The notes below the pieces were generated by a model, which saw nothing but the letters and a program-made list of their open reading frames with translations, was not told the DNA's origin and did no database searches. A stretch of 64,000 nt of DNA from Oceanicola sp. 502str15 (GTDB lineage: Bacteria > Pseudomonadota > Alphaproteobacteria > Rhodobacterales > Rhodobacteraceae). Where the stretch lies: positions 186,001-250,000 of the forward strand of contig NZ_WYDQ01000001.1 of the NCBI RefSeq assembly GCF_024105635.1. The letters run 5' to 3'. This document shows positions 1 through 64,000 of the stretch, one piece after another. How positions within the stretch are numbered: the stretch's first letter is position 1; each line of letters starts with the position of its first letter. Both the position numbers and the translations under genes were made by a program.

Positions 1-224
1 ACACGCCCTATGGCCTTGCCTCGATGCTCTGGACGCAGGACGTGAGCCGGGCGCATCGGGTTGCGGCGCGGCTTGAGGCGGGGATCACATGGGTGAACTC
101 GTGGTTCGTGCGCGATCTGCGCACTGCCTTTGGCGGTATGAAGCATTCGGGCATTGGCCGCGAGGGCGGGGTGCATGGGTTGGAGTTTTATACCGAGACG
201 CGCAATATCTGCGTGAAGCTCTGA
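1..224 (+). CDS. Aldehyde dehydrogenase, 2-hydroxymuconate-semialdehyde dehydrogenase type (C-terminal fragment)
   Basis: The gene enters from the left edge; its frame is open from base 3, so only about the last 73 residues are present. The segment around TPYGLASMLWTQDVSRA followed by WVNSWFVRDLRTAFGG and GIGREGG is the characteristic C-terminal end of NAD-dependent ALDHs of the 2-hydroxymuconic / 2-aminomuconic semialdehyde dehydrogenase group (XylG/DmpC-like). The family oxidises ring-fission semialdehydes to dicarboxylic acids. The catalytic Cys and Glu lie outside the window. It is followed 18 bp later by two extradiol-type VOC genes, which fits a meta-cleavage operon. The subfamily is recognised from motif resemblance only. 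Confidence 0.8.
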   Translation, partial: TPYGLASMLWTQDVSRAHRVAARLEAGITWVNSWFVRDLRTAFGGMKHSGIGREGGVHGLEFYTETRNICVKL

Positions 225-242
225 ACGCGGGAGGCTGCAATC

Positions 243-1103
243 GTGATCGAGAAGCTAAGCTATGTGCGGCTCGGCGTGGCCGACCTGGCGCGCTCGGCGG
301 AGTTTGCTGAGCGGATCGTCGGGCTGGAGCCGGTGGCGGCGACGGAGGAGGGGCTGGCGCTGTTTCGCTCGGACTTCCGCGATCACGCGCTGGCACTGGT
401 GCAGCGGGCCGGGGGCGATGGCGAGGGCGCTTCGCTTGGGCTGGAGCTGCGCGACGAGGCGGCGATGGCGGCGGTCGTCGAGCGGCTGGTGGCGCGGGGA
501 CACAAGGTGTGGCGCGGCAGCGCGGGCGATTGCGCCGAGAGACGGTGCCGGGAGATGGCGGGCGTGCGGCTGCGCGGCGGGCTGGCGCTGGAGCTGGTGG
601 TTCGTCCGCTTAGCAGCGGATGGCGCTATCACGGGCCGCGAGACGCCGGGATATGCGGCTTTGCCGGGGTGGTGATTGCCAGCACCGAGGTTGAGGCGGA
701 TATCGCGCTTTGGTGCGAGGTGCTGGGGGCGCAGGTGACGGATTACATAGGCGAGGGGGCCTATCTGGCGATCGACGGCGCGCACCACCGGGTGACGATC
801 CTGCCGAGCGGGCGGGACGGGCTGCTGGAAATGCAGTTTGAAGTGGAGGGCATGGATCAGGTGATGCAGGCCGGATACTTCATGCAAGCCCATCAGGTGC
901 CGGTGGTGGCGGGGCCGGGGCGGCGGCCTGCCTCGGGGGAGCTGTTCATCGGCTTTCGCGGGCCTGACGAAATGCTGTTTGGCTATGTCGCCGAGGGCGC
1001 GGCGCGGGAGGATCGGCTGGCGCGGCAGTTTGCGCAGGCTCCGGGCAGTTTTTGCGCCTGGGGGAGCCGGAGTTCGGTGCCGGAATACGGGGGGGAGCCA
1101 TGA
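243..1103 (+). CDS. Extradiol-dioxygenase-like VOC protein with degenerate metal site
   Basis: GTG start preceded by GGGAGG; 286 residues with two VOC modules, the size of type I extradiol dioxygenases (BphC-like). It aligns along its length with the next gene, but the three iron ligands of the family appear replaced: Gly142 where the neighbour has His140, Phe199 for His197 and Gly247 for Glu245. Arg228 replaces the conserved second-shell His, while His181/182 persist. It is therefore probably not a dioxygenase on its own. It may be a structural or regulatory partner of the downstream paralogue, or a binding protein. It ends in a 4-bp ATGA overlap with that gene, so the two are translationally coupled. 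Confidence 0.75.
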   Translation: MIEKLSYVRLGVADLARSAEFAERIVGLEPVAATEEGLALFRSDFRDHALALVQRAGGDGEGASLGLELRDEAAMAAVVERLVARGHKVWRGSAGDCAERRCREMAGVRLRGGLALELVVRPLSSGWRYHGPRDAGICGFAGVVIASTEVEADIALWCEVLGAQVTDYIGEGAYLAIDGAHHRVTILPSGRDGLLEMQFEVEGMDQVMQAGYFMQAHQVPVVAGPGRRPASGELFIGFRGPDEMLFGYVAEGAAREDRLARQFAQAPGSFCAWGSRSSVPEYGGEP

Positions 1104-1966
1104 TTTCTCTACGCGATGTGAGCTATGTCCGAATGGGCACGCGCGACCTTGAGGGGGCGGAATTTTTTGCCCGCGACTACCTCGGGCTGGAGGTGGCCGA
1201 ACGGCGGCGCGGGGCGGCCTATTTCAAGAGCGACGCGCGGGCGCATACGCTGTGCTACTTCGACGGCGACCCGAGTGACCACGCGGTCGGCTTCGAGGTG
1301 GCGAGCGAGGGCGAGCTGGAAGAGGCCGCCGCCGCGTTGGAGGCCTTGGGCCATGGGGTGCATCTGGGCACGCCCGAGGAGGCGGGGCTGCGGCAGGTGC
1401 GGGCCTTCATCGGGTTCGATGACCCGACCGGCAACCGGATTGAACTGGCCGTGCGGCCCGAGATGAGCGGGCAGCGGTATCATGGCACGCGGGATGCGGG
1501 GATTACCGGGTTCAGCCATGTGGGCCTGTGCTCGACCGATCTGGCGCGGGACGAGGCCTTTTGGACCAAGGTGTGCAACGCGCGGGTGAGCGACCGGATC
1601 GGCGATGCGCCCTTGCTGCGGATCGACGAGGTGCATCATACGATTGCGCTGTTTCCGGCGCAGCGGAAGGGGATTCAGCATATAAATCATCAGGTTGAAA
1701 GCGCGGATGACATTCAGCGCAGTTTCAACTTTCTGGTCGAGCGGGATGTGCGGATGGTCTTCGGGCCGGGGCGGCATCCGACGTCGACGGCGAAGTTTCT
1801 CTACTTCGAGGGGCCGGACGGGATGGTGTTTGAATATTCCTCCGGTGTGGCCGAGATCGCCGATGAGTTGCTCTGGCGCGAGCGGCAGTTTCCGGCGGAG
1901 CCGAAGGGGTTTTGCAAGTGGGGCGCCAAGCCCGATATTGCCGAGTTCCGTGACGATGACGACTGA
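1100..1966 (+). CDS. Extradiol ring-cleavage dioxygenase, VOC superfamily
   Basis: 288 residues. ATG overlaps the upstream stop (ATGA) and has GGGGAG upstream; an in-frame ATG 48 bp earlier lies inside the previous gene and is less likely. Two VOC modules. The C-terminal module carries the full type I extradiol set: His140 (GFSHVGL), His197 (QHINHQVE) and Glu245 (MVFEYS) as Fe(II) ligands, plus His180, His226 (GPGRHP) and Tyr235 at the acid-base/substrate positions. It should open a catechol-type ring next to the hydroxyls using O2. Substrate is unknown; context (semialdehyde dehydrogenase, decarboxylase-like class II aldolase) suggests a dihydroxylated aromatic acid. Confidence 0.85.
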   Translation: MISLRDVSYVRMGTRDLEGAEFFARDYLGLEVAERRRGAAYFKSDARAHTLCYFDGDPSDHAVGFEVASEGELEEAAAALEALGHGVHLGTPEEAGLRQVRAFIGFDDPTGNRIELAVRPEMSGQRYHGTRDAGITGFSHVGLCSTDLARDEAFWTKVCNARVSDRIGDAPLLRIDEVHHTIALFPAQRKGIQHINHQVESADDIQRSFNFLVERDVRMVFGPGRHPTSTAKFLYFEGPDGMVFEYSSGVAEIADELLWRERQFPAEPKGFCKWGAKPDIAEFRDDDD

Positions 1967-2633
1967 AGCCGTGCGTGAGGTGAAGCTCAGGATGGCGGCC
2001 CGTGCGCTGGGGCGGGCCGGGCTGGCCCATGCCTATGGGCATTGCTCGCTGCGGCTTTCAGCAGAGGAGTTTCTGGTTTGCGCGCCGGTGCCGATGGGGC
2101 AGGTGCCTGTCGGCGCGGCTGGCACGGTGGTGCCGGTGCACGGCCCGCTGCCGGAAGGGGTGCTGGGCGAGGTGCGGATACATCAGCAGCTCTACAAGGC
2201 GCGCCCCGAGGCGGGTGGGATCACCCGGAGCATGCCGCCGAAGATCATGGCGCTTTCGACGCTGGGGCTGGTGCCGCAGATGCGGCACGGGATGGGGGCC
2301 TATTTCAGAGCCGGGATGGCGCTTTGGGATTCGCCGCTGCTGATACGGGACGATGCGAGCGCCGAGGCGTTGGCGGCGCAGATGGCAGGAATGCGGGCCG
2401 GCGTGATGCGCGGCAACGGGTTGGTGACGGTGGGCGAAAGCATTGAGGAGGCGGTGGTGCTGGCCTGGTATGCCGAGGATGCGGCGCGGATCGAGCTGGA
2501 GGTGCTGGCGAGCGGGCACGAGGGCTTGCTGGTGACGCCCGAGGAGGCGGCGCAGCGCGACACCTGGGGCGGGCGGATCATGGAGCGGATGTGGGACTAC
2601 CTGACCTTCGGAGACCCTGAGGGGGGCAGGTAA
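1956..2633 (+). CDS. Class II aldolase/adducin-family protein lacking canonical metal histidines
   Basis: 225 residues. ATG at 1956 overlaps the upstream gene by 11 bp. The fold signature is clear: AYGHCSLRL near the N-terminus, EVRIHQQLYKARPEAGGI, STLG, and GLVTVGESIEEAVVLAW. Usual family members bind a divalent metal with an HxH after the 'vgavv' strand and an 'NHG' His. Here the first reads T-R-S (residues 90-92) and the second reads G-N-G (residue 154), so the standard metal triad is missing. Relatives in meta-cleavage operons decarboxylate carboxy-hydroxymuconic semialdehydes; that role is possible but not shown here. Last gene of the operon. Confidence 0.7.
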   Translation: MTTEAVREVKLRMAARALGRAGLAHAYGHCSLRLSAEEFLVCAPVPMGQVPVGAAGTVVPVHGPLPEGVLGEVRIHQQLYKARPEAGGITRSMPPKIMALSTLGLVPQMRHGMGAYFRAGMALWDSPLLIRDDASAEALAAQMAGMRAGVMRGNGLVTVGESIEEAVVLAWYAEDAARIELEVLASGHEGLLVTPEEAAQRDTWGGRIMERMWDYLTFGDPEGGR

Positions 2634-2651
2634 GGCGGGACAAGTCCCGCC
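2634..2651. repeat. GGCGGGAC dispersed palindrome, copy 1
   Basis: GGCGGGACAAGTCCCGCC is an 8-bp perfect inverted repeat with an AA centre, followed by CTACG. It starts directly after the TAA stop of the class II aldolase gene and lies between convergent genes, so it could act as a transcription stop. Eight further full or slightly degenerate copies occur in the window. Confidence 0.9.
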
Positions 2652-2667
2652 CTACGGGGTGGCGAGG

Positions 2668-3537
2668 TCAGGCCACGTTTTCCAGTGCCTGCGCGGGCTG
2701 CACGCCGATGGCGCGGCAGACGTCGCGGGTCAGGCCGGGGCGGTTGAGGGTGTAGAAGTGGAGGTGCTCCACGCCTTCATCCAGCAGCTCGGTGCAGAGC
2801 TCGGTGGCCAGCGCGGTGGCCAGAAGCTCCTCGCGCCCGTCGCGCTCGGCGGCCTCGAAGGCATCCACCATCCACTGGGGCACATGGGCGCCGCAGCGGG
2901 CCGCGAAGCGGGCGGTGTTCTTGAAGTTCTCGATCGGCAGCACGCCGGGGATCACCGGCTTGTCGATGCCCGCCGCGGCGCAGGCGTCGCGGAAGCGCAG
3001 GAACGTCTCGGCCTCGAAGAAGAACTGGGTGATCGCCTCATCGGCCCCGGCCTCGAACTTCTGCTTGAGCCAGGACACATCGGCCCCGTCGCCCTTGGCC
3101 TCGGGGTGCGGATCGGGGTAGGCGCCGACGCGGATCTTGAAGTCGCCGGTGTCCTTGAGCGCGGTGATCAGCTCGCAGGCGTTGGCAAAGCCCTCTGGGT
3201 GCGGCTCGAAGCCGGTCGAGCCCTTGGGCGGATCGCCCCGCAGCGCCACGATCTCGCGCACGCCGGCCTCGTGGAAGCCGCGGGCGATTCCCAGCGTTTC
3301 GTCGCGAGTCGCGTCGACGCAGGTGAGATGCGCGGCCACGTTGAGGCCCGACGACTTGTGCAGCGTTGCCACCGCCTCGCGGGTCAGCTCGCGGGTGGTG
3401 CCGCCGGCGCCGTAAGTGACGGAAACGAAAGAGGGGTTCAGCGGAGCGAGCACGTTCACCGTGTCCCAGAGGCGGAAAGAGGCCTCGAGACTCTGCGGCG
3501 GGAAGAACTCGAAAGAAACAGAAGGAGCGGCGGGCAT
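2668..3537 (-). CDS. metF: Methylenetetrahydrofolate reductase
   Basis: About 289 residues. FAD enzyme reducing 5,10-methylene-THF to 5-methyl-THF for methionine synthesis. The N-terminal SFEFFPP motif, VTYGAGGTTR, LRGDPPKG, ITQFFFE and HFYTLNRPGL are MetF signatures. Start is uncertain: ATG at 3537 (weak GAGA upstream) or ATG at 3549 (four more residues); the open frame continues far upstream through metR but that part is antisense. Divergent from the LysR-type gene at 3631, the usual metF/metR arrangement, implying homocysteine-responsive control. Confidence 0.93.
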   Translation of the reverse strand: MPAAPSVSFEFFPPQSLEASFRLWDTVNVLAPLNPSFVSVTYGAGGTTRELTREAVATLHKSSGLNVAAHLTCVDATRDETLGIARGFHEAGVREIVALRGDPPKGSTGFEPHPEGFANACELITALKDTGDFKIRVGAYPDPHPEAKGDGADVSWLKQKFEAGADEAITQFFFEAETFLRFRDACAAAGIDKPVIPGVLPIENFKNTARFAARCGAHVPQWMVDAFEAAERDGREELLATALATELCTELLDEGVEHLHFYTLNRPGLTRDVCRAIGVQPAQALENVA

Positions 3538-3589
3538 GACGGGTCTCATATGTATTAGGTCGGTTTTGGTTGTCGCATTTGCGTGGATG

Positions 3590-3629
3590 TGAAACAAGCT
3601 CATAACTCTCAACACCATCATGAGTTTCA
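3590..3629. promoter_or_regulatory. Candidate MetR operator between metF and metR
   Basis: The 90-bp divergent intergenic region contains TGAAAC (3590-3595) and GTTTCA (3624-3629) as inverted arms, with CTCAT/ATGAG also mirrored inside. LysR-type MetR proteins bind TGAA-N5-TTCA-like sites; the spacing here is longer, so this is only a candidate. Confidence 0.35.
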
Positions 3630-3630
3630 T

Positions 3631-4539
3631 ATGCATATCGAATTCCGCCACCTGCGCAGTGTCCGCGCGATCCACCAGGCCGGAGGGCTGGCGCGCGCGG
3701 CCGATATGCTCAACATCACCCAATCGGCACTGTCCCATCAGATCAAGGGGCTGGAGGACCAGGCGGGGGTCGAGCTGTTCGTGCGCCGCTCCAAGCCGCT
3801 GAAGCTTTCTGCCGCCGGGCACCGGCTGCTGAAGCTGGCCGAGAAGATCCTGCCGGAGATCGAGGCGCTGGAGCAGGACTTCAAGGCGCTGCGCTCGGGC
3901 AAGACCGGGCGGCTGCACATTGCCATCGAGTGCCACGCCTGTTTCGAGTGGCTGTTTCCGGTGCTGGAGCAGTTTCGCCGGGCCTGGCCGGATGTGGATG
4001 TGGACGTGCGCCCGGGCCTCGCCTTCGATGCGCTTCCGGCGCTGAACCGCGAGGAGGTCGACCTCGTAGTGTCTTCCGACCCCGAGGATCTGCCCGGCAT
4101 CGGCTTTGCGCCGCTGTTCGACTATCAGCCCACCTTCGTGGCCGCCGCCTCGCATCCGCTGGCCGAGAAGGCCTGGATCTCGCCGGAGGATCTGCGCGAC
4201 GAGGTGCTCATCACCTATCCGGTCGACCAGGCGCGGCTCGATGTGTTCTCGCAGTTTCTGACGCCGGCCAAGGTGCAGCCGAGGCAGGTTCGCCAGAGCG
4301 AGCTGACGGCGGTGATCCTGCTGCTGGTGGCCTCGGGGCGCGGCGTGAGCGTGCTGCCCGACTGGGTGCTGCGGGCTACGCTGAAGAGCGACGACTACAT
4401 CACCCGCCCGCTCACCGAAACCGGCCTGACCCGCCGCCTCTATGCCGCCACCCGCAGCGAGGAGGCGAGCAAGCCCTACATGGCCCATTTCCTGCGGTTG
4501 GCGCGGACCGAGCCGCTGAAGCTGCAACGCGCGGGGTAG
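3631..4539 (+). CDS. metR: LysR-family transcriptional regulator, MetR-like
   Basis: 302 residues from ATG 3631 (MHIEFRHLRSVRAI); an earlier in-frame ATG at 3583 would add 16 non-conserved residues. N-terminal winged HTH with the LysR signature ARAADMLNITQSALSHQIKGLE, then the effector-binding domain. Likely activates metF and methionine genes, using homocysteine as co-effector as in the MetR family. Divergently oriented to metF. Confidence 0.85.
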   Translation: MHIEFRHLRSVRAIHQAGGLARAADMLNITQSALSHQIKGLEDQAGVELFVRRSKPLKLSAAGHRLLKLAEKILPEIEALEQDFKALRSGKTGRLHIAIECHACFEWLFPVLEQFRRAWPDVDVDVRPGLAFDALPALNREEVDLVVSSDPEDLPGIGFAPLFDYQPTFVAAASHPLAEKAWISPEDLRDEVLITYPVDQARLDVFSQFLTPAKVQPRQVRQSELTAVILLLVASGRGVSVLPDWVLRATLKSDDYITRPLTETGLTRRLYAATRSEEASKPYMAHFLRLARTEPLKLQRAG

Positions 4540-4598
4540 CCCTTGGCAGCGGGGCCATTCCGGCCTATACGCGCGGCCTTGAGTGCCAAAGGAGCCGG

Positions 4599-5387
4599 AT
4601 GATGACGGGCAGTGCTAACCTCAACACCATGATCAAGGCCGCCCGCAAGGCCGGCCGTTCGCTGGTGAAAGACTTTCACGAGGTGGAGAACCTGCAGGTC
4701 AGCTCCAAGGGGCCGGGCGATTTCGTGTCGCGGGCCGATATGCGGGCGGAAGAGATCGTCAAGGACGAGCTGATGGGCGCACGGCCGACCTATGGCTGGC
4801 TGGGCGAGGAAGGCGGCGGCGAGGATGGCGAAGACCCGACGCGCCGCTGGATCGTGGACCCGCTGGACGGCACCACCAACTTTCTGCACGGGCTGCCCCA
4901 TTGGGCGGTGTCGATCGCGCTGGAACACAAGGGCGAAGTCGTGGCGGGCGTGGTCTACGACCCGGCCAAGGACGAGTGCTTCTGGGCCGAAAAGGGCGCC
5001 GGCGCCTGGATGAACGAGACCCGCCTTCGGGTGTCGGGCCGCGACAAGCTGATCGAAAGCATCTTTGCCACCGGCCTGCCCTTCGGTGGCCGCCCCGAGT
5101 TGCCCGAAACCCTCAAGGCCTGCGGCCGCCTGCTGCCCACCTGCGCCGGTGTGCGCCGCTGGGGGGCCGCCGCGCTGGACCTCGCCTATGTCGCCGCCGG
5201 ACGGCTCGACGGTTACTGGGAACGCCGCCTGAACCCGTGGGACATTGCCGCGGGCGAGCTGATCGTGCGCGAAGCCGGTGGCTTCGTCGAGGCGATGGAC
5301 GCGGGCGAGCGGGTGCTGGAAAGCGGTTCGATCATCGCCGCCAACACCGAGATCTTCGGCAAGTTCGCAAAGCTCGTTCGGGGCTGA
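4599..5387 (+). CDS. Inositol monophosphatase family protein
   Basis: 262 residues. Two adjacent ATGs (4599 and 4602) follow GGAG. Mg-dependent phosphatase with all family motifs: GEEGG (metal Glu), DPLDGTTNFLHGLP (metal Asp pair, catalytic Thr) and NPWDIAAGELIVREAGG near the C-terminus. Substrates in bacteria are inositol-1-phosphate and related sugar phosphates (SuhB group). It sits alone between metR and a convergent GFA gene. Confidence 0.92.
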   Translation: MMTGSANLNTMIKAARKAGRSLVKDFHEVENLQVSSKGPGDFVSRADMRAEEIVKDELMGARPTYGWLGEEGGGEDGEDPTRRWIVDPLDGTTNFLHGLPHWAVSIALEHKGEVVAGVVYDPAKDECFWAEKGAGAWMNETRLRVSGRDKLIESIFATGLPFGGRPELPETLKACGRLLPTCAGVRRWGAAALDLAYVAAGRLDGYWERRLNPWDIAAGELIVREAGGFVEAMDAGERVLESGSIIAANTEIFGKFAKLVRG

Positions 5388-5399
5388 CAAGCGGCCGCC

Positions 5400-5441
5400 G
5401 GGGCCTTGAGCCTCGGGCCGTTCCACAGGGCGCAAGGCCCC
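5400..5441. terminator. Hairpin between convergent genes
   Basis: GGGGCCTTG (5400-5408) pairs with CAAGGCCCC (5433-5441), a 9-bp stem with a 24-nt loop, 13 bp after the inositol monophosphatase stop. No U-tract follows on either strand, so terminator function is only plausible. Confidence 0.4.
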
Positions 5442-5501
5442 GCGTGGGCGCGCTGGCCCATTGCATTTTCTTGCTGAAAATATCCATACGGAACAGGGGT
5501 T

Positions 5502-5879
5502 TCAGGCGCGATCGCTGGGGTGGTTCACGCCGTCTGACCAGGGGATCGGCTCGAAGTCGCGGGGGTTGACGCCCTCGAGACAGCCGGCGTTCACCCCGTA
5601 TTGGGTGGGGTCCGAGCGGCGCTGGTGATGGGTGTAGATGCCGCAGGTGGCGCAGAACCAGTGCTTCGCGGTGCGGGTGCCCCAGGTGTAAAGCGTCAGT
5701 TTTTCCTCTCCCTTCACCACCCGCAGATCGGCCAGCTTCACCGAGACCGGCGCGGCGCCGCGGCGGCGGCAGAAGGAGCAATCGCAGCGTCGCAGCGAGC
5801 CCATGCCTTCGGGCACCAGGGTGACTTCGAGTTCGACCGCGCCGCAGTGGCAGGTGGCGCGGCGGGGGGCTTCGCTCAT
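5502..5879 (-). CDS. GFA/CENP-V domain protein
   Basis: 125 residues. Zinc-binding GFA fold (glutathione-dependent formaldehyde-activating family): CHCGAVELEV at the N-terminus, CDCSFCRRRG, then FCATCGIYTHH. Family members bind structural and catalytic zinc; most, including this one, have no proven substrate. Its ATG overlaps the stop of the upstream rhomboid gene (ATGA), so the two are cotranscribed. Confidence 0.88.
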   Translation of the reverse strand: MSEAPRRATCHCGAVELEVTLVPEGMGSLRRCDCSFCRRRGAAPVSVKLADLRVVKGEEKLTLYTWGTRTAKHWFCATCGIYTHHQRRSDPTQYGVNAGCLEGVNPRDFEPIPWSDGVNHPSDRA

Positions 5880-6610
5880 TTTCGTCTCCGCACGGTTGGG
5901 ATCGAGGTGTTGGACAGCTGGCCGTAGTGGGCGTCGGGGTGGGGCGGGTGGCCGTCGGTTCTTTGCCACCAGCGGGCGGCGCCTTCCTTGAGGAACCAGG
6001 GGAGGGTGCCGATGACGCCCGCGAGGAAGCCGCCGACGTGGGCCCAATAGGCCACGCCGCCGCCTGCGGCGGGACTGGCGGCGCCGTTGACCAGCTGTAG
6101 CGCAAACCAGATCGCGAGCACGATCCAGGCCGGGATGGGCCAGATTTTGGGAATGATTACAATGATGAAGAGCACATCTATCTTGGCCTTGGGGAACAGC
6201 AGAAGGTAGCCGCCCATGACCCCGGCGATGGCGCCGGAAGCGCCGACCAGCGGCACCGGGCTGCCGGGGGAAGTGGTGACGTGGAGAAAGGAGGCGACGA
6301 CGCCGGTGGCCAGGTAGAAGCCGAGGAACGGCAGGTGACCCATCTCGTCCTCGAGGTTGTCGCCGTAGATCCACAGGAACAGCATGTTGCCCGCGAGGTG
6401 CATCACCCCGCCGTGGAGGAACATGGCCGTCAGGTAGTCGGACGCTTCCGGGCGGGCCGGGGTGAGGCCGTATTCCTGATAGAATGCAATGAGTTGCAGG
6501 TCGTTGAGCGGCAGGGTCATCAGCAGGTAGACGGCGATGTTTGCCACGATCAGCCCGAGCGTGACCCATGGGGTGGTGCGGGAGGGGTTGTGATCTCGGA
6601 ACGGGAACAT
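5876..6610 (-). CDS. Rhomboid family intramembrane serine protease
   Basis: 244 residues from MFPFRDHNP (an in-frame ATG 36 bp upstream is less typical). Six to seven hydrophobic segments. GGVMHLAGNMLFLWIYGDNLED is the rhomboid L1/TM2 region, GASGAIAGVMGGYL holds the nucleophile Ser, and AYWAHVGGFLAG the catalytic His, so the dyad is intact. Cleaves transmembrane substrates in the inner membrane; targets unknown. Upstream partner of the GFA gene. Confidence 0.9.
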   Translation of the reverse strand: MFPFRDHNPSRTTPWVTLGLIVANIAVYLLMTLPLNDLQLIAFYQEYGLTPARPEASDYLTAMFLHGGVMHLAGNMLFLWIYGDNLEDEMGHLPFLGFYLATGVVASFLHVTTSPGSPVPLVGASGAIAGVMGGYLLLFPKAKIDVLFIIVIIPKIWPIPAWIVLAIWFALQLVNGAASPAAGGGVAYWAHVGGFLAGVIGTLPWFLKEGAARWWQRTDGHPPHPDAHYGQLSNTSIPTVRRRK

Positions 6611-6775
6611 GGGGCGATCTGTGCCCGGGTGGAGCGGGGGGGTCAAGATGCGTGCGGGCGGTTAGGAGATTATCAACACCACGCCCCGGCGCCCGGAGGG
6701 CGGGGGCGGGGCGGTGTTAATCATGTTTTCGTGTGGGGCGTTGACCGGGAAGCCCCCGGCAGGCGAGGCTGGGAC

Positions 6776-7345
6776 ATGGTTAGCAAACGGTTGATCCCCG
6801 CCCTGATGGCCGCCGCGCTCGCGGCCTTCCCTGCCAGCGCAGAGACCTGCGACATGAGCGGGATGGCGGATCTCGTGGAGCCGGAAAAGCGGGCCGAGGT
6901 GCTTAAGGCGGTGCGCGAGGCCGGCAACGCCGAGGAGGCACGGATGCGCTCCAACGCGATGTGGGACATCTGGGCCACCGCCCCCGATGCCCATGCCCAG
7001 CAGCTGCTCGACGAAGGCATGGACCGGCGGGACGTGCGGGATTTTGTGGGCGCGATCAAGGCCTTCGACGCTCTGGTTGCCTATTGCCCCGGCTATGCGG
7101 AGGGCTACAACCAACGCGCCTTCATCCGCTTCATGCAGCAGGATTATGCCCCGGCGCTGACCGATCTGGACGCCGCCATTGCCCGCGCCCCCGACCATTA
7201 CGCCGCCATCGCCGGAAAGGCGCTGACCCTGATGGGGCTGGGGCGCAACGGCGAGGCGAAGACGGCGCTGGAGCAGGCGCTGGAGTTCAACCCCTGGCTC
7301 CCCGAGCGCGGGTTGATGGACATGCTGAAGAACCAGGACATCTGA
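6776..7345 (+). CDS. Secreted tetratricopeptide-repeat protein
   Basis: 189 residues. A 22-residue signal peptide (MVSKRLIPALMAAALAAFPASA) precedes a helical region with about three TPR-like motifs, the clearest being YNQRAFIRFMQQDYAPALTD followed by AAIAGKALTLMGLGRNGEAK. Probably periplasmic, mediating protein contacts. No catalytic motif. Monocistronic, upstream of the tRNA-Leu region. Confidence 0.8.
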   Translation: MVSKRLIPALMAAALAAFPASAETCDMSGMADLVEPEKRAEVLKAVREAGNAEEARMRSNAMWDIWATAPDAHAQQLLDEGMDRRDVRDFVGAIKAFDALVAYCPGYAEGYNQRAFIRFMQQDYAPALTDLDAAIARAPDHYAAIAGKALTLMGLGRNGEAKTALEQALEFNPWLPERGLMDMLKNQDI

Positions 7346-7422
7346 GCGCCCGACCACGCGCCGACTCACGGCCCTAGGGCCGGGTCCGTGACAGGGACGT
7401 GCGGGGCCTTTACCGGTCGCGA

Positions 7423-7505
7423 TTAACCACGAAAACGGATGTCACATCCGGTACACATCCCGTGCACACCCCGTACATACGAAAATCGGCAGGCGGGCAT
7501 TAACC
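7423..7505. repeat. TTAACC-bounded intergenic element, copy 1
   Basis: Within the 309-bp gap between the TPR gene and tRNA-Leu. An 83-bp segment begins and ends with TTAACC and contains three head-to-tail 11-bp units: GTACACATCCC (7451), GTGCACACCCC (7462) and GTACATACGAA (7473). A second copy with the same layout lies at 46831-46921. No coding potential. Confidence 0.75.
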
Positions 7506-7606
7506 AATGCACCGTGCGCTCCCCCCCCCGAGCGTCCGAAGACCGGGGGCGGGCAGGGCCGGTGGCGGGCCGGTGGCGGGCGGGGCGACAGGGCCGAGCT
7601 TCGGGT

Positions 7607-7634
7607 TTGCGCCCGGCGCGGGGCCGGGTATGTT
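7607..7634 (+). promoter_or_regulatory. Candidate promoter of tRNA-Leu
   Basis: TTGCGC (7607-7612), 16-bp spacer, TATGTT (7629-7634), placing the start about 14 bp before the mature tRNA. Fits a sigma-70-type promoter in otherwise very GC-rich DNA. Confidence 0.4.
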
Positions 7635-7654
7635 CGCCGCGCAACCGCCCCCGT

Positions 7655-7739
7655 GCCCGCGTGGTGGAATGGTAGACACTGGAGACTTAAAATCTCTTGG
7701 CTTTATGCCGTGCCGGTTCGAGTCCGGCCGCGGGCACCA
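7655..7739 (+). tRNA. tRNA-Leu (anticodon UAA)
   Basis: Acceptor stem GCCCGCG/CGCGGGC, D-arm GTGGTGGAATGGTAGACAC, anticodon stem GGAGA/TCTCT with loop CTTAAAA (anticodon TAA), a long variable arm typical of class II tRNAs, T-arm GCCGGTTCGAGTCCGGC, discriminator A and an encoded CCA (7737-7739). Reads UUA/UUG leucine codons. Confidence 0.97.
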
Positions 7740-7766
7740 GATTGACCGGCCGACGGGGCCTTCCCT

Positions 7767-8396
7767 TCAGGCGGGTTTCAGGGACAGCAGGTAGGTTTCG
7801 GCCTCGGCGGCGGTGATCACGTCGGCGTATTTCTGGCCCATGTCGTAGAGGTTGGCCTTGTGCGGGGCTTCGGCGCGGTCGGCGCAGCAGTCCTCTGGCA
7901 CCAGCACGTTGAAGCCCGATTGCACCGCATCGACCACGGAGGCGCGCACGCAGCCGGAGGTGGTGGCGCCGGTGACGATGAGGGTGTCGACCTGCGCGGA
8001 GGTGAGCAGGGCGGCGAGGTTGGTGCCGAAGAAGGCGGAGGCGCCGTGTTTCACCAGCACCGGATCGGAGGGCTGGATGCCTGTGGCGGCATCTATCTCG
8101 ACGAGGCGGGAGCCGACGAGGAGGTCGGCCATGCCGGCGGCTTTCCTCAGCCATGCGAGGGTGTCGCGCTCGCGGGGCTGGTAGGCGATGGTGGTGTAGA
8201 TCACCGGCAGGCCCATCTCGCGGGCGAGGTCGGTGAGGCGCCGGGTGGCGGCCATCTGGGCCGACATGTCGGCGCCGGTGGGGTAGGTGGGGTCGGTGAA
8301 GCCGTAGGAGAAGTCGACCACCACGATCGCGGGGCGGGTGCCGCGCGGGACCGGCTGGCCGAAGCCCGCCGCGGCATAGACCTGTTCTTGTGACAT
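7767..8396 (-). CDS. nicF: Maleamate amidohydrolase (isochorismatase family)
   Basis: 209 residues. Cysteine hydrolase of the isochorismatase/N-carbamoylsarcosine amidase fold; the triad is visible as Asp28 (VVVDFSYGF), Lys116 (VKHGAS) and Cys149 (TTSGCVRAS). Predicted to hydrolyse maleamate to maleate plus ammonia. Assignment to maleamate rests on context: it is the last gene of a four-gene minus-strand operon with dihydroxypyridine dioxygenase, N-formylmaleamate deformylase and maleate isomerase (NicF/PicF in known clusters). Confidence 0.87.
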   Translation of the reverse strand: MSQEQVYAAAGFGQPVPRGTRPAIVVVDFSYGFTDPTYPTGADMSAQMAATRRLTDLAREMGLPVIYTTIAYQPRERDTLAWLRKAAGMADLLVGSRLVEIDAATGIQPSDPVLVKHGASAFFGTNLAALLTSAQVDTLIVTGATTSGCVRASVVDAVQSGFNVLVPEDCCADRAEAPHKANLYDMGQKYADVITAAEAETYLLSLKPA

Positions 8397-8424
8397 GGGA
8401 TTTCCCTTGTTCGGGCCGCGCGGC

Positions 8425-9456
8425 TCAGCGGGCCGCGAGCTGGATCTCTTTCACCACGATGTCGCCGTCGATCACGATGGGCTCGTCATCGAGGAAGAGC
8501 GAGCAGTTGCGCATCGGGATATCGAGGTGGCAGGGGGTGTCGTTGGGGCCGCCGAGCTCGTTGTTGGGGCCGGTGGAGAACATGACGTTGCCGTAGAAGC
8601 TGCGCGGCTCCATGCCCATGCCGCCGGGGAACTCGCCCGGGGTCATGCCGTGCCACTTGGCGTGGGGGTTCATGCCCCAGCCGACGTGGCTCATGCCCTT
8701 GCCGCGCTCGTCGTTGAAGGCGTCCATGTAGGATTTGACCAGCTCGCAATCGAGGTCGCCGCGCATGTCGGTGATCCAGCCCTTCTCGATGGTGTAGGTG
8801 ATGGGCGAGCTGACATACATGTTCTGGGGCAGCAGGATATCGCCCGGCGCCACCACGATCTGCCCGTCGACGCCATCGTCGTCGCCGCCGGTGAAGACGA
8901 AGCCGGAGGGCCAGTGGTCCCAGCGGCCGGGCTCGTCGGTGCAGGCGTATTCGGTGACGGCGGGGTAGGTGTTGAGCTTGTAGGTGACATCGGTGCCGTG
9001 GGGCGAGGTGATGCGCATGACCTTGGCCTTGCCGAGCATCTCGCCGGCGATCTCGACCTTCTCGCGCAGTTCGGGGTAGGGCATCATCCGGGCCAGCAGC
9101 TCGGGCGGCTCGACGGCGGTGAGGATGCGGGTGCCGGCATCCTGGATGGCGAACTGCTCGGGGGAGAACAGCAGGAAGACGCAGTCGATCAGCATGTCGC
9201 AGTTCTTCAGCGCCTCGACCGCATCGGGCAGGGCTGCGAGGCCGGTGACGCCCACGTTCCAGCCGCCGGTGGGCAGGGGGGCGGGCAGGCGCATGTGATA
9301 CATCTTGGCGCCGAGGCGCTGGCCTGCGGCCATGAAGGCATCGGCGTAGTCGAGCCGGTCGCTGCCCTGTGTGAGCACGACGAGCTTTTCGCCCTCGTGC
9401 ACGCCCGACATCTTCAGCTGGTGCAGGCAGATCTCGGTGAAGCTGGCTTGATCCAT
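8425..9456 (-). CDS. nicX: 2,5-dihydroxypyridine 5,6-dioxygenase
   Basis: 343 residues, the usual length of NicX. Mononuclear Fe(II) ring-cleaving enzyme opening 2,5-dihydroxypyridine to N-formylmaleamate. The C-terminal H-x-D iron motif is present (His310, Asp312 in PCHLDIPM), inside the conserved run ELGGPNDTPCHLDIP. This family is distinct from VOC and cupin dioxygenases and is a reliable marker of pyridine degradation. 28 bp upstream of nicF, 31 bp downstream of the deformylase gene. Confidence 0.9.
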   Translation of the reverse strand: MDQASFTEICLHQLKMSGVHEGEKLVVLTQGSDRLDYADAFMAAGQRLGAKMYHMRLPAPLPTGGWNVGVTGLAALPDAVEALKNCDMLIDCVFLLFSPEQFAIQDAGTRILTAVEPPELLARMMPYPELREKVEIAGEMLGKAKVMRITSPHGTDVTYKLNTYPAVTEYACTDEPGRWDHWPSGFVFTGGDDDGVDGQIVVAPGDILLPQNMYVSSPITYTIEKGWITDMRGDLDCELVKSYMDAFNDERGKGMSHVGWGMNPHAKWHGMTPGEFPGGMGMEPRSFYGNVMFSTGPNNELGGPNDTPCHLDIPMRNCSLFLDDEPIVIDGDIVVKEIQLAAR

Positions 9457-9487
9457 TGGGGTCTCCGGGGTTGGGTGGCGTTTGGTG

Positions 9488-10270
9488 TCAGGCGGGGAAG
9501 TCCATGACCGCGCCGAGGAAGCCTTCGAGGTCGTCCCAGGGGATCATGTGGCCCGCCCCGGCAACGGTGCGCTGCTCGATGGCGGGGTTGAGGCGCGCGA
9601 TTTCGGCCTGATCGTCGGCGTCGACCACGGTTGCGCCGCCCGCGATCACCAGCCGGGCGGGTTTGGTGATGGCGGGGAGATCGGCGTGGATGTCATCGGT
9701 GTGGAAGCCGTCGAAGGCGATGCGGATGGCGCCCCAGTGGCAGGTGTGCAGCCATTCGGCGCGGAGCGCGAGTTGCTCGTCGGTCCAGGTCGGGCAGAAG
9801 GCGCGCATGTCCTCGGCCGAGCAGCCCTTCGCGGCCATCACGATGCTGTCGCCATACCACGGCCATTTGGAGGGGTAGGCGCGGCGGTTCGGGCCGGAGG
9901 TGGGCGGGTCGACGAGGATGTAGCCCGAGAAGGCATCGGCGTTGCGGGCGTTGGCGCGGATCGCGGTGCGGGCGCCCATGGAGTGGCCGAGCACGATGGG
10001 GCTGTTCATGGTTTGGGCGATGGCGATGGCGTCATCGGCCATGGCATCGAGGGTGTAGTCGAGGTCGCCGGATTGCGAGAGGCCGCGCCCGCGCACGTCG
10101 AGCACGTGCACATCAAAGCGCTCGGCCAGCCGTTCGGCCACGAAGCCCCAGGTGATGGCGGGGGAGGTGATGCCGGGGATCAGCAGCATCTCGGGCGCGC
10201 CTTCGGGACCGGCGTAGCGGATCAGGTGCTGGCGGATGCCGTTGGCGTGGAGGTTGTAGCCTTGGGTCAT
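9488..10270 (-). CDS. nicD: N-formylmaleamate deformylase (alpha/beta hydrolase)
   Basis: 260 residues. Alpha/beta hydrolase with nucleophile Ser97 in GHSMGA and catalytic His241 in AGAGHMIPW. Oxyanion region LLIPGITSPAITWGF. Predicted to release formate from N-formylmaleamate giving maleamate (NicD/PicE). Function is inferred from its position between dihydroxypyridine dioxygenase and maleate isomerase genes. Confidence 0.85.
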   Translation of the reverse strand: MTQGYNLHANGIRQHLIRYAGPEGAPEMLLIPGITSPAITWGFVAERLAERFDVHVLDVRGRGLSQSGDLDYTLDAMADDAIAIAQTMNSPIVLGHSMGARTAIRANARNADAFSGYILVDPPTSGPNRRAYPSKWPWYGDSIVMAAKGCSAEDMRAFCPTWTDEQLALRAEWLHTCHWGAIRIAFDGFHTDDIHADLPAITKPARLVIAGGATVVDADDQAEIARLNPAIEQRTVAGAGHMIPWDDLEGFLGAVMDFPA

Positions 10271-10280
10271 GGCGGGCCTT

Positions 10281-11030
10281 TCAGTAGGCGCCCGAGAGCA
10301 GCGTGCCGCCGCCCGGAACGCGGGTGTCGAGGTCGAGCGCCTTCAGCATCTGCCAGGTGGTGGCGATGGCGGCGGTGAGCACGGGCTTGCCGACGCGGGC
10401 CTCGACGGTGGAGACGGCGGGGAGCGAGGGCATCTGAACGCAGGCGGAGAGCACCACGGCGTCGACCTCGGAGGTGTCCATCTCGGCGACGATGCCGGGC
10501 AGGTTCATCGGGTCGTGGGCGGCGACGGCGAGGTTGTCGGCGATCTCGAGCGCCCGCCATGTGACGACCTCGATGCCCTCGTTGCGGATGTAGTCGACCA
10601 CCATCTCGGTGAGGGGTTTCATGTAGGGGGCGACGACGGCGACCCGTTTGGCACCGATGGCCTTGATCCCCTCGACCAGCGCGCCGGCGGAGGTGACGAC
10701 GGGGGCGGGGGCGTCGTTGCCTTGCGTTACCGCGTGGAGGCGTTCCTGCGAGGTGCGGTGGTAGCCGTGGCCCATGGACATGATGGCGACGAGGCAGGCG
10801 TAGCCCATCACGTCGACCTTGGCGTCGGAGAGTTCGAGGGCGCAGCGGTCGCTGTCGGCATCCATGGCCGCCAGCTCCTCCTTGGTGACCTTCTTCATGC
10901 GCATCCGCGAGGAGTGGAAGGTGAAGCGCTCGGGCGCCACCGTCTCGCGCGCCCGCAGGAGGGCGGGGATCTCGGTTTCCATCGTGACGTTGGACGACGG
11001 CACGATCTGGCCGATGCGGATGGGCTTCAT
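10281..11030 (-). CDS. nicE: Maleate cis-trans isomerase (Asp/Glu racemase superfamily)
   Basis: 249 residues. Two catalytic cysteines of the family are present: Cys79 (GYACLVAIM) and Cys197 (LSACVQMPS). N-terminal IGQIVPSSNVTMETE is typical of maleate isomerases. Converts maleate to fumarate, feeding the TCA cycle. First gene of the minus-strand operon; SD GAGGAG lies 8 nt before the ATG and overlaps a copy of the shared GCATACT motif. Confidence 0.9.
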   Translation of the reverse strand: MKPIRIGQIVPSSNVTMETEIPALLRARETVAPERFTFHSSRMRMKKVTKEELAAMDADSDRCALELSDAKVDVMGYACLVAIMSMGHGYHRTSQERLHAVTQGNDAPAPVVTSAGALVEGIKAIGAKRVAVVAPYMKPLTEMVVDYIRNEGIEVVTWRALEIADNLAVAAHDPMNLPGIVAEMDTSEVDAVVLSACVQMPSLPAVSTVEARVGKPVLTAAIATTWQMLKALDLDTRVPGGGTLLSGAY

Positions 11031-11293
11031 GAAGTATGCTCCTCAATTGGTCGCGCCTAGGATGAAAGCGGTGGGGCGGGGTTGCAAGCAAAATATGATG
11101 TATACTCCCTTTATCCCGTCTGTCCGCTCGGGATCGGGTGAAATGGCTGACGGAATGGGCGTTACTGCCGGTTTTTGCCTGATTATTGTGCAAATGAGGC
11201 GGGTTTGAAGGGTGGGGATGGAAAATTCTTCAAATATGGGGTATGCTGCATAAATTGAGCGAAACGCCACCCACCGAACAGGGACCTGTGATC
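11031..11293. promoter_or_regulatory. Divergent control region with three shared GTATRCT motifs
   Basis: Non-coding 263 bp between nicE (minus) and the TRAP operon (plus). Contains GTATGCT at 11034-11040 (at the nicE SD), GTATACTCCCTTTAT from 11100, and GTATGCTGCATAAATT from 11241; the last holds a perfect TATGC-T-GCATA palindrome. The same element recurs before the decarboxylase, the Mo-hydroxylase/marR pair and the Liv operon, suggesting a common operator. Confidence 0.55.
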
Positions 11294-12304
11294 ATGACAG
11301 CACCACTCCGCCTTGCCCTCGCCTCGGCAGCCCTTGCCGTAGCCGCCTCTGCCAGTGCCGCCCAGGAGGTGACATTGCGCCTCGGACATGTGGAGGCCCC
11401 GGCCTCGACCACCCATGTGATGCTGGAAAAGGTGGCTGAAATGGTCTCGGAAAAGACCGATGGCGCGGTGGCGCTGCAGATCTTCCCGCAAAGCCAGTTG
11501 GGGAGCCAGCGCGAAATGACCGAGGCGGTGCAGTTCGGGGCGCTTGACGCAACGGCGGGGCCGGTTGCCTTCATGGGCGGGTTCAACCCGGTGGCCTCGA
11601 TCATGGACATTCCGTTCCTCTATCCGGCGGACCCGGAGAAGGCGCAGGCGATCCGCGAGAGCGGTTTCAGCGATGCCTTCTGCGAGAGCTTCAACAGCCG
11701 GGGCGTGACCTGTGTGTCGCATTATCCCAATGGCACCAAGCAGTTCACCTCCAGCAAGCCGATCGAGACGGTGGCCGAGTTCGAGGGGCAGAGCTTTCGG
11801 GTGATGGAATCGGCGGTGCTGGTCGAATCGATGGGGGCGATCGGGGTGAAGGGCGTGCCGATTCCCTTCGGCGAACTTTACACCGCGTTGCAGACCGGCG
11901 TGGTGGATGGCGAGGAGAACCCGCTGGATACGATCTTCAACATGAAATTCTTCGAGGTGCAGGACTATCTTGCGCTGTCCAACCACGGGGCCATCGAGAA
12001 CGTGGTGCTGTTCAGCCCGATGGTGTGGACCGGCCTCGACGAGAGCCACCGCGAGGCGATCAGCTCCTCCCTGCAGGAGATCATTCCCGAAATGATGGCG
12101 CATAAGGCGGCAGCGGGCGAAACCTCGCTGGAGGCGATCCGCGCGGCGGAGGTGACGGTGATCGAGCCTTCGGCAGAGGAAATCGCGGCGCTGCGCGAAA
12201 AGATGTTCCCCGCTGCCCGCGATGCCTTTCTGGCGCGCTCGGGCGAGGAGGGGGCCAAGCTCTTCGAGGCCTATCAGGCCGCCTATGACGCCGTGATGAA
12301 CTGA
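11294..12304 (+). CDS. dctP: TRAP transporter substrate-binding protein (DctP family)
   Basis: 336 residues from MTAPLRLAL; earlier in-frame starts are possible but the Sec signal peptide (ending ASASAAQ) is best placed from this ATG. DctP-type periplasmic binder: LRLGHVEAPAST, FPQSQLGSQREMTEAVQFGALD, GVVDGEENPLDTI and SNHGA are family landmarks. Delivers an organic acid to the DctQM permease. Given its place in the pyridine-carboxylate island, an aromatic or N-heterocyclic acid is a reasonable guess. First gene of dctPQM. Confidence 0.9.
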   Translation: MTAPLRLALASAALAVAASASAAQEVTLRLGHVEAPASTTHVMLEKVAEMVSEKTDGAVALQIFPQSQLGSQREMTEAVQFGALDATAGPVAFMGGFNPVASIMDIPFLYPADPEKAQAIRESGFSDAFCESFNSRGVTCVSHYPNGTKQFTSSKPIETVAEFEGQSFRVMESAVLVESMGAIGVKGVPIPFGELYTALQTGVVDGEENPLDTIFNMKFFEVQDYLALSNHGAIENVVLFSPMVWTGLDESHREAISSSLQEIIPEMMAHKAAAGETSLEAIRAAEVTVIEPSAEEIAALREKMFPAARDAFLARSGEEGAKLFEAYQAAYDAVMN

Positions 12305-12335
12305 GCGGCAGGACAGGCCACCGAGAGGCAGCATT

Positions 12336-12839
12336 ATGTCAAAAGCCCTGGACCTGCTTCGCCTTCTGGAGCGGACAACCCTTGTTGCACTGCTTCTCGG
12401 CATGACCGCCCTGTTTGCCTTCAACGTGCTGGTCCGCGAGCTTGGCGGCTCGCTGGCCGCCTCGTTTCACTGGATCGACGAGGTGGTGCGGGTGATGAAC
12501 ATCTTCCTCGTGTTCCTCGCCGCCGGGTTGGCGCTGGAGCGGGGCAAGCAGGTGGCGGTCGATAGCTGGCGCGACCGGATTGCCGCGCGGTCCGGCCTGC
12601 CGCTGCGCCGGATCATCGACGGGGTGGGGGCGCTGTTTGCGCTCTACATGGCCTGGCTGGCGGGGAATACGGCTGCTTTCGTCTTTGCCAGCGGGCAGCA
12701 GAGCGCGACCTTGCCAATGCCGATCGGCTGGATCTACGTGGCGCCCTGTGCCGGGTTCATCCTGCTGGCGCTGCGTTACGGGGCGAGCCTGTTCGGGGTG
12801 ATCGACCGCTATGCGCCGAGTGGGGAGCTGCCCGAATGA
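12336..12839 (+). CDS. dctQ: TRAP transporter small permease (DctQ family)
   Basis: 167 residues with four transmembrane segments; HWIDEVVRVMNIFLVFLAAGLALERGKQVAVD is the conserved DctQ core. Membrane subunit joining the binding protein and DctM in a sodium-driven importer. SD GAGAGG precedes the ATG; the stop overlaps the dctM start (ATGA). Confidence 0.9.
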   Translation: MSKALDLLRLLERTTLVALLLGMTALFAFNVLVRELGGSLAASFHWIDEVVRVMNIFLVFLAAGLALERGKQVAVDSWRDRIAARSGLPLRRIIDGVGALFALYMAWLAGNTAAFVFASGQQSATLPMPIGWIYVAPCAGFILLALRYGASLFGVIDRYAPSGELPE

Positions 12840-14119
12840 TCCCCGGCGTCGCCATTGCCCTGCTGGCGGTGATCCTGCTGATTGCGGGTTTCGAGATGCT
12901 GATGGTGCTGGCGATCCCGACGCTGGCGCTGAAGGCGGGGTTCTTTCCGGGGATGCCGGACCTGATCATCGCGCAGAAGGTGACGGGCGGGATCAACCAG
13001 TCTTTGCTGCTGGCGATTCCGTTCTTTCTGTTCGCTGCCGAGCTGATGGGGCGGGGGCAGATTGCCGGGCGGCTCACCGGGCTGGTGCGCGCGCTGGTGG
13101 GCCATGCGCGGGGCGGGATCGGCTATACCACCATCGGCGGGGCGATGGGCTTCGGCTCGGTTTCGGGCTCGGCGCCGGCCACGGTGGCGGCGATGGGGCA
13201 TATCCTCTACCCCGAGCTGCGCCGCGCGAAGTTCAGGGACAAGTTCTCGCTCGGGCTGATCGTGTCGTCGGCCGAGACGGCGCTGCTGATTCCGCCCTCG
13301 ATCACCCTCATCGTCTACGGCTGGATCACCGGCACCTCGATCACCGCGCTCTTTGCCGCCGGGCTTTCGGTGGGTGTGGTGATGGGGCTGGCCTTTGCCG
13401 TGCTCACCGCCATCGAGGCCCGCCGCACCGGGGTGCAGGGCGATCCGCGCGCCACGCTGGGCGAGATAGGGCAGGCGCTGGCCGGGGCGGGCTGGGCGCT
13501 GGGGATGCCGGCGCTGATCCTCGGCGGCATCTATGGCGGGATCTTCACCCCGACCGAGGCCGCCGTGGTGAGCGTGGTTTACGCTATCGTGGTGGAGATG
13601 TTCGTTTACCGCAGCCTCGATCTGCGCGGGATGATCGAGGTGGCCGAGAAGGCGGCGATCCAGAACGCGGTGATCTTTCTGCTGCTGGCGCTGGGCACGC
13701 TGCTCTCCTATTTCATCACGCTGCTCCAGATTCCCAACATGCTGGTGGCGCTGGTGACGGATGCCAATGCCGGGCCGATCCTGTTTCTGATGGTGGCCAA
13801 CGTGGCCTTCATCATTGCCGGGATGTTCGTGGACCCCAATTCGATTCAGCTCATCCTTGTGCCGGCGCTGTTTCCGGTGGCGCAGAGCCTGGGGATCGAC
13901 CCGGTGCATTTTGGCATGATCGTCGCCGTCAACGTGACCCTCGGCATGGTCACGCCGCCCTTCGGGCTGGACCTGTTCGTGGCCTCCTCGACCCTGCAGA
14001 AGCCGGTGGCCGAGATCATTGCGGGCATATGGCCCTTCATCATCGTCAACCTGCTGGTGCTGCTGCTGATCACCTACGTGCCCGGCATCGCAACCCTCGT
14101 GCCCGACCTGATCCTGTAG
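12836..14119 (+). CDS. dctM: TRAP transporter large permease (DctM family)
   Basis: 427 residues, about 12 transmembrane helices, the normal DctM size. Family motifs: IPFFLFAAELMGRG, GGAMGFGSVSGSAPATVAAMG, PPSITLIVYG, GIFTPTEAAVVSVVYA, and VTPPFGLDLFV near the end. Ion-coupled transport channel of the TRAP system. Stops 95 bp before the decarboxylase gene, with a separate candidate operator in the gap. Confidence 0.93.
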   Translation: MIPGVAIALLAVILLIAGFEMLMVLAIPTLALKAGFFPGMPDLIIAQKVTGGINQSLLLAIPFFLFAAELMGRGQIAGRLTGLVRALVGHARGGIGYTTIGGAMGFGSVSGSAPATVAAMGHILYPELRRAKFRDKFSLGLIVSSAETALLIPPSITLIVYGWITGTSITALFAAGLSVGVVMGLAFAVLTAIEARRTGVQGDPRATLGEIGQALAGAGWALGMPALILGGIYGGIFTPTEAAVVSVVYAIVVEMFVYRSLDLRGMIEVAEKAAIQNAVIFLLLALGTLLSYFITLLQIPNMLVALVTDANAGPILFLMVANVAFIIAGMFVDPNSIQLILVPALFPVAQSLGIDPVHFGMIVAVNVTLGMVTPPFGLDLFVASSTLQKPVAEIIAGIWPFIIVNLLVLLLITYVPGIATLVPDLIL

Positions 14120-14160
14120 CCGGAAAGGCTGAGAAAAACCTTGCTGCGCGAAAAAGAGAA

Positions 14161-14176
14161 GTATACTGCATATTAT
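14161..14176 (+). promoter_or_regulatory. Shared motif GTATACTGCATATTAT upstream of the decarboxylase
   Basis: Lies 38-53 bp before the ATG at 14214, in the position of a promoter/operator. Matches the G(T/C)AT(A/G)CT(G/C)C-T-A/T-rich pattern seen upstream of the TRAP operon (11241) and the Liv operon (23704). Confidence 0.5.
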
Positions 14177-14213
14177 GACACGCCCACCCGACGACAGAGA
14201 ACAGGAAGGCCAG

Positions 14214-15188
14214 ATGACCCCCAAGATCACCTTTGAAGAGCACTTCATGGCGCCGGGCTTCGAGAAGCATTCGGCCGCCTTTCTCAAGCTGATCCCCAAG
14301 GTGCAGGCCGAGCGGCTGATGCAGCGGCTGGGCGATTTTGACGGCGAGCGGATCGAGCTGATGGACAGGGGCGGGATCGTGCGCACGGTGCTGTCGCTCA
14401 CCGGGCCGGGGGCGCAGGGCGAGCCTGCCGAGACGGCGGTGGAGGCGGCGCGACAGGCGAACGACTTTCTTGCCGCCAAGGTGGCGATGCGGCCCGAGCG
14501 GCTTTCGGGGCTTGCCAGCCTGCCGATGCACGACCCGGAGGCGGCGGTGGCCGAGTTGCAGCGGGCGGTGAAGGAGCTTGGCTTTCTGGGCTGTCTGGTG
14601 AACGGCCACACCCATGGCACCTATTACGACGCGCCGGAATACGATTTGTTCTGGGCCGAGCTGGAGCGGCTGGGCGTGCCCTTCTACCTGCATCCGACCA
14701 ATGCCTATGCCACCCCCTATGTGCTCGAGGGCATGCCGGTGCTGCATGGCGCCACATGGGGCTGGGGCGTAGAGACGGGCAGCCATGCGCTGCGGCTGCT
14801 CTTTGCCGGGGTGTTCGACCGCTTTCCGGGCGTGAAGATCGTGCTCGGCCACATGGGCGAGGCGCTGCCCTTCCTGCGCTGGCGCTACGATTCGCGCTTT
14901 GGCGCCTATCCGATGGGCGTGGAGCTGGCGCTGCCGCCGTCGCAGTATTTCACCCGCAACATCGTCATCACCACCTCGGGCGTCTGCTCGCACCCCTCGC
15001 TGATGGGGGCGCTGGGCGAGATGGGGGCGGAGGGTGTGATGTTTTCGGTCGACTACCCCTATGAGGACACGGAGGCGGCGGTGGAGTTCATCGAGACCGC
15101 GCCGCTGGACGAGGCGACGCGCCGGCTTGTCTGCCACGACACCGCCGCCGCGCTGATGGGGCTGCCGCTGATCGGGGCCGGGTCATGA
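14214..15188 (+). CDS. picC: Amidohydrolase-2 (ACMSD-like) decarboxylase, probable 3,6-dihydroxypicolinate decarboxylase
   Basis: 324 residues from MTPKITFEEH, with AGGAAGG upstream; an in-frame ATG at 14175 would overlap the operator. TIM-barrel of the ACMSD/gamma-resorcylate decarboxylase family with metal-site residues Glu8, His10, His160 (FYLHP), His213 (LGHMGE) and Asp280 (FSVDYPYED). This family non-oxidatively decarboxylates hydroxylated aromatic acids; PicC, the picolinate-pathway enzyme making 2,5-dihydroxypyridine, belongs to it. The stop overlaps the fused oxygenase gene (ATGA). Substrate is inferred from the pathway context. Confidence 0.82.
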   Translation: MTPKITFEEHFMAPGFEKHSAAFLKLIPKVQAERLMQRLGDFDGERIELMDRGGIVRTVLSLTGPGAQGEPAETAVEAARQANDFLAAKVAMRPERLSGLASLPMHDPEAAVAELQRAVKELGFLGCLVNGHTHGTYYDAPEYDLFWAELERLGVPFYLHPTNAYATPYVLEGMPVLHGATWGWGVETGSHALRLLFAGVFDRFPGVKIVLGHMGEALPFLRWRYDSRFGAYPMGVELALPPSQYFTRNIVITTSGVCSHPSLMGALGEMGAEGVMFSVDYPYEDTEAAVEFIETAPLDEATRRLVCHDTAAALMGLPLIGAGS

Positions 15189-18001
15189 GCTTTCAGTTCA
15201 CCAATATCCCGGCGGGGCAGGTTCATGCCGAGGGCTCGATGGCGGTGGAGGTCGACGGGCTGCGGCTGGCGCTGTTTTCGCTGGATGGCGAAATTTATGC
15301 GACCGGCAACATCTGCACCCATGCCTTTGCCCTGCTGACCGACGGGCATGTGGAGAACGGCTGCGTGGAGTGCCCGCTGCACCAGGGGCTGTTCGACATC
15401 CGCTCGGGCAAGGCGCAGGGCACGCCGGTGACCAAGGACATCGCCACCTATGCGGTGAAGATCGACGAGGGGATCATCTGGGTCGATACCGAGCCGAAGG
15501 AGGTGGAGGGCGCGGCTGGCGCGGGCGCGGCGAAGGGGCCGGCGAAGGATTTTCGCCGCCTCGTGATCGTGGGCGCCGGGCAGGCCGGGGCCGAGGCGGC
15601 GCGCGGGGCGCGGGCCGAGGGGTTTGCCGGGGCGATCACCCTGTTGGGCGACGAGCCGCACCCGCCCTACGAGCGCCCGCCGCTGTCGAAGGATCTGCTG
15701 CTGGGCAAGTCGACGCTGGCGGAGGCGCATGTGTTCGAGCCGGGCGAGGCGGAGGCGCTGGAGCTGGACATGCGGCTCGACACGCCGGTGGCCGGGATCG
15801 ACCGCGCGGCGCGCAACGTGGTGCTGGAGAGCGGCGAGACGCTGCCCTACGACATGCTGGTGATCGCCACCGGCGCGGCGGCCCGCGAGATTGCGCTGCC
15901 GGGCGCGGAGGCGGTGACGCTGCACTACCTGCGCGACCTTGCCCATGCCGAGGCACTGGGACGCGCGCTGAAGACCGCCAGATCCGTTGCCGTGATCGGT
16001 GGCGGCTTCATCGGGCTGGAACTGGCCTCCGCCGCCCGCGCGCTGGGCCTGAAGGCCACGGTGATCGAGGCGCAGGACAGGCTGCTGAAACGCCTGCTGC
16101 CCGCCGAGGCGGCCGAGTTCCTTGGCTGGGTGGCGGAGCAGAACGAAGTGGACCTGCGCCTTGGTGCGGGCGTGGGCGCGGTTGGCCCCGAGGGGGTGAC
16201 GCTGGCCGATGGCAGCATGGTCGAGGCCGATTGCATCGTGGTCGGCGTCGGGGCGGTGCCACGCGACGCGCTGGCCCGCGCGGCCGGGCTGGCGGTTTCG
16301 GACCGCGGCGGCGTGCTGGTGGATGCGCAGAACCGCACCTCCGATGCGGCGATCTACGCGGTCGGCGATGTGGCGGTGATCCGCGACGAGCTGTCGAGCG
16401 CCGAGAGCCGGGTGGAAAGCTGGCAGCACGCCAACCTCTCCGCCGCGCGCACCGCCCGCGCCATTGCCGGGACGCCGCAGGCGCGGCCCGAGATGCCGTG
16501 GTTCTGGTCGGATCTTTTTGGCGGCACGCTTCAGATCTACGGCGCCATCGGCCCGGAGCTGACCTGCATCCGCCGCGATGGCGAGGCGCCGGTGTTCCTG
16601 TGTCTTGACGGCGAGAGCCGCGTGGTGGCGGCCATCGACTTTGGCGACGCCGAAACCCTGCGCGCCGCGCGCGCCCTGATTGAAGGCGGCCAGCCGGTTG
16701 ATCCCGATGTTCTGGCCGACCCCGCAACCAACCTTTCCGAGCTGGAGGATGACGAGATGAAGATGCTGCCGATCGAGAAGCGGTTTGCCTGGCCTGCCGA
16801 GGGCCTCGGCCGGGTGCCCGACTGGGCCTATACCAACAAGGAAATCTACGACCGCGAGATCGAGCGCATTTTCCACGGCAAGACTTGGAATTACGTGGGG
16901 CTCGAGGCCGAGGTGCCCAATTCGGGGGACTTCGTACGCTCCTACGTCGGGCCGACGCCGGTGGTGATGGTGCGCGACGAGGAGGGCGGGATCAACGTGT
17001 TCGAGAACCGCTGCTCGCACCGGGCGGCGGAGTTCTGCCGCGAGCTGCGGGGCAATACCGAGGAGTTCGTTTGCCCCTATCACCAGTGGAGCTACGACCT
17101 GAAGGGCAACCTTGCGGGCGTGCCGTTCCGGCGGGGCGTGAACGGGCAGGGGGGCATGGGCCCCGACTTCCGCCCCGAGAACCACGGGGTGAAGAAGCTC
17201 TACACCACCCAGCGCAACGGCGCGGTCTTTGCCTCGTTCAGCCCCGATGTGGAGAGCTTCGAGGAATACCTGGGCGAGGAGATGCTGACCGATTTCGACA
17301 CCGTCTTTTCGGGCCGCAAGCTGAAGGTGTTGGGCCACTACCGCCACACCCTGATGGGCAACTGGAAGCTCTACCCCGAGAACCTGAAGGACCCTTACCA
17401 CGCCACCCTGCTGCACACCTTCCTCGTGACCTTCGGGTTGCTGGTGGCCGGCAACAAGTCGGCCATGATCGTCGATCCGCGCGGGCGGCATTCGACCATG
17501 GCCTCGGCCAAGAGCGACAATGCGGTGTCGGAGGAGAACAAGGCCGAGATGCGGGCCTATCGTGACGGGCTGACGCTGGAAGACCCGCGGCTGATGGATT
17601 TCATCCCCGAGTTCGACAGCCCCTGGTCGGTGACGATGCAGGTGGTCTGGCCGGGGCTGATCGTGCAGCGCGAGATGAACACGCTGGGCGTGCGCCAGAT
17701 CGTGCCCAACGGCCCCAACGAGTTCACGATGGTCTGGACGATGTTCGGCTACGAGGACGACGACGAGGAAATGGAGCGCCACCGGCTGCGGCAGGGCAAC
17801 CTGATGGGGCCTGCGGGCTTTCTCGGGCTGGAGGACAACGAGGCGATCAAGTTCGTGCAGGACGGGATGCTGAACTCGACCGGCGGCGAGCACCTCGTGG
17901 TGCTCGACCCGGATGTGCCTGCCGGCACCTCGGAAACCCTGATTTCCGAAGCGGCGATCCGGGCGATGTACAAGCACTGGAGACAGGAGATGGGCCTGTG
18001 A
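15185..18001 (+). CDS. picB: Fused Rieske ferredoxin - FAD ferredoxin reductase - Rieske oxygenase alpha subunit
   Basis: One uninterrupted 938-residue frame with three normally separate electron-transfer parts. Residues 1-105: Rieske ferredoxin, Cys44/His46 and Cys63/His66. An Ala/Gly-rich linker (about 106-122) follows. Residues about 123-515: NAD(P)H ferredoxin reductase with FAD site VIVGAGQAG, NAD site VIGGGFIGLE (about 268) and AIYAVGDVAV. From about 525 (an internal ATG at 16757 marks the ancestral start): oxygenase with second Rieske Cys610/His612, Cys630/His633, and iron site Asp736-x2-His739-x4-His744 plus acidic Glu883/Asp884. Predicted to hydroxylate the 6-hydroxypyridine-carboxylate made by the Mo-enzyme. 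The beta subunit gene follows with overlap. Confidence 0.88.
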   Translation: MSFQFTNIPAGQVHAEGSMAVEVDGLRLALFSLDGEIYATGNICTHAFALLTDGHVENGCVECPLHQGLFDIRSGKAQGTPVTKDIATYAVKIDEGIIWVDTEPKEVEGAAGAGAAKGPAKDFRRLVIVGAGQAGAEAARGARAEGFAGAITLLGDEPHPPYERPPLSKDLLLGKSTLAEAHVFEPGEAEALELDMRLDTPVAGIDRAARNVVLESGETLPYDMLVIATGAAAREIALPGAEAVTLHYLRDLAHAEALGRALKTARSVAVIGGGFIGLELASAARALGLKATVIEAQDRLLKRLLPAEAAEFLGWVAEQNEVDLRLGAGVGAVGPEGVTLADGSMVEADCIVVGVGAVPRDALARAAGLAVSDRGGVLVDAQNRTSDAAIYAVGDVAVIRDELSSAESRVESWQHANLSAARTARAIAGTPQARPEMPWFWSDLFGGTLQIYGAIGPELTCIRRDGEAPVFLCLDGESRVVAAIDFGDAETLRAARALIEGGQPVDPDVLADPATNLSELEDDEMKMLPIEKRFAWPAEGLGRVPDWAYTNKEIYDREIERIFHGKTWNYVGLEAEVPNSGDFVRSYVGPTPVVMVRDEEGGINVFENRCSHRAAEFCRELRGNTEEFVCPYHQWSYDLKGNLAGVPFRRGVNGQGGMGPDFRPENHGVKKLYTTQRNGAVFASFSPDVESFEEYLGEEMLTDFDTVFSGRKLKVLGHYRHTLMGNWKLYPENLKDPYHATLLHTFLVTFGLLVAGNKSAMIVDPRGRHSTMASAKSDNAVSEENKAEMRAYRDGLTLEDPRLMDFIPEFDSPWSVTMQVVWPGLIVQREMNTLGVRQIVPNGPNEFTMVWTMFGYEDDDEEMERHRLRQGNLMGPAGFLGLEDNEAIKFVQDGMLNSTGGEHLVVLDPDVPAGTSETLISEAAIRAMYKHWRQEMGL

Positions 18002-18516
18002 ACATGGCAGCCAAACCGACCCCCGAGGAGGCCGACCAGCGCCGCGTGGCGCGGCTCGATATCGAGGAGTTCAACGCAGAGTACTGCGCCGTGCTCGACG
18101 ATGGCGATCTCGAGGACTGGCCCGAGTTCTTTACCGAGGACGCCTTTTACAACATCACCAGCCGCGAGAACTTCGACCATGGCCGCCCGGTGGGGCTTGT
18201 CTATTGCGAGAGCAAGGCGATGCTGAAGGACCGGGCGCTGGCGATCTCGAAGACTTCGATGTTCGGGCCGCGCTATCTGCGCCACTACATGACCAACACC
18301 CGCGTCACGGGCATCGAGGCGGATGGCACGATCTGCGCCGAGGTGAACTACATCCTGATCGAAACGCTGGCCGAGCTGCCCGAGGGGCGGTTGCACCAGG
18401 CCGGGCGGATGATTGACCGGTTCCGGCGGCAGGAGGACGGGAGCCTGCTGCTTTCGTCGCGGATTGCCGTCTACGACACGCTGCTGGTGCCCAATGCGCT
18501 GGTGCTGCCGGTGTAG
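17998..18516 (+). CDS. Ring-hydroxylating oxygenase beta subunit
   Basis: 172 residues. SnoaL/NTF2-like small subunit of Rieske oxygenases: N-terminal helix with EFNAEYCAVLDDGDLEDWPEFFTEDAFY, then GRPVGLVYCESKAMLKDRALAI and RYLRHYMTNTRV. GTG at 17998 overlaps the preceding stop and is 9 nt from GGAG; ATG at 18004 is the alternative. No metal centre; forms the alpha3beta3 core with the C-terminal part of the fused protein. Last gene of the plus-strand oxygenase unit, ending at a strong terminator. Confidence 0.88.
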   Translation: MNMAAKPTPEEADQRRVARLDIEEFNAEYCAVLDDGDLEDWPEFFTEDAFYNITSRENFDHGRPVGLVYCESKAMLKDRALAISKTSMFGPRYLRHYMTNTRVTGIEADGTICAEVNYILIETLAELPEGRLHQAGRMIDRFRRQEDGSLLLSSRIAVYDTLLVPNALVLPV

Positions 18517-18537
18517 GCGGGCGTCGGAGAGCAAACA

Positions 18538-18572
18538 AAAAGGGGCGGCTCCGGTGCGGGGCCGCCCCTTTT
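18538..18572. terminator. Bidirectional rho-independent terminator
   Basis: AAAAGGGGCGGC (18538-18549) pairs with GCCGCCCCTTTT (18561-18572): 12-bp stem, 11-nt loop, U-tract in both directions. Separates the convergent oxygenase beta-subunit gene and Mo-hydroxylase operon. Confidence 0.9.
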
Positions 18573-18587
18573 GCTTTGCGGGTGGGT

Positions 18588-19757
18588 TCAGCGCTTGCGG
18601 AACCAGCCCTTCACCACGGCCTTCATCACGGCCCAGGCGCTGACGCCCTTGCTTTCGCGGGCCTCGCCGCCCGAGAGCACGGCGTCGCAGTTGGCGACGA
18701 ATTCGCCGAGAATGTAATCGACGAGGCCGTTCACCAGCTCGGGACGGTTGAACTGGCCGAGCATCCCCTCGATGCGGAAGCGGAAGGCGACGTCGACTGT
18801 CGAGGTGTCGGCGGCGGCTTCGGCCACCTTGAAGCTCAGCGCGCCTTCGACGTTGCTCTGCCCGCCCCGGTCCTTGCCGCGCCCGGTGACGCGGCCTTCG
18901 CGGGCCGGGTCGTCGGCGGTGAAATCGCCCTGGCCCTCGAAGCGGGCCGAGATCGGGCCGAAGCGCACGCCGACGTGGCCGGTGAAGGACTTTCCATCGG
19001 TTTCGGCCAGCTCGGCGCCGGGAAGGCAGCGGGCGACGGCGGGGAGGTCGGAGAAGAGGGCCCAGACATCGGCCGTGGGGTGGGCGAGGGCGACCTGGCG
19101 GCGTACCACGGTCCAGCCGTCCTCGACGGTGGCGGAGCCGGTGGGGGCCTCGGCCACGGCAGCGGCCTCGGCGCGCGGCTCGAAGGGGGTGAAGCCGCGG
19201 GCGGGCGGCGTGGCATCGGGCGGTTGGGGCAGGGGCGGGATGCCGGCGGCGTCGCGCTCTTCGATCACCTGAGCGATGGAGGCGACGATGCCGACGTAGC
19301 CGGTGCAGCGGCAGAGGTTGCCGGAGAGTTCGTTGCGGATGCGGGTCTCGTCGGGCGCGGGCAGGCGCTCGACCAGATCGCGGGCGGTGGCGAGCATTCC
19401 GGGGGTGCAGAAGCCGCATTGCAGGGCGTGGTTGCGGGTGAAGGCGGCGCGGAGCCTGTCCATCAGCGCATCGCCCTGCCAGCCTTCGAGGGTCTGCACC
19501 TCGGCGCCGTCGCAATCGGCGGCGAAGGTGATGCAGGAGCGGGTGGGCCTGCCGTTGACCATGACGGTGCAGGCCCCGCAGACGCCCTGTTCGCAGGCGA
19601 GGTGGGTGGCGGTGAGGTCGAGCTTGTCGCGCAGGATCTCGGCAAGCTGGGTGCGGGGCGTGGCCAGCACGTCGGCGGCTTCGCCGTTGACGGTGAGGCG
19701 CAGGGCGAGGGGGGCCTCGGGGGCGGCGACATCTGTGGGGGAAAGCGGCTTGTTCAT
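18588..19757 (-). CDS. Mo-hydroxylase [2Fe-2S] subunit fused to a CoxG/SRPBCC domain
   Basis: 389 residues, more than twice a normal CoxS-type subunit. Residues 18-170: plant-type ferredoxin domain (Cys55, Cys60, Cys63, Cys75) and the four-helix [2Fe-2S] domain (Cys114, Cys117 in QCGFCTPGM; Cys149, Cys151 in NLCRCTGY). A Pro/Ala-rich linker (about 175-212) leads to a CoxG-type SRPBCC domain (about 214-370; LPAVARCLPGAEL, GKSFTGHVGVRFGPI) and a basic tail (VVKGWFRKR) that may touch the membrane. CoxG in CO-dehydrogenase clusters is a separate membrane-anchoring protein. Third gene of the L-M-S operon. Confidence 0.88.
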   Translation of the reverse strand: MNKPLSPTDVAAPEAPLALRLTVNGEAADVLATPRTQLAEILRDKLDLTATHLACEQGVCGACTVMVNGRPTRSCITFAADCDGAEVQTLEGWQGDALMDRLRAAFTRNHALQCGFCTPGMLATARDLVERLPAPDETRIRNELSGNLCRCTGYVGIVASIAQVIEERDAAGIPPLPQPPDATPPARGFTPFEPRAEAAAVAEAPTGSATVEDGWTVVRRQVALAHPTADVWALFSDLPAVARCLPGAELAETDGKSFTGHVGVRFGPISARFEGQGDFTADDPAREGRVTGRGKDRGGQSNVEGALSFKVAEAAADTSTVDVAFRFRIEGMLGQFNRPELVNGLVDYILGEFVANCDAVLSGGEARESKGVSAWAVMKAVVKGWFRKR

Positions 19758-20575
19758 TGGGCGATGACCTTGTCGATGGCGCGGGCGAGGGAGGTGGTGA
19801 GCTGGTGCAGCTTGACCCGGTCGGCGCCGGGCAGCGCGGCGGCGAGCGCCTCGGTGATGCGGGCGGGCGCGGGGGCGGTGGCGCTGCGGGCCAGATCGGC
19901 GGCCAGCTCGGGCAGGAGCAGCGGCGCGGCGCCGGTGGCTCCGGCGACAATGCGGGCGTAGCCGCTGGCGGGCTCGATCACCACCGCGCCGATGGCGTCG
20001 GCAAACTCGCCGACCTTGCGGCAGATCTTGTGGTAGCCCCAGAGCGGCGCGCGCAGGGGCGCGGCGATCTCGACGGCGGTGATGAACTCGCCGGGCGCGA
20101 GGGCGGTGCGGTAGGCGCCCTGCATGAAGCCGCGCATCGGCGTTGCGCGCGCGCCGCTCGCGCCTTGCAGGCGCAGGGTGGCGTCAAGTGCGGTCATGGT
20201 GGTGACCCAATCGGCTGCCGGGTCGGCATGGGCCAGCGAGCCGCCGAGGGTGCCGCGATTGCGCACGGCGCGATAGGCGATGCCGCGGGCGACGTGGCGC
20301 ATCATCGCGGGCAGCTCGACCGGGCTGTCGCCATCCTCGATGCGGGCGTGGATGACGCCTGCGCCGATCACCAGCGCGCCGCCCTCTTCGGAAATCTCCG
20401 CTTGCCCGGGAAGGGCCGCCAGGCCGACGAGCTTGGCCGGGCGGGCGAGGCGCAGGTTGAGCATCGGCCCGAGGGACTGGCCGCCGGCGATGATCTTGGC
20501 ACTCTCGCCTGAGAGCCCGGCGCTGACGGCGGCCGCGGTGTCGGGGCGGATGTGGGAGAAGGGGGCCGGTTTCAT
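19754..20575 (-). CDS. Mo-hydroxylase FAD-binding medium subunit
   Basis: 273 residues, CoxM/CutM type. FAD motifs AGGQSLGPML near residue 32 and the run RNRGTLGGSLAHADPAAD that binds the pyrophosphate and flavin. Passes electrons from the Fe-S subunit to the external acceptor. Overlaps both neighbours by 4 bp (ATGA), so the three subunits are coupled. Confidence 0.92.
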   Translation of the reverse strand: MKPAPFSHIRPDTAAAVSAGLSGESAKIIAGGQSLGPMLNLRLARPAKLVGLAALPGQAEISEEGGALVIGAGVIHARIEDGDSPVELPAMMRHVARGIAYRAVRNRGTLGGSLAHADPAADWVTTMTALDATLRLQGASGARATPMRGFMQGAYRTALAPGEFITAVEIAAPLRAPLWGYHKICRKVGEFADAIGAVVIEPASGYARIVAGATGAAPLLLPELAADLARSATAPAPARITEALAAALPGADRVKLHQLTTSLARAIDKVIAQ

Positions 20576-22929
20576 GCGCTTGCCTCCTTGGCGGTGCGGG
20601 CGTCGAGGATGGCCGAGAGCACCCGGTGCGGGGTGGCCGGAATTTGCGTGAGTTCCACGCCGAGCGGGGAGAGCGCATCGTTGATGGCGTTCACGATGGC
20701 CCCGGCGGGCGCGATGGCCGCGCCTTCGCCCACGCCCTTGATCCCGTGGCGGGTGTGGGGCGAGAGGGTTTCGGCATGGCCGAGGCGGAAGTGCGGCAGC
20801 TCCGCCGGGCCGGGCAGGATGTAGTCGGCGAGGGTGGAGGTGAGGGGCTGGGCGGAGGCATCGTAGAGCGCCTCCTCGAAGAGCGCGGTGCCGATGCCCT
20901 GCGCCGCGCCGCCGTAGCTCTGGCCGTCGAGGATGAGCGGGTTCACCCGGCGGCCGCAGTCCTCGAAGATCACGTAATCGAGGATCTCGGTGCGCCCGGT
21001 GGCCGGGTCGACCTCGACCAGTGCGGCATGGGTGGCATAGGTGAAGACGCCGGTGTCGATGTCGGGCTTGTAGCCTTCTGTCACCTCCAGCCCGGCGGTG
21101 TTCACGTCATCGGGCAGGCGGTCGGGATGGAGATACCAGGCCGAGGCGATCTCGGCGAAGGAGGCGGAGGCGAGGCCGTTGGTGACGGCGCCTTCGCGGA
21201 TCTCGACCTCTTCGGGGGCGCATTGCAGCAGGTGGGCGCCGTGGACCCTGACCCGGCGGGCCAGTTCCTCGGCGGCCTTGGAGACCGCCCCGCCGGCCAT
21301 GACCATGCCGCGTGAGGCATAGGCGCCGGTGGAATAGGGGGTGAGGCCGGTGTCGCCCATGGTGACCTTGACCTGATCGAGCGAGGTGGTGAGCCACTCG
21401 CAGGCAACCTGCGCGATCGTGGTTTCAAGCCCCTGCCCGAAAGAGTGGTTGCCCGAGCGCACCTCGAGCGTGCCCGAGGGGGTGAGCTTGACGCTGGCCT
21501 GCTCGTAGCCCGGCACCAGCGGCAGGCCCCATGAGGCGAAGACCTTGGTGCCATGGGCCGATTGCTCGGTGAAGCTGGCAAAGCCGAGGCCGAGATAGCG
21601 GCCTTCGGCGCTGGCGGCCTTCTGGCGGGCGCGCACGGCGGGCACGTCGATCAGCCGGGCGGCCTCGCGGGCGGCGGCGGGGTAGTCGCCGCTGTCGTAA
21701 TACTTGCCGGTGATGTTGGTGTAGGGCATCGCGCCGCCCTGCACGAGATTGAGGCAGCGCACCTCGAGCGGGTCACGGCCCACGGCGCGGGCGATGGCAT
21801 CCATCGTCAGCTCCATGGCGAAGCAGACGCCGGGCCGGGCGACACCGCGATAGGGGGTGAAGCCGGGTTTGTTGGTGGCGACCGAATAGGTGCGGCAGGA
21901 GTAGGCACCAATGTCATAGGGCCCCGGCAGGTTGCCGCCCGCCTGCGCCGCTTCGAGGCATGCGGTGAAGGGCCAGACTGAGTAGGCGCCGATATCGACC
22001 CAGATATCGGCATCGAGGCCCAGAAGACGGCCCTCGTCATCGGCGTAGGCGGTGATCTTGTAGCTGTGCTGGCGGGTGTTGGCCCCGGCGGTGAGATGCT
22101 CGCGGCGATCCTCCGTCCAGCGGATCGGGCGGTCGACCTTTCGGGCGACCCATGCGACCGAAAGCTCCTCGGGCTGGAGGACGCATTTGTAGCCGAATCC
22201 GCCGCCGACATCGGGGGCGATCACCCGCACCTCGGATTGGTCGAGGGCGAGGCATTCGGACAGGCCGGTGCGGATCAGGTGGGGGACCTGGGTGGAGGTG
22301 TAGACCACGAGCTGGTCGGCCTTGTGGTCCCAATGGGCCAGCACGCCCTTGCCCTCCATTGGGTTCATCGCCTGGCGCGCGGTTTCATACTCGCGTTCGA
22401 TCACCACGCTGGCCTTGGCCCGGGCCTCGGCAAGGTCGCCGTCGTGGCGGGTGGTGAGAAAGAGATTGTCGCCCCAGTCCTCGTGCAGCAGGGCGGCGCC
22501 TTCGGCCAGGGCGGTCTGCACGTTGGGGATGGGGGGCAGGGGATCGAGATCGACCAGCACCGCCTCGGCCAGATCCTCGGCCTCGGCGCGGGTGGGGGCG
22601 ATGCAGATGGCGATGCATTCGCCCACGTAGCGCACCTTGCCCTGCGCCAGCGCCGGGTAGTCGGAGACCTTGTAGCTGGGCAGGGTGGATTCGCAGCGGA
22701 TGGGCTTGAGGTCAGCCATGTCGGCGGCGGTGAAGACCCGCCCCTCGGCGCCTTCGGGCTTGGTGATGGAGGTGATCCGCGCATGGGCCAGCGGGCTGCG
22801 CACGAAGGCGGCCTCCCAGCCCCCTGCGAGCTTGATATCGCCCACGAATTGCGCCCGCCCCTTGAGGTGCCTTGCGTCTTCCTTGCGCGGTGCCCGCGCC
22901 CCGATTCCCGCTCCGGTCCCTGATTGCAT
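20572..22929 (-). CDS. picA: Molybdopterin-binding large subunit, probable picolinate (pyridine-carboxylate) hydroxylase
   Basis: 785 residues from ATG 22929 (SD GGAG); a GTG at 22959 gives ten more residues. Xanthine-oxidase family, CoxL-like: PDVGGGFGYK, PYRGVARPG and catalytic Glu in KGVGEGAAIAP. The CO-dehydrogenase loop AYRCSFR is absent, so this is not CO oxidation. Such enzymes hydroxylate N-heterocycles next to the ring nitrogen with water as oxygen source. With the downstream-pathway genes in the same island, conversion of picolinate to 6-hydroxypicolinate is the best fit. First gene of a minus-strand L-M-S operon, divergent from marR. Confidence 0.85.
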   Translation of the reverse strand: MQSGTGAGIGARAPRKEDARHLKGRAQFVGDIKLAGGWEAAFVRSPLAHARITSITKPEGAEGRVFTAADMADLKPIRCESTLPSYKVSDYPALAQGKVRYVGECIAICIAPTRAEAEDLAEAVLVDLDPLPPIPNVQTALAEGAALLHEDWGDNLFLTTRHDGDLAEARAKASVVIEREYETARQAMNPMEGKGVLAHWDHKADQLVVYTSTQVPHLIRTGLSECLALDQSEVRVIAPDVGGGFGYKCVLQPEELSVAWVARKVDRPIRWTEDRREHLTAGANTRQHSYKITAYADDEGRLLGLDADIWVDIGAYSVWPFTACLEAAQAGGNLPGPYDIGAYSCRTYSVATNKPGFTPYRGVARPGVCFAMELTMDAIARAVGRDPLEVRCLNLVQGGAMPYTNITGKYYDSGDYPAAAREAARLIDVPAVRARQKAASAEGRYLGLGFASFTEQSAHGTKVFASWGLPLVPGYEQASVKLTPSGTLEVRSGNHSFGQGLETTIAQVACEWLTTSLDQVKVTMGDTGLTPYSTGAYASRGMVMAGGAVSKAAEELARRVRVHGAHLLQCAPEEVEIREGAVTNGLASASFAEIASAWYLHPDRLPDDVNTAGLEVTEGYKPDIDTGVFTYATHAALVEVDPATGRTEILDYVIFEDCGRRVNPLILDGQSYGGAAQGIGTALFEEALYDASAQPLTSTLADYILPGPAELPHFRLGHAETLSPHTRHGIKGVGEGAAIAPAGAIVNAINDALSPLGVELTQIPATPHRVLSAILDARTAKEASA

Positions 22930-22989
22930 GTTGCGCGCTCCGTTTGGCTGGCTTTGCACCCGTGCCGCCTTGTGCCGGGGGGTGGGTGC

Positions 22990-23040
22990 GATATTATGGG
23001 GAGTATACGTCGTAAAGTAGGTCCGGCAAGTCCGGACTTC
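22990..23040. promoter_or_regulatory. Operator region between picA-like operon and marR
   Basis: The 172-bp divergent gap holds, read on the minus strand, GTATACTCCCCATAATAT (the shared motif; core at 23003-23008) and a perfect 12-bp palindrome AAGTCCGGACTT (23028-23039). Either could be the binding site for the adjacent MarR protein; the first recurs at other promoters of the island. Confidence 0.5.
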
Positions 23041-23101
23041 TCGGAGGCCAGTTCATGGTGTTTTATGACCCAATAAGAAGTGCACTCCAGAAAGGAGTAA
23101 T

Positions 23102-23617
23102 ATGACAGTTAATTCGGCAGAGACAGGCGAGCCCGGTGGTGAGCAGGATAGCCCGTTCGGGCAGAAGAGGTATGACGATCTCTGGGGGCGCCCGGGATAC
23201 CTGGTGCGGCGTCTGCACCAGATTCACATTGGTTTGTTTGCCGAGGCCTGCGCCGGACTGGATCTGACGGCGGTGCAATATGCCATGCTTTCCGTGCTGT
23301 ACGGGGGCGACGAGTTTGACCAGCTGTCGCTGTCGAAGGCGGTGGGAATCGACCGGACCAGCGGGGCGGACGTGATCAAGCGGCTGGTGCGCCGGGGTCT
23401 TGCCACGCGCACCCCCTCCGAAGCGGACCGCCGGGCGCGGGTGGTGAAGATCACCGAGGAGGGCCGCGAATTCGTGCGCCGGGTGCGCCCGATGATGGAG
23501 GAGGCGCAGGACAAGTTCATTGCCCCGATCTCGACCGAGGAGTGCGAGGTCTTCATGGGGATTCTGCGCAAGCTGATCGAGGCCAACAATAGTGCGTCGC
23601 GGGCGCCGATGAAGTGA
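23102..23617 (+). CDS. MarR-family transcriptional regulator of the pyridine-carboxylate island
   Basis: 171 residues; AGGAG precedes the ATG. Winged-helix core with LDLTAVQYAMLSVL, SLSKAVGIDRTSGADVIKRLVRRGLATR (recognition helix) and wing SEADRRARVVKITEEG. MarR proteins act as dimers that release DNA on binding an aromatic ligand; a MarR-type protein, PicR, controls picolinate genes in Alcaligenes. Here it lies between the Mo-hydroxylase operon and the Liv operon, both with the shared GTATACT motif upstream. Confidence 0.9.
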   Translation: MTVNSAETGEPGGEQDSPFGQKRYDDLWGRPGYLVRRLHQIHIGLFAEACAGLDLTAVQYAMLSVLYGGDEFDQLSLSKAVGIDRTSGADVIKRLVRRGLATRTPSEADRRARVVKITEEGREFVRRVRPMMEEAQDKFIAPISTEECEVFMGILRKLIEANNSASRAPMK

Positions 23618-23625
23618 ACCGGGCG

Positions 23626-23662
23626 GGCCGGGCGCGGGGATTTTGCCCCGCTTCACCCGGCC
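23626..23662 (+). terminator. Hairpin after marR
   Basis: Nested stems GGCCGGG/CCCGGCC (23626-23632 with 23656-23662) and GCGGGG/CCCCGC (23634-23639 with 23646-23651), 9 bp after the marR stop. No clear U-tract. Confidence 0.45.
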
Positions 23663-23920
23663 TGACCGCCCCCCGAGAGGCGTGTTCGGCGCCGTAATAG
23701 GGGGCATACTGAATAATAATGCGATTATTTTTCAGGCAGTTGTGGAAATCTCGGGCGGTTGGGTGAAATTCACCCTTTGAGGATCAAAAATAACGAAGCA
23801 TACTCCGTAAAACGCGAACGGAGATATGATGACTTACCCACAGACGAACGTCTGGAGGCAGGGACAGAAGACCCCCTGTGTCCGGCGCGACTTGCAGGCC
23901 GAGCGGGCAGGGGCGCCGAC
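23663..23920 (+). promoter_or_regulatory. Control region of the Liv-type transporter operon
   Basis: About 260 bp without a gene. Two copies of the shared motif are present: GCATACTGAATAATAAT (23704) and GCATACTCCGTAAAA (23798). Between them is a perfect 15-bp palindrome, GGGTGAA-A-TTCACCC (23761-23775). An AT-rich stretch around 23710-23733 could hold the promoter. The frame is open to an ATG at 23759, but the conserved livH start is at 23921. Confidence 0.55.
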
Positions 23921-24787
23921 ATGACGCTCTTTGCCCAATTCTTTCTGACCGGCATCGTGACCGGCTGCTTCCTGATCCTCGCCACCATCGGCTTTTCCTT
24001 CACCCGCCGGGTCGAGGGCTTTTTGAACATTGCCCACGCGGAGCTGCTCGGCGTGTCGGCCTTCACCACATGGGCGCTGAACAAGCCGCTGGGGGTGAAC
24101 ATCTTCGTTGCCGCGATCGTGGCCATCGTCTTTACCGCCTGCGTGGGGCTGGTGATCGGGCGGGTGGTTTATGATCCGATCCGGCGGTTCGGCCCCTCGG
24201 TCATGCTCATCACCTCCGTCGGCGTGGCCTATGCGATCGGCGGGACGGTGGATGCGCTGATCGGCACGGGGATCCGGACGCTCGATATTCCGCTGGCCTC
24301 GAGCTACCGCTTCTGGGGGCTGCGGATCACCGACTACCAGATCCTCGTGGTGGTGCTCGCCATTCTGGCCAGCGCCTCGCTGGCGATTTTCCTCAACAAG
24401 ACGAGCACCGGCCTTGCGATCCGGGCGATGTCGGCCAATCCCGACCTTGCAGCCTCGCGCGGCATCGACGTGCGCAAGACCAGCCGGGCGACATGGCTCA
24501 TCTCCTCGGGGATGGCGGGGATCGCGGGGGTGATGCTTGGCGTCATCGCCACGCTCTCCACCGACATCGCCTTTCACCAGATCCTCCAGATCCTCGCCGT
24601 GGCGATCCTTGCCGGGCTGGGCTCGCTCTATGCGGTCATCCTCTCGGGGCTGATCGTGGGCGTGGCGATGGATGTCTCGGTGTTCTGGATCCCGGCGGGC
24701 TACCGCCCGCTGATCGCCTTTGCGGTGGTGATCCTTGTTCTTCTGGTCCGGCCGCAGGGCCTTGCAGGGAGCGCGTCTGCCAAATGA
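23921..24787 (+). CDS. livH: Branched-chain amino acid-type ABC transporter permease (LivH family)
   Basis: 288 residues from MTLFAQFFLTGI; the open frame extends 54 codons upstream but without conserved residues. Eight or so transmembrane helices; RRVEGFLNIAHAELLGVSAF, GLAIRAMSANPDLAASRGIDV (EAA-like loop) and LGSLYAVILSGLIVG are LivH landmarks. Inner-membrane channel subunit. Substrate is probably not an amino acid here; the island suggests a pyridine carboxylate. Overlaps livM (ATGA). Confidence 0.9.
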   Translation: MTLFAQFFLTGIVTGCFLILATIGFSFTRRVEGFLNIAHAELLGVSAFTTWALNKPLGVNIFVAAIVAIVFTACVGLVIGRVVYDPIRRFGPSVMLITSVGVAYAIGGTVDALIGTGIRTLDIPLASSYRFWGLRITDYQILVVVLAILASASLAIFLNKTSTGLAIRAMSANPDLAASRGIDVRKTSRATWLISSGMAGIAGVMLGVIATLSTDIAFHQILQILAVAILAGLGSLYAVILSGLIVGVAMDVSVFWIPAGYRPLIAFAVVILVLLVRPQGLAGSASAK

Positions 24788-25704
24788 TCTACTCGCTTGT
24801 CCTCTCGACCCTGATGTTCGGCGCCATGTTCTCGGTGCTGACCGTCTCGCTGAACCTTCAGTATGCCCGCGGCGGCATGATCAACTTCGGCACGGTGGCC
24901 TACTTTGCGGCCGGCGCCTATGCCTATGCCATCGTCACCCAGGAGCCGCCTTCGGGGCTCGACCAGTATGCGGTGGGGCTGAACGCGCCATGGTGGGTCG
25001 GCTTTCTCGTGGCCGGGCTGGCGGCGATGCTCTTTGCGCTCATCACCGGCTGGCCGACGCTGCGGCTGCGCGGGGAATACCTTGCGCTCACCACCTTCGC
25101 CTTTGCCGAGGTGCTGCATTCGGTGCTGCTGAACGAGCGCCGCATCGGCAACGGCAGCGTCGGCATGGCCAATGTCGAGCGGCCCGACCCCTCGGTGATC
25201 GGGCTCGACGACACGCTGGCCTATGCGATTGCCGCCTGCCTGCTGCTGCTGCTGACGGCATGGATCTTTCATCGCCTGCTCTCCTCGCCCTATGGCCGCC
25301 TTGTCGACGCCACCCGCGACGACGAAGTGGCCGCCGAGAGCGTGGGCAAGCAGACGGCGCGGGTGCGGTTGCAGATCTTCGTGATCTCGGCGATCCCGAT
25401 CGGCTTTGCCGGGGCGCTCTACGCGATGATCACCACGCTGGTTGCGCCGGCGCTGTTCACCGCGGAGATCACCTTTTTCGTCTGGATCGCCCTCGCGCTG
25501 GGAGGGGAGCGCACCATCCTTGGCGCGATCCTCGGCACGCTGGCGCTGGTGTTCTTTCAGGAGGCGGTGCGGATGATCCCCTTCGAGACAGTGCGCTCGG
25601 CGCAGATTGCCGCCTCGGTGGAGGAGGTCATCACCGGCATTCTCTTCATCATCGTGTTGCGCTGGCAGCCCTGGGAAAAACTTTCGCGGAGGGCCGAGGC
25701 ATGA
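24784..25704 (+). CDS. livM: Branched-chain amino acid-type ABC transporter permease (LivM family)
   Basis: 306 residues. Typical LivM: LNLQYARGGMINFGTVAYFAAGAYAYA near the N-terminus, WPTLRLRGEYLALTTFAFAE, and GRLVDATRDDEVAAESVGKQT as cytoplasmic coupling loop. Partners LivH in the membrane. Start overlaps the livH stop and stop overlaps the livG start. Confidence 0.92.
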   Translation: MIYSLVLSTLMFGAMFSVLTVSLNLQYARGGMINFGTVAYFAAGAYAYAIVTQEPPSGLDQYAVGLNAPWWVGFLVAGLAAMLFALITGWPTLRLRGEYLALTTFAFAEVLHSVLLNERRIGNGSVGMANVERPDPSVIGLDDTLAYAIAACLLLLLTAWIFHRLLSSPYGRLVDATRDDEVAAESVGKQTARVRLQIFVISAIPIGFAGALYAMITTLVAPALFTAEITFFVWIALALGGERTILGAILGTLALVFFQEAVRMIPFETVRSAQIAASVEEVITGILFIIVLRWQPWEKLSRRAEA

Positions 25705-26474
25705 GCGATACGATCCTGCAACTTGACGGCGTGGTGAAGGAGTTCAACGGCTTCCGCGCCGTGGGCGGCGAGGCCGGGCTGACCTTCGATCTGAAGCGCG
25801 GCGGCTTTCTCGGCCTGATCGGGCCGAACGGCGCGGGCAAGTCGACCACCTTCAACCTGATCTCGGGCGTTCTCACCCCGACCATGGGCAAGGTGACCTT
25901 CGACGGCACCGACCTCTCGGCGCTCTCGATCGCCGAAACCGCCGCGCTCGGCCTCGGGCGCACCTTTCAGACGCCCCGCGCCTTCGAAAGCCTCAGCGTG
26001 ATCGACAATGTGATGGTCGGGCTGGAGCATGAGGCGGAGGGGCCGCTGGCGGCGCTTCTGGGCCGCTGGACCCAGGCCGAGAAGGCGCTGACCGGCAAGG
26101 CGGAGGCGGCGCTGGAGCGGGTCGGGCTGATGGCGCGGCGCAACGACAGCGTGTCCAACCTGTCGGGCGGCGAGCTGCGGATGCTGGAGGTGGCGCGCCA
26201 GCTTGTGCGCGAGCCGCAGATCCTGCTGCTCGACGAGCCGACGGCCGGGGTCGACCCGACCCTTCAGGGCAAGCTCTCCGCCATTCTCGCAGAGCTGCAC
26301 GCTACCGGCACCACGCTGATCGTGGTCGAGCACAACCTCGGCTTCCTGATGCAGCTGGCCGACAGCATCGTCGTGCTGCAGAACGGGGCGCTTCTGGCAA
26401 AGGGCACCCCCGACGAGATCCGCAGCGACCCCGAAGTGATTGCCGCCTACCTGGGAGCCGACCATGAAGCTTGA
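25701..26474 (+). CDS. livG: ABC transporter ATP-binding protein (LivG family)
   Basis: 257 residues. Walker A GPNGAGKST, Q-loop GRTFQTPRAFESLSV (the LivG 'TFQ' form), signature LSGGELRMLEVAR, Walker B ILLLDEPTAGVDP and switch His in VVEHNLGFLM. Energises uptake through LivHM together with LivF. ATGA overlap with livM; livF starts 11 bp before its end. Confidence 0.93.
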   Translation: MSDTILQLDGVVKEFNGFRAVGGEAGLTFDLKRGGFLGLIGPNGAGKSTTFNLISGVLTPTMGKVTFDGTDLSALSIAETAALGLGRTFQTPRAFESLSVIDNVMVGLEHEAEGPLAALLGRWTQAEKALTGKAEAALERVGLMARRNDSVSNLSGGELRMLEVARQLVREPQILLLDEPTAGVDPTLQGKLSAILAELHATGTTLIVVEHNLGFLMQLADSIVVLQNGALLAKGTPDEIRSDPEVIAAYLGADHEA

Positions 26475-27168
26475 AGTGAACGGGCTGCACAGCGGCTATG
26501 GCAAGGTGACGATCCTGCATGGCGTCGATCTGGTGGCCGAGCCGGGAGAGATCACCTGCGTGCTGGGCCCCAACGGCGCCGGCAAATCGACCCTGATGAA
26601 GACCATCGCGGGCCATCTGCCTGCCAGCGCGGGAGAGATCGCCATCGAGGGCGCGCCGCAGGGCGGGCTGACAGCGCTGAAGGCGATCCGCGCGGGCATC
26701 GGCTATGTCGCGCAGGAGCACAACACCTTTGGCGAGATGACGGTGCGCGACAACCTGCTCGCCTCCGGCCTGTCGTTTCCGGGCAGCGAGGCGCTGATCG
26801 AAGAGACCTACCGGCGCTTTCCGATCCTGAAGGAGCGGGCGCGGCAGCAGGCCTCGACCCTTTCGGGCGGCGAGCGGCAGACGCTGGCGATTGCCAATGC
26901 GCTGCTGGCCTCGCCCAGACTTCTGATCCTCGACGAACCCACCGCCGGGCTCGCGCCGATCTTCGTCGACCGCATCGTGGACTGGATCTGCGAGCTCTCG
27001 GCGGGCGGCATGAGCGTGATCTGGGTGGTCGAGCAGAACCCCGAGAAAATTCTGAAGATATCGCGGACCACCTGGATGCTCGACGCCGGGCGCAACCGCG
27101 AAACCCTCCCGAGCGAGGCACTGCTCGAACCGGGGCGGCTGGAGGCCATGCTTCTGCAGGAGCACTGA
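26464..27168 (+). CDS. livF: ABC transporter ATP-binding protein (LivF family)
   Basis: 234 residues from MKLEVNGLHSGYG. Walker A GPNGAGKST, Q-loop GYVAQEHNTFGEMTV, signature LSGGERQTLAIANALL, Walker B LLILDEPTAGLAP and VVEQN switch region (LivF often has Gln after Glu). Second ATPase of the Liv-type importer. Confidence 0.92.
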   Translation: MKLEVNGLHSGYGKVTILHGVDLVAEPGEITCVLGPNGAGKSTLMKTIAGHLPASAGEIAIEGAPQGGLTALKAIRAGIGYVAQEHNTFGEMTVRDNLLASGLSFPGSEALIEETYRRFPILKERARQQASTLSGGERQTLAIANALLASPRLLILDEPTAGLAPIFVDRIVDWICELSAGGMSVIWVVEQNPEKILKISRTTWMLDAGRNRETLPSEALLEPGRLEAMLLQEH

Positions 27169-27248
27169 GCCGAGATGCAAACCCGTCCGTCCGGCAGGCC
27201 GGGCGGGCACCTTGAACAAAAGCCAAAACCAGCAAGGAGAGACCAGAG

Positions 27249-28460
27249 ATGACTTTCAGCAAGACAATGACCGCCGTGACGGCGCTTTCGGTGGCCTTCG
27301 GCGCCGCTGCCCCTGCCTTTGCCGAGGGCGAGGGTGTGACCGTGGGCGTGCTCGTGCCGCTCACCGGCGAGCTTGGCGAGTTCGGCAAGATCGTGGCCGA
27401 TGCCGTGCAGCTCGGCGTTGACGAGATCAACGCGGCCGGTGGCACCAAGTGCGGCCCGCTGACCATTGCCGTGGCAGATACCGGCGGCAGCGCCGAGCAG
27501 GCGATCCGCGAGGCCACCAAGATGATCGACACCGAGGGCGCCGTTGCCATTCTCGGGCCGGCGTCGGGCGAGATGGTGGCGCTGGTCGATCTGGCCAAGC
27601 GGAAGATGACGCCGATGATGTCGCCCTATGCCGGGACCATCACGCTGAACGAGATCGGCGGCGATTACGTGTATCGCACCGTGTCTTCGGATCTTGGCGA
27701 CGGCGCGGCCTCGGGCCTGTGGCTGACCGAGAAGGGGTATCAGCGCGTGGCCTTCCTGGTGCAGAACGAGGAATCCACCATCTCCCCGGCCCAGGTGGCC
27801 AAGGAGGCCGTGGAGGCGGCCGGGATCGAGCTGACCGACTTCATCATCTACAACCCCGGTCAGCCCTCCTACCAGGCCGAGCTGATCTCGGTGCTCGCCA
27901 ACAACCCCGATGCGATCTACCTCGCGGGCGGGCAGGAATCTGGCGTGACGGTGCTCAAGGAGGCCGCTTCGGGCGGGTTCGAGGGCGAGTGGCTGCTGAC
28001 TGCGGATCTGGCGGTGCCGGAGGTCTTCACCTCGGTCGATCCGCGGATCCTGAACGACAAGGCCTATGTCGAGATTGCCGAGGCCGACGGCTCGCTGCCC
28101 GAGTTCAAGGCCTTCTCGGAGCTGACCATGGAGAAGACCGGTGAGGCCCCAGGCCCCTTTGCCGCCAACTCCTACGACATGGCCATGCTGACCGCGATCT
28201 CGCTGGAAGCGGCCGAGGGCTGCACCGGCGAGGCGCTGAATGCGGTGCTGCGGGATGTGACCGAGGGCGGCGAGAAGGTTTCGACCTTCGCGGCGGCCAA
28301 GGAGGCGATCGCGGCTGGCAAGGACGTGGACTACGAGGGCGCGTCCGGCCCGCTGACGCTGGACGAGAGCGGCACGCCGGCCGGGGCCTACATGGTCAAG
28401 AAGGCGGTCGATGGCGCCTGGGTGGATGACACCTTCTACCCGGCCTCCGCCTTCGAGTGA
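27249..28460 (+). CDS. ABC transporter substrate-binding protein (LivJ/LivK family)
   Basis: 403 residues; GGAG SD. Sec signal peptide (MTFSKTMTAVTALSVAFGAAAPAFA). Periplasmic-binding fold type I: VTVGVLVPLTGELGEFG, AVAILGPASGEMVAL, YVYRTVSSDLGDG and FIIYNPGQPSYQAEL. Last gene of the operon, 80 bp after livF, ending at a strong terminator. Ligand unknown; its place beside the picolinate-type genes and the shared operator argue for the pathway substrate. Confidence 0.9.
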   Translation: MTFSKTMTAVTALSVAFGAAAPAFAEGEGVTVGVLVPLTGELGEFGKIVADAVQLGVDEINAAGGTKCGPLTIAVADTGGSAEQAIREATKMIDTEGAVAILGPASGEMVALVDLAKRKMTPMMSPYAGTITLNEIGGDYVYRTVSSDLGDGAASGLWLTEKGYQRVAFLVQNEESTISPAQVAKEAVEAAGIELTDFIIYNPGQPSYQAELISVLANNPDAIYLAGGQESGVTVLKEAASGGFEGEWLLTADLAVPEVFTSVDPRILNDKAYVEIAEADGSLPEFKAFSELTMEKTGEAPGPFAANSYDMAMLTAISLEAAEGCTGEALNAVLRDVTEGGEKVSTFAAAKEAIAAGKDVDYEGASGPLTLDESGTPAGAYMVKKAVDGAWVDDTFYPASAFE

Positions 28461-28483
28461 TCTCGGATCGGCGCAATGAAAGG

Positions 28484-28514
28484 CGGGCCGTCAGGAAACT
28501 GGCGGCCCGTTTTT
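28484..28514. terminator. Rho-independent terminator after the Liv operon
   Basis: CGGGCCG (28484-28490), 12-nt loop, CGGCCCG (28503-28509), then TTTTT. Upstream AAAGG gives it weaker bidirectional capacity for the convergent AttH-like gene. Confidence 0.85.
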
Positions 28515-28535
28515 CGTGCGCGGTGGCGGCGGGCC

Positions 28536-29765
28536 TCATCCGCCCTGCGGCGCGGTGTAGCCGGTCATTTCGAGGTAGCCGCGGCCCTGGTGGCTGCCGG
28601 TGATGGCGACCGGGCCTTCCCAGTAGGGGAAGGAGACCTCCATCCAGGCGTCATCGCGCAGGGCGTCGATTTCGACGTCGAGAGATTGGGCCGGCAGCTC
28701 GACGCGCCAGCGGGTGGGCGGCGCGCTGCCCTCCAGCGGGGTCAGGCGCAGCGCGCCATCGCCGTAGGGGATGGGGGTGCCGTCGGGGGCGATCCATGTG
28801 GCGGAGGTGAAGGTGGTGGCGTCGGTGGCGCGCAGGGCAAAGCCCATGAGGCGGGCGCCGGTGGTGAAGGTGAGCGAGATCCAGTCCCATCCGGCCTGGT
28901 TCTCGGCGAGGGGCTGGGAGGACCATTCGCGGTCGAGCCAGGCATTGCCGGTGACGGGGATCTCGCCGCTGGGGAGGGTGAGGGCGCCGGTCACCTCGTA
29001 GAAGGGTTGCGAGTAGTAGTGGCTGGCCTGACCGCTTGGGGATTTGACCGAGTAGCCCTTGTCGCCCTGAAGCACGAGCGGGCCGGTGGCTTGCAGTTGC
29101 AGCTTATAGGCGAAATCGGGGGCGGAGGCGGTGAGGCTCAGCGCGTCGAGCTCGTCGCCGGTGCCGGAGCCGTTGGCGACCATGTGCCAGTCGTCGATCC
29201 AGGCGGCGAAGGGGGCGGCGGTGACGCCGGCCTGCCCGATGCCGCCCCGCGCCCGGCGCTCGGTGGAATAATGGGCGTTTGGCGTGGTGAGGGCGGCGTG
29301 GGCCATCCAGATCTGCGGCGAGGACCAGCCTTCGGCTTCTGCGGGGGCGAGGGCGGAGCGGAACAGCGTCCACTGGATGCCGTAGGGGGTGCCGTCGGGG
29401 CCGGTGAGGGTGGCGGTGAGATACCACCACTCGATGCGGAAATCGGGGTGGGGGCCGTGGTCGGCGGGGAATTGCAGGCGGGTGTCGGGGGAGGGCAGGG
29501 CGAAGCCGGAGGCATCGGTGCCGAGGCCGGCGAAGCCTTGGGCCGTGGCGGTGAGGGGCGCGGCGGCGAGGGTGGAGAGCCCGGCGAGCAGGGCGCGGCG
29601 GGAGAGGGGGGCGTTGGGCGATGGCGGGACAAGTCCCGCCCTACGCTGGGCAAGCTGCGGTTGGGGGCTGGGGCGCGGCGGGACAAGTCCCGCCCTACGC
29701 TGGGTGAGCTGCGGTTGGTTGCGGGGGCGCGGCGGGACAAGTCCCGCCCTACGGGTGTGGTTCAT
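28536..29765 (-). CDS. AttH/CrtC-like lipocalin-domain exported protein with repeat-derived N-terminus
   Basis: 409 residues. The body (from about residue 75) is the lipocalin-like AttH / hydroxyneurosporene-synthase (CrtC) fold: HPDFRIEWWYLTATL, GIQWTLFRSAL, IWMAHAAL, WLDREWSSQPL, WDWISLTF. Before a Tat-like signal (LSRRALLAGLSTLAAAPLTATA) lie about 50 residues made of three RRAGLVPP repeats, encoded by 54-bp units each containing the GGCGGGAC palindrome. AttH proteins accompany LolCDE-like ABC exporters, and this gene follows such a pair. The repeat-made extension before the signal peptide is odd. The true start could have been lost or moved. Confidence 0.78.
   Translation of the reverse strand: MNHTRRAGLVPPRPRNQPQLTQRRAGLVPPRPSPQPQLAQRRAGLVPPSPNAPLSRRALLAGLSTLAAAPLTATAQGFAGLGTDASGFALPSPDTRLQFPADHGPHPDFRIEWWYLTATLTGPDGTPYGIQWTLFRSALAPAEAEGWSSPQIWMAHAALTTPNAHYSTERRARGGIGQAGVTAAPFAAWIDDWHMVANGSGTGDELDALSLTASAPDFAYKLQLQATGPLVLQGDKGYSVKSPSGQASHYYSQPFYEVTGALTLPSGEIPVTGNAWLDREWSSQPLAENQAGWDWISLTFTTGARLMGFALRATDATTFTSATWIAPDGTPIPYGDGALRLTPLEGSAPPTRWRVELPAQSLDVEIDALRDDAWMEVSFPYWEGPVAITGSHQGRGYLEMTGYTAPQGG
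29623..29748. repeat. GGCGGGAC palindromes, copies 2-4, in a 54-bp tandem array
   Basis: Perfect copies at 29623-29640, 29677-29694 and 29731-29748, spaced exactly 54 bp. They lie in frame inside the AttH-like gene and encode the RRAGLVPP peptide repeats. Confidence 0.92.
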
Positions 29766-30202
29766 CTTTCGCTCGCGGAGGTTTTGAGGACGGCGGAGGG
29801 CTGGGTGCGGTGGAGGTTGATCACCGGCGCGGCGCAAGTGCGGGTGGCGTGGGCGGAGAGCCCGGTGCGCGGGGTGCGGTGGGAGAGGCGGGCGTTGGGC
29901 GATGGCGGGACTAGTCCCGCCCTACGCTGGGTGAGCTTCGGTTGGGTGCTCGGGAGCGGCGGGACAAGTTCTGCCCTGCGGTTGTAGTTCATCTTTCGCT
30001 CCCGGAAGTCTTGAGGGCGGTGAAGCTTGATCACCGGCGCGGCGCAAGTGCGGGCGACGTGGGCGGAGAGCCCGGCGACCGTGGCGAGGCGGGAAAGGCG
30101 GGCGTTGGGCGATGGCGGGACAAGTCCCGCCCTACGCCGGGTGAGCTGCGGTTGGTTGCGGGGGCGCGGCGGGACAAGTCCCGCCTTACGGATGTGGCTC
30201 AT
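29762..30202 (-). CDS. Repeat-derived small frame between permease and AttH-like genes
   Basis: 146 residues, starting MSHIRKAGLVPP. Its ATG overlaps the stop of the FtsX-like gene (ATGA) and its stop overlaps the AttH-like start (ATGA). The sequence is wholly made of two degenerate copies of the ftsX tail plus attH head (AGLVPPSPNARLS twice, RTCAAPVI twice). It has no domain. It is probably a by-product of the duplication rather than a selected gene, but the coupled overlaps mean ribosomes could read through it. Confidence 0.3.
   Translation of the reverse strand: MSHIRKAGLVPPRPRNQPQLTRRRAGLVPPSPNARLSRLATVAGLSAHVARTCAAPVIKLHRPQDFRERKMNYNRRAELVPPLPSTQPKLTQRRAGLVPPSPNARLSHRTPRTGLSAHATRTCAAPVINLHRTQPSAVLKTSASER
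29904..29975. repeat. GGCGGGAC palindromes, copies 5-6
   Basis: Copy at 29904-29921 has a CTAG centre, making a perfect 18-bp palindrome; 29958-29975 is degenerate on its right arm (GTTCTGCC). Spacing 54 bp as in the neighbouring array. Confidence 0.88.
30114..30185. repeat. GGCGGGAC palindromes, copies 7-8
   Basis: Perfect copies at 30114-30131 and 30168-30185, again 54 bp apart, just downstream of the FtsX-like stop codon. Confidence 0.9.
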
Positions 30203-32598
30203 CTTTCGCTCGCGAAGGTCTTGAGGAAGGCGGAGGGCTGGGTGCGGCGGAGCTTGATCACCGGCCAGGCGCAGGCGAGGGCGGCGGCGGCTATGGCGGT
30301 GGCGAAGAGCAGCGCCCATTGGCCGGGGAAGAGGAACATCGGCAGGCGCCAGCCGAAGGCTTCGGTGTTGACGACCGCAAGCAGCGCCCAGGCCAGCGCG
30401 AGGCCGAGGGGCAGGGCAAACAGGGCCGTGAAGGCGGCGAGGGCGAGGGTGCGCAGCGCCTCCAGCGCGGCAAGGCGGGCGCGGGTGGTGCCCATGGCCC
30501 AAACCGGGGCGATCTGGGGCAGGCGCATGGTGGAGAGGGTGAGCATGGCCGTCAGGATCGCCAGTGCCGCGACGCCGAGGGTGAGGGCGTTCAGCGCCGC
30601 CGTCACGGCGAAGGTGCGCTCGAAGATGGCCAGCGAGTAGGCCTTGATCTCGGCGTTGGGCACGAGGGCGGTGGGGGGCAGGCCGAAAGTGTCGGTGAGG
30701 GCGGCGGTGAGGGCCGGGACATCGGAGGGCGCGACGCGCAGGCCATAGCGGAGTTTGGGCACGTTGGGAAAGCGGGCGGTGAGGGCCTCGGTGGAGGTGA
30801 TGGCTTGGGGCGCTGGGTTTCCGTAGTCGGAATAGGTGGCGACGATCTCGGCGCGCCAGTCGGGTGCGAGCTGGAAGGTGTCACCCGGGGCGAGGGCGGC
30901 GCGGCGGGCGAGTTGTTCGTTGATCATCACCGCATCGCCGGTGGCGAGCCTGTTCCACGCGTCTGGGACGGCGGTGAGGAGGGGCCAGTTGTTGCGGTAG
31001 GTTGCGTGATCGGCCACGCCGTAGAGCTCGCCGGTGCCCTGATCGGCCAGCGGGATGTCGACGTGCCAGATCGGCAGGGTGGCCTGCACCTCGGGGCGGG
31101 TGTCGAGGAAGGTGCGCAGGCGGGTGGCTTCCTCTTCCGAGCGGGCGGTGACGTAGAGCTCGGAGACGAGGCGCTGGTCGAGGAAGCCGGTGAAGGTGAG
31201 GCGGAAGGAGCTGACCATGGTGCCCACGCCGATGTTGGTGGCGAGTGCCAGAAGCAGGGCCATCAGTGCGAGGCGGAGGCCGGGGAGCTGCTGGCGGGCG
31301 TCGGCCCAGAGCCATTGCGAGAGCGGGCGGCGGGCAAGGCCTTGGGCGGCGGCGAGGAGCGCGGCGAGCAGGGCGGGCAGGGCGAGGGCGGCGCCGAGCA
31401 GCAGGCCGCCGAGCAGGGCGAAGCCGCCGGGCAGGCCACCGACCAGCGGCACGGCGGCGGCGCCTGCTGCGGCCAGTGCAACGCCTGCGGCGGCCTGTAG
31501 CGCGAGGTTGCGGGAGGAGGCGCGGGCCCAGGCGCGGGGCTTGGCGGAGGCGAGGATGGGCAGGCGGGCGAGCGCGAGCAGCGAGCCGGTGCCGGCCGCG
31601 AGGGTGCCTGCGAGGGCGATGGCCAGCCCGGTGGCCGCCCAGGCCGGGCGGAAGGCGAGCTGGCCGGGCAGCGCTGCGCCGTAGAGGCCGCGCAGGGAGG
31701 CGGAGACGTCGGGCAGCAGCGCGGCAGCGGTGACATGGCCGAGGGCGAGGCCCGCGCTGCCCGCGACGAGGGCGAAGGCGGTCAGCTCGGCCAGCGTGAG
31801 CGCGGCGAGCAGGCGGGTGGAGAGCCCGAGGGCGCGCAGGGTGCGGAACATCGGGCGGCGCTGCTCGAAGGCCAGCCCGATGGCGCCGTAGGCGATGAAG
31901 AGGCCGACGGCGAAGGAGAGCATCCCGAAGGCGGTGAGGTTGAGGTGGAAGCTGCGGGTGAGCCGGGCGATCTCGGCCCCGCCCTGCGGGCGGGTGCGGG
32001 TGAGGCCGGGGGCGATGGTTTCGAGCTTCGGGCGGGTGAGGGGCTGGGCCGTGTCGGCGGCGATCAGCAGGTGGGTGATGGCGCCGGAGGGGGCACGGGC
32101 CATGGCGCCGTCGATGGTGGTGATGAGGGTGTCCGGGGGCAGGCCGGGGGCCGGGGTTGCCTTTGGCGCGCGGGCAAGGGTTTCGGGCGCGGCCCATGCG
32201 GGGGGCGGCAGGGTGATGAGGGCGGCGGGCGGCATCTGCGCGAGGGTGGGCGCCAGCGCGGGGAGGCTGCCCATGGGGAGGGTCAGGAAATCGTAGCCCT
32301 TGACGGTGAGGCCCTCGGGCGTGGTGCCCTCCCAGACCGGGGAGACCTGCCAGCCCGCGCGGCGGAGGTCGAGGAATGTCTGCATCGGGATGCGGCCTGC
32401 CGGGGCGGTCAGCTGGTCTGGGGTGTCGGGGGAGAGGGTGGCCTCGGAGGCGGCATAGGAGGCGCGGGCCTCGGCGTTGATCGCCTGCACGGCGGAGAAG
32501 AGGGCGGTGGCCAGGGCGATGCCGAGCAGGAGCGTGGCGAGCTGGCCGGGGTGGCGGCGCCAGTGGGAGAGCAGGGCGGCGAGGGCGGCGCGGGTCAT
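30199..32598 (-). CDS. FtsX/LolC-like ABC transporter permease
   Basis: 799 residues from MTRAALAALLSHW; the frame is open further upstream but only as low-complexity Pro/Arg sequence antisense to nothing conserved. Ten or so transmembrane helices in the duplicated FtsX arrangement: TM1 (QLATLLLGIALATALFSAVQ) followed by a large periplasmic domain, three central helices (FGMLSFAVGLFIAYGAIGL), a second half with another periplasmic domain (FRLTFTGFLDQRLVSELYV) and a C-terminal helix bundle. Works with the adjacent ATPase and AttH-like protein, as in AttEFGH-type systems; the cargo is unknown. Confidence 0.87.
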   Translation of the reverse strand: MTRAALAALLSHWRRHPGQLATLLLGIALATALFSAVQAINAEARASYAASEATLSPDTPDQLTAPAGRIPMQTFLDLRRAGWQVSPVWEGTTPEGLTVKGYDFLTLPMGSLPALAPTLAQMPPAALITLPPPAWAAPETLARAPKATPAPGLPPDTLITTIDGAMARAPSGAITHLLIAADTAQPLTRPKLETIAPGLTRTRPQGGAEIARLTRSFHLNLTAFGMLSFAVGLFIAYGAIGLAFEQRRPMFRTLRALGLSTRLLAALTLAELTAFALVAGSAGLALGHVTAAALLPDVSASLRGLYGAALPGQLAFRPAWAATGLAIALAGTLAAGTGSLLALARLPILASAKPRAWARASSRNLALQAAAGVALAAAGAAAVPLVGGLPGGFALLGGLLLGAALALPALLAALLAAAQGLARRPLSQWLWADARQQLPGLRLALMALLLALATNIGVGTMVSSFRLTFTGFLDQRLVSELYVTARSEEEATRLRTFLDTRPEVQATLPIWHVDIPLADQGTGELYGVADHATYRNNWPLLTAVPDAWNRLATGDAVMINEQLARRAALAPGDTFQLAPDWRAEIVATYSDYGNPAPQAITSTEALTARFPNVPKLRYGLRVAPSDVPALTAALTDTFGLPPTALVPNAEIKAYSLAIFERTFAVTAALNALTLGVAALAILTAMLTLSTMRLPQIAPVWAMGTTRARLAALEALRTLALAAFTALFALPLGLALAWALLAVVNTEAFGWRLPMFLFPGQWALLFATAIAAAALACAWPVIKLRRTQPSAFLKTFASER

Positions 32599-32731
32599 GG
32601 CAGCGTGCCACGGTGGCGGGCTTGGGGGCGGGCTGCGGGCTGGCGGCTCGGGGAGATGCGGGCCGATCGGCGCGGGGGGGTGCGCCGGTTCGGGCGGCTT
32701 TGCCCGGGGGCGCGGGATGGGCCCTGCGGGG

Positions 32732-33391
32732 TCATGCGAGCTGGCCGCGCGACAGGTGCAGGCGGCGCGACATCGCGGCGGCGACGCGGGGCGAGTGGGT
32801 GACGATGACGAGGGCGGCGGAGGTTTCGGCGGCGAGCTCGAGCATGAGGGCAAGCACGGCCTCTGCGTTCTCCTCGTCGAGGTTTCCGGTGGGTTCGTCG
32901 GCAAGGATCAGCGGCGGGCGGGCCGCCAGCGCCCGGCCGATGGCGAGGCGCTGCTGCTGTCCGCCCGAGAGGGTTTCGGGCCAGGCCGAGAGGTGGGGCG
33001 CGAGGCCGAGGCGCTCGGCGAGGGTGGCGCACCAGCGCGCATCGTGGCGCCCTGCGAGGCGGGCCTGAAAGGCGAGGTTGGCGGCCACGTCGAGCGATGG
33101 GATCAGGTTGAACTGTTGGAACACGAGGCCGATGTGGCTGCGCCGGGCCTCGGCGCGGGCGGCATCGGGGAGGGCCGAGAGCGGCAGGTCGTTGAGGGTG
33201 ACTGTGCCGCTGTCGGGGCGGTCCAGCCCGGCGAGCAGGTGCAGAAGGGTCGACTTGCCGGAGCCGCTCTCGCCGGTGAGGGCGAGGGTTTCGCCCGCGG
33301 CGAGGGTGAGGGAGATGCCCGAGAGCACGGGTTGCTGGCCGCCGGAGGGGAGGGGGAAGGCCTTGTGGAGATCCTTGGCGGCAAGAAGCAT
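32732..33391 (-). CDS. LolD-like ABC transporter ATP-binding protein
   Basis: 219 residues. Walker A GESGSGKST, Q-loop LVFQQFNLIPSL, signature LSGGQQQRLAIGRAL, Walker B LILADEPTGNLD and switch VTHSPRV: the MacB/LolD subclass that drives FtsX-fold permeases without translocating through a channel. First gene of the three-gene operon. A 133-bp spacer separates it from the permease, with only proline/arginine-rich low-complexity open frames. Confidence 0.9.
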   Translation of the reverse strand: MLLAAKDLHKAFPLPSGGQQPVLSGISLTLAAGETLALTGESGSGKSTLLHLLAGLDRPDSGTVTLNDLPLSALPDAARAEARRSHIGLVFQQFNLIPSLDVAANLAFQARLAGRHDARWCATLAERLGLAPHLSAWPETLSGGQQQRLAIGRALAARPPLILADEPTGNLDEENAEAVLALMLELAAETSAALVIVTHSPRVAAAMSRRLHLSRGQLA

Positions 33392-33578
33392 GACGGGGAG
33401 GATGTATTGCGCAGGGCCGGAAGGGAAGTGGGGTGCGGCGCTGGGGCGCGGGGGCCGGTTGGCGCCGGCGCGCGGGCCGGTTCGCGTGGGGCGGGCGCTG
33501 TGCCGGGAAGCGCGCTCTGGTCTTGCGCTTGGGGACCGGCCCGGCTCCCTCAGCGGAAGCCGGGCGGCATGGGTTGGT

Positions 33579-34838
<1,260 letters not shown>

Positions 34839-34876
34839 TCAAGCGCCAAAGCGGTCCGGGGCGGAGAGGACTTGAG

Positions 34877-35284
34877 ATGGAAAGCGAGACAGGCGGCTGG
34901 TTTGACGCCGAGACGGCAACCTTTGGAGACAGGGTCGCCGGCGCGCGGGAATCGATGGGATGGAGCCAGAAGGAGCTGGCGGAGCGGCTTGGCGTGAAGG
35001 CCAAGACAGTGCGGGGCTGGGAAGGCGATGCCAGCGAGCCGCGGGCCAACAAGCTACAGATGCTGGCCGGGATGCTCGGCGTGTCGATGCGCTGGCTGCT
35101 CTCGGGCGAGGGCCCCGGAATTGATGCACCGCTGCCAGAGGGCGTGGTGCCGGCGACGGCCCCGGCCGAGCTGGCCGGTCTGCTGGCCGAGATTCGGGCC
35201 GTGCGCGGCGAGATGTCGGCGCAGGCCGAGCGGCTGGAGCGGCTGGAGGTCCGTCTCGAGGCGGCGCTGGAGGCGAGCCGGTGA
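34877..35284 (+). CDS. XRE-family helix-turn-helix protein
   Basis: 135 residues. HTH at about 17-72: ESMGWSQKELAERLGVKAKTVRGWE, with MLGVSMRWLLSGEG after it. The C-terminal half (LAEIRAVRGEMSAQAERLERLEVRLEAALEA) looks like a coiled coil for dimerisation. GAGAGGA upstream. Stop overlaps the GTG of sdhE, a coupling that may link it to respiratory control, though no target is known. Confidence 0.85.
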   Translation: MESETGGWFDAETATFGDRVAGARESMGWSQKELAERLGVKAKTVRGWEGDASEPRANKLQMLAGMLGVSMRWLLSGEGPGIDAPLPEGVVPATAPAELAGLLAEIRAVRGEMSAQAERLERLEVRLEAALEASR

Positions 35285-35550
35285 GCGAGGCTGGGACCGA
35301 GCCGCGCGAGGTGCGGCTGAAGCGGCTGAAGATCCGGGCCTGGCGGCGCGGGATCAAGGAGATGGATCTGCTGCTGGGCGGCTTTGCCGACAGCGAGATG
35401 GCGGGGCTGGCCGACAGCGAGCTGGATGCGCTGGAGGCGCTGATGGAGGAGGCCGATCAGGACCTGCTGCGCTGGGTGACGGGGCTTGAGGCGCCGCCGG
35501 AGGTGCATGTGGCGATGCTGAGGAGAATCGCGCCGGAGGCGCGTCTTTGA
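35281..35550 (+). CDS. sdhE: Succinate dehydrogenase assembly factor SdhE
   Basis: 89 residues, GTG start overlapping the preceding stop. Small helical protein that promotes covalent FAD attachment to SdhA; the defining RG-x-x-E motif is present (WRRGIKEMDLLL, residues about 22-27), followed by LDALEALMEEADQDLLRWV. Length matches the family. Confidence 0.9.
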   Translation: MSEAGTEPREVRLKRLKIRAWRRGIKEMDLLLGGFADSEMAGLADSELDALEALMEEADQDLLRWVTGLEAPPEVHVAMLRRIAPEARL

Positions 35551-35575
35551 AGGATTTGCCGGAGGCGCGTTGCTG

Positions 35576-35602
35576 AAAGGCGGCGGCCGGAGGCGCCTTT
35601 TT
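35576..35602 (+). terminator. Rho-independent terminator after sdhE
   Basis: AAAGGCG (35576-35582), 11-nt loop, CGCCTTT (35594-35600) followed by TT. The local phrase GCCGGAGGCGC is repeated three times between 35532 and 35597, partly inside the sdhE end. Confidence 0.65.
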
Positions 35603-35815
35603 GAAGGTAATCCGCTGGAGGCCCGGTCGGATTGGCCGGCCTTCGCGTGCAGACTCCGTCGCGTTTCTCGGTGTTCAACGGCCCTGCCAACGGACAATTT
35701 TCCCGAACATCGCCTCACAAGCTCCGATGAACTGCAGAAAAATTGATCGGACTTAACGAGTTCTAAGGGTTTCGAACGCACAAGGGGTGCCAGACAAGAA
35801 CTGGCGGAGAATGCC

Positions 35816-36313
35816 ATGAGCATCCATTCCCCTGTCGCCCCCAGCCTGAGGCAGGGTTTCATGGGCGGCTATCTCGAAACACTGGCGCTGGTGGAGCGGC
35901 TCCACCGCCTGCTGCTCGATGTCATCAAGGACGAGTTCGAGCGCGTCGGCGTGCTGGAGATCAACGCGGTGCAGGCCCTGCTGCTGTTCAACGTGGGCGA
36001 CCATGAGGTGACGGCGGGCGAGCTCAAGTCGCGCGGCTACTACCAGGGCTCCAACGTGAGCTACAACCTCAAGAAGCTGGTGGAACTGGGGTTCATGCAT
36101 CATCAGCGCTGCGAGATCGACAGGCGCTCGGTCCGGGTGCGGCTCACCGAACGCGGGCGCCACATTCGCGACCTCGTGGCCGAGCTGTTCGAGCGCCATG
36201 CCGAGGGGCTGCAGACCAGCGGTGTCATCGACCTCGACGGGTTGGAGGTGATCACCGCCGCCCTGCGGCGCATGGAGCGCTACTGGGGCGAGCAGATCCG
36301 CTACATCTACTAG
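35816..36313 (+). CDS. LdtR-like MarR-family winged-helix regulator
   Basis: 165 residues. Differs from the other MarR here: GYLETLALVERLHRLLLDVIKDEFERVG, then winged-helix core INAVQALLLFNVGDHEVTAGELKSRGYYQGSNVSYNLKKLVELGF with wing DRRSVRVRLTERG. The GSNVSYNLKKL recognition helix is typical of the alphaproteobacterial LdtR group linked to cell-envelope stress and L,D-transpeptidase control. Single gene with its own 265-bp upstream region, which contains no other gene. Confidence 0.82.
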   Translation: MSIHSPVAPSLRQGFMGGYLETLALVERLHRLLLDVIKDEFERVGVLEINAVQALLLFNVGDHEVTAGELKSRGYYQGSNVSYNLKKLVELGFMHHQRCEIDRRSVRVRLTERGRHIRDLVAELFERHAEGLQTSGVIDLDGLEVITAALRRMERYWGEQIRYIY

Positions 36314-36496
36314 GCCGGGGCCGGAAGGCCGGCCTGTTTCGGGGGGTGAGCCCGCCGGAACGGGTGGACCTGATGCCGCTGTGCCGAGATTTCTGCGGCG
36401 CTGTGCTGCACGCAGACCGGCTCTTGCGCTCCGTTGGGGCCACCGAATGCTTAGGGAAGGTATCTACAGCCACCGAAAGGCATCTGGAGGCATCGG

Positions 36497-36790
36497 GGAG
36501 CAGTCGGAAGCCGCCGGGAAGACGCCGGAAGGCGCCGGGAAGCCACCGCAAGGCATCGGTAAGCCACCGGAACGGATCGGGAAGCCACCGGAGGGGATTG
36601 GGAAGCCGCCGGAAGGCTTCGGGAAGTCACCGGGAGGGATCGGGAAGCCACCGAAAGGCACCGGGAAGCCACCGGAGGGCATCGGGAACCTGCCGGAGGG
36701 CATCGGGAAGCCACCGGAGGGCATCGGGAATCCGCCGGAAGGGATCGAAAGCCACTGGAAGGCAGCGAAAGCGGCTGAAGGTCAGCGAAA
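36497..36790. repeat. 21-bp minisatellite, about 14 units
   Basis: Inside the 500-bp gap between the LdtR-like gene and DUF1194. Consensus GAAGCCACCGGAGGGCATCGG; phase confirmed at 36518, 36539, 36560, 36581, 36602, 36623, 36644, 36665, 36686, 36707 and 36728, with diverged units at both ends. Because 21 is a multiple of three and stops are absent, several frames stay open on both strands (for example KPPEGIG repeats on plus). No ribosome site or conserved start supports translation. The remaining 36314-36496 shows nothing recognisable. Confidence 0.92.
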
Positions 36791-36813
36791 AGCCGGCGTG
36801 CGGTAGCGGTCGG

Positions 36814-37611
36814 CTAGGGGTTTGCGGCGAGGTGCCTGTCTTGTGGCGAGTGCGCGGCGAACGGCGCACCTTCCAGCTCTTTCAGGAGCTTGCGCGCCAT
36901 GGCTTCGGCGTAGCTCTCGAAGCTCTCCGCCGTCATCACGAAAGCGCCCGGCCCATGGATCACCTGCGCCTTGTAGTAGGCCGAAAGCTCGGCCAGCGAC
37001 GGGTCGGCGTGGTCTGCCGGTTCGCCGCCGATGGTCAATCCGTTCACCACGATCCCGGCCAGGGGCGGGGTGGTGCGCACGTCCTGCGGGCGCTGGCCGG
37101 TGTTGCTCTTGCCATCGCCGGAAAGGTCGATGGTGCGCTTGGGGCAGGCGGGCGCGCGGGCCAGAAGCGCCGCGCCGTAGAGCATGGCGGCACCGATGGC
37201 GGTTGTATGCGGCGCAGGTTGGCGCGGGGTGTCGCGCAGGCGCTGGGCCACGCCCGCAAGGGTTTCGGGCGAGGTGATGGCGATCCAGTCGATGAGGAGC
37301 CGCTGGAAGCTCTCGTCGGACCATTCATAGACCGCGAGGATCACCGGCCTGTCGGTGCCGGTGAGCAGGGCGGCGGCGACCTCGGGATCGGAGAGCGCCT
37401 CGGCCAGCCCGTCGAGCTGAAGCCGGTATTCGCGCAGATCCACCGAGCCGGACACATCGAGACCAAGGGCGAGGGACTGGCGGCAGCTGTCCTGCGCCTT
37501 AGCCGGAAGGGCGAGCAAGGCGCAGGCGGAGAGCGTGCCGAGCAGGCGGCCTGCCGCGCGCGCCTTGCGGCGCAGTCCCGACAGGAGCGAAGGCGAAGCG
37601 AGAGAGATCAT
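36814..37611 (-). CDS. DUF1194 von Willebrand A-domain secreted protein
   Basis: 265 residues. N-terminal signal sequence (LLGTLSACALLALPAKA) after a basic stretch. vWA fold with MIDAS motif DVSGSVD (residues about 52-58) and the second metal-site region TIDLSGDGKSNTG. Probably a periplasmic metal-dependent adhesion or protein-binding domain; family function unknown. Third gene of a minus-strand operon; start overlaps the DUF1287 stop (ATGA). Confidence 0.85.
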   Translation of the reverse strand: MISLASPSLLSGLRRKARAAGRLLGTLSACALLALPAKAQDSCRQSLALGLDVSGSVDLREYRLQLDGLAEALSDPEVAAALLTGTDRPVILAVYEWSDESFQRLLIDWIAITSPETLAGVAQRLRDTPRQPAPHTTAIGAAMLYGAALLARAPACPKRTIDLSGDGKSNTGQRPQDVRTTPPLAGIVVNGLTIGGEPADHADPSLAELSAYYKAQVIHGPGAFVMTAESFESYAEAMARKLLKELEGAPFAAHSPQDRHLAANP

Positions 37612-38204
37612 CGGGCCGCGAGCCAGGTGCGGGCGCTCTCGCCGAGGCGGAAATGGCCGCTCATCGGATGATCGAACAGCATGTCTTCGGTCCGGGCGCC
37701 CGCGCCGATGTTATGAGTGACCAGCGGCGTGCCGTCGGGCGCGGAGTTGGACGAGATGATGCCGATGTGGGGCAGGCCCGAGCCGGTCAGGCGGAAGCTC
37801 ACCACGTCGCCGGGCCGGAAGGCGGACGGATCGGTGACGAGCGGCAGCCCGGCCCCGGCGCGGGTGAAGAGGGTTTCGAGGTTGGGCACGCGGCGATGGT
37901 CGATGTTGCGGTCGGTCGAGGACAGGCCCCAGATCTTGGGATAGGCGGCGAAGGCGGCCTTCATATCCGCATTCACCGCCGCCTGAAGGTCGAGCCCCCA
38001 AGCGTCGCGCAGGGCGCGGATCACCACATCGGTGCAGACCCCGCGCTCGCGCGGCAGGTCGCCGCCCGGAAAGGCGAGGCCGACATAGGCGGGATCGTAG
38101 ATGGTGGTGACGCCGACCTGGGCCTGGGCGGCCGCGGCGAGATCGGTGCCGGGATCGGCAGCGGCGGGCCCGGCCAGAAGGGCGAGCAGGGCCAGCGCCC
38201 TCAC
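37608..38204 (-). CDS. DUF1287 family protein (NlpC/P60-like)
   Basis: 198 residues, GTG start overlapping the upstream stop (GTGA). Short signal peptide (RALALLALLAGPAAA). Conserved blocks IYDPAYVGLAFPGGDLPRERGVCTDVVIRALR (candidate catalytic Cys) and PGDVVSFRLTGSGLPHIGIISS (candidate His) resemble a papain-like NlpC/P60 arrangement. Possibly acts on cell wall peptides; no experimental function is known to me. Confidence 0.8.
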   Translation of the reverse strand: MRALALLALLAGPAAADPGTDLAAAAQAQVGVTTIYDPAYVGLAFPGGDLPRERGVCTDVVIRALRDAWGLDLQAAVNADMKAAFAAYPKIWGLSSTDRNIDHRRVPNLETLFTRAGAGLPLVTDPSAFRPGDVVSFRLTGSGLPHIGIISSNSAPDGTPLVTHNIGAGARTEDMLFDHPMSGHFRLGESARTWLAAR

Positions 38205-39103
38205 ACCGCCGGCTCCTCGTCTCCGAGGTGTGGCAGGGGCCGACGCGGCGGGCTCTGGGGCGCGCGGTAGAGGAAATCGCGCATCACCAGCGTGACGGTG
38301 ACGAAGGCGACGAAGAGCAGCAGATACCATGACCCCATCTTGGAAAAACTCACCATTTCGGTCCAGTGCTGGCCCGGATAGGCCCATGTGCCGGTGACCG
38401 TGCCGATATTTTCGGCCACCCAGACCATCAGCGCCACCAAAAAGGCCGTGAGCGGTAGCGGCATCCAGAGCGGGCGCTCGCCGACGTAGAACCAGACGCG
38501 GGTGCGGGCGAAGAGCAGCACCGTGGCGGCGAAGAGGGCGAGGCGGATGTCGGGCAGGAAGTGGTGGGCGAAGAAGTTGACGTAGATCGCCACGGCCAGC
38601 ACCACCGTCATCCAGAACGGCGGGTAGGGCGCAAAACGCATTTCGAAGATCCGGGCGACGCGGGCGATGTAGCTGCCGATGGCGGCATACATGAAGCCCG
38701 AGAACATCGGCACGCCGAGGATCTTCAGCACGCCGACCTCCGGGTAGGCCCAGCTGCCGGCCTGCACCTTGAAGAACTCCATGGCGGTGCCGGTGAGGTG
38801 GAAGAGCGCGATGACCTTGGCCTCTTCCCATGTTTCCAGCCGGGCCCAGAGGAAGAGGGCCTGGGTGCAGAGCGCGAAGATCACCAGAAAATCGTAGCGC
38901 GCCAGGGCCCAGCCCGGTTGCCAGATTGCCTTGGTGGCGAGGATCGCCACCAGCAGCAGCCCGCCGAAGAGCGCGGCCCAGCCCTGCTTGAGGGTGAACA
39001 TGACCAGATCGGCCAGCCAGCCCGGCAGGCGGCGGCGGGCCCAATCGCCCATGCCCCGCTCGAGCCGCCGGGTGCCGCCATCTATGTGGATGCGCGGGTC
39101 CAT
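38201..39103 (-). CDS. DUF817 integral membrane protein
   Basis: 300 residues with about eight hydrophobic segments; MEFFKVQAGSWAYPE and NIGTVTGTWAYPGQHW are the two conserved DUF817 half-motifs. Function unknown. First gene of the DUF817-DUF1287-DUF1194 string; overlaps the stop of the SLAM-like gene by one base at its start. Confidence 0.85.
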   Translation of the reverse strand: MDPRIHIDGGTRRLERGMGDWARRRLPGWLADLVMFTLKQGWAALFGGLLLVAILATKAIWQPGWALARYDFLVIFALCTQALFLWARLETWEEAKVIALFHLTGTAMEFFKVQAGSWAYPEVGVLKILGVPMFSGFMYAAIGSYIARVARIFEMRFAPYPPFWMTVVLAVAIYVNFFAHHFLPDIRLALFAATVLLFARTRVWFYVGERPLWMPLPLTAFLVALMVWVAENIGTVTGTWAYPGQHWTEMVSFSKMGSWYLLLFVAFVTVTLVMRDFLYRAPQSPPRRPLPHLGDEEPAV

Positions 39104-40494
39104 CAGAAGGTGGATTTCAGCCCGAAGGTGATGCCGAAGGTCTCGGTGCTGTAGAGGTCGACGGTGCTGGTGTTCTGCTCCCAGCTCACGCCGACTTCGG
39201 GGGCGAAGCCGTAGTAGTCGGCCTCGAAGAAGAAGAATTTCACCCCCAGCCGCGCACGGTCATCGCGCCGCTCTTCGCCAAAGAGCGAGCCGTCGTAGTC
39301 GCGGTGCTCGAAGGCGGCAGACAGCGTGGTCTGGGCGGTGAAGACCGACTTGGCGAGCTGGTAGGCGGCGGTGAGCTGCGTGGCGGAATGGGCGGTGAGG
39401 GTGCTGTCGGACTGCACGTCCTTGGCGGAGGCGATCACGGTGAGGCGGCCGGCGTCGAAGCGGTGCGACACGCCGAGTTGCAGCTCGGTGGAGGTGAGCG
39501 AGTTCCGGGGGTTGTCGATCCGGTCCTGCCACTCGCCAAGGGCCGCGGCCCAGCCGGTGGTGCGCGGTGCGAGGCGGAAGCTCTGGCCGACGCGGGCGCG
39601 GGTGTAGGTGAGCAGCGGGTCGCCGCCATACCAGCTTTTGCCGATGGCCAGCTCGGCATCGAACAGGCCGAAGGCGGGCCCCTTGGCACCGGGTTTACGG
39701 GCCTTGGGCGCGCGCATGACCCCGAAGGAGAGTTCGGCGGAGGTATAGGCGTAATCGTCGGCATCGGCCGTGGGGGCCTGCTCCTTGGCATCGCCGGAGA
39801 GCCAGTAGCGCTTGGCCTCGATCGAGCCGCCGAAGCGCAGGATGGTGCGACGGCCGGAGCGGAGGCGATATTCGGTCGAGGCGCCGAGCGCGAGTTCGGT
39901 GCCCGAGAGCGCCTGCGCATCGCCGGAGAGCTGAAAGCCGAGGCCGCCGATCTCGATCCGGTCGGTGGCGGCGCCGTTGTTGATGTTGGAGGAGGGCGTC
40001 AGCGAGAGGGTGACGTTGGTGCGCCAGGGGTTGCGGCCGCGCACGTAGGTGAAGTCGCGCTGGGCGGCGGTGCGGGCGGTTTCGGTGGGGGCGAACTCGG
40101 CGGCGCGGCGCAGCCAGAACTGGGCGCGGGTGCGCTTGCCGTCGGAGGCCAGCGCCTGCGCCATGGCAACGGAGGCGTGGTAGCGCTCTTTCTCGGTTTC
40201 GGCGGCCTCCCAAGCCTGGCGGGCAAAGGCCTGCGCCTGGTCGTAGCGGCCCAGGCTGCGGGCGGCGCGGGAGGCTGTGGTGGCGGCGGCCACGTCGCGG
40301 GGATCGAGGGCGAGGAGGGCTTGTGCCACGTCGAGGCCGAAGGCCGGTTTGCCGGCGATCACGGCGCGCGCCGCGACTTGCCGCGCCTCGGCAGGGTCGA
40401 GGGCTACGGGCTGGGAAGCAACCGGTCCGGCGCACAGCAGGCAGGCCAGCAGGACGCGCCCGATCAGGAGGCAGAGGCCACGGGCCGGGCCCAT
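39103..40494 (-). CDS. SLAM-type surface lipoprotein assembly modifier (outer membrane)
   Basis: 463 residues. Signal peptide (VLLACLLCAGPVASQ), an N-terminal helical TPR-like region (about 30-150; DPRDVAAATTASRAARSLGRYDQAQAFARQAWEAA), then a long beta-rich barrel from about 160 (NVTLSLTPSSNINNG ...) ending in TFGLKSTF with the C-terminal Phe typical of outer-membrane barrels. This matches SLAM/DUF560 translocators that move lipoproteins to the cell surface. Starts 3 bp after the stop of a lipoprotein gene, the usual SLAM-substrate pairing. Confidence 0.8.
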   Translation of the reverse strand: MGPARGLCLLIGRVLLACLLCAGPVASQPVALDPAEARQVAARAVIAGKPAFGLDVAQALLALDPRDVAAATTASRAARSLGRYDQAQAFARQAWEAAETEKERYHASVAMAQALASDGKRTRAQFWLRRAAEFAPTETARTAAQRDFTYVRGRNPWRTNVTLSLTPSSNINNGAATDRIEIGGLGFQLSGDAQALSGTELALGASTEYRLRSGRRTILRFGGSIEAKRYWLSGDAKEQAPTADADDYAYTSAELSFGVMRAPKARKPGAKGPAFGLFDAELAIGKSWYGGDPLLTYTRARVGQSFRLAPRTTGWAAALGEWQDRIDNPRNSLTSTELQLGVSHRFDAGRLTVIASAKDVQSDSTLTAHSATQLTAAYQLAKSVFTAQTTLSAAFEHRDYDGSLFGEERRDDRARLGVKFFFFEADYYGFAPEVGVSWEQNTSTVDLYSTETFGITFGLKSTF

Positions 40495-40497
40495 GGC

Positions 40498-41484
40498 TTA
40501 CGGGTTCGTGGCGATGAAAACGCCGGTTTCCTGCGCACGGAACTCATCGACCACATTCTCGTCGGGGTTGCCGTTGACGTCGCGCCCGGTTTCGGTGGCA
40601 GGTCCGGTGATGACGATCAGGCCGACGACCTCTTCGGAGTTGGGGCCTGCGAAGGCACCTTCCCAGGATCCGGTCTCGAATGTGTTGCCAGCGTTGGTGC
40701 CGGTCCGGTCCTGCGAGGAGGCGGAGCCATTTGTGATGAAGCCGGCGCTATCGGAAAAGGCAACGGAGAGCTGGATGACGGGGAGGTCTTCTCCGTTTGA
40801 CGTTCCGTCGGATGCGAAGACCTGGCGGTTGGTGATGCTGCCCTGGATCGCGCCGGTGGTTTCGAAGTCCAGAAAGTCGACGACGATGGTGGCGTTGCCC
40901 GTGGTGAAGCTGACGTCGCCGGCCGAGTTGCCGTGGTTGGACACGCGCACGCCTGCGTAGCTGCCGTTGTAGACGGCTTCACCGAGTCCTCCGGAGTCAA
41001 CCGGGGTGCCAGCCTGGTTGCGCGTGTATTGGGCGCCACCGTAGCCGAAGTCCTGATAATCACCGGTGCCGACGGCGGCGGCGGTGGCATAGGCGCCTTC
41101 ACCGTAGACCGCGAAATATTTGACCTGGTTCGTCTCGGCAGTCGGATCGCCGCTTTCGTAGGCGGTGAAGCCACTGACGAGGGCGAAGCCCATGGGCGTG
41201 TAGCGCTCGAGGCCCGAACCTTCCGGGCCGTCGAACGGCAGGTTGTCTACCACGATGTAGCCGTTGGGGTGAGTTGCGTCGGGGGGGAAGTGCGTTACCC
41301 CTTTCACGTTACCGGCGAGGCGTTGCACATCGGATCCGGTCGTGATCGCCGAGTCGTTGTCGGTGCCGGAGTCGTTGTCTTCGCCCGGCTGTACGGGGCC
41401 GCCCGTCACCGGGTTTCCGTCACCCCCGCCGCCGCAGGCAGAGAGAAAGGCGAGGAGGGCAATGGCGGAAAGGCTGGAGCGCAT
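40498..41484 (-). CDS. Surface lipoprotein, TbpB-like beta-barrel, candidate SLAM substrate
   Basis: 328 residues from MRSSLSAIALL. Lipobox LSAC with acylated Cys17, then a Gly/Asp-rich flexible tether (GGGGDGNPVTGG ... DNDSGTDND). The C-terminal part contains segments in the style of TbpB/Slp barrels: GSYAGVRVSNHGNSAGDVSFTTGNATIVVDF and FETGSWEGAFAGPNSEEVVGLIVITGP (the latter is the typical 'GxFxGPxAEEVGG' strand). Likely exported to the cell surface by the adjacent SLAM protein. Ligand unknown; haem, metal and host-factor binders are family precedents. Confidence 0.78.
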   Translation of the reverse strand: MRSSLSAIALLAFLSACGGGGDGNPVTGGPVQPGEDNDSGTDNDSAITTGSDVQRLAGNVKGVTHFPPDATHPNGYIVVDNLPFDGPEGSGLERYTPMGFALVSGFTAYESGDPTAETNQVKYFAVYGEGAYATAAAVGTGDYQDFGYGGAQYTRNQAGTPVDSGGLGEAVYNGSYAGVRVSNHGNSAGDVSFTTGNATIVVDFLDFETTGAIQGSITNRQVFASDGTSNGEDLPVIQLSVAFSDSAGFITNGSASSQDRTGTNAGNTFETGSWEGAFAGPNSEEVVGLIVITGPATETGRDVNGNPDENVVDEFRAQETGVFIATNP

Positions 41485-41700
41485 GGCGATCTCGTTCTTT
41501 ATTGGTGACTGCTCTTTGTTGGCCGGTAATTTCCCCGTGTGCAGGGGAAGTGTCAACGTTTTGTGAGGTAATGTGGCCGGGAAAGCGGAAAGCGTTGCCG
41601 ATCCATCGCCCTGGGACGGTGGCATCCATATACAGCGGGCGCTTTTCGTTGGGCCGCGAGATATGGTAGGAGCCTCGCAGGCAGCAGGTAGGGGGAATCG

Positions 41701-42534
41701 GTGAAGCAATATCTGGACGCCCTGAGGGAAGTGCTGGAGCGCGGCGAGCTGTCGAGCGACCGCACCGGCACCGGCACCGTGAGCGCCTTCGGGCTGCAGA
41801 CGCGCTATGACCTCTCCAACTCCTTCCCGCTGGTGACGACCAAGAAGCTGCACCTGCGCTCGATCATCCACGAGCTGCTGTGGTTTCTGTCGGGCGATAC
41901 CAACATCCGGTATCTGAAGGAAAACGGGGTGAGCATCTGGGACGAGTGGGCCGATGAAAACGGCGATCTCGGCCCGGTCTATGGCCGCCAGTGGCGCGAT
42001 TTTCCGCAGCTCGTGGCGACCGATGCGGTGGCGAACGGGCAGCGGCTTTACGAGCGCCGCTCGGTGGACCAGATCGCGACGCTGGTGGAGCGGATCAGGG
42101 CCACGCCGGACTCGCGCCGCCTGATCGTGAGCGCATGGAACCCCGGCGAGGTGGACGAGATGGCGCTGCCGCCCTGCCATACGCTCTGGCAGGTGCGGGT
42201 GCTGGGCGGGAAGCTTCATTTGCAGCTCTATCAGCGCTCTGCCGACATGTTCCTGGGCGTGCCCTTCAACATCGCCAGCTACGGCCTGCTGGCGGTGATG
42301 CTGGCCCATGTGACGGGTTATGAGCCGGGGGAGTTCGTGCATTCGATCGGGGACGCGCATATCTATTCCAACCATATGGAACAGGTGCAGGAGCAGCTTT
42401 CGCGCACCCCGCGGGAGGCCCCGAAGCTGCGGCTGGCGCGGGATGTTAAGAGCCTGTTCGACTTCCGCTTCGAGGATTTCGTGATCGAGGGGTATGACCC
42501 GGCTCCGGCGATCAAGGCCCCGGTGGCGGTCTGA
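41701..42534 (+). CDS. thyA: Thymidylate synthase
   Basis: 277 residues, GTG start after GGTAGGGGG. Catalyses dUMP to dTMP with methylene-[33 protein letters not shown], catalytic Cys in LPPCHTLWQ, and [20 protein letters not shown] are invariant ThyA blocks. Overlaps folA by one base, coupling dTMP synthesis to folate regeneration. The 216-bp upstream gap to the divergent lipoprotein gene has no recognised element. Confidence 0.97.
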
Positions 42535-43010
42535 TGCTGAGCCTGATCGTTGCACGCGACCGGAACGGGGCGATCGGCAAGGATGGCGACATTCCGTGGC
42601 GGGCGCCGGATGATTTGCGGTTTTTCAAGCGCGAGACGCTGGGCGGCGCGGTGGTAATGGGGCGCAAGACCTGGGAGAGCCTTCCGGTGCGGCCGCTGGT
42701 GGACCGGCTGAACCTTGTGGTCTCGTCGCGCACCGATCTGGGGGTGGACACCTTCCACCGCCCCGACGTGGCCGTGAACTATGCCTATGAGCTGGGCTAC
42801 CGTCGGGTCTATGGCATTGGCGGCGAAGGGATTTTCACGGCCTTCATGCCTCAGGCCGACCGGCTGCTGATCACCGAGGTCGAGCTTGAGGTGGAGGGCG
42901 CGGATGCCTTCATGCCCGATTTCGACGCGGCAGACTGGCGGCTGGCCGGGGAGACGGTACTGCGCGAGGATGCGCCGCGCTGCGTGCTCAGGGAGTGGCT
43001 GCGGCGCTAA
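42534..43010 (+). CDS. folA: Dihydrofolate reductase
   Basis: 158 residues. SLIVARDRNGAIGKDGDIPWRAPDDLRFFK, VVMGRKTWESLP and YGIGGEGIFTAFMP are DHFR motifs; the substrate Asp is in APDDL. Reduces DHF produced by ThyA. Starts on the last base of the thyA stop (TGATG). Confidence 0.95.
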   Translation: MLSLIVARDRNGAIGKDGDIPWRAPDDLRFFKRETLGGAVVMGRKTWESLPVRPLVDRLNLVVSSRTDLGVDTFHRPDVAVNYAYELGYRRVYGIGGEGIFTAFMPQADRLLITEVELEVEGADAFMPDFDAADWRLAGETVLREDAPRCVLREWLRR

Positions 43011-43101
43011 GGTCTCCGGCCCGGCGGGCTTTGCCGCGCCCGACGAAGGTGGCACGCCCGGGTCGATTGCCGGGCTGGCACGGCGGGGGTAAGGTCGCGG
43101 C

Positions 43102-43809
43102 ATGAAACGGGTTTTTCTGGCTTCGATCCTCTGGCTTCTGGCCCTGCCTGCCCTTGCGCAGGAGGTGACGGTGTTTGCCGCGGCCTCGTTGAAGGGCGCG
43201 CTCGATGAGGTGGTCGCGGCATGGGACGGCGGGGAGGTGCGGATCTCCTATGCCGGGTCGTCGGCGCTGGCCCGCCAGATCGGGGCGGGGGCGCCTGCGG
43301 ATCTGTTCATCTCGGCCAACCCGGACTGGGTGGACTGGCTGGAGGCGCAGGGCGTGGCCTTGGAGCGCGTCGATTTGCTGAGCAATTCCATGGTGTTGAT
43401 CTCGCGCGCGGATGACCCGCGGACGGGGCTCGACCAGCTCAAGGGCTCGGAGCGGGTGGCGATGGCACTGGTCGATGCGGTGCCGGCGGGGATCTACGGC
43501 AAGGCGGCGTTGGAGAGTCTTGGGCTGTGGGAGGCTGTGGCGCCGCGCGTTGTGCAGGCCGACAACGTGCGCGCGGCGCTGGCGCTGGTGGCGCTGGGGG
43601 AGGCGCCGCTCGGGATCGTCTACGCGACCGACGCGCTGGCGGAGCCGGGGGTGGCGGTGGTGGCCGGGTTTCCGGCCGGGAGCCACCCGCCGATCCTCTA
43701 CCCGGCGGCGGCGCTTTCCGAGGCGGGCGCGCCGTTGATGGAATTTCTGCAAACCCCTGATGCGGCGGAAATCTTTGCTCGCCATGGCTTTGGGGTCGTG
43801 GCGAAGTGA
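43102..43809 (+). CDS. modA: Molybdate ABC transporter substrate-binding protein
   Basis: 235 residues. Sec signal (FLASILWLLALPALAQ). VTVFAAASLKGALDEV, SYAGSSALARQIGAGAPADLFISAN and LSNSMVLIS are ModA signatures, with oxyanion-binding Ser residues. Binds molybdate in the periplasm. First of modABC with overlapping junctions. Molybdate supply is needed by the Mo-hydroxylases at 18.6-22.9 kb and 58.6 kb. Confidence 0.93.
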   Translation: MKRVFLASILWLLALPALAQEVTVFAAASLKGALDEVVAAWDGGEVRISYAGSSALARQIGAGAPADLFISANPDWVDWLEAQGVALERVDLLSNSMVLISRADDPRTGLDQLKGSERVAMALVDAVPAGIYGKAALESLGLWEAVAPRVVQADNVRAALALVALGEAPLGIVYATDALAEPGVAVVAGFPAGSHPPILYPAAALSEAGAPLMEFLQTPDAAEIFARHGFGVVAK

Positions 43810-44498
43810 GCTGGCTCGGCCCGCAGGAATGGGCGGCGGTGGCACTCTCGCTGAAGGTGGCGTTCTGGGCGACGCTCTTTGCCCTGCCGCCGGGGATCTT
43901 GGTGGCCGTGGCGCTGGCGCGGTGGCGCTTTCCGGGGCGCGAGATCGTGAACGGGTTGGTGCATTTGCCACTGGTCTTGCCGCCGGTCGTTACCGGCTAC
44001 CTGCTGCTGCTGACCTTCGGCACGCGGGGCTGGCTGGGCGGGGCGCTGGCGGAGATCGGCGTGGTCTTTGCCTTCCGCTGGACGGGCGCGGCGCTGGCGG
44101 CGGGGATCATGGGATTCCCGTTGTTGGTCAGGGCGATACGGCTCTCGGTTGAAGCGGTGGACCCGAAGCTGGAGCAGGCGGCGGCGACACTGGGGGCCTC
44201 GCGGTTCTGGGTCTTCACCACGGTCACGCTGCCGCTGATCCTGCCCGGCGTGATCGCCGGCGGGGTGCTGGCCTTCGCCAAGGCGATGGGCGAGTTCGGC
44301 GCGACCATCACATTCGTGTCCAACATCCCCGGCGAAACCCAGACCCTGCCGCTGGCGGTGCACAACTTCATGCAGGTGCCGGGCGCGGAGGCCTCGGCCT
44401 GGCGGCTGGTGGTGGTGTCGCTGGTGGTGGCGATGGGGGCGCTGCTCTTGAGCGAATGGCTGGCGCGGCGGGTTGCTGCGCGGGTGGCCGGGCGATGA
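43806..44498 (+). CDS. modB: Molybdate ABC transporter permease
   Basis: 230 residues, GTG start overlapping the modA stop. Five to six transmembrane helices; EAA loop LEQAAATLGASRFWVFTTVTLPLILPGVIAG and AKAMGEFGATITFVSNIPGETQTLPLAVH identify ModB. Overlaps modC by 4 bp. Confidence 0.94.
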   Translation: MSWLGPQEWAAVALSLKVAFWATLFALPPGILVAVALARWRFPGREIVNGLVHLPLVLPPVVTGYLLLLTFGTRGWLGGALAEIGVVFAFRWTGAALAAGIMGFPLLVRAIRLSVEAVDPKLEQAAATLGASRFWVFTTVTLPLILPGVIAGGVLAFAKAMGEFGATITFVSNIPGETQTLPLAVHNFMQVPGAEASAWRLVVVSLVVAMGALLLSEWLARRVAARVAGR

Positions 44499-45565
44499 CG
44501 CTGGAGGTGGCGATCAGGGTGGCGCAGGGGAGCTTTGCGCTGGAGGTGGAGTTTGCCGCGCCGCAGGGGATCACCGTGCTCTATGGCCGCTCGGGGGCCG
44601 GGAAGACGAGCATTATCAACGCGGTGGCCGGGCTTTCTCGCCCAGCGGCGGGGCGGATTGCGGTGGATGGCGAGGTGCTGTTTGACAGCGCGCTTGGGGT
44701 GAACCTGCCGCCGCACAGGCGCCGGATGGGCTGTATCTTTCAGGATGCGCGGCTGTTTCCGCATCTCACCGTGGCGCAGAACCTGCGCTATGGGCGCTGG
44801 TTTTCGAAGACCGGGCCTGAGGAGGCGCGGGTGGTGGAGATGCTCGGGATCGGGCCTCTGCTGGGGCGTCGGCCGGGGGCGCTTTCGGGCGGCGAGCGGC
44901 AGCGGGTGGCGATCGGTCGAGCGCTGATGGCGGGGCCGCGGATGCTGCTGGCCGACGAGCCGCTTGCCGCGCTGGACGAGGCCCGGAAGGCGGAGATTTT
45001 GCCCTATTTCGAGCGGCTTAGGGACGAGATGGGGGTGCCGGTGCTCTACGTGTCCCACGCCCCTGCGGAAGTGGCGCGGCTGGCGACGACGGTGGTGGCA
45101 CTGGACGGCGGAAAGGCCGTGCGGCAGGGGCCGGCGGCGGATGTGCTGGGCGACCCTCAGGTGATGCCGCTGGGCCCGAGGGCGGCGGGCACGGTGCTGG
45201 AGGCGCGTGTGGTCGCGCATCATTCTGACGGGCTGAGCGAGCTGGAGGCGGGCGGGCTGACACTTTATCTTCCGGCGGTAAGCCATTGGGAAGGCTCGGT
45301 TTTGCGGGTTCACATCCAGGCGGCGGACGTGATGCTGGCCACCGAGGCGCCGCGCGGGATCTCGGCGCTCAACGTCTGGCCGGCGGTGGTGACCGACCTG
45401 CGGATGGGCACCGGCCCCGGCGCGATTGCGCGGCTCGATGCGGGCGGGCAGGTTCTGCTGGCACGGATCACCCGCCGCTCTGCCGAGGCGCTGAAGCTGG
45501 CGCCGGGGCGCGAGGTCTTTGCCGTGCTGAAGGCGGTTTCGGTCGCGCCGGAGAGCGTGGCCTGA
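44495..45565 (+). CDS. modC: Molybdate ABC transporter ATP-binding protein
   Basis: 356 residues. Walker A GRSGAGKTS, signature LSGGERQRVAIGRAL, Walker B MLLADEPLAALD, switch VSHAPAEV. C-terminal TOBE/Mop domain from about 290 (ISALNVWPAVVTDLR), which binds oxyanions and can regulate transport. Completes modABC; no modE gene or obvious ModE site is visible. Confidence 0.94.
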   Translation: MTLEVAIRVAQGSFALEVEFAAPQGITVLYGRSGAGKTSIINAVAGLSRPAAGRIAVDGEVLFDSALGVNLPPHRRRMGCIFQDARLFPHLTVAQNLRYGRWFSKTGPEEARVVEMLGIGPLLGRRPGALSGGERQRVAIGRALMAGPRMLLADEPLAALDEARKAEILPYFERLRDEMGVPVLYVSHAPAEVARLATTVVALDGGKAVRQGPAADVLGDPQVMPLGPRAAGTVLEARVVAHHSDGLSELEAGGLTLYLPAVSHWEGSVLRVHIQAADVMLATEAPRGISALNVWPAVVTDLRMGTGPGAIARLDAGGQVLLARITRRSAEALKLAPGREVFAVLKAVSVAPESVA

Positions 45566-45681
45566 GCCTGCGTGAACGCACTGTTTCCATTCCGGAAATT
45601 GAATTGTGGCGAGAACGCGGTAACACTGTGGCGGAATTGGCTTTTTCCGGCCACGCAATAGGGCGGGCAATGGGGGTTTTT

Positions 45682-45987
45682 ATGCGCAGAAGTGTTTTGA
45701 TGGCGACGGCGGGGCTTATCCTTGGAGCGGGCGCGGCCTTTGCCCAGGGGGCGCCGGATGCGCCTCGGATCTATGCCTATCCGGGCGAGAATTTCTGCCC
45801 TGCGGGGCTTCAGCCGATCACCATCAGCGGCGTGATCTGCTGCGGCACCCCGAACCAGAAAGTGAGCTATGCCTCGATGAAGGCCACCCCGGCGCCGGTG
45901 CGGCGCAAGACGGTGGTGCGCCGGAAGGCGGCGGGGCGTGACGGTTACGTCTGGCACGGCGGCAAGGGCGTTGCGCCCGACGAGTGA
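45682..45987 (+). CDS. Small secreted protein of unknown function
   Basis: 101 residues from ATG 45682 (GGGGG five bases upstream); ATG 45670 is an alternative. Clear Sec signal (SVLMATAGLILGAGAAFAQ). The mature part has NFCPAGLQPITISGVICCGTPNQKVSY with three cysteines, then a basic stretch (VRRKTVVRRKAAGRD). No family recognised. Followed by a terminator, so monocistronic. Confidence 0.65.
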   Translation: MRRSVLMATAGLILGAGAAFAQGAPDAPRIYAYPGENFCPAGLQPITISGVICCGTPNQKVSYASMKATPAPVRRKTVVRRKAAGRDGYVWHGGKGVAPDE

Positions 45988-46012
45988 ACCCGACTTCGGG
46001 GCGAGAGAGACC

Positions 46013-46042
46013 AGGCCGACGGGGTGACCCCGGCGGCCTTTT
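46013..46042. terminator. Rho-independent terminator between convergent genes
   Basis: AGGCCG (46013-46018) and CGGCCT (46034-46039) enclose an inner CGGGGTGACCCCG hairpin, followed by TTT. Serves the small secreted protein gene and possibly cspA from the other side. Confidence 0.75.
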
Positions 46043-46078
46043 CATGTTCAGTTCCGGGGGCTTGGCCCCGGTGTGCTC

Positions 46079-46285
46079 CTAGAGCAGCTTGAGGTCGCCC
46101 GCACTTTCGCGGCCGTCGCGGCCGGGGACCATCTCGAAGCTGATCTTCTGATTATCGGCAAGGCCGGTGAGGCCTGCCCGCTCTACGGCGGAGATGTGAA
46201 CGAACACATCATTGCCGCCGCCATCGGGCGCAATAAACCCGTAACCCTTTGTCGTATTGAACCATTTCACGGTGCCGGTGGGCAT
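46079..46285 (-). CDS. cspA: Cold-shock domain protein
   Basis: 68 residues. Single CSD with RNP1 KGYGFIAPD and RNP2 VFVHISAV; begins GTVKWFNTTKGYG. Binds single-stranded RNA/DNA and melts RNA structure. Has about 200 bp of non-coding DNA upstream, consistent with a long 5' leader as in other csp genes, though no specific element is evident. Confidence 0.95.
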   Translation of the reverse strand: MPTGTVKWFNTTKGYGFIAPDGGGNDVFVHISAVERAGLTGLADNQKISFEMVPGRDGRESAGDLKLL

Positions 46286-46487
46286 TCCGTTTCTCCCTCT
46301 TCAATCCCGGCCCTTAACCTGCGGGCCGTATGCAGTCCGGTCTTCAATCTTCCGGTCCGCATCTGAGGCAGTATCGGTCGTGAAGTCTCCGTGTCTTGAG
46401 GATTGTGGTGCGATGTAAAAAACGCAAGACAAAGCAATGGCCCTTGGGGGATTCTCGCGGGGCTTGGCCGAAAAAGAGGCGAATGCG

Positions 46488-46802
46488 ATGAAAATATACG
46501 GGTTAAAAACCTGCGATACCTGCCGAAAAGCAGTTAAAACCAGCGGGGCGGCGCTTGTGGACGTGCGCGAAAATCCGCTTACGGCTGCCGAGCTGGAGCG
46601 GTTCTGGGCGGCCTTCGGGGAGGCGCTGGTGAACCGGAAGTCGACCACCTGGCGGGGGTTGTCGGAGGCGGAACGGGCGGGTGAGCCGCTGGCGCTTCTG
46701 GCGGAGCACCCGACGCTGATGAAGCGCCCGGTGGTGGAAAGGGACGGGCAGCTCTGGCTCGGCTGGGGGCCGGAGGTGCGGGCCGAACTTGGCTTTGCAT
46801 GA
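46488..46802 (+). CDS. ArsC/Spx-family thioredoxin-fold protein
   Basis: 104 residues from MKIYGLKTCDTCRKAVK (an ATG 51 bp upstream is not in a conserved region). CxxC motif TCDTC at residues 9-13, and LMKRPVVERDGQLWLGWGPE, the C-terminal ArsC-like block. The YffB subgroup of this family has unclear activity; true arsenate reductases carry an Arg triad that is only partly recognisable here. Confidence 0.85.
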   Translation: MKIYGLKTCDTCRKAVKTSGAALVDVRENPLTAAELERFWAAFGEALVNRKSTTWRGLSEAERAGEPLALLAEHPTLMKRPVVERDGQLWLGWGPEVRAELGFA

Positions 46803-46830
46803 ATGCCGGGACGCGGGCGCCGGAGCGGCG

Positions 46831-46921
46831 TTAACCGCAAAAATGTCACAGGCACATTGCGTACACATCCTGTGCACACCCTGTGCATACGGCATTTTTG
46901 CAAGACGGCGCGGGGTTAACC
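46831..46921. repeat. TTAACC-bounded intergenic element, copy 2
   Basis: 91 bp, begins and ends with TTAACC, with three 11-bp units GTACACATCCT (46861), GTGCACACCCT (46872) and GTGCATACGGC (46883). Same layout as 7423-7505. Lies between the ArsC-like gene and the convergent DoxX gene. Confidence 0.75.
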
Positions 46922-46931
46922 CACCGCGCGC

Positions 46932-47498
46932 CTACACCGGCGCAGGACTGGCGGGGCGGAAGGTGGTGAGCGCCCGGTCGAGCGAGACCGGGCCGGCGCC
47001 GCGCAGCACGAGAACCCCGAGGGTGAGAACCCAGAAGGCACGCTGATCGAGCAGCAGCGCATTGGACGGCGCATCGAACCAGCGGCCGATGTCGTCGCCG
47101 GTGACGCCGTGGCCGTAAACGTCGACCACGCTCTGGACGAAGACGAAGCCGATCATCCCCAGCGCGGCCAGCCGGGTGAAGAGGCCGAGGACGATGGCGA
47201 GGGGCAGCAGCACCTCGGCCCAGGTTCCGGCGAGGGTGACGGCCCAGTGGAAGAGGGTGAGCTGCGAGATGTCGTAGCCGACCGCCTCCATCGCCTTGGG
47301 GAAGATGGTGACATAGGCCCCGGCGTCGGGGCGGAAGAGGCCGAGCACGCCCTCGCCGAATTTCGCCAGCCCGGAGTTGAGGTAATAGACCATCAGCACC
47401 CCGGTGAAGACGAGGCGGGCGAGGGAGGGCAGGAGCCATGGCGCGGCGGCTTCGAGCTGGGCGGTGGCGGTGTCGTAGAGGCGGAGGAGGCGGATCAT
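46932..47498 (-). CDS. DoxX-family membrane protein of the bufferin operon
   Basis: 188 residues, four transmembrane segments; YYLNSGLAKFGEG, LTLFHWAVTLAGTWAEVLLPLAIVLGLFTRLAALGM are DoxX blocks. In bufferin-type operons a DoxX protein is the usual last gene, perhaps supplying redox equivalents. Start overlaps the upstream stop (ATGA). Confidence 0.88.
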   Translation of the reverse strand: MIRLLRLYDTATAQLEAAAPWLLPSLARLVFTGVLMVYYLNSGLAKFGEGVLGLFRPDAGAYVTIFPKAMEAVGYDISQLTLFHWAVTLAGTWAEVLLPLAIVLGLFTRLAALGMIGFVFVQSVVDVYGHGVTGDDIGRWFDAPSNALLLDQRAFWVLTLGVLVLRGAGPVSLDRALTTFRPASPAPV

Positions 47499-48196
47499 GG
47501 CTGGGGCTCCGTGAGTGCGCCGCCGGTCAGCAGGGCGGTGAGGGTTGCGGTGATGTCGAAGCCGTCGGGCGTGGCCTCTTCAAGGGTTTCACCGGCGGCA
47601 AGACCGGCGAGGAAGGCGGGGGCCTGCGGCGCGAGCAGGGTGAGCTGCGGATCGAAGCCGGGGCGGGTGACGAGCACCGATTGCGCCTGCGGCTCGGGCT
47701 TGGGCCCCTCGCCGCGGGTGAAGGCCCAGACGGCGTGGATCGGGTAGGGCGACTGCACGAGGCGGACGGTGGGGGCGAGGGCGAAGCGGGCCTGCGGGGT
47801 GATGCGGGAAGGCGCGACGGGGGTGCTGTCGGCGGCGTGGTAGCTCTCGCGCAGGGCCTGTTCGAGCCGGGCGACATCGGGGAGGTAGGGCAGGTGGGCG
47901 ACCGGGGGGAAGCTTTCGAGGAAGGGCGCGAAGCTGGCGCCCCATGTGGCGATGCGCGGGTCACGGGGCGGGTGCTGGCGCACGTAGTGGCCTGCCATGG
48001 CGGTGAAAAACTCGGCCCCGACAATGGCTTGCGTCACGGGGAAGGCCTCTGCCAGGGCTTCGGAAAGCGAGACGACGACGTTGTTGCGGTAGACGTCGAA
48101 ACGCTTGCCGGCAGGGCGGCCTTTTGGGTCGACAAGGCCCTGGGGGACCGGGGCTTCTGGCGCGAGGAGGGAAGTGTGAAAGGCCGATTGGGTCAT
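47495..48196 (-). CDS. bufC: Bufferin maturase partner (DUF2063, BufC/HvfC-like)
   Basis: 233 residues from [14 protein letters not shown]2063 N-terminal domain: [33 protein letters not shown], then [24 protein letters not shown] and [13 protein letters not shown]. Partner that recruits the RiPP precursor to the MNIO enzyme. ATGA overlaps at both ends couple it to bufB and doxX. Confidence 0.88.
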
Positions 48197-49059
48197 GCCG
48201 GCACGCTGCTGTGCTCGGGGGCGAGGATGGCGGCGGCGCGGGCGGCCTCGGCCTCCAGCTCGGGGAAGGGGGGAATGTCGGCATCCCATTCGATGAGCGT
48301 GGGGCGGGGACCGGCGCGGCGGATGGTGTCGCGGTAGAGCTGCCAGACCGGATCGACGACATGGGCATCGTGGCTGTCGATCAGCAGACGGTCGCCATGC
48401 TCGTCGGCCTGCTCGTCATGGCCGCCGAGGTGGATCTCGTGGACGGCGGAAAGCGGGAAATGTTCGATATAGTCAAGCGGCGCGCGCTGCTGGTTGGTAG
48501 AAGCGACGTATACGTTGTTGACATCAAGCAGCAATCCGCAGCCCGTGCGGCGGGCGATTTCGGCCAGAAAGTCGGTTTCTTCCATCTCGGAACAGGTGAA
48601 GGCGAGGTAGGTGGAGGGGTTTTCGAGCATCATGGCGCGGCCGATTGTGGCTTGCAGTTGGTCGATGTGCTCGCAGACGCGGGTGAGGGTGGCCTCGGTG
48701 TAGGGCAGGGGCAGCAGGTCGTTCAGGAAGGCGCCCTCGTGGGTGGACCATGCGAGGTGTTCGGAGAAGGAGGCGGGCTGGAGCCAGGTGCAGAGGTGCT
48801 TGAGGCGGGCGAGGTGGTCGGGGTCCAGCGGGGCCTCGCCGCCGATGGAGAGGCCGACGCCATGGACGGAAATCGGGAAGCGCTCGGAAAGGTGGCGAAG
48901 CTGGGCAAGGGGGCGGCCGCCGTCGCCCATGTAGTTCTCGGCGTGGATTTCGAGCCAGGACACGCAGCCCGGATCGCTCACCAAGTCATTGAAATGCTGG
49001 GCCTTGTAGCCCACGCCCACCCCGGCGGGGAGGCGGAAATCGGATGCTGCGCCGGACAT
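48193..49059 (-). CDS. bufB: MNIO-family bufferin maturase (DUF692)
   Basis: 288 residues from [22 protein letters not shown]-barrel multinuclear non-haem iron oxidative enzyme: [52 protein letters not shown] and HLGGHDEQ supply His/Asp/Glu iron ligands. Family members modify cysteines of small precursor peptides to thiooxazole-type rings that bind copper. 59 bp after the precursor gene, with a strong hairpin between. Confidence 0.92.
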
Positions 49060-49085
49060 TCGCTCGCTCCGTTGCTGGAAGGGGT

Positions 49086-49111
49086 GCGCCCGGCCCCGGA
49101 AGGCCGGGCGC
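49086..49111 (-). terminator. Strong intra-operon hairpin between precursor and maturase genes
   Basis: GCGCCCGGCC (49086-49095) pairs with GGCCGGGCGC (49102-49111), 10-bp GC stem, 6-nt loop, no U-tract. Located 8 bp after the bufA stop. Likely a processing/stability or partial-termination element giving more precursor than maturase mRNA. Confidence 0.65.
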
Positions 49112-49118
49112 AAAGGGC

Positions 49119-49421
49119 TCAGGAGGCGGGCAGGTCGCGCTCGAGGGCTTCGAGCGAGCCCATGCGGGCCGAACCGTCGGCCATGGCGGGCAGCTCGATG
49201 TCGGCGCAGGTGCCGGCGGTCACCAGAGTCCAGGCGTTGCCCTGGTAGTCGACGGTGGAGGTGCCTTTGCAGGTGGTGCCGGGACCGGCGGCGCAATCAT
49301 TTTCGCCAGCCATGGAAACGCCGAAGCACTTCTCCTGGCTCTGGGCCGAGGCGGTGCCGGCGGCGGCCATTGCAGCGGCGACAGAAGCGGCGACGGCGAG
49401 AGTCTTCACAGTGTTGGACAT
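49119..49421 (-). CDS. bufA: Bufferin-type RiPP metallophore precursor (DUF2282, BufA)
   Basis: 100 residues. Sec signal peptide ending GTASAQ. The mature peptide has four cysteines: [20 protein letters not shown] and TAGTC. This pattern matches DUF2282/BufA1 precursors whose cysteines are modified by the MNIO enzyme. First gene of bufABC-doxX; product likely periplasmic and copper-binding. The 10 residues after the last Cys-containing block are acidic/neutral ([11 protein letters not shown]). Confidence 0.88.
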
Positions 49422-49704
49422 GAGTATCCCCTTGGGTTGGTTGGTTTATTTCGGTTTGTCTTGGCCCCGGGTCATCCATCCGGGGATGTCAAAAAGCTAG
49501 TTGCCGGGGGCGCTCACGCGCCATTGACAGGCCTGTGAACACACGCGGGCGTTATGACGGGGCGTGGTTTTTGCGGTGCAGAAAACTTGAGGTAAATGAG
49601 CAAGTCGCTGAAAAGGTTTGGCTTTTCTCGTGAGCTTGTTGCTTTGTTTTGTAACATTTGCCCCCACGAAGCCGTGAGGGGCCGACATATGGTTACAAAA
49701 TGAA
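49422..49704 (-). promoter_or_regulatory. Upstream region of the bufferin operon with nested inverted repeats
   Basis: About 280 bp without a gene. TTTTGTAAC (49647-49655) and GTTACAAAA (49692-49700) are perfect 9-bp inverted arms enclosing a smaller hairpin (GCCCC/GGGGC). On the minus strand GTAACC then 16 bp then CGGC resembles an ECF-sigma promoter layout, though the -10 match is weak. AT-rich DNA between 49560 and 49655 could hold a normal promoter. Confidence 0.35.
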
Positions 49705-49735
49705 AGCGCCGCCCGGCGGGGTGCAGGGCGGCGCT
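49705..49735 (-). terminator. thrS rho-independent terminator
   Basis: Stem AGCGCCGCCC (49705-49714) with GGGCGGCGCT (49726-49735), 11-nt loop; on the minus strand it is followed by TTCATTTTG. Lies 30 bp after the thrS stop. Confidence 0.8.
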
Positions 49736-49765
49736 CACGTGGCTGTCAGGGATGTTACGGCAGCT

Positions 49766-51748
49766 TCAACGCAGATCAGGCGGGGTGGCCTCTTCGGCGA
49801 GGGTGGCGACGATCTCGTCGAGGCTCTGCACCGCGGTCTGCTTTTCGCCGAGGCGGCGGACGGAGACGGTGCGCTCTTCGACCTCGCGGCCCCCGCAGGC
49901 GAGGATGACGGGCACCTTGCCGACCGAGTGCTCGCGGACCTTGTAGTTGATCTTTTCGTTGCGAATGTCGGCCTCGGCGCGGATGCCCTTGGCGGTGAGG
50001 GCGGCGACGACCTCGTTGACGTAATCATCGGCCTCCGACGTGATCGAGGCGACGACGACCTGACGGGGGGCGAGCCAGAAGGGCAGTTTGCCTTCCCAGT
50101 TCTCGATCAGGATGCCGACGAAGCGCTCGAAGCTGCCCAGCGTGGCGCGGTGCAGCATGAAGGGGCGGTGCTTGTCGCCGTCCTGCCCGATGTAGCTGGC
50201 GCCGAGGCGCTCGGGCAGGTTGGGATCGACCTGGAAGGTGCCGCACTGCCAGACCCGGCCGATGGCGTCGGTCAGGTAGAAATCGAGCTTGGGGCCGTAG
50301 AAGGCGCCGTCGCCCGGCTCGAGCGTATAGTCGCGGCCCACGGCCTTGATGGCGGATTCGAGGGCGTTTTCGACGTAGTCCCACGACTCCTCGGCGCCGA
50401 CGCGCTTTTCGGGGCGGGTGGCGAACTTGATCTCGAATTCGGGGAAGCCGAGTTCTTCGTAGATGTTGGCGAGGAAGTCGATGAAGCGGGCGCATTCGGC
50501 TTCGATCTGGTCCTCGGTGCAGAAGATGTGGGCGTCGTCCTGGGTGAAGCCGCGCACGCGCATGATGCCATGCAGCGCGCCGGAGGGCTCGAAGCGCGAG
50601 CAGGAGCCGAATTCGGCGAGGCGGAGGGGCAGGTCGCGGTAGCTTTTGAGGCCCTGGTTGAAGACCTGAACGTGGCAGGGGCAGTTCATGGGCTTCAGGG
50701 CGTTGATGCGGGTCTGGTCCTTGTTCTTGGCCTTGGTCGCATCGTCGTTCTCGCCGTCGCGGCTTTCGTCGACCTCCACGATGAACATGTGGTGCTGGTA
50801 TTTGTCCCAGTGGCCGGAGGCCTCCCAGAGCTTGCGGTCGACGACCTGGGGCGTGTTGATCTCGCGGTAGCCGCCGGCGCGCTGCTTGCGGCGCATGTAG
50901 TCTTGCAGGGCGGTGTAGATCGTCCAGCCGTTGGGGTGCCAGAAGACCTGGCCGGGGGCCTCTTCCTGCATGTGGAAGAGGTCCATCTCGCGACCCAAGC
51001 GACGGTGGTCGCGCTTTTCGGCCTCTTCGAGGAAGGTGAGGTGGGCCTTCAGGTCTTCGCGGTTCTTGAAGGCGACACCGTAGATGCGCTGGAGCATCTG
51101 GCGGCTGGAATCGCCGCGCCAGTAGGCCCCGGCGACGGACATCAGCTTGAAGGCATCCGCCGGAAGCTGGCCGGTGTGCTGGAGGTGGGGACCGCGGCAG
51201 AGATCCTGCCAGTCGCCGTGCCAGTACATCCGCAGCGGCTCGTCGCCCGGGATCGCCTCGATCAGCTCGACCTTGTAGGGCTCGTTGTTGGCCTCGTAAT
51301 GGGCCACGGCCTTGTCGCGCGGCCAGACCTCGGTGCGGACCTCGTCGCGCTTGTTGATGATTTCCTTCATCTTCTTTTCGATCTCACCGAGATCTTCGGG
51401 GGTGAAGGGCTCTGCGCGGTCGAAGTCGTAGTACCAGCCGTTCTCGATCACCGGGCCGATGGTGACCTTGACGTCGGGCCAGAGGGACTGCACGGCGCGG
51501 GCCATGACATGGGCGAAGTCGTGGCGGATCAGCTCCAGCGCGGGGGCGTCGTCCTTCATGGTGTTGATGGCGATCTGGGCATCGGCCTCGATCGGCCAGG
51601 CGAGATCATGGTGCTTGCCGTCGACCATGGCCGAGATGGCGGATTTGGCGAGGGATTTGGAGATGGAGGCGGCGACCTCGGCGGGGGTGATCCCGGCTTC
51701 GAAGCTGCGTGCATTGCCATCGGGGAAGGTGAGAGAGATCTGGGCCAT
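49766..51748 (-). CDS. thrS: Threonyl-tRNA synthetase
   Basis: 660 residues from [22 protein letters not shown] domain (1-62), editing domain with [11 protein letters not shown] and [12 protein letters not shown], class II catalytic core with [10 protein letters not shown] (zinc Cys), [41 protein letters not shown], and anticodon-binding domain at the end. Full length. Confidence 0.97.
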
Positions 51749-51921
51749 TGCGGCTCTCCTCGTCGGTTTGGCGCCCACGGAACGCCCGGTTGCGGGTTAT
51801 GTCGTGAGGGTTCTTTGGCGGGCGGGGCGGGCGGTGTCAACTGTCGGGCCGATGGCGCGGGCGGGATTGAGTATTTTTGGCAAGAAAATGAACCGGGGCG
51901 GCGTTAGGGCGTATAGGTTGC

Positions 51922-53193
51922 ATGACTGTTGCAGAGAGCGCCTTCGATGCGCTGACCGAAGAGAGCCGCGCCGAGGCGGAGGATATCACCGAAGCCGCGC
52001 GGGAGGCCGAGGCGGGGAATTTTCTGCGCCATGGGGCTGCGCTGTCGCTTTCCAAGCTGGCGGACGGGTTGATTGATCCGAAACTGGTGCTGAGCTGGCT
52101 GATGGGCGCGCTCGGGGCACCGGCGGTGCTGACCGGGCTTCTGGTGCCGGTGCGCGAGGCCGGGGCGCTGGTGCCGCAGCTGTTCACCGCGGCGCGGATC
52201 CGAGGCATGGGGCAGCGCAAATGGGCCTGGGCTGGTGGCGCGGCGGGGCAGGGGCTTTCGGCTCTGGTGATCCTCGCGGCGGCGCTGCTGCTGGAAGGCT
52301 GGGCGGCGGGCCTCGTGATCGTGGCTGCGCTGGCGGTGCTGGCGGTAGCGCGGAGCGTGTGTTCGGTGAGCTACAAGGATGTGCTGGGCAAGACCGTGGA
52401 CAAGCCGCGCCGGGGCACGGTGACGGGGCTTGCGGCCAGCGTGGCGGCGGCGGGAGTGCTGGTCTTTGCCGGTGTGCTCATGCTGGGGCTGGTGGAGCGG
52501 TTTCAGCTGGTGGCGGGCGCGATTGCGCTGGCGGGCGTGGGCTGGCTTGCGGCGGCCTTCGTCTTTGCGACGATCCGCGAGGAGGACCGCCCGGGCGATG
52601 CCGAGGGCGAGGCGACCGGATTGGGGCAGTTGCGCTTGCTGCGCGAGGTGGCGGATCTGCGGCGCTTCGTGCTGGCGCGGGTGCTGCTTTTGCCGACGGC
52701 GCTGGCCCCGCCCTATCTGGTGATGCTGGCCGGGGATGCGGGCGATGACCGCTGGGGCGCCTTGGGCGCGATGCTGGCGGCATCGGCCTTGGCCGGGCTG
52801 GTATCGGGCTGGATCTGGGGGCGGCTGGCGGACCGTTCGTCGCGGCTGGTGCTGGCGATTTCGGGCGCGGTGGCGGCAGGATTTCTGGCGGCGGCGGTGG
52901 TGTTGCAGGGCGCGATGGGCACCGCCTGGGCCGCGCCGGTTGTGCTGTTTGGCCTGATGGTGAGCTATCGCGGGGTGCGGGTGGGGCGCTCGACCTACCT
53001 CGTGAACCTTGCGCCCGAGGAGCGCCGGGCGAGCTACACGGCGGTCGCCAACACCACGGTGGGCGTGGCGCTGCTGGGCGGCGGGGCCTTTGGCGCGCTG
53101 GCGGCGGTGACCGGGCCGGGCGTGGTGCTGGCGGTCTTTGCCGTGGTGGCGCTTGGCGGCGCGGCGCTGGCCTGGCGGTTGAAGGAGGTTTGA
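51922..53193 (+). CDS. Major facilitator superfamily permease
   Basis: 423 residues, about 12 transmembrane helices preceded by a 35-residue acidic cytoplasmic N-terminus (SRAEAEDITEAAREAEAG). LPVREAGALVPQLF and VSYKDVLGKTVDKPRRGTVTG mark the loop between helices 4 and 5. Substrate not predictable. Single gene, divergent from thrS across a 173-bp gap with nothing recognisable. Confidence 0.8.
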   Translation: MTVAESAFDALTEESRAEAEDITEAAREAEAGNFLRHGAALSLSKLADGLIDPKLVLSWLMGALGAPAVLTGLLVPVREAGALVPQLFTAARIRGMGQRKWAWAGGAAGQGLSALVILAAALLLEGWAAGLVIVAALAVLAVARSVCSVSYKDVLGKTVDKPRRGTVTGLAASVAAAGVLVFAGVLMLGLVERFQLVAGAIALAGVGWLAAAFVFATIREEDRPGDAEGEATGLGQLRLLREVADLRRFVLARVLLLPTALAPPYLVMLAGDAGDDRWGALGAMLAASALAGLVSGWIWGRLADRSSRLVLAISGAVAAGFLAAAVVLQGAMGTAWAAPVVLFGLMVSYRGVRVGRSTYLVNLAPEERRASYTAVANTTVGVALLGGGAFGALAAVTGPGVVLAVFAVVALGGAALAWRLKEV

Positions 53194-53211
53194 GCCGTTG
53201 GGGGCGCTGCC

Positions 53212-55365
53212 CTAGGCCTCCCACTCCTCAAGGGCGCCGCCCTTGCGCAGGATGTCGATCAGGGGGGCGAGTTCCTTTTCGAACTTTCGCCACGCGCCGA
53301 CCGAGGAAGAATAGATCGGCTGGCGGACCTGGAAGGCGGAGAGGGTTTTGACCGTTCTGGTGTTTTCATAGAAGCGCAGGCAGGCGTCTTCCCACTCCAG
53401 CCCGGCATAGTCGACCAGCGCGCGGGCCCCGGCTTCGGGGTCGGCGATGAGGTCTTCGTAGCGGACTTCGAGGAAGGCATCGGGGGTGTGTTTGCGCCAG
53501 AAGGCGAGGCCTTCGAGGTGGGCGAGATAGTTGTGCGCCAGTTCCTCGAGGTCGGTGGTGTAGCGGTGGGTGCCATCGCGGAAGCGGTTCTTGAACATCG
53601 ACAGGCAGTTGTCGCGCGGGTCGCGGCGCACCACGATGAGGCGGCTGCCGGGGCAGACAAGGGGCACGAAACCGGCGTTGGAGCTGGTGAGGATTGCCTT
53701 GTCGGTGAGCACGGGGGCGCCTGAGGCGAGGGCGGTGGCCTGTTCTGCCACCTCGCCGGCTGCGGCCTGAAGCTGGGAGGGCGAGACGCTGCGCTCTTCG
53801 GCCATGGCGAGGCGCTGGCGGTCGCCGAGGGCGCGGCTCAGCAGCCCGATCTCGCCGCCGCCGGTGACGGTGGAGTGGCTGGAGATGATCTGCTCGACCA
53901 GCGTCGTGCCGGAGCGCGGCATGCCGGTGACGAAGACCATGCGCGGGCCATCCTGGGGGGCGACCGGCGTGAGCGCGGCGTTCCAGGTCGTGGTGCCCCG
54001 CTGGTAGAGGTCGCGCACCATGCGGCTGCGGATCGGAAAGCGCTCGTTGAGGAGGGCATTGGCGAGGGAGATCTTTTCGAAGGCTTCTGCGGTCTTGCCC
54101 TGATCTTCGGCGGCCTTGGCCAGCGCGAATGTCAGGTCGGCACGGCTGCCGGGAAGCTCTGTGCCCTCGTCGTAGGCGGCCTGGATCCCGGGCAGGAGCG
54201 GGTCATCGGCAAGCATCTTGCGCCCGGATGCATAGGCGCGCGCGAGGCGCCCGTCGATGGTGCCGTCGGCGCTGGCCTGAGTGAAATACTCGGCAGAGAG
54301 GTCGAACTTGCCCTGCTGTTGGGCGATCCAGGCGAGGCCGGAAATGGCCGGCCCGAAGCCGGGCCTTGTGGCAAGTGCACGGTCGAATTGCGCACGGGCG
54401 GCGTCCTGCTCTTCGAGGCTGGAGAGGATTTCGCCCATCAGGCAGAGGTGGCTCGGCGGCGCATCGGGGGCGTCGACGAGAGGGGCGACAAGGGTGCGGG
54501 CCTCGTCGTGACGGCCGAGAGTTTGGAGGGCGCGGGCGTGGCCGAAGGTGAGGCTGGCGTCGTCGGGCAGTGCCTTGGCGGCCTTTTCGAGCAAGGGCAG
54601 GGCCATGGCGTAGCGGTCGCGCTGGAGGAGGGTGAGGCCAAGGAAGCGGGCGACGAGGGGGTTGTCGGGGGTGAGCTCGTAGGCGCGTTCGAGCGGGGCG
54701 GTGGCGGACTCGTAGTTGCCGCGAACGTAGAGGATCTGGCCGAGTTGCAGGTGAGCTTCAGCGTAGCTGTCATCGCGTGCGATGGCTTCGCGGTAGGCGA
54801 ATTCTGCGGCGTCGATCTCGCCCAGGGCGGCGCGGGCGGCGCCGAGGACGGCGAGGATGGGGGCGACGGCGGGGTGGCGGTGGTGCAGGGCCTCGGCGGC
54901 CTGCGCGGCCTCGGCGTGTTGGCCGGACTCGAAGAGCTGCACCGCCTGCTGGAAGGCGACGGGATCGGCGCCGCCAAGCTGGGCCTCGCCGGAGCGATTG
55001 CCTGTGCGGGCCTTGATGGCCAGCTCGCGGGCGGTCTGGGGCGGGAGGGGCGCGGATTGGGCGGCGCGGACGAGGGTGTCGGCGCCGGAGCTGTCGCCCG
55101 AGGCGATCAGCGCGTCGAGCAGGAGGCGCCAGACCATGGGTTCTGTCGGCTTGAGCTCGAGGGCGCGGCGGAGGGGCTTGATCGCCTTCTTGGGCGCGCC
55201 ACGCTGCATTTCGAGCCGTCCGAGGTGAAAGTGCACCTCGGGGAGCCGTTCGTTGAGGCGCAGGATCTTGGTGTAGAGCGCCTTGGCGACGTCATACCTG
55301 CCGCTCGCCTGCGCCTGCTGGGCCTCGGCGAAGTGGGTTTTGATCTGGGGGGATACCTGTGCCAT
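53212..55365 (-). CDS. TPR-sulfotransferase fusion protein
   Basis: 717 residues. About ten TPR-like helix pairs (residues 5-430; AEAHLQLGQILYVRGNYESATAPLERAYELTPDN is a clear one), then a sulfotransferase domain with 5'-PAPS loop FVTGMPRSGTTLVEQ (about 475) and 3'-phosphate site VVRRDPRDNCLSMF. Transfers sulfate from PAPS, probably to a protein or glycan held by the TPR arm. No signal peptide. 4 bp upstream lies the valS stop, so it is in the valS transcript. Confidence 0.88.
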   Translation of the reverse strand: MAQVSPQIKTHFAEAQQAQASGRYDVAKALYTKILRLNERLPEVHFHLGRLEMQRGAPKKAIKPLRRALELKPTEPMVWRLLLDALIASGDSSGADTLVRAAQSAPLPPQTARELAIKARTGNRSGEAQLGGADPVAFQQAVQLFESGQHAEAAQAAEALHHRHPAVAPILAVLGAARAALGEIDAAEFAYREAIARDDSYAEAHLQLGQILYVRGNYESATAPLERAYELTPDNPLVARFLGLTLLQRDRYAMALPLLEKAAKALPDDASLTFGHARALQTLGRHDEARTLVAPLVDAPDAPPSHLCLMGEILSSLEEQDAARAQFDRALATRPGFGPAISGLAWIAQQQGKFDLSAEYFTQASADGTIDGRLARAYASGRKMLADDPLLPGIQAAYDEGTELPGSRADLTFALAKAAEDQGKTAEAFEKISLANALLNERFPIRSRMVRDLYQRGTTTWNAALTPVAPQDGPRMVFVTGMPRSGTTLVEQIISSHSTVTGGGEIGLLSRALGDRQRLAMAEERSVSPSQLQAAAGEVAEQATALASGAPVLTDKAILTSSNAGFVPLVCPGSRLIVVRRDPRDNCLSMFKNRFRDGTHRYTTDLEELAHNYLAHLEGLAFWRKHTPDAFLEVRYEDLIADPEAGARALVDYAGLEWEDACLRFYENTRTVKTLSAFQVRQPIYSSSVGAWRKFEKELAPLIDILRKGGALEEWEA

Positions 55366-55369
55366 CTGC

Positions 55370-58300
55370 TCAACCGATCTCTGCGAGGCGGGCCAGCGCC
55401 TCTTTCAACTTGGCTTCTTCTTCCTGCCGTTCGGCGAGGTTGGCCTGAGCCTCCTCGACCACCTCGGGGGGGGCGTTTTCGGCGAACTTGGGGTTTTTCA
55501 GGCGGCCCTGAAGCCCGCCGATTTCCTTGGCGAGCTTGCCGAGGGTCTTCTCCAGCCGGGCTTTCTCTTCGTCGATGTCGATGAGGTCGGCGACGGGGAG
55601 GCCGAAGGTGCCGCCGGAGACGGCGATGGTGATGGCGCCTTTGGGCATCTCGTCGGCCTTCGTGAGGCTCTCGACGCGGGCGAGGCGCTTGATGAGGGCC
55701 TCGTTGTTGGCGTAGGCGGCCTCGCCCTCGGGGGTGAGGGCGACCTGGATCAGCGGGACGTGGAGGCCGGCGGGGACGTGCATCTGGGCGCGGGCGGAGC
55801 GGATGGCGTCGATCAGGGAGATGACCCAGTTCATCTCGGTATCGGCGCCGGCGTCGATCAGCTCGGGGCCGTAGGTGGGCCATTCGGCGTGCATGACGAA
55901 GCCGTCGTGGCCTTTTTCGGTCCAGAGCTCCTCGGTGATGAAGGGCATGATGGGGTGCAGGAGGATCAGCACCTGGTCGAGCGCCCAGGACATGGTTTGG
56001 CGGGTTTCGTCGGCGGCCTCGGTGTCGAACAGCGGCTTGGAGAACTCGATGTACCAGTCGCAGAAGGTGCCCCAGGTGAAGCTGTAGAGGGCCTGCGCGG
56101 CCTCGTTGAAGCGGTAGTTTTCCATTGCTTCGTCGACGGCGGCGCGGGTCTTGGCGAGTTCGCCGATGATCCAGCGGTTGACGGTGGATTGGGGCTGGGG
56201 AATGCCTTCGGGCCGGGCCTCGAAGACGCCGTTCATCTCGGCGAAGCGGGCGGCGTTCCAGAGCTTGGTTCCGAAGTTGCGGTAGCCGGCGATGCGGCTC
56301 GTGTCGAGCTTGAGCACGCCGCCGAGGGCGGCCATGGCGGCGGAGGAGAAGCGCAGGGCGTCGCAGCCGAACTCGTCGATGATTTCGAGCGGGTCGATGA
56401 CGTTGCCGACCGACTTGGACATCTTCTTGCCCTTGGCGTCGCGGACGAGGCCGTGGAGATAGACCTCGGTGAAGGGGACTTGGCCGACCACGGCGAGCTG
56501 CATCATCATCATCCGGGCGACCCAGAAGAAGAGAATGTCCTGCCCGGTGACGAGGGTGGAGGTGGGGAAATACTTGGCGAGTTCGGGCGTCTGTTCGGGC
56601 CAGCCGAGGGTGCCGATGGGCCAGAGGCCGGAGGAGAACCATGTGTCGAGAACATCGGGGTCGCGCCAGACGGGGTAGGTCAGGACGGTGGGGTCCTGGC
56701 TGAGGTTATACTCGGCCAGCGAGGCGGCCAGCGTGTCGATCGCCTCGGCGCGGGAGGCGACTTCGACGATGCGGGCGTTGCTGATGGGGGTGGGCGTGTC
56801 GGCCAGCTCGCCCTTGAACTTGTGGGTGACGGTGGCGATGTCGGCGGCGCAGTGGTGCACGGTGCCAGTGTGGACCATGCCCTCGGTGAGCAGGCGCATG
56901 AGTTCGACGTGGTCGAGCGCACCGTCGTTCTCGTCGTCCTTGAAGTCGGGGGCGGAGAGGTCGAGGCCATACCACACCGGGATCTGGTGGCCCCACCAGA
57001 GCTGGCGGGAGATGCACCAGGGTTCGATGTTGTCGAGCCAGTGGTAGTAGGTCTTTTCGCCGGACTCGGGGAGGATTTTGACCTCGCCGTTGCGGACGGC
57101 GTCCAGCGCGGGGCCGACGATCTTTTCGGCATCGACGAACCATTGGTCGGTGAGCATGGGCTCGATGACGACCTTGGAGCGGTCGCCGAAGGGCTGCATG
57201 ATCGGCTTGTTCTCGACGTAGGGCATCATGCCGCCGTCGAAGCAGGTTTCGCCTTCGTCGTTCGGCGGGGCGGGGACCATGACGGCGAGGCCTTCGTCGG
57301 TGATCTGGTCGACGACCTTCTTGCGGGCCTCGAAGCGGTCGAGGCCGCGCAGCTCGTCGGGGACGAGGTTGAGGGTATCGACTTCGGCTTCGGAGAAGCT
57401 CGCGCCATTGGCGATGGCCTGGGCGCGGGCGGCGCAGGTGGCGTAGGGCTCGCCGTCGTCACGCATGTTCGCCTTGGTGTCCATCAGACGGTAGAGCGGG
57501 ATGTTGTTGCGGGTGGCGACGCCGTAGTCGTTGAAGTCGTGGGCGCCGGTGATCTTGACCGCGCCGGAGCCGAAGGTGGCATCGGGGTACTCGTCGGTGA
57601 TGATCGGGATCAGGCGGCGGTGCTCTTTGGGGCCGACCGGGATTTCGCAGAGTTTTCCGACGATTGGGGCGTAACGTTCATCCGATGGATGAACTGCGAC
57701 GGCACCGTCGCCCAGCATGGTTTCGGGCCGGGTGGTGGCGATGGAGATGTAATCGCGGGTCTCGTGGAGGGTGACGTTTCCGTCTTCGTCCTTCTCGACG
57801 TATTCGTAGGTTTCGCCGCCGGCGAGCGGGTATTTGAAGTGCCACATGTGGCCGGGCGTTTCGATGTTTTCGACCTCGAGATCGGAGATCGCGGTTTCGA
57901 AGTGCGGGTCCCAGTTGACCAGCCGCTTGCCGCGATAGATCAGGCCCTTTTCGTACATGTCGACGAAGACCTTGATGACGGCATCGTGGAAGTTGGGGCC
58001 GTTGCCGGCCTCGGGGTCGCCCGCCGCGCCGCCCATGGTGAAGGCCTCGCGGGACCAGTCGCAGCTTGCGCCGAGGCGCTTGAGCTGGCCGATGATGGTG
58101 CCGCGGGATTTGACCTTTTGCTGCCAGACGCGCTCGAGGAAGGCTTCGCGGCCCATCTCGGCGCGGGTCGGCTCGCCGTTGGCGGCCATTTCGCGCTCGG
58201 TCACCATTTGCGTTGCGATGCCGGCGTGGTCGGTGCCGGGCTGCCAGAGCGTGTCGAAGCCGCGCATCCGGTGCCAGCGGATCAGGATATCCTGCAACGT

Positions 58301-58477
58301 GTTGTTGAAGGCGTGGCCCATGTGGAGCGAGCCGGTCACGTTGGGGGGCGGGATCATGATGGAATAGGTCTCGGGGCGGCGCGCGGCGACACCGGCGGCG
58401 AAGGCGCCCGCCTTCTCCCATGCCGCGTAGATGCGGCCTTCGGCTTCGCTTGCGTCGAACGTCTTTTCCATTGCCAT
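55370..58477 (-). CDS. valS: Valyl-tRNA synthetase
   Basis: 1035 residues. HIGH-type motif [20 protein letters not shown] motif [14 protein letters not shown], Trp-rich tRNA-editing domain with [10 protein letters not shown], and a C-terminal coiled coil ([20 protein letters not shown]). Start either ATG 58477 or ATG 58471. Longer than many ValRS by insertions in the editing region, as usual in Rhodobacterales. Confidence 0.97.
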
Positions 58478-58614
58478 GTCGGCTCTCCGGCTCGGGGTCT
58501 TGCTCAGGGGGAGGGGATACCCAATCGGGCGGGCGAGGGAAAGCCCGCGCTGGCTCTGGACAGTGCGGCCACGAGGGCTAGTGTCTCACGGGCCAGCGAA
58601 GAGGAGTCAGCCGC

Positions 58615-60906
58615 ATGAACGCTTTCGGAAAAAGCCAGTCTCTCAAACGGGTGGAGGACCAGCGTTTTCTCACCGGACACGGGCAGTATGTGGATGACAC
58701 GCCGCCCGAGGGCGCGCTGCATGCCTACTTTCTGCGCTCGCCGGTGGCCCATGCCAAGCTGACGGCACTGGGCCTTGAGGATGCGCGCCAGATGCCGGGG
58801 GTGAAACTGGTGGCGGGCGCCAAGGAGATGCTGGCCGACGGGATCGACATCGACATGCCGGGGGGGCGGGTGCCGAACCGCGATGGCTCCAAGGGCGCCA
58901 ATTCGCGCCGCCCGGTGCTGGTGGAAGACCGGATGCGCTTTGTGGGCGATCCGGTGGCGGTGGTGATTGCCGAGACGCTGGAGCAGGCGAAGGATGCGGC
59001 GGAGGCGATCGAGCTGGATTTCGACGATCTGCCCGTGCACATGGAGCTCGCGCCGGGCGGCGAGCCGCTGCATGAGGCGGCCCCCGACAATATGGCCTTC
59101 GATTGGGCGCAGGGCGACGAGGAGGCGACCGACAAGGCGCTTGCGGCCTCCAAGCATCGGGTGAAGCTGGATATCGTCGACAACCGGGTGATGATCGTGT
59201 CGATGGAGCCGCGCGGCTGCTGGGCCGAGTGGGGCGAGGGGCGGATTCACCTTTGTTTCAGCGGGCAGGGCGTGTGGGGGCAGAAGGACTCGCTGGTGCG
59301 CCAGATGGGCCTGCCGGCGGAGAGCATTCGCGTGACGCATCCCGATGTGGGCGGCGGCTTTGGCCTGAAGGGGCAGGAGTTTCCGGAGCATCTGGTGGTG
59401 GCTTGGGCGGCCAAGCACCTTGACCATCCGGTGCGCTGGATGAGCGACCGGGGCGAGGGCTTGCAGAGCGACCATGGCGGGCGCGATCTGGTGAGCACCG
59501 CCGAGCTGGGGTTTGACGAGGATCTGAAGATCACCGCCTACAAGTGCGAGAACCGCTCGAACATGGGGGCCTACAACTCGGGCTTCGGGCAGTTCATCCA
59601 GTCGGCGCTCTTTGCCAAGGTCTTTCCCGGCACCTATGACATTCAGACCGCGTTTCTTGGCTCGAAGGGCTATTACACCAACACCGCGCAGATGGACGCC
59701 TATCGCGGCGCGGGGCGGCCCGAGGCGATCTTTGTGCTCGAGCGGATGATGGACGAGGCGGCGCGGCAGCTTGGGGTGAGCCCCTGGGAGCTGCGGCGCA
59801 AGAACTTCATCCCCGGTGACAAGTTTCCCTACAAGACCGTGGTGGGCGAGCTTTACGACGTGGGCGATTTTCATGCGGTGCTGGCCGATGTGGAAAAGGC
59901 CGCCGACCTTGAGGGCTACAAGGCGCGCAAGGCCGAGAGCGAGGCCAATGGCAAGCTGCGCGGCTACGGGCTGGCCTATTACATCGAATCCATCCTCGGC
60001 GATCCGACCGAGGGCGCGACGGTGGAATTTGCCGATGATGGCTTTGTGGACCTGATGGTGGGCACCCAGTCGAACGGGCAGGGGCATGAAACCGTTTATG
60101 CCGCCTTCCTCGAAGAGCGCAGTGGCATTCCGGTGGAGAAGATCCGGGTGATTCAGGGCGACTCCGACCGGATCGCCACGGGCGGCGGCACCGGCGGGTC
60201 GCGCTCGGTGACCAACCAGACCAATGCCACGATTGCCGCCGTCAACGTGATGGTTGAGGCCTTCGCGCCCTTCGTGGCCGAGGAGCTGGGCGTGGATGAG
60301 GTGGAGTTCGAGGATGGCAGCTTTGGCGCGCCGGGCTCCAACCGCCGCCCGACGCTGATCGACGCCGCCGAGATGGCCCGCGAGAAGGGCCGCGAAGATT
60401 TGCTGCGCCACGAGGCCAAGGCCACGCTCGACGGGCGCAGCTACCCCAACGGCGGGCATTTCTGCGAGGTCGAGGTGGACCCGGAGACCGGGCAGGTGGA
60501 GCTGAAGCGCTACACGGTGGTCGACGACTTCGGCAACCTCGTGAACCCGACGCTGGCCGAGGGGCAGGTGCATGGGGGCGTGGCGCAGGGCGTGGGGCAG
60601 ATCCTGATGGAGAACGCCGTTTACGACGCGGATGGCCAGCTTCTGACCGGCTCCTTCATGGATTATGCCATGCCGCGCGCGATGGATCTGCCGTTCTACG
60701 GCTTTGCGGCCCATCCGGTGCCCTCAATCCAGAACCCGCTGGGCATGAAGGGCTGCGGCGAGGCCGGCACGGTTGGCGCCATGGCGGCCGTGACCAACGC
60801 GGTGATCGACGCGCTCTGGGAGAAGGGCGTGCGCAATGCGCAGGTGCCCTTTACCCCACAGCGGGTCTGGGCACTGCTGAAAGAGGCGGAAGGTGACGCT
60901 TCGTGA
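58615..60906 (+). CDS. Orphan xanthine-dehydrogenase-family molybdopterin subunit
   Basis: 763 residues, full length for a CoxL-type large subunit. HPDVGGGFGLKG and AYRGAGRPEAIFVLERMMDEAA bind the molybdopterin; catalytic Glu in KGCGEAGTVGA. The CO-dehydrogenase Cys loop is absent. No FAD or [2Fe-2S] subunit gene lies on either side: valS is upstream and divergent, a DUF2235 gene overlaps its end. Either the small subunits are elsewhere or another enzyme lends them. Substrate unknown (aldehyde or N-heterocycle oxidation is typical). Confidence 0.9.
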   Translation: MNAFGKSQSLKRVEDQRFLTGHGQYVDDTPPEGALHAYFLRSPVAHAKLTALGLEDARQMPGVKLVAGAKEMLADGIDIDMPGGRVPNRDGSKGANSRRPVLVEDRMRFVGDPVAVVIAETLEQAKDAAEAIELDFDDLPVHMELAPGGEPLHEAAPDNMAFDWAQGDEEATDKALAASKHRVKLDIVDNRVMIVSMEPRGCWAEWGEGRIHLCFSGQGVWGQKDSLVRQMGLPAESIRVTHPDVGGGFGLKGQEFPEHLVVAWAAKHLDHPVRWMSDRGEGLQSDHGGRDLVSTAELGFDEDLKITAYKCENRSNMGAYNSGFGQFIQSALFAKVFPGTYDIQTAFLGSKGYYTNTAQMDAYRGAGRPEAIFVLERMMDEAARQLGVSPWELRRKNFIPGDKFPYKTVVGELYDVGDFHAVLADVEKAADLEGYKARKAESEANGKLRGYGLAYYIESILGDPTEGATVEFADDGFVDLMVGTQSNGQGHETVYAAFLEERSGIPVEKIRVIQGDSDRIATGGGTGGSRSVTNQTNATIAAVNVMVEAFAPFVAEELGVDEVEFEDGSFGAPGSNRRPTLIDAAEMAREKGREDLLRHEAKATLDGRSYPNGGHFCEVEVDPETGQVELKRYTVVDDFGNLVNPTLAEGQVHGGVAQGVGQILMENAVYDADGQLLTGSFMDYAMPRAMDLPFYGFAAHPVPSIQNPLGMKGCGEAGTVGAMAAVTNAVIDALWEKGVRNAQVPFTPQRVWALLKEAEGDAS

Positions 60907-62005
60907 GCTACTAGGCACCTTCTGGCCGGGGCGGCGTGACAAGACCACGCCGCGCCTGGCCACGCGGGAGCCCGTGACCCATGTGGTCGTGCTGGACGGC
61001 ACCATGTCGAGCCTGCGCAACAAGCACGAAACCCATGCCGGAATCACCTTCAAGCTGTTGCAGCGCGCCGGGTCGCGGGCGCGGCTTTCGGTGCATTATC
61101 AGCCGGGCATCCAGTGGCGTGACTGGAAATCGACCGGCGACGTGGTGGTGGGCCGGGGCATAAACCGGCAGATCCAGCGGGCCTACGGCTTTCTGGCCAG
61201 CCGCTACCGGCCCGGCGACCGGATCTTTCTGATCGGCTACTCGCGCGGGGCCTATGCGGTGCGCTCGCTGGCGGGGTGCATCGACACGGTGGGGCTGCTA
61301 CAGGGCAAGCACGCGACGGTGCGGGGCATCCGGCAGGTCTGGCGGCACTACCGCGCGGGCGGGAGCAGTGAGGCGGCGCTGCGGTTTCGGCTGGCCTATT
61401 GCCACAACGACGTGCGCATCGAGGCGGTGGGCTGCTGGGATACGGTGAAGAGCCTCGGCGTGCGGCTGCCGGTGCTCTGGCGGTTCGCCAACGACACCCA
61501 TGCCTTCCACAACCACAACCTCGGGGCGGCGGTGAAGAACGGCTTTCATGCGCTGGCGCTCGACGAGACCCGGCTGGCCTATGCGCCGGTGATGTGGGTC
61601 ACGCGGGAGGGCTGGCCGGGCGAGCGGCTGGAGCAGGTGTGGTTTCGCGGCGCGCATGGCGACGTGGGCGGCCATGTGACGCCCTTTCTGAAGGCCCGAC
61701 CGCTGGCCAATATCGCGCTGGTCTGGATGCTGGGGCGGCTGGCGGACTGCGGGTTGCCGCTGCCAGAGGGCTGGGCGGCGGAGTTTCCGCAGGATGTTTC
61801 GGCCCCCTCGGTGGGGCGGTTCATGGGCTGGGGCAAGCTGTTTCTGTCGCGTCAGGCGCGGGTGATCATGGAGGATCCGAGCGAATCCTATCACCCCACC
61901 GCCCGCCCGGATGCGCCGCTGATGGCCGACCCTGCCTCTGGCGGACCGGGGCCTTCTGTGGAAAAGCACCATGAAACCGGCGATTGTGGCCCCGACTCCC
62001 GCTGA
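60893..62005 (+). CDS. DUF2235 alpha/beta-hydrolase-like protein
   Basis: 370 residues; GTG start inside the last 14 bp of the preceding gene. [12 protein letters not shown] at the N-terminus, nucleophile motif [14 protein letters not shown] (Ser about residue 116), and [11 protein letters not shown] for the Asp-His end of the triad are DUF2235/Tle1-like features. Some relatives are type VI phospholipase effectors, but no T6SS gene is nearby, so a housekeeping lipase role is as likely. Confidence 0.85.
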
Positions 62006-62056
62006 GGAGGGCTTGACGCCTGTTTGCTTTGCCCCTAAACGCACGAAACGAAATTC

Positions 62057-62085
62057 GGGGCGCGCCCGGCATTGGGCCGCGCCCC
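62057..62085 (+). terminator. GC-rich hairpin upstream of rpmB
   Basis: GGGGCGCG (62057-62064) pairs with CGCGCCCC (62078-62085), followed by TCTCATTT. Either ends the DUF2235 transcript or sits in the rpmB leader. Confidence 0.55.
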
Positions 62086-62111
62086 TCTCATTTGAGCACG
62101 AGGATGAAACC

Positions 62112-62396
62112 ATGTCTCGCGTCTGCGAACTGACCGGCAAGGGCCCGATGACTGGCAACAACGTCAGCCATGCCAAAAACAGGACCCGCCGTCGCTTCCT
62201 GCCCAACCTGCAGGACGTGACCCTGATTTCCGACGTTTTGGGCCGCCCCTTCAAGCTGCGGATCTCCAACCATGCGCTGCGCACGGTGGACCATCGCGGC
62301 GGACTCGACGCCTTTCTGAACAAGGCCAAGGCCGACGATCTTTCGCCCAAGGCGCAGAAGATCAAGAAAGACATCGAGAAGGCCCAGGTGGCCTGA
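62112..62396 (+). CDS. rpmB: 50S ribosomal protein L28
   Basis: 94 residues. [34 protein letters not shown] is the canonical L28 start; [20 protein letters not shown] the core end. The alphaproteobacterial C-terminal extension ([21 protein letters not shown]) is present. GAGGA precedes the ATG. Confidence 0.97.
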
Positions 62397-62422
62397 TCCT
62401 TTCGAGGGTCCGAAAAGATTGC

Positions 62423-62451
62423 GCCCCGCCGGTGGAGACACCGCGCGGGGC
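62423..62451 (+). terminator. Hairpin after rpmB
   Basis: GCCCCGC (62423-62429) with GCGGGGC (62445-62451), enclosing CGGTG/CACCG; followed by TGCTTCATTCT, a weak U-tract. Confidence 0.6.
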
Positions 62452-62532
62452 TGCTTCATTCTGGCCCCTTGCAGGGGGCCGGCGAGGGCGTAGGGTGCGA
62501 CGCGATGCGTTGACGACCGATGAGGCCCCGAG

Positions 62533-62994
62533 ATGACCCTGAAGTTCCTTGCCCTTGCCGCCCTGATGGCGGGTTCGCCCGCGATGGCGGAGATCCGGAT
62601 CGTGGATGCCTATGCCCGTGCCGCCAGCCCGGCGGCCAAGTCGGGCGCGGCCTTCATGGAGATCGTGAACGGCGGCACGGAGGACGACCGGCTGGTGGGG
62701 GTTGCCTCGGAGGCGGCGGCGCGGGTGCAGCTGCACACCCATGAGTCGGCCGGCGAGGGCGTGATGAAGATGCGCCACGTGGAAGAGGGCTTTGCGGTGC
62801 CCGCCGGGGGCCACCACCTGCTGGCGCGGGGCGGTGACCACGTGATGATGATGGGGCTCACCGGGCCGCTGGAGCAGGGCGCCACGGTGAGGCTGACGCT
62901 CACCTTCGAGAAGGCGGGCGAGGTGGTGGTCGAGGTGCCGGTGGACAACGAGCGCGCGCCGGAGGCCATGGACCACTCGAAGATGGGCCACTGA
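62533..62994 (+). CDS. Copper chaperone PCu(A)C family protein
   Basis: 153 residues. Signal peptide (MTLKFLALAALMAGSPAMA). The copper motif is visible: His68/His70 (QLHTHE), Met78/Met80 (VMKMRH), then His103 and Met105-107 (GDHVMMMG), close to the H-x10-M-x21-H-x-M pattern. Periplasmic Cu(I) carrier for cytochrome oxidase CuA assembly. The C-terminal MDHSKMGH adds further metal ligands. Confidence 0.92.
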   Translation: MTLKFLALAALMAGSPAMAEIRIVDAYARAASPAAKSGAAFMEIVNGGTEDDRLVGVASEAAARVQLHTHESAGEGVMKMRHVEEGFAVPAGGHHLLARGGDHVMMMGLTGPLEQGATVRLTLTFEKAGEVVVEVPVDNERAPEAMDHSKMGH

Positions 62995-63000
62995 GGGCGC

Positions 63001-63696
<696 letters not shown>

Positions 63697-63735
63697 TGGG
63701 GGCCTCCTTGGGGCGGAGTTTGACCGCGGCGGGAA

Positions 63736-63753
63736 GGCGGGACAAGTCCCGCC
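63736..63753. repeat. GGCGGGAC dispersed palindrome, copy 9
   Basis: Perfect GGCGGGACAAGTCCCGCC followed by CTAC. It directly abuts the sirtuin gene: the CTA after the repeat is the TAG stop codon on the minus strand. Confidence 0.9.
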
Positions 63754-64000
63754 CTACAGGAGCTCGTCGACCCAGGCGGGCACAAGCTCGGTGGCGGGGC
63801 CGTGGCGGGCCTCGTCGAAGAGGGGGGTGATCTCGGAGGGTTCGAGATTGAGCTCCAGCGTCTCGGCCCCGGCGCTGCGGGCGAGGCGGATGAAGCCGGC
63901 CGCCGGGTAGACCGCGCCGGAGGTGCCGATGGAGACGAAGAGGGCGGTGCGGGACAGGATCTCGCCGATGCGCTCCATGTGATAGGGCGTCTCGCCGAAC
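63754..64000 (-). CDS. cobB: NAD-dependent protein deacylase, CobB-like (C-terminal fragment)
   Basis: The gene continues beyond the right edge; about 82 residues are visible. FGETPYHMERIGEILSRTALFVSIGTSGAVYPAAGFI followed by LELNLEPSEITPLFDEARHGPATELVPAWVDELL is the C-terminal part of class III sirtuins (VxIGTS, ExNLE). Removes acyl groups from lysines using NAD. Catalytic His and zinc cysteines are outside the window. Confidence 0.9.
   Translation of the reverse strand, partial: FGETPYHMERIGEILSRTALFVSIGTSGAVYPAAGFIRLARSAGAETLELNLEPSEITPLFDEARHGPATELVPAWVDELL

Follow-up and report, generated by a model that had tools for sequence, protein, structure and literature searches.

The fusion of a ferredoxin, a reductase and an oxygenase alpha subunit in one gene, with intact metal-site motifs, wide conservation, a pic gene neighbourhood and a conserved internal translation signal, suggests that the window (the whole 64,000-nucleotide stretch of DNA analysed) probably encodes a PicB-type fusion that works with an adjacently encoded beta subunit and is made from a gene yielding both the full fusion and a free alpha subunit. 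The fused gene (picB1-B2-B3; 15185..18001, forward strand) begins with ATG and encodes a protein of 938 aa and 101.6 kDa, and ORF analysis finds zero internal stops across its 938 codons. The first-pass annotation had proposed that ferredoxin, reductase and oxygenase lie on a single polypeptide, and the one open frame, with its Pfam domains in that order, bears this out. As no stop separates the parts, any reductase made from the fused gene is joined to the oxygenase, barring later cleavage of the chain.

The N-terminal Rieske ferredoxin domain (15185..15493, forward strand; residues 1-103, Pfam Rieske_2 at 13-100) is AndAb/HcaC-like, with scores below the NCBIfam cut-offs. It is followed by a FAD/NAD(H) ferredoxin reductase domain (15551..16744, forward strand; about residues 123-520) with Pyr_redox_2 at 125-417 and Reductase_C at 439-520, whose best PDB reductase matches are of the BphA4 type. 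The oxygenase alpha part has Pfam Rieske (567-650) and Ring_hydroxyl_A (715-936) matches above cut-off, and contains both the C-X-H/C-X2-H Rieske site and the D/H/H mononuclear iron site of an alpha subunit. All redox domains of a self-sufficient enzyme are thus found on one chain. The metal-site residues named in the first-pass annotation (C44/H46/C63/H66, C610/H612/C630/H633 and D736/H739/H744) are correctly placed and are identical in 39/39 rows of an alignment of the window gene, 35 fused relatives and 3 ferredoxin-oxygenase relatives. D884 is also invariant across these rows and is presumably a further iron-site ligand.

The same architecture recurs in other genomes. A database search for this domain order, suggested in the first-pass annotation together with a check for a lost stop, found the single frame in 35 of the 80 top-ranking relatives retained, while in another 37 of the 80 the three parts are encoded by neighbouring genes that follow this order. 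In all, 54 non-redundant fusions were gathered; 8 full-length fusions occur among 198 genomes of one family, and the same continuous fused frame is present on a circular plasmid of Paracoccus seriniphilus whose sequence is complete. Because these independent assemblies show the same frame, a lost stop is excluded, and an artificial joining of separate genes by faulty sequencing or assembly, refuted by the 35/80 relatives, the 8 fusions in 198 genomes and the complete plasmid, has a negligible probability. The three genes of Caballeronia sp. SBC2 share a frame with single stops between them, the oxygenase stands alone at 2 of 39 unfused loci (L061 and L062), and one copy (L028) has a broken frame. 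The gene table of the P. seriniphilus plasmid, which is known to be incomplete, annotates the alpha gene from the homologous internal ATG, so that the fusion is not visible there. Calling the alpha gene from the internal ATG may therefore be an annotation trap that hides the fusion, as judged from this one plasmid and its incomplete table.

The internal ATG at 16757 is present as previously reported, and a Shine-Dalgarno (SD) sequence, GGAGG (16744..16748, forward strand), lies 8 nt before it. The oxygenase alpha part from this ATG (16757..18001, forward strand) is a predicted separate product of 414 aa and 47.1 kDa. The internal SD scores -10.9 kcal/mol versus -5.0 at the fusion's own start, and the site around the ATG has little structure. 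A set of 45 window genes contains 343 other internal ATGs; an SD as strong precedes 6 of them, and none combines an SD as strong with a site as open. When only the window gene is shuffled synonymously, 23% of the shuffles give an equally strong SD. The 3' end of this genome's 16S rRNA was not found by exact pattern nor recognised among five one-mismatch matches, so all SD scores assume the standard CCUCC end. A simple sigma-70 scan, a weak kind of test, found no internal promoter before 16757.

Across the family, the linker between reductase and oxygenase contains a comparable start (SD dG <= -6 kcal/mol) in 49 of the 54 non-redundant fusions, which share ancestry and do not count as independent. 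In the first scoring, redundancy at 97% or more removed 18 of 67 fused ORFs, and 7 of 12 were removed as copies from the later set; L002 and L091, at first without an anchor, were later scored at -6.0 and -13.8. The internal start is found in 21/21 genes fetched after the idea arose (15/15 anchored, L091 as a sixteenth once anchored, and 5/5). A comparable SD occurs in 778 of 4425 GC-matched windows (18%), versus 44 of 49 internal starts. In another fusion taken as control, the CoxS-CoxG linker, a comparable start occurs in 4 of 44 genes, a set that includes the window gene and was not thinned at 97%. Synonymous shuffling of the family gave a mean of -5.89 compared with the observed -8.63, with 0/400 shuffles as low; with one gene from each of 20 linker families the result was again 0/400, and with start codons also fixed, 1/400. 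Of the 20 linker families, 19 have at least one member that reaches -6. The GC-matched windows and the shuffles argue against explaining the SD by low GC or by an acidic linker. The local fold is also weaker at the internal start (-8.0, n=49) than at other in-frame ATGs (-15.1, n=996), an openness that is partly due to the lower linker GC (0.588 versus 0.640).

The signal varies within the family. The kin of the window gene (L001, L003, L004 and L006) have only a moderate signal (-5.9), with a rank of 0.25-0.40 when compared with windows from the same gene. L012 lacks a signal within the tested region (-1.7); beyond that region, 33 codons upstream, is a GTG that scores -9.4. Among reductase-less ferredoxin-oxygenase relatives, which represent few lineages, 1 of 6 reaches -6, and another (L057) scores -5.4, or -8.5 under slightly wider scoring. 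The ferredoxin-reductase linker was considered as the site of a second internal start and rejected, since dG <= -6 occurs in just 6 of 40 scored genes (5/27 and 1/13). For the family as a whole, SD and start codon are conserved beyond chance. What is new here is that the internal ATG, which the first-pass annotation took for the former oxygenase start, does not look like a relic; the comparative evidence (49/54 fusions, 0/400 shuffles) indicates that it has been kept as a start signal.

The trees bear on how this signal should be read. A branch of the reductase tree has 41 fused rows on one side with an SH-aLRT of 94, just under the mark of the tool, and 37 separate rows fall on one side with 99. 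The unrooted oxygenase tree sets a fused clade of 49 rows, which counts the stand-alone oxygenases L061 and L062, placed in it by an earlier tree, against 37 separate rows with a support of 100. Both trees are quick ones with SH-aLRT as their only support, and they favour one old fusion. The three domains have dN/dS values of about 0.06-0.26 against two relatives, implying purifying selection. Recurrent recent fusions as the cause of the kept internal SD are not favoured by the reductase tree, where the fused group stands at 94. It is conceivable, though unlikely, that the 938-residue fusion is the sole product, every alpha then carrying ferredoxin and reductase, and that the internal signal is a relic inherited from the unfused oxygenase gene and no longer used. 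In favour of this reading, no stop interrupts the frame, an origin by stop loss is plausible in the light of the in-frame Caballeronia genes with their single stops, and the window gene is unexceptional against its own synonymous shuffles. However, if the fusion is as old as the trees suggest, an unused relic should have decayed, whereas nearly all fusions and linker families keep a signal that exceeds synonymous expectation and that is found in only one of the six reductase-less relatives.

The opposite arrangement, in which the free alpha started at 16757 does the work, the attached oxygenase domain is idle and the fusion serves mainly as redox partner (a ferredoxin-reductase, either tethered or cleaved), appears distinctly improbable. 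The internal SD outscores the fusion's own start and the P. seriniphilus alpha is annotated from the internal start, albeit in an incomplete table. Conservation cannot separate fused from free alpha because one coding sequence serves both. Nothing found points to cleavage, and at the loci compared the exceptions within the fused clade are only reductase-less forms, the two stand-alone oxygenases and the broken-frame L028.

The gene neighbourhood points to the picolinate pathway, for which the first-pass annotation gave no name. A picC-like 3,6-dihydroxypicolinate decarboxylase of the amidohydrolase family (14175..15188, forward strand; 61% to its Bordetella sp. BOR01 homologue) has a stop that overlaps the ATG of the fusion. 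Downstream, the oxygenase beta subunit (picB4, 17998..18516, forward strand; Pfam Ring_hydroxyl_B) starts at GTG 17998, which overlaps the fusion's stop, or at ATG 18004; at gene level the fusion thus has the adjacent beta gene of the alpha3beta3 class. A picA-like molybdenum hydroxylase (18588..22959, reverse strand) comprises FeS-CoxG (18588-19757), FAD (19754-20575) and Mo (20572-22959) subunits. The 2,5-dihydroxypyridine branch, all on the reverse strand, consists of a picF-like maleamate amidohydrolase of the isochorismatase family (7767..8396, by homology), a picD-like 2,5-dihydroxypyridine 5,6-dioxygenase of the NicX family (8425..9456; PDB 7cn3, E 5e-93), a picE-like N-formylmaleamate deformylase of the alpha/beta hydrolase type (9488..10270, by homology) and a picG-like maleate isomerase of the Amdase family (10281..11030), whose P. 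seriniphilus homologue is annotated as maleate isomerase. A TRAP transporter (11243..14119, forward strand; DctP 11243-12304, DctQ 12336-12839, DctM 12836-14119) might, at a guess, take up the acid, and a MarR-family regulator (23102..23617, forward strand) is picR-like by position. These assignments of picA, picC and 2,5-dihydroxypyridine-pathway homologues come from Pfam, PDB sequence matches and pairwise identity; none of nine neighbouring proteins reached an NCBIfam cut-off. The pic gene set is described in the available part of PMC10142695, and that of PMC9060491 places a picolinate entry in the TPADO subfamily.

Since the fused gene sits in a pic cluster, it is most likely a fused picB1-B2-B3 encoding 6-hydroxypicolinate 3-hydroxylase, which would convert 6-hydroxypicolinate to 3,6-dihydroxypicolinate, a substrate suggested by homology and neighbourhood. 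The same architecture acting on another hydroxylated pyridine or a benzoic acid is a rather unlikely alternative. The closest solved oxygenase is a salicylate 5-hydroxylase, the genomes of 14 of 36 fused relatives lack a picC homologue above 50%, and near the fusion in several of the 14 lies an amidase, GST-like or weakly ABM-like gene; but the window holds adjacent homologues for every step from picolinate to fumarate. An indole-acetate (iad) oxygenase, an idea prompted by the MarR and Rieske genes, was set aside, as the neighbours fit the pic set instead and, among PDB matches, the IadDE structure 9o71 is remote (E 3e-27 versus 6e-131 for the best).

In the favoured two-product reading, electrons would pass from NADH to the FAD domain, then to the N-terminal Rieske domain on its flexible tether, to the Rieske cluster of alpha and finally to the mononuclear iron in an adjacent alpha. 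The full 101.6-kDa fusion would start at 15185 and a free 47-kDa alpha would arise from the internal ribosome-binding site and ATG (16744-16759). Both could share alpha3beta3 trimers, and such mixed trimers could hold fewer than three reductases. Consequently, the three-in-one architecture and tethered electron transfer proposed in the first-pass annotation both fit the sequence, but its former-start reading and its one reductase per oxygenase do not find support: a free alpha would relax the one-to-one ratio. As both products are predicted, a separate oxygenase chain in proteomics would not by itself refute the fusion. We consider the chances evenly balanced that this is the first natural self-sufficient Rieske oxygenase family, with two starts giving mixed alpha3beta3 trimers and a built-in, tunable reductase dose. 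The available part of a Rieske oxygenase review of August 2025 (PMC12445004) states that no natural self-sufficient system has been identified yet, that activity and coupling of engineered fusions are still attenuated and that the ferredoxin-to-oxygenase electron path is experimentally unvalidated. A natural fusion in dozens of genomes is a ready object for questions of self-sufficiency, coupling and electron path, and offers a design pattern in how its domains are ordered, how long its linkers are and perhaps how an internal start sets the reductase dose.

Several known systems resemble parts of this arrangement. Self-sufficient P450s combine oxygenase and reductase in one chain, but they are heme enzymes of a fold unrelated to Rieske oxygenases. 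They are mentioned in the available text of PMC12445004, as is NdmD, the reductase of the caffeine demethylases, which has several redox domains of a Rieske system in one polypeptide. NdmD serves the separate oxygenases NdmA and NdmB, whereas the window fusion carries the oxygenase alpha itself. Two of the three closest solved alphas, those of salicylate 5-hydroxylase NagG (PDB 7c8z) and of terephthalate dioxygenase (7q04), are alpha subunits of about 410-440 residues standing alone. NCBIfam models of anthranilate 1,2-dioxygenase AndAaAbAcAd match all four parts and are the best for alpha, ferredoxin and beta; identity with that enzyme was rejected, as all four scores are below the cut-offs (411.9/750, 296.6/650, 104.7/150 and 122.2/230). 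The 6-hydroxypicolinate monooxygenase PicB (picB1B2B3B4) of Alcaligenes faecalis JQ135 and Bordetella bronchiseptica RB50 has a like gene set, as far as the available part of PMC10142695 describes it. In PicB-related strains ferredoxin, reductase, alpha and beta follow the order of the window, whose oxygenase is 65% identical to that of A. faecalis AU14 and 67% to that of Bordetella sp. BOR01. The first three parts of PicB are separate genes, whereas in the window they form one frame, and the window system is thus a variant of PicB rather than a standard four-component member.

The gene at 15185-18001 on the forward strand is a single frame of 938 codons that runs from ATG to TGA with zero stops between, as the first-pass annotation had claimed. 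By Pfam, its product has a Rieske ferredoxin domain (residues 13-100), a pyridine-nucleotide reductase with its C-terminal domain (residues 125-520), a second Rieske domain (residues 567-650) and an oxygenase catalytic domain (residues 715-936). The metal-site residues named in that annotation are all present and do not vary across the 39 aligned rows. In the sequence, the fusion overlaps the genes on both sides, its start with the stop of picC and its stop with the GTG that opens the oxygenase beta gene (17998-18516, forward strand).

One scan of 84,980 species' genomes gave at least 579 relatives, of which the best 80 were retained. Among these 80, one continuous three-part frame was found in 35, so the fusion is not a sequencing error; in 37, the three parts are separate adjoining genes in unchanged order. 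Four are ferredoxin-oxygenase fusions without the reductase, another such gene (locus L055) is cut by a contig end, two loci (L061 and L062) show the oxygenase alone, and in one (L028) the reductase is only partly in frame. In the L028 gene, from Mangrovicoccus ximenensis (7968-9575), the oxygenase frame takes in only a portion of the reductase, reflecting a frame break or an assembly error. According to record titles among the best 80 of at least 579 relatives, the fusion group also includes Alcanivorax-like Gammaproteobacteria, and a complete circular plasmid of Paracoccus seriniphilus carries the same fusion with 79% identity. Genome searches, whose counts overlap one another and include already known genomes, found full-length matches in 3 of 195 relatives' genomes, 5 of 394 of the window's family and 6 of 385 of its class (own genome included in all three), in 5 of 6 genomes of one genus, 17 of 242 of the genus of L011, 8 of 198 of the family of L020 and, for two orders, 2 of 82 and 3 of 194. 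These uneven counts show that the fusion is patchy yet widespread in Alphaproteobacteria. Dropping copies at 97% identity left a non-redundant set of 54 fused genes (maximum pair identity 96.7%). Although the L012 record is labelled Mesoflavibacter (Bacteroidota), its fused gene shares at least 97% identity with the one in L100, a genome of the window's class; the record is perhaps a mislabelled MAG. PMC12445004 (August 2025) states that a self-sufficient Rieske oxygenase was not yet identified; a natural fusion is absent from the titles and abstract openings in the literature search, and the original pic paper might mention one.

A branch of the reductase tree with an SH-aLRT of 94 (the tool's mark is 95) sets off 41 fused sequences, and one with 99 sets off 37 separate sequences. 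The oxygenase tree without the distant paralogue divides 49 fused-clade rows from 37 separate ones with support of 100; the 49 include L061 and L062, added since an earlier tree placed both there. Rooting the oxygenase tree leaves its deep forks open, and the fused label then requires six changes. One old fusion with losses afterwards is the simplest reading of these trees, which are quick and cannot prove it. On the Caballeronia sp. SBC2 plasmid (L119, 6001-8841), ferredoxin, reductase and oxygenase share the same frame with single in-frame stops between them, a possible pre-fusion state that illustrates how fusion by stop loss could begin. Two-Rieske ferredoxin-oxygenase fusions without the reductase were seen in L055-L059 and L130; L055-L059 fall inside the fused clade of the rooted tree, and this form perhaps arose by reductase loss.

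The linker between reductase and oxygenase contains GGAGG at 16744-16748, 8 nt ahead of an in-frame ATG at 16757. The hypothesis of a working start here arose from the first 36 fused genes; each gene was scored by its best ATG or GTG within the 26-codon stretch preceding the oxygenase. In this discovery set, 27 of 32 anchored genes reach a dG of -6 kcal/mol; for windows from other parts of these genes the count is 1056 of 5190. The genes fetched afterwards behave alike (15/15 anchored genes versus 370/2456 windows, then 5/5 versus 100/819) and, with L091 scoring -13.8 once anchored, total 21 of 21. Among the non-redundant fusions, 49 of 54 reach -6 and 36 of 54 reach -8; against GC-matched windows the comparison is 44 of 49 linkers versus 778 of 4425 windows at -6. 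As controls, the ferredoxin-reductase linker of the same genes gives 6 of 40 and the CoxS-CoxG linker, from another fusion in the fetched loci, 4 of 44. Synonymous recoding of the linkers reached the observed mean in 0 of 400 trials. When each of the 20 linker families was represented by a single gene, the result was again 0 of 400, or 1 of 400 if the start codons were also held constant. The Shine-Dalgarno is encoded by differing residues across lineages (EE, ED, KE, RR, GD and others), mostly but not exclusively in one codon phase. Local folding is weaker at the internal start than at other in-frame ATGs (-8.0 versus -15.1 kcal/mol), partly because the linker has lower GC. Among six ferredoxin-oxygenase relatives without the reductase, one reaches -6 (L059, -7.2) and the other five range from -1.9 to -5.4. 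The Paracoccus seriniphilus table, which does not show the annotation upstream, takes the homologue of ATG 16757 as the start of the alpha gene, though the following ATG has the stronger score there (-7.2 versus -5.9).

Several observations stand against a working start. For the window gene by itself, 23% of synonymous shuffles are equally strong; its kin in L001, L003, L004 and L006 have a moderate signal (-5.9, ranks 0.25-0.40), and in L012 the stretch examined holds no signal (-1.7), a GTG lying only further upstream. Under wider scoring L057, one of the relatives without the reductase, reaches -8.5. The scores assume an anti-Shine-Dalgarno sequence, the genome's own 16S end not having been found by pattern searches.

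We infer the following path. NADH would reduce the FAD domain; electrons would then travel with the N-terminal Rieske domain, whose linker is variable, to an alpha subunit's Rieske cluster and from there to the iron of the neighbouring alpha; section 10 of PMC12445004 describes this last step as widely accepted for the family. Since the reductase lacks its own stop, the fusion would be the sole form in which it is produced. Bare alpha would come from the internal start, and trimers could thus hold one or two reductases, not three.

The neighbours of the fused gene include homologues of the picA molybdenum hydroxylase, of picC (an amidohydrolase-family decarboxylase) and of 2,5-dihydroxypyridine dioxygenase (PDB 7cn3, E 5e-93), together with homologues of an alpha/beta hydrolase, an isochorismatase-family amidohydrolase, a maleate isomerase, a MarR regulator and a TRAP transporter; the NCBIfam cut-off was reached by 0 of the 9 neighbouring proteins checked. 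At 18588-19757 on the reverse strand, the molybdenum hydroxylase iron-sulfur subunit is fused to a CoxG-like domain, and 44 such ORFs occur in the fetched loci, the window's included. Branched-chain-type ABC transporter genes (permease and ATPase by Pfam, 23759-28460) adjoin the cluster, and such a set likewise comes after the pic cluster in Paracoccus seriniphilus.

Across 36 genomes of fused loci, L028 counted in, a picC homologue of at least 55% identity is found in 22 and a weaker one (37-49%) in 5, with none at E <= 1e-40 in 9. Near the fused gene, several of these 14 genomes with weak or no picC carry an amidase gene, a GST-like gene or a small weakly ABM-like gene. The last, below Pfam's cut-off, is common to 11 fused loci (L009, L010, L011, L013, L015, L018, L029, L030, L043, L049 and L052) and is also seen in L057, without the reductase. 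All 11 genomes lack a picC homologue above 50%, and several have an amidase or GST-like gene close by; a different substrate or lower pathway is possible for these loci.

PMC10142695 describes a picolinate degradation gene set in Alcaligenes faecalis and Bordetella bronchiseptica that includes picB1B2B3B4 and identifies PicB as 6-hydroxypicolinate monooxygenase, and PMC9060491 assigns a picolinate enzyme and NagG to one oxygenase subfamily. The fused gene most likely represents picB1 (ferredoxin), picB2 (reductase) and picB3 (oxygenase alpha) in one frame, with picB4 (beta) adjoining, since its neighbourhood corresponds to the gene set described for A. faecalis and B. bronchiseptica.
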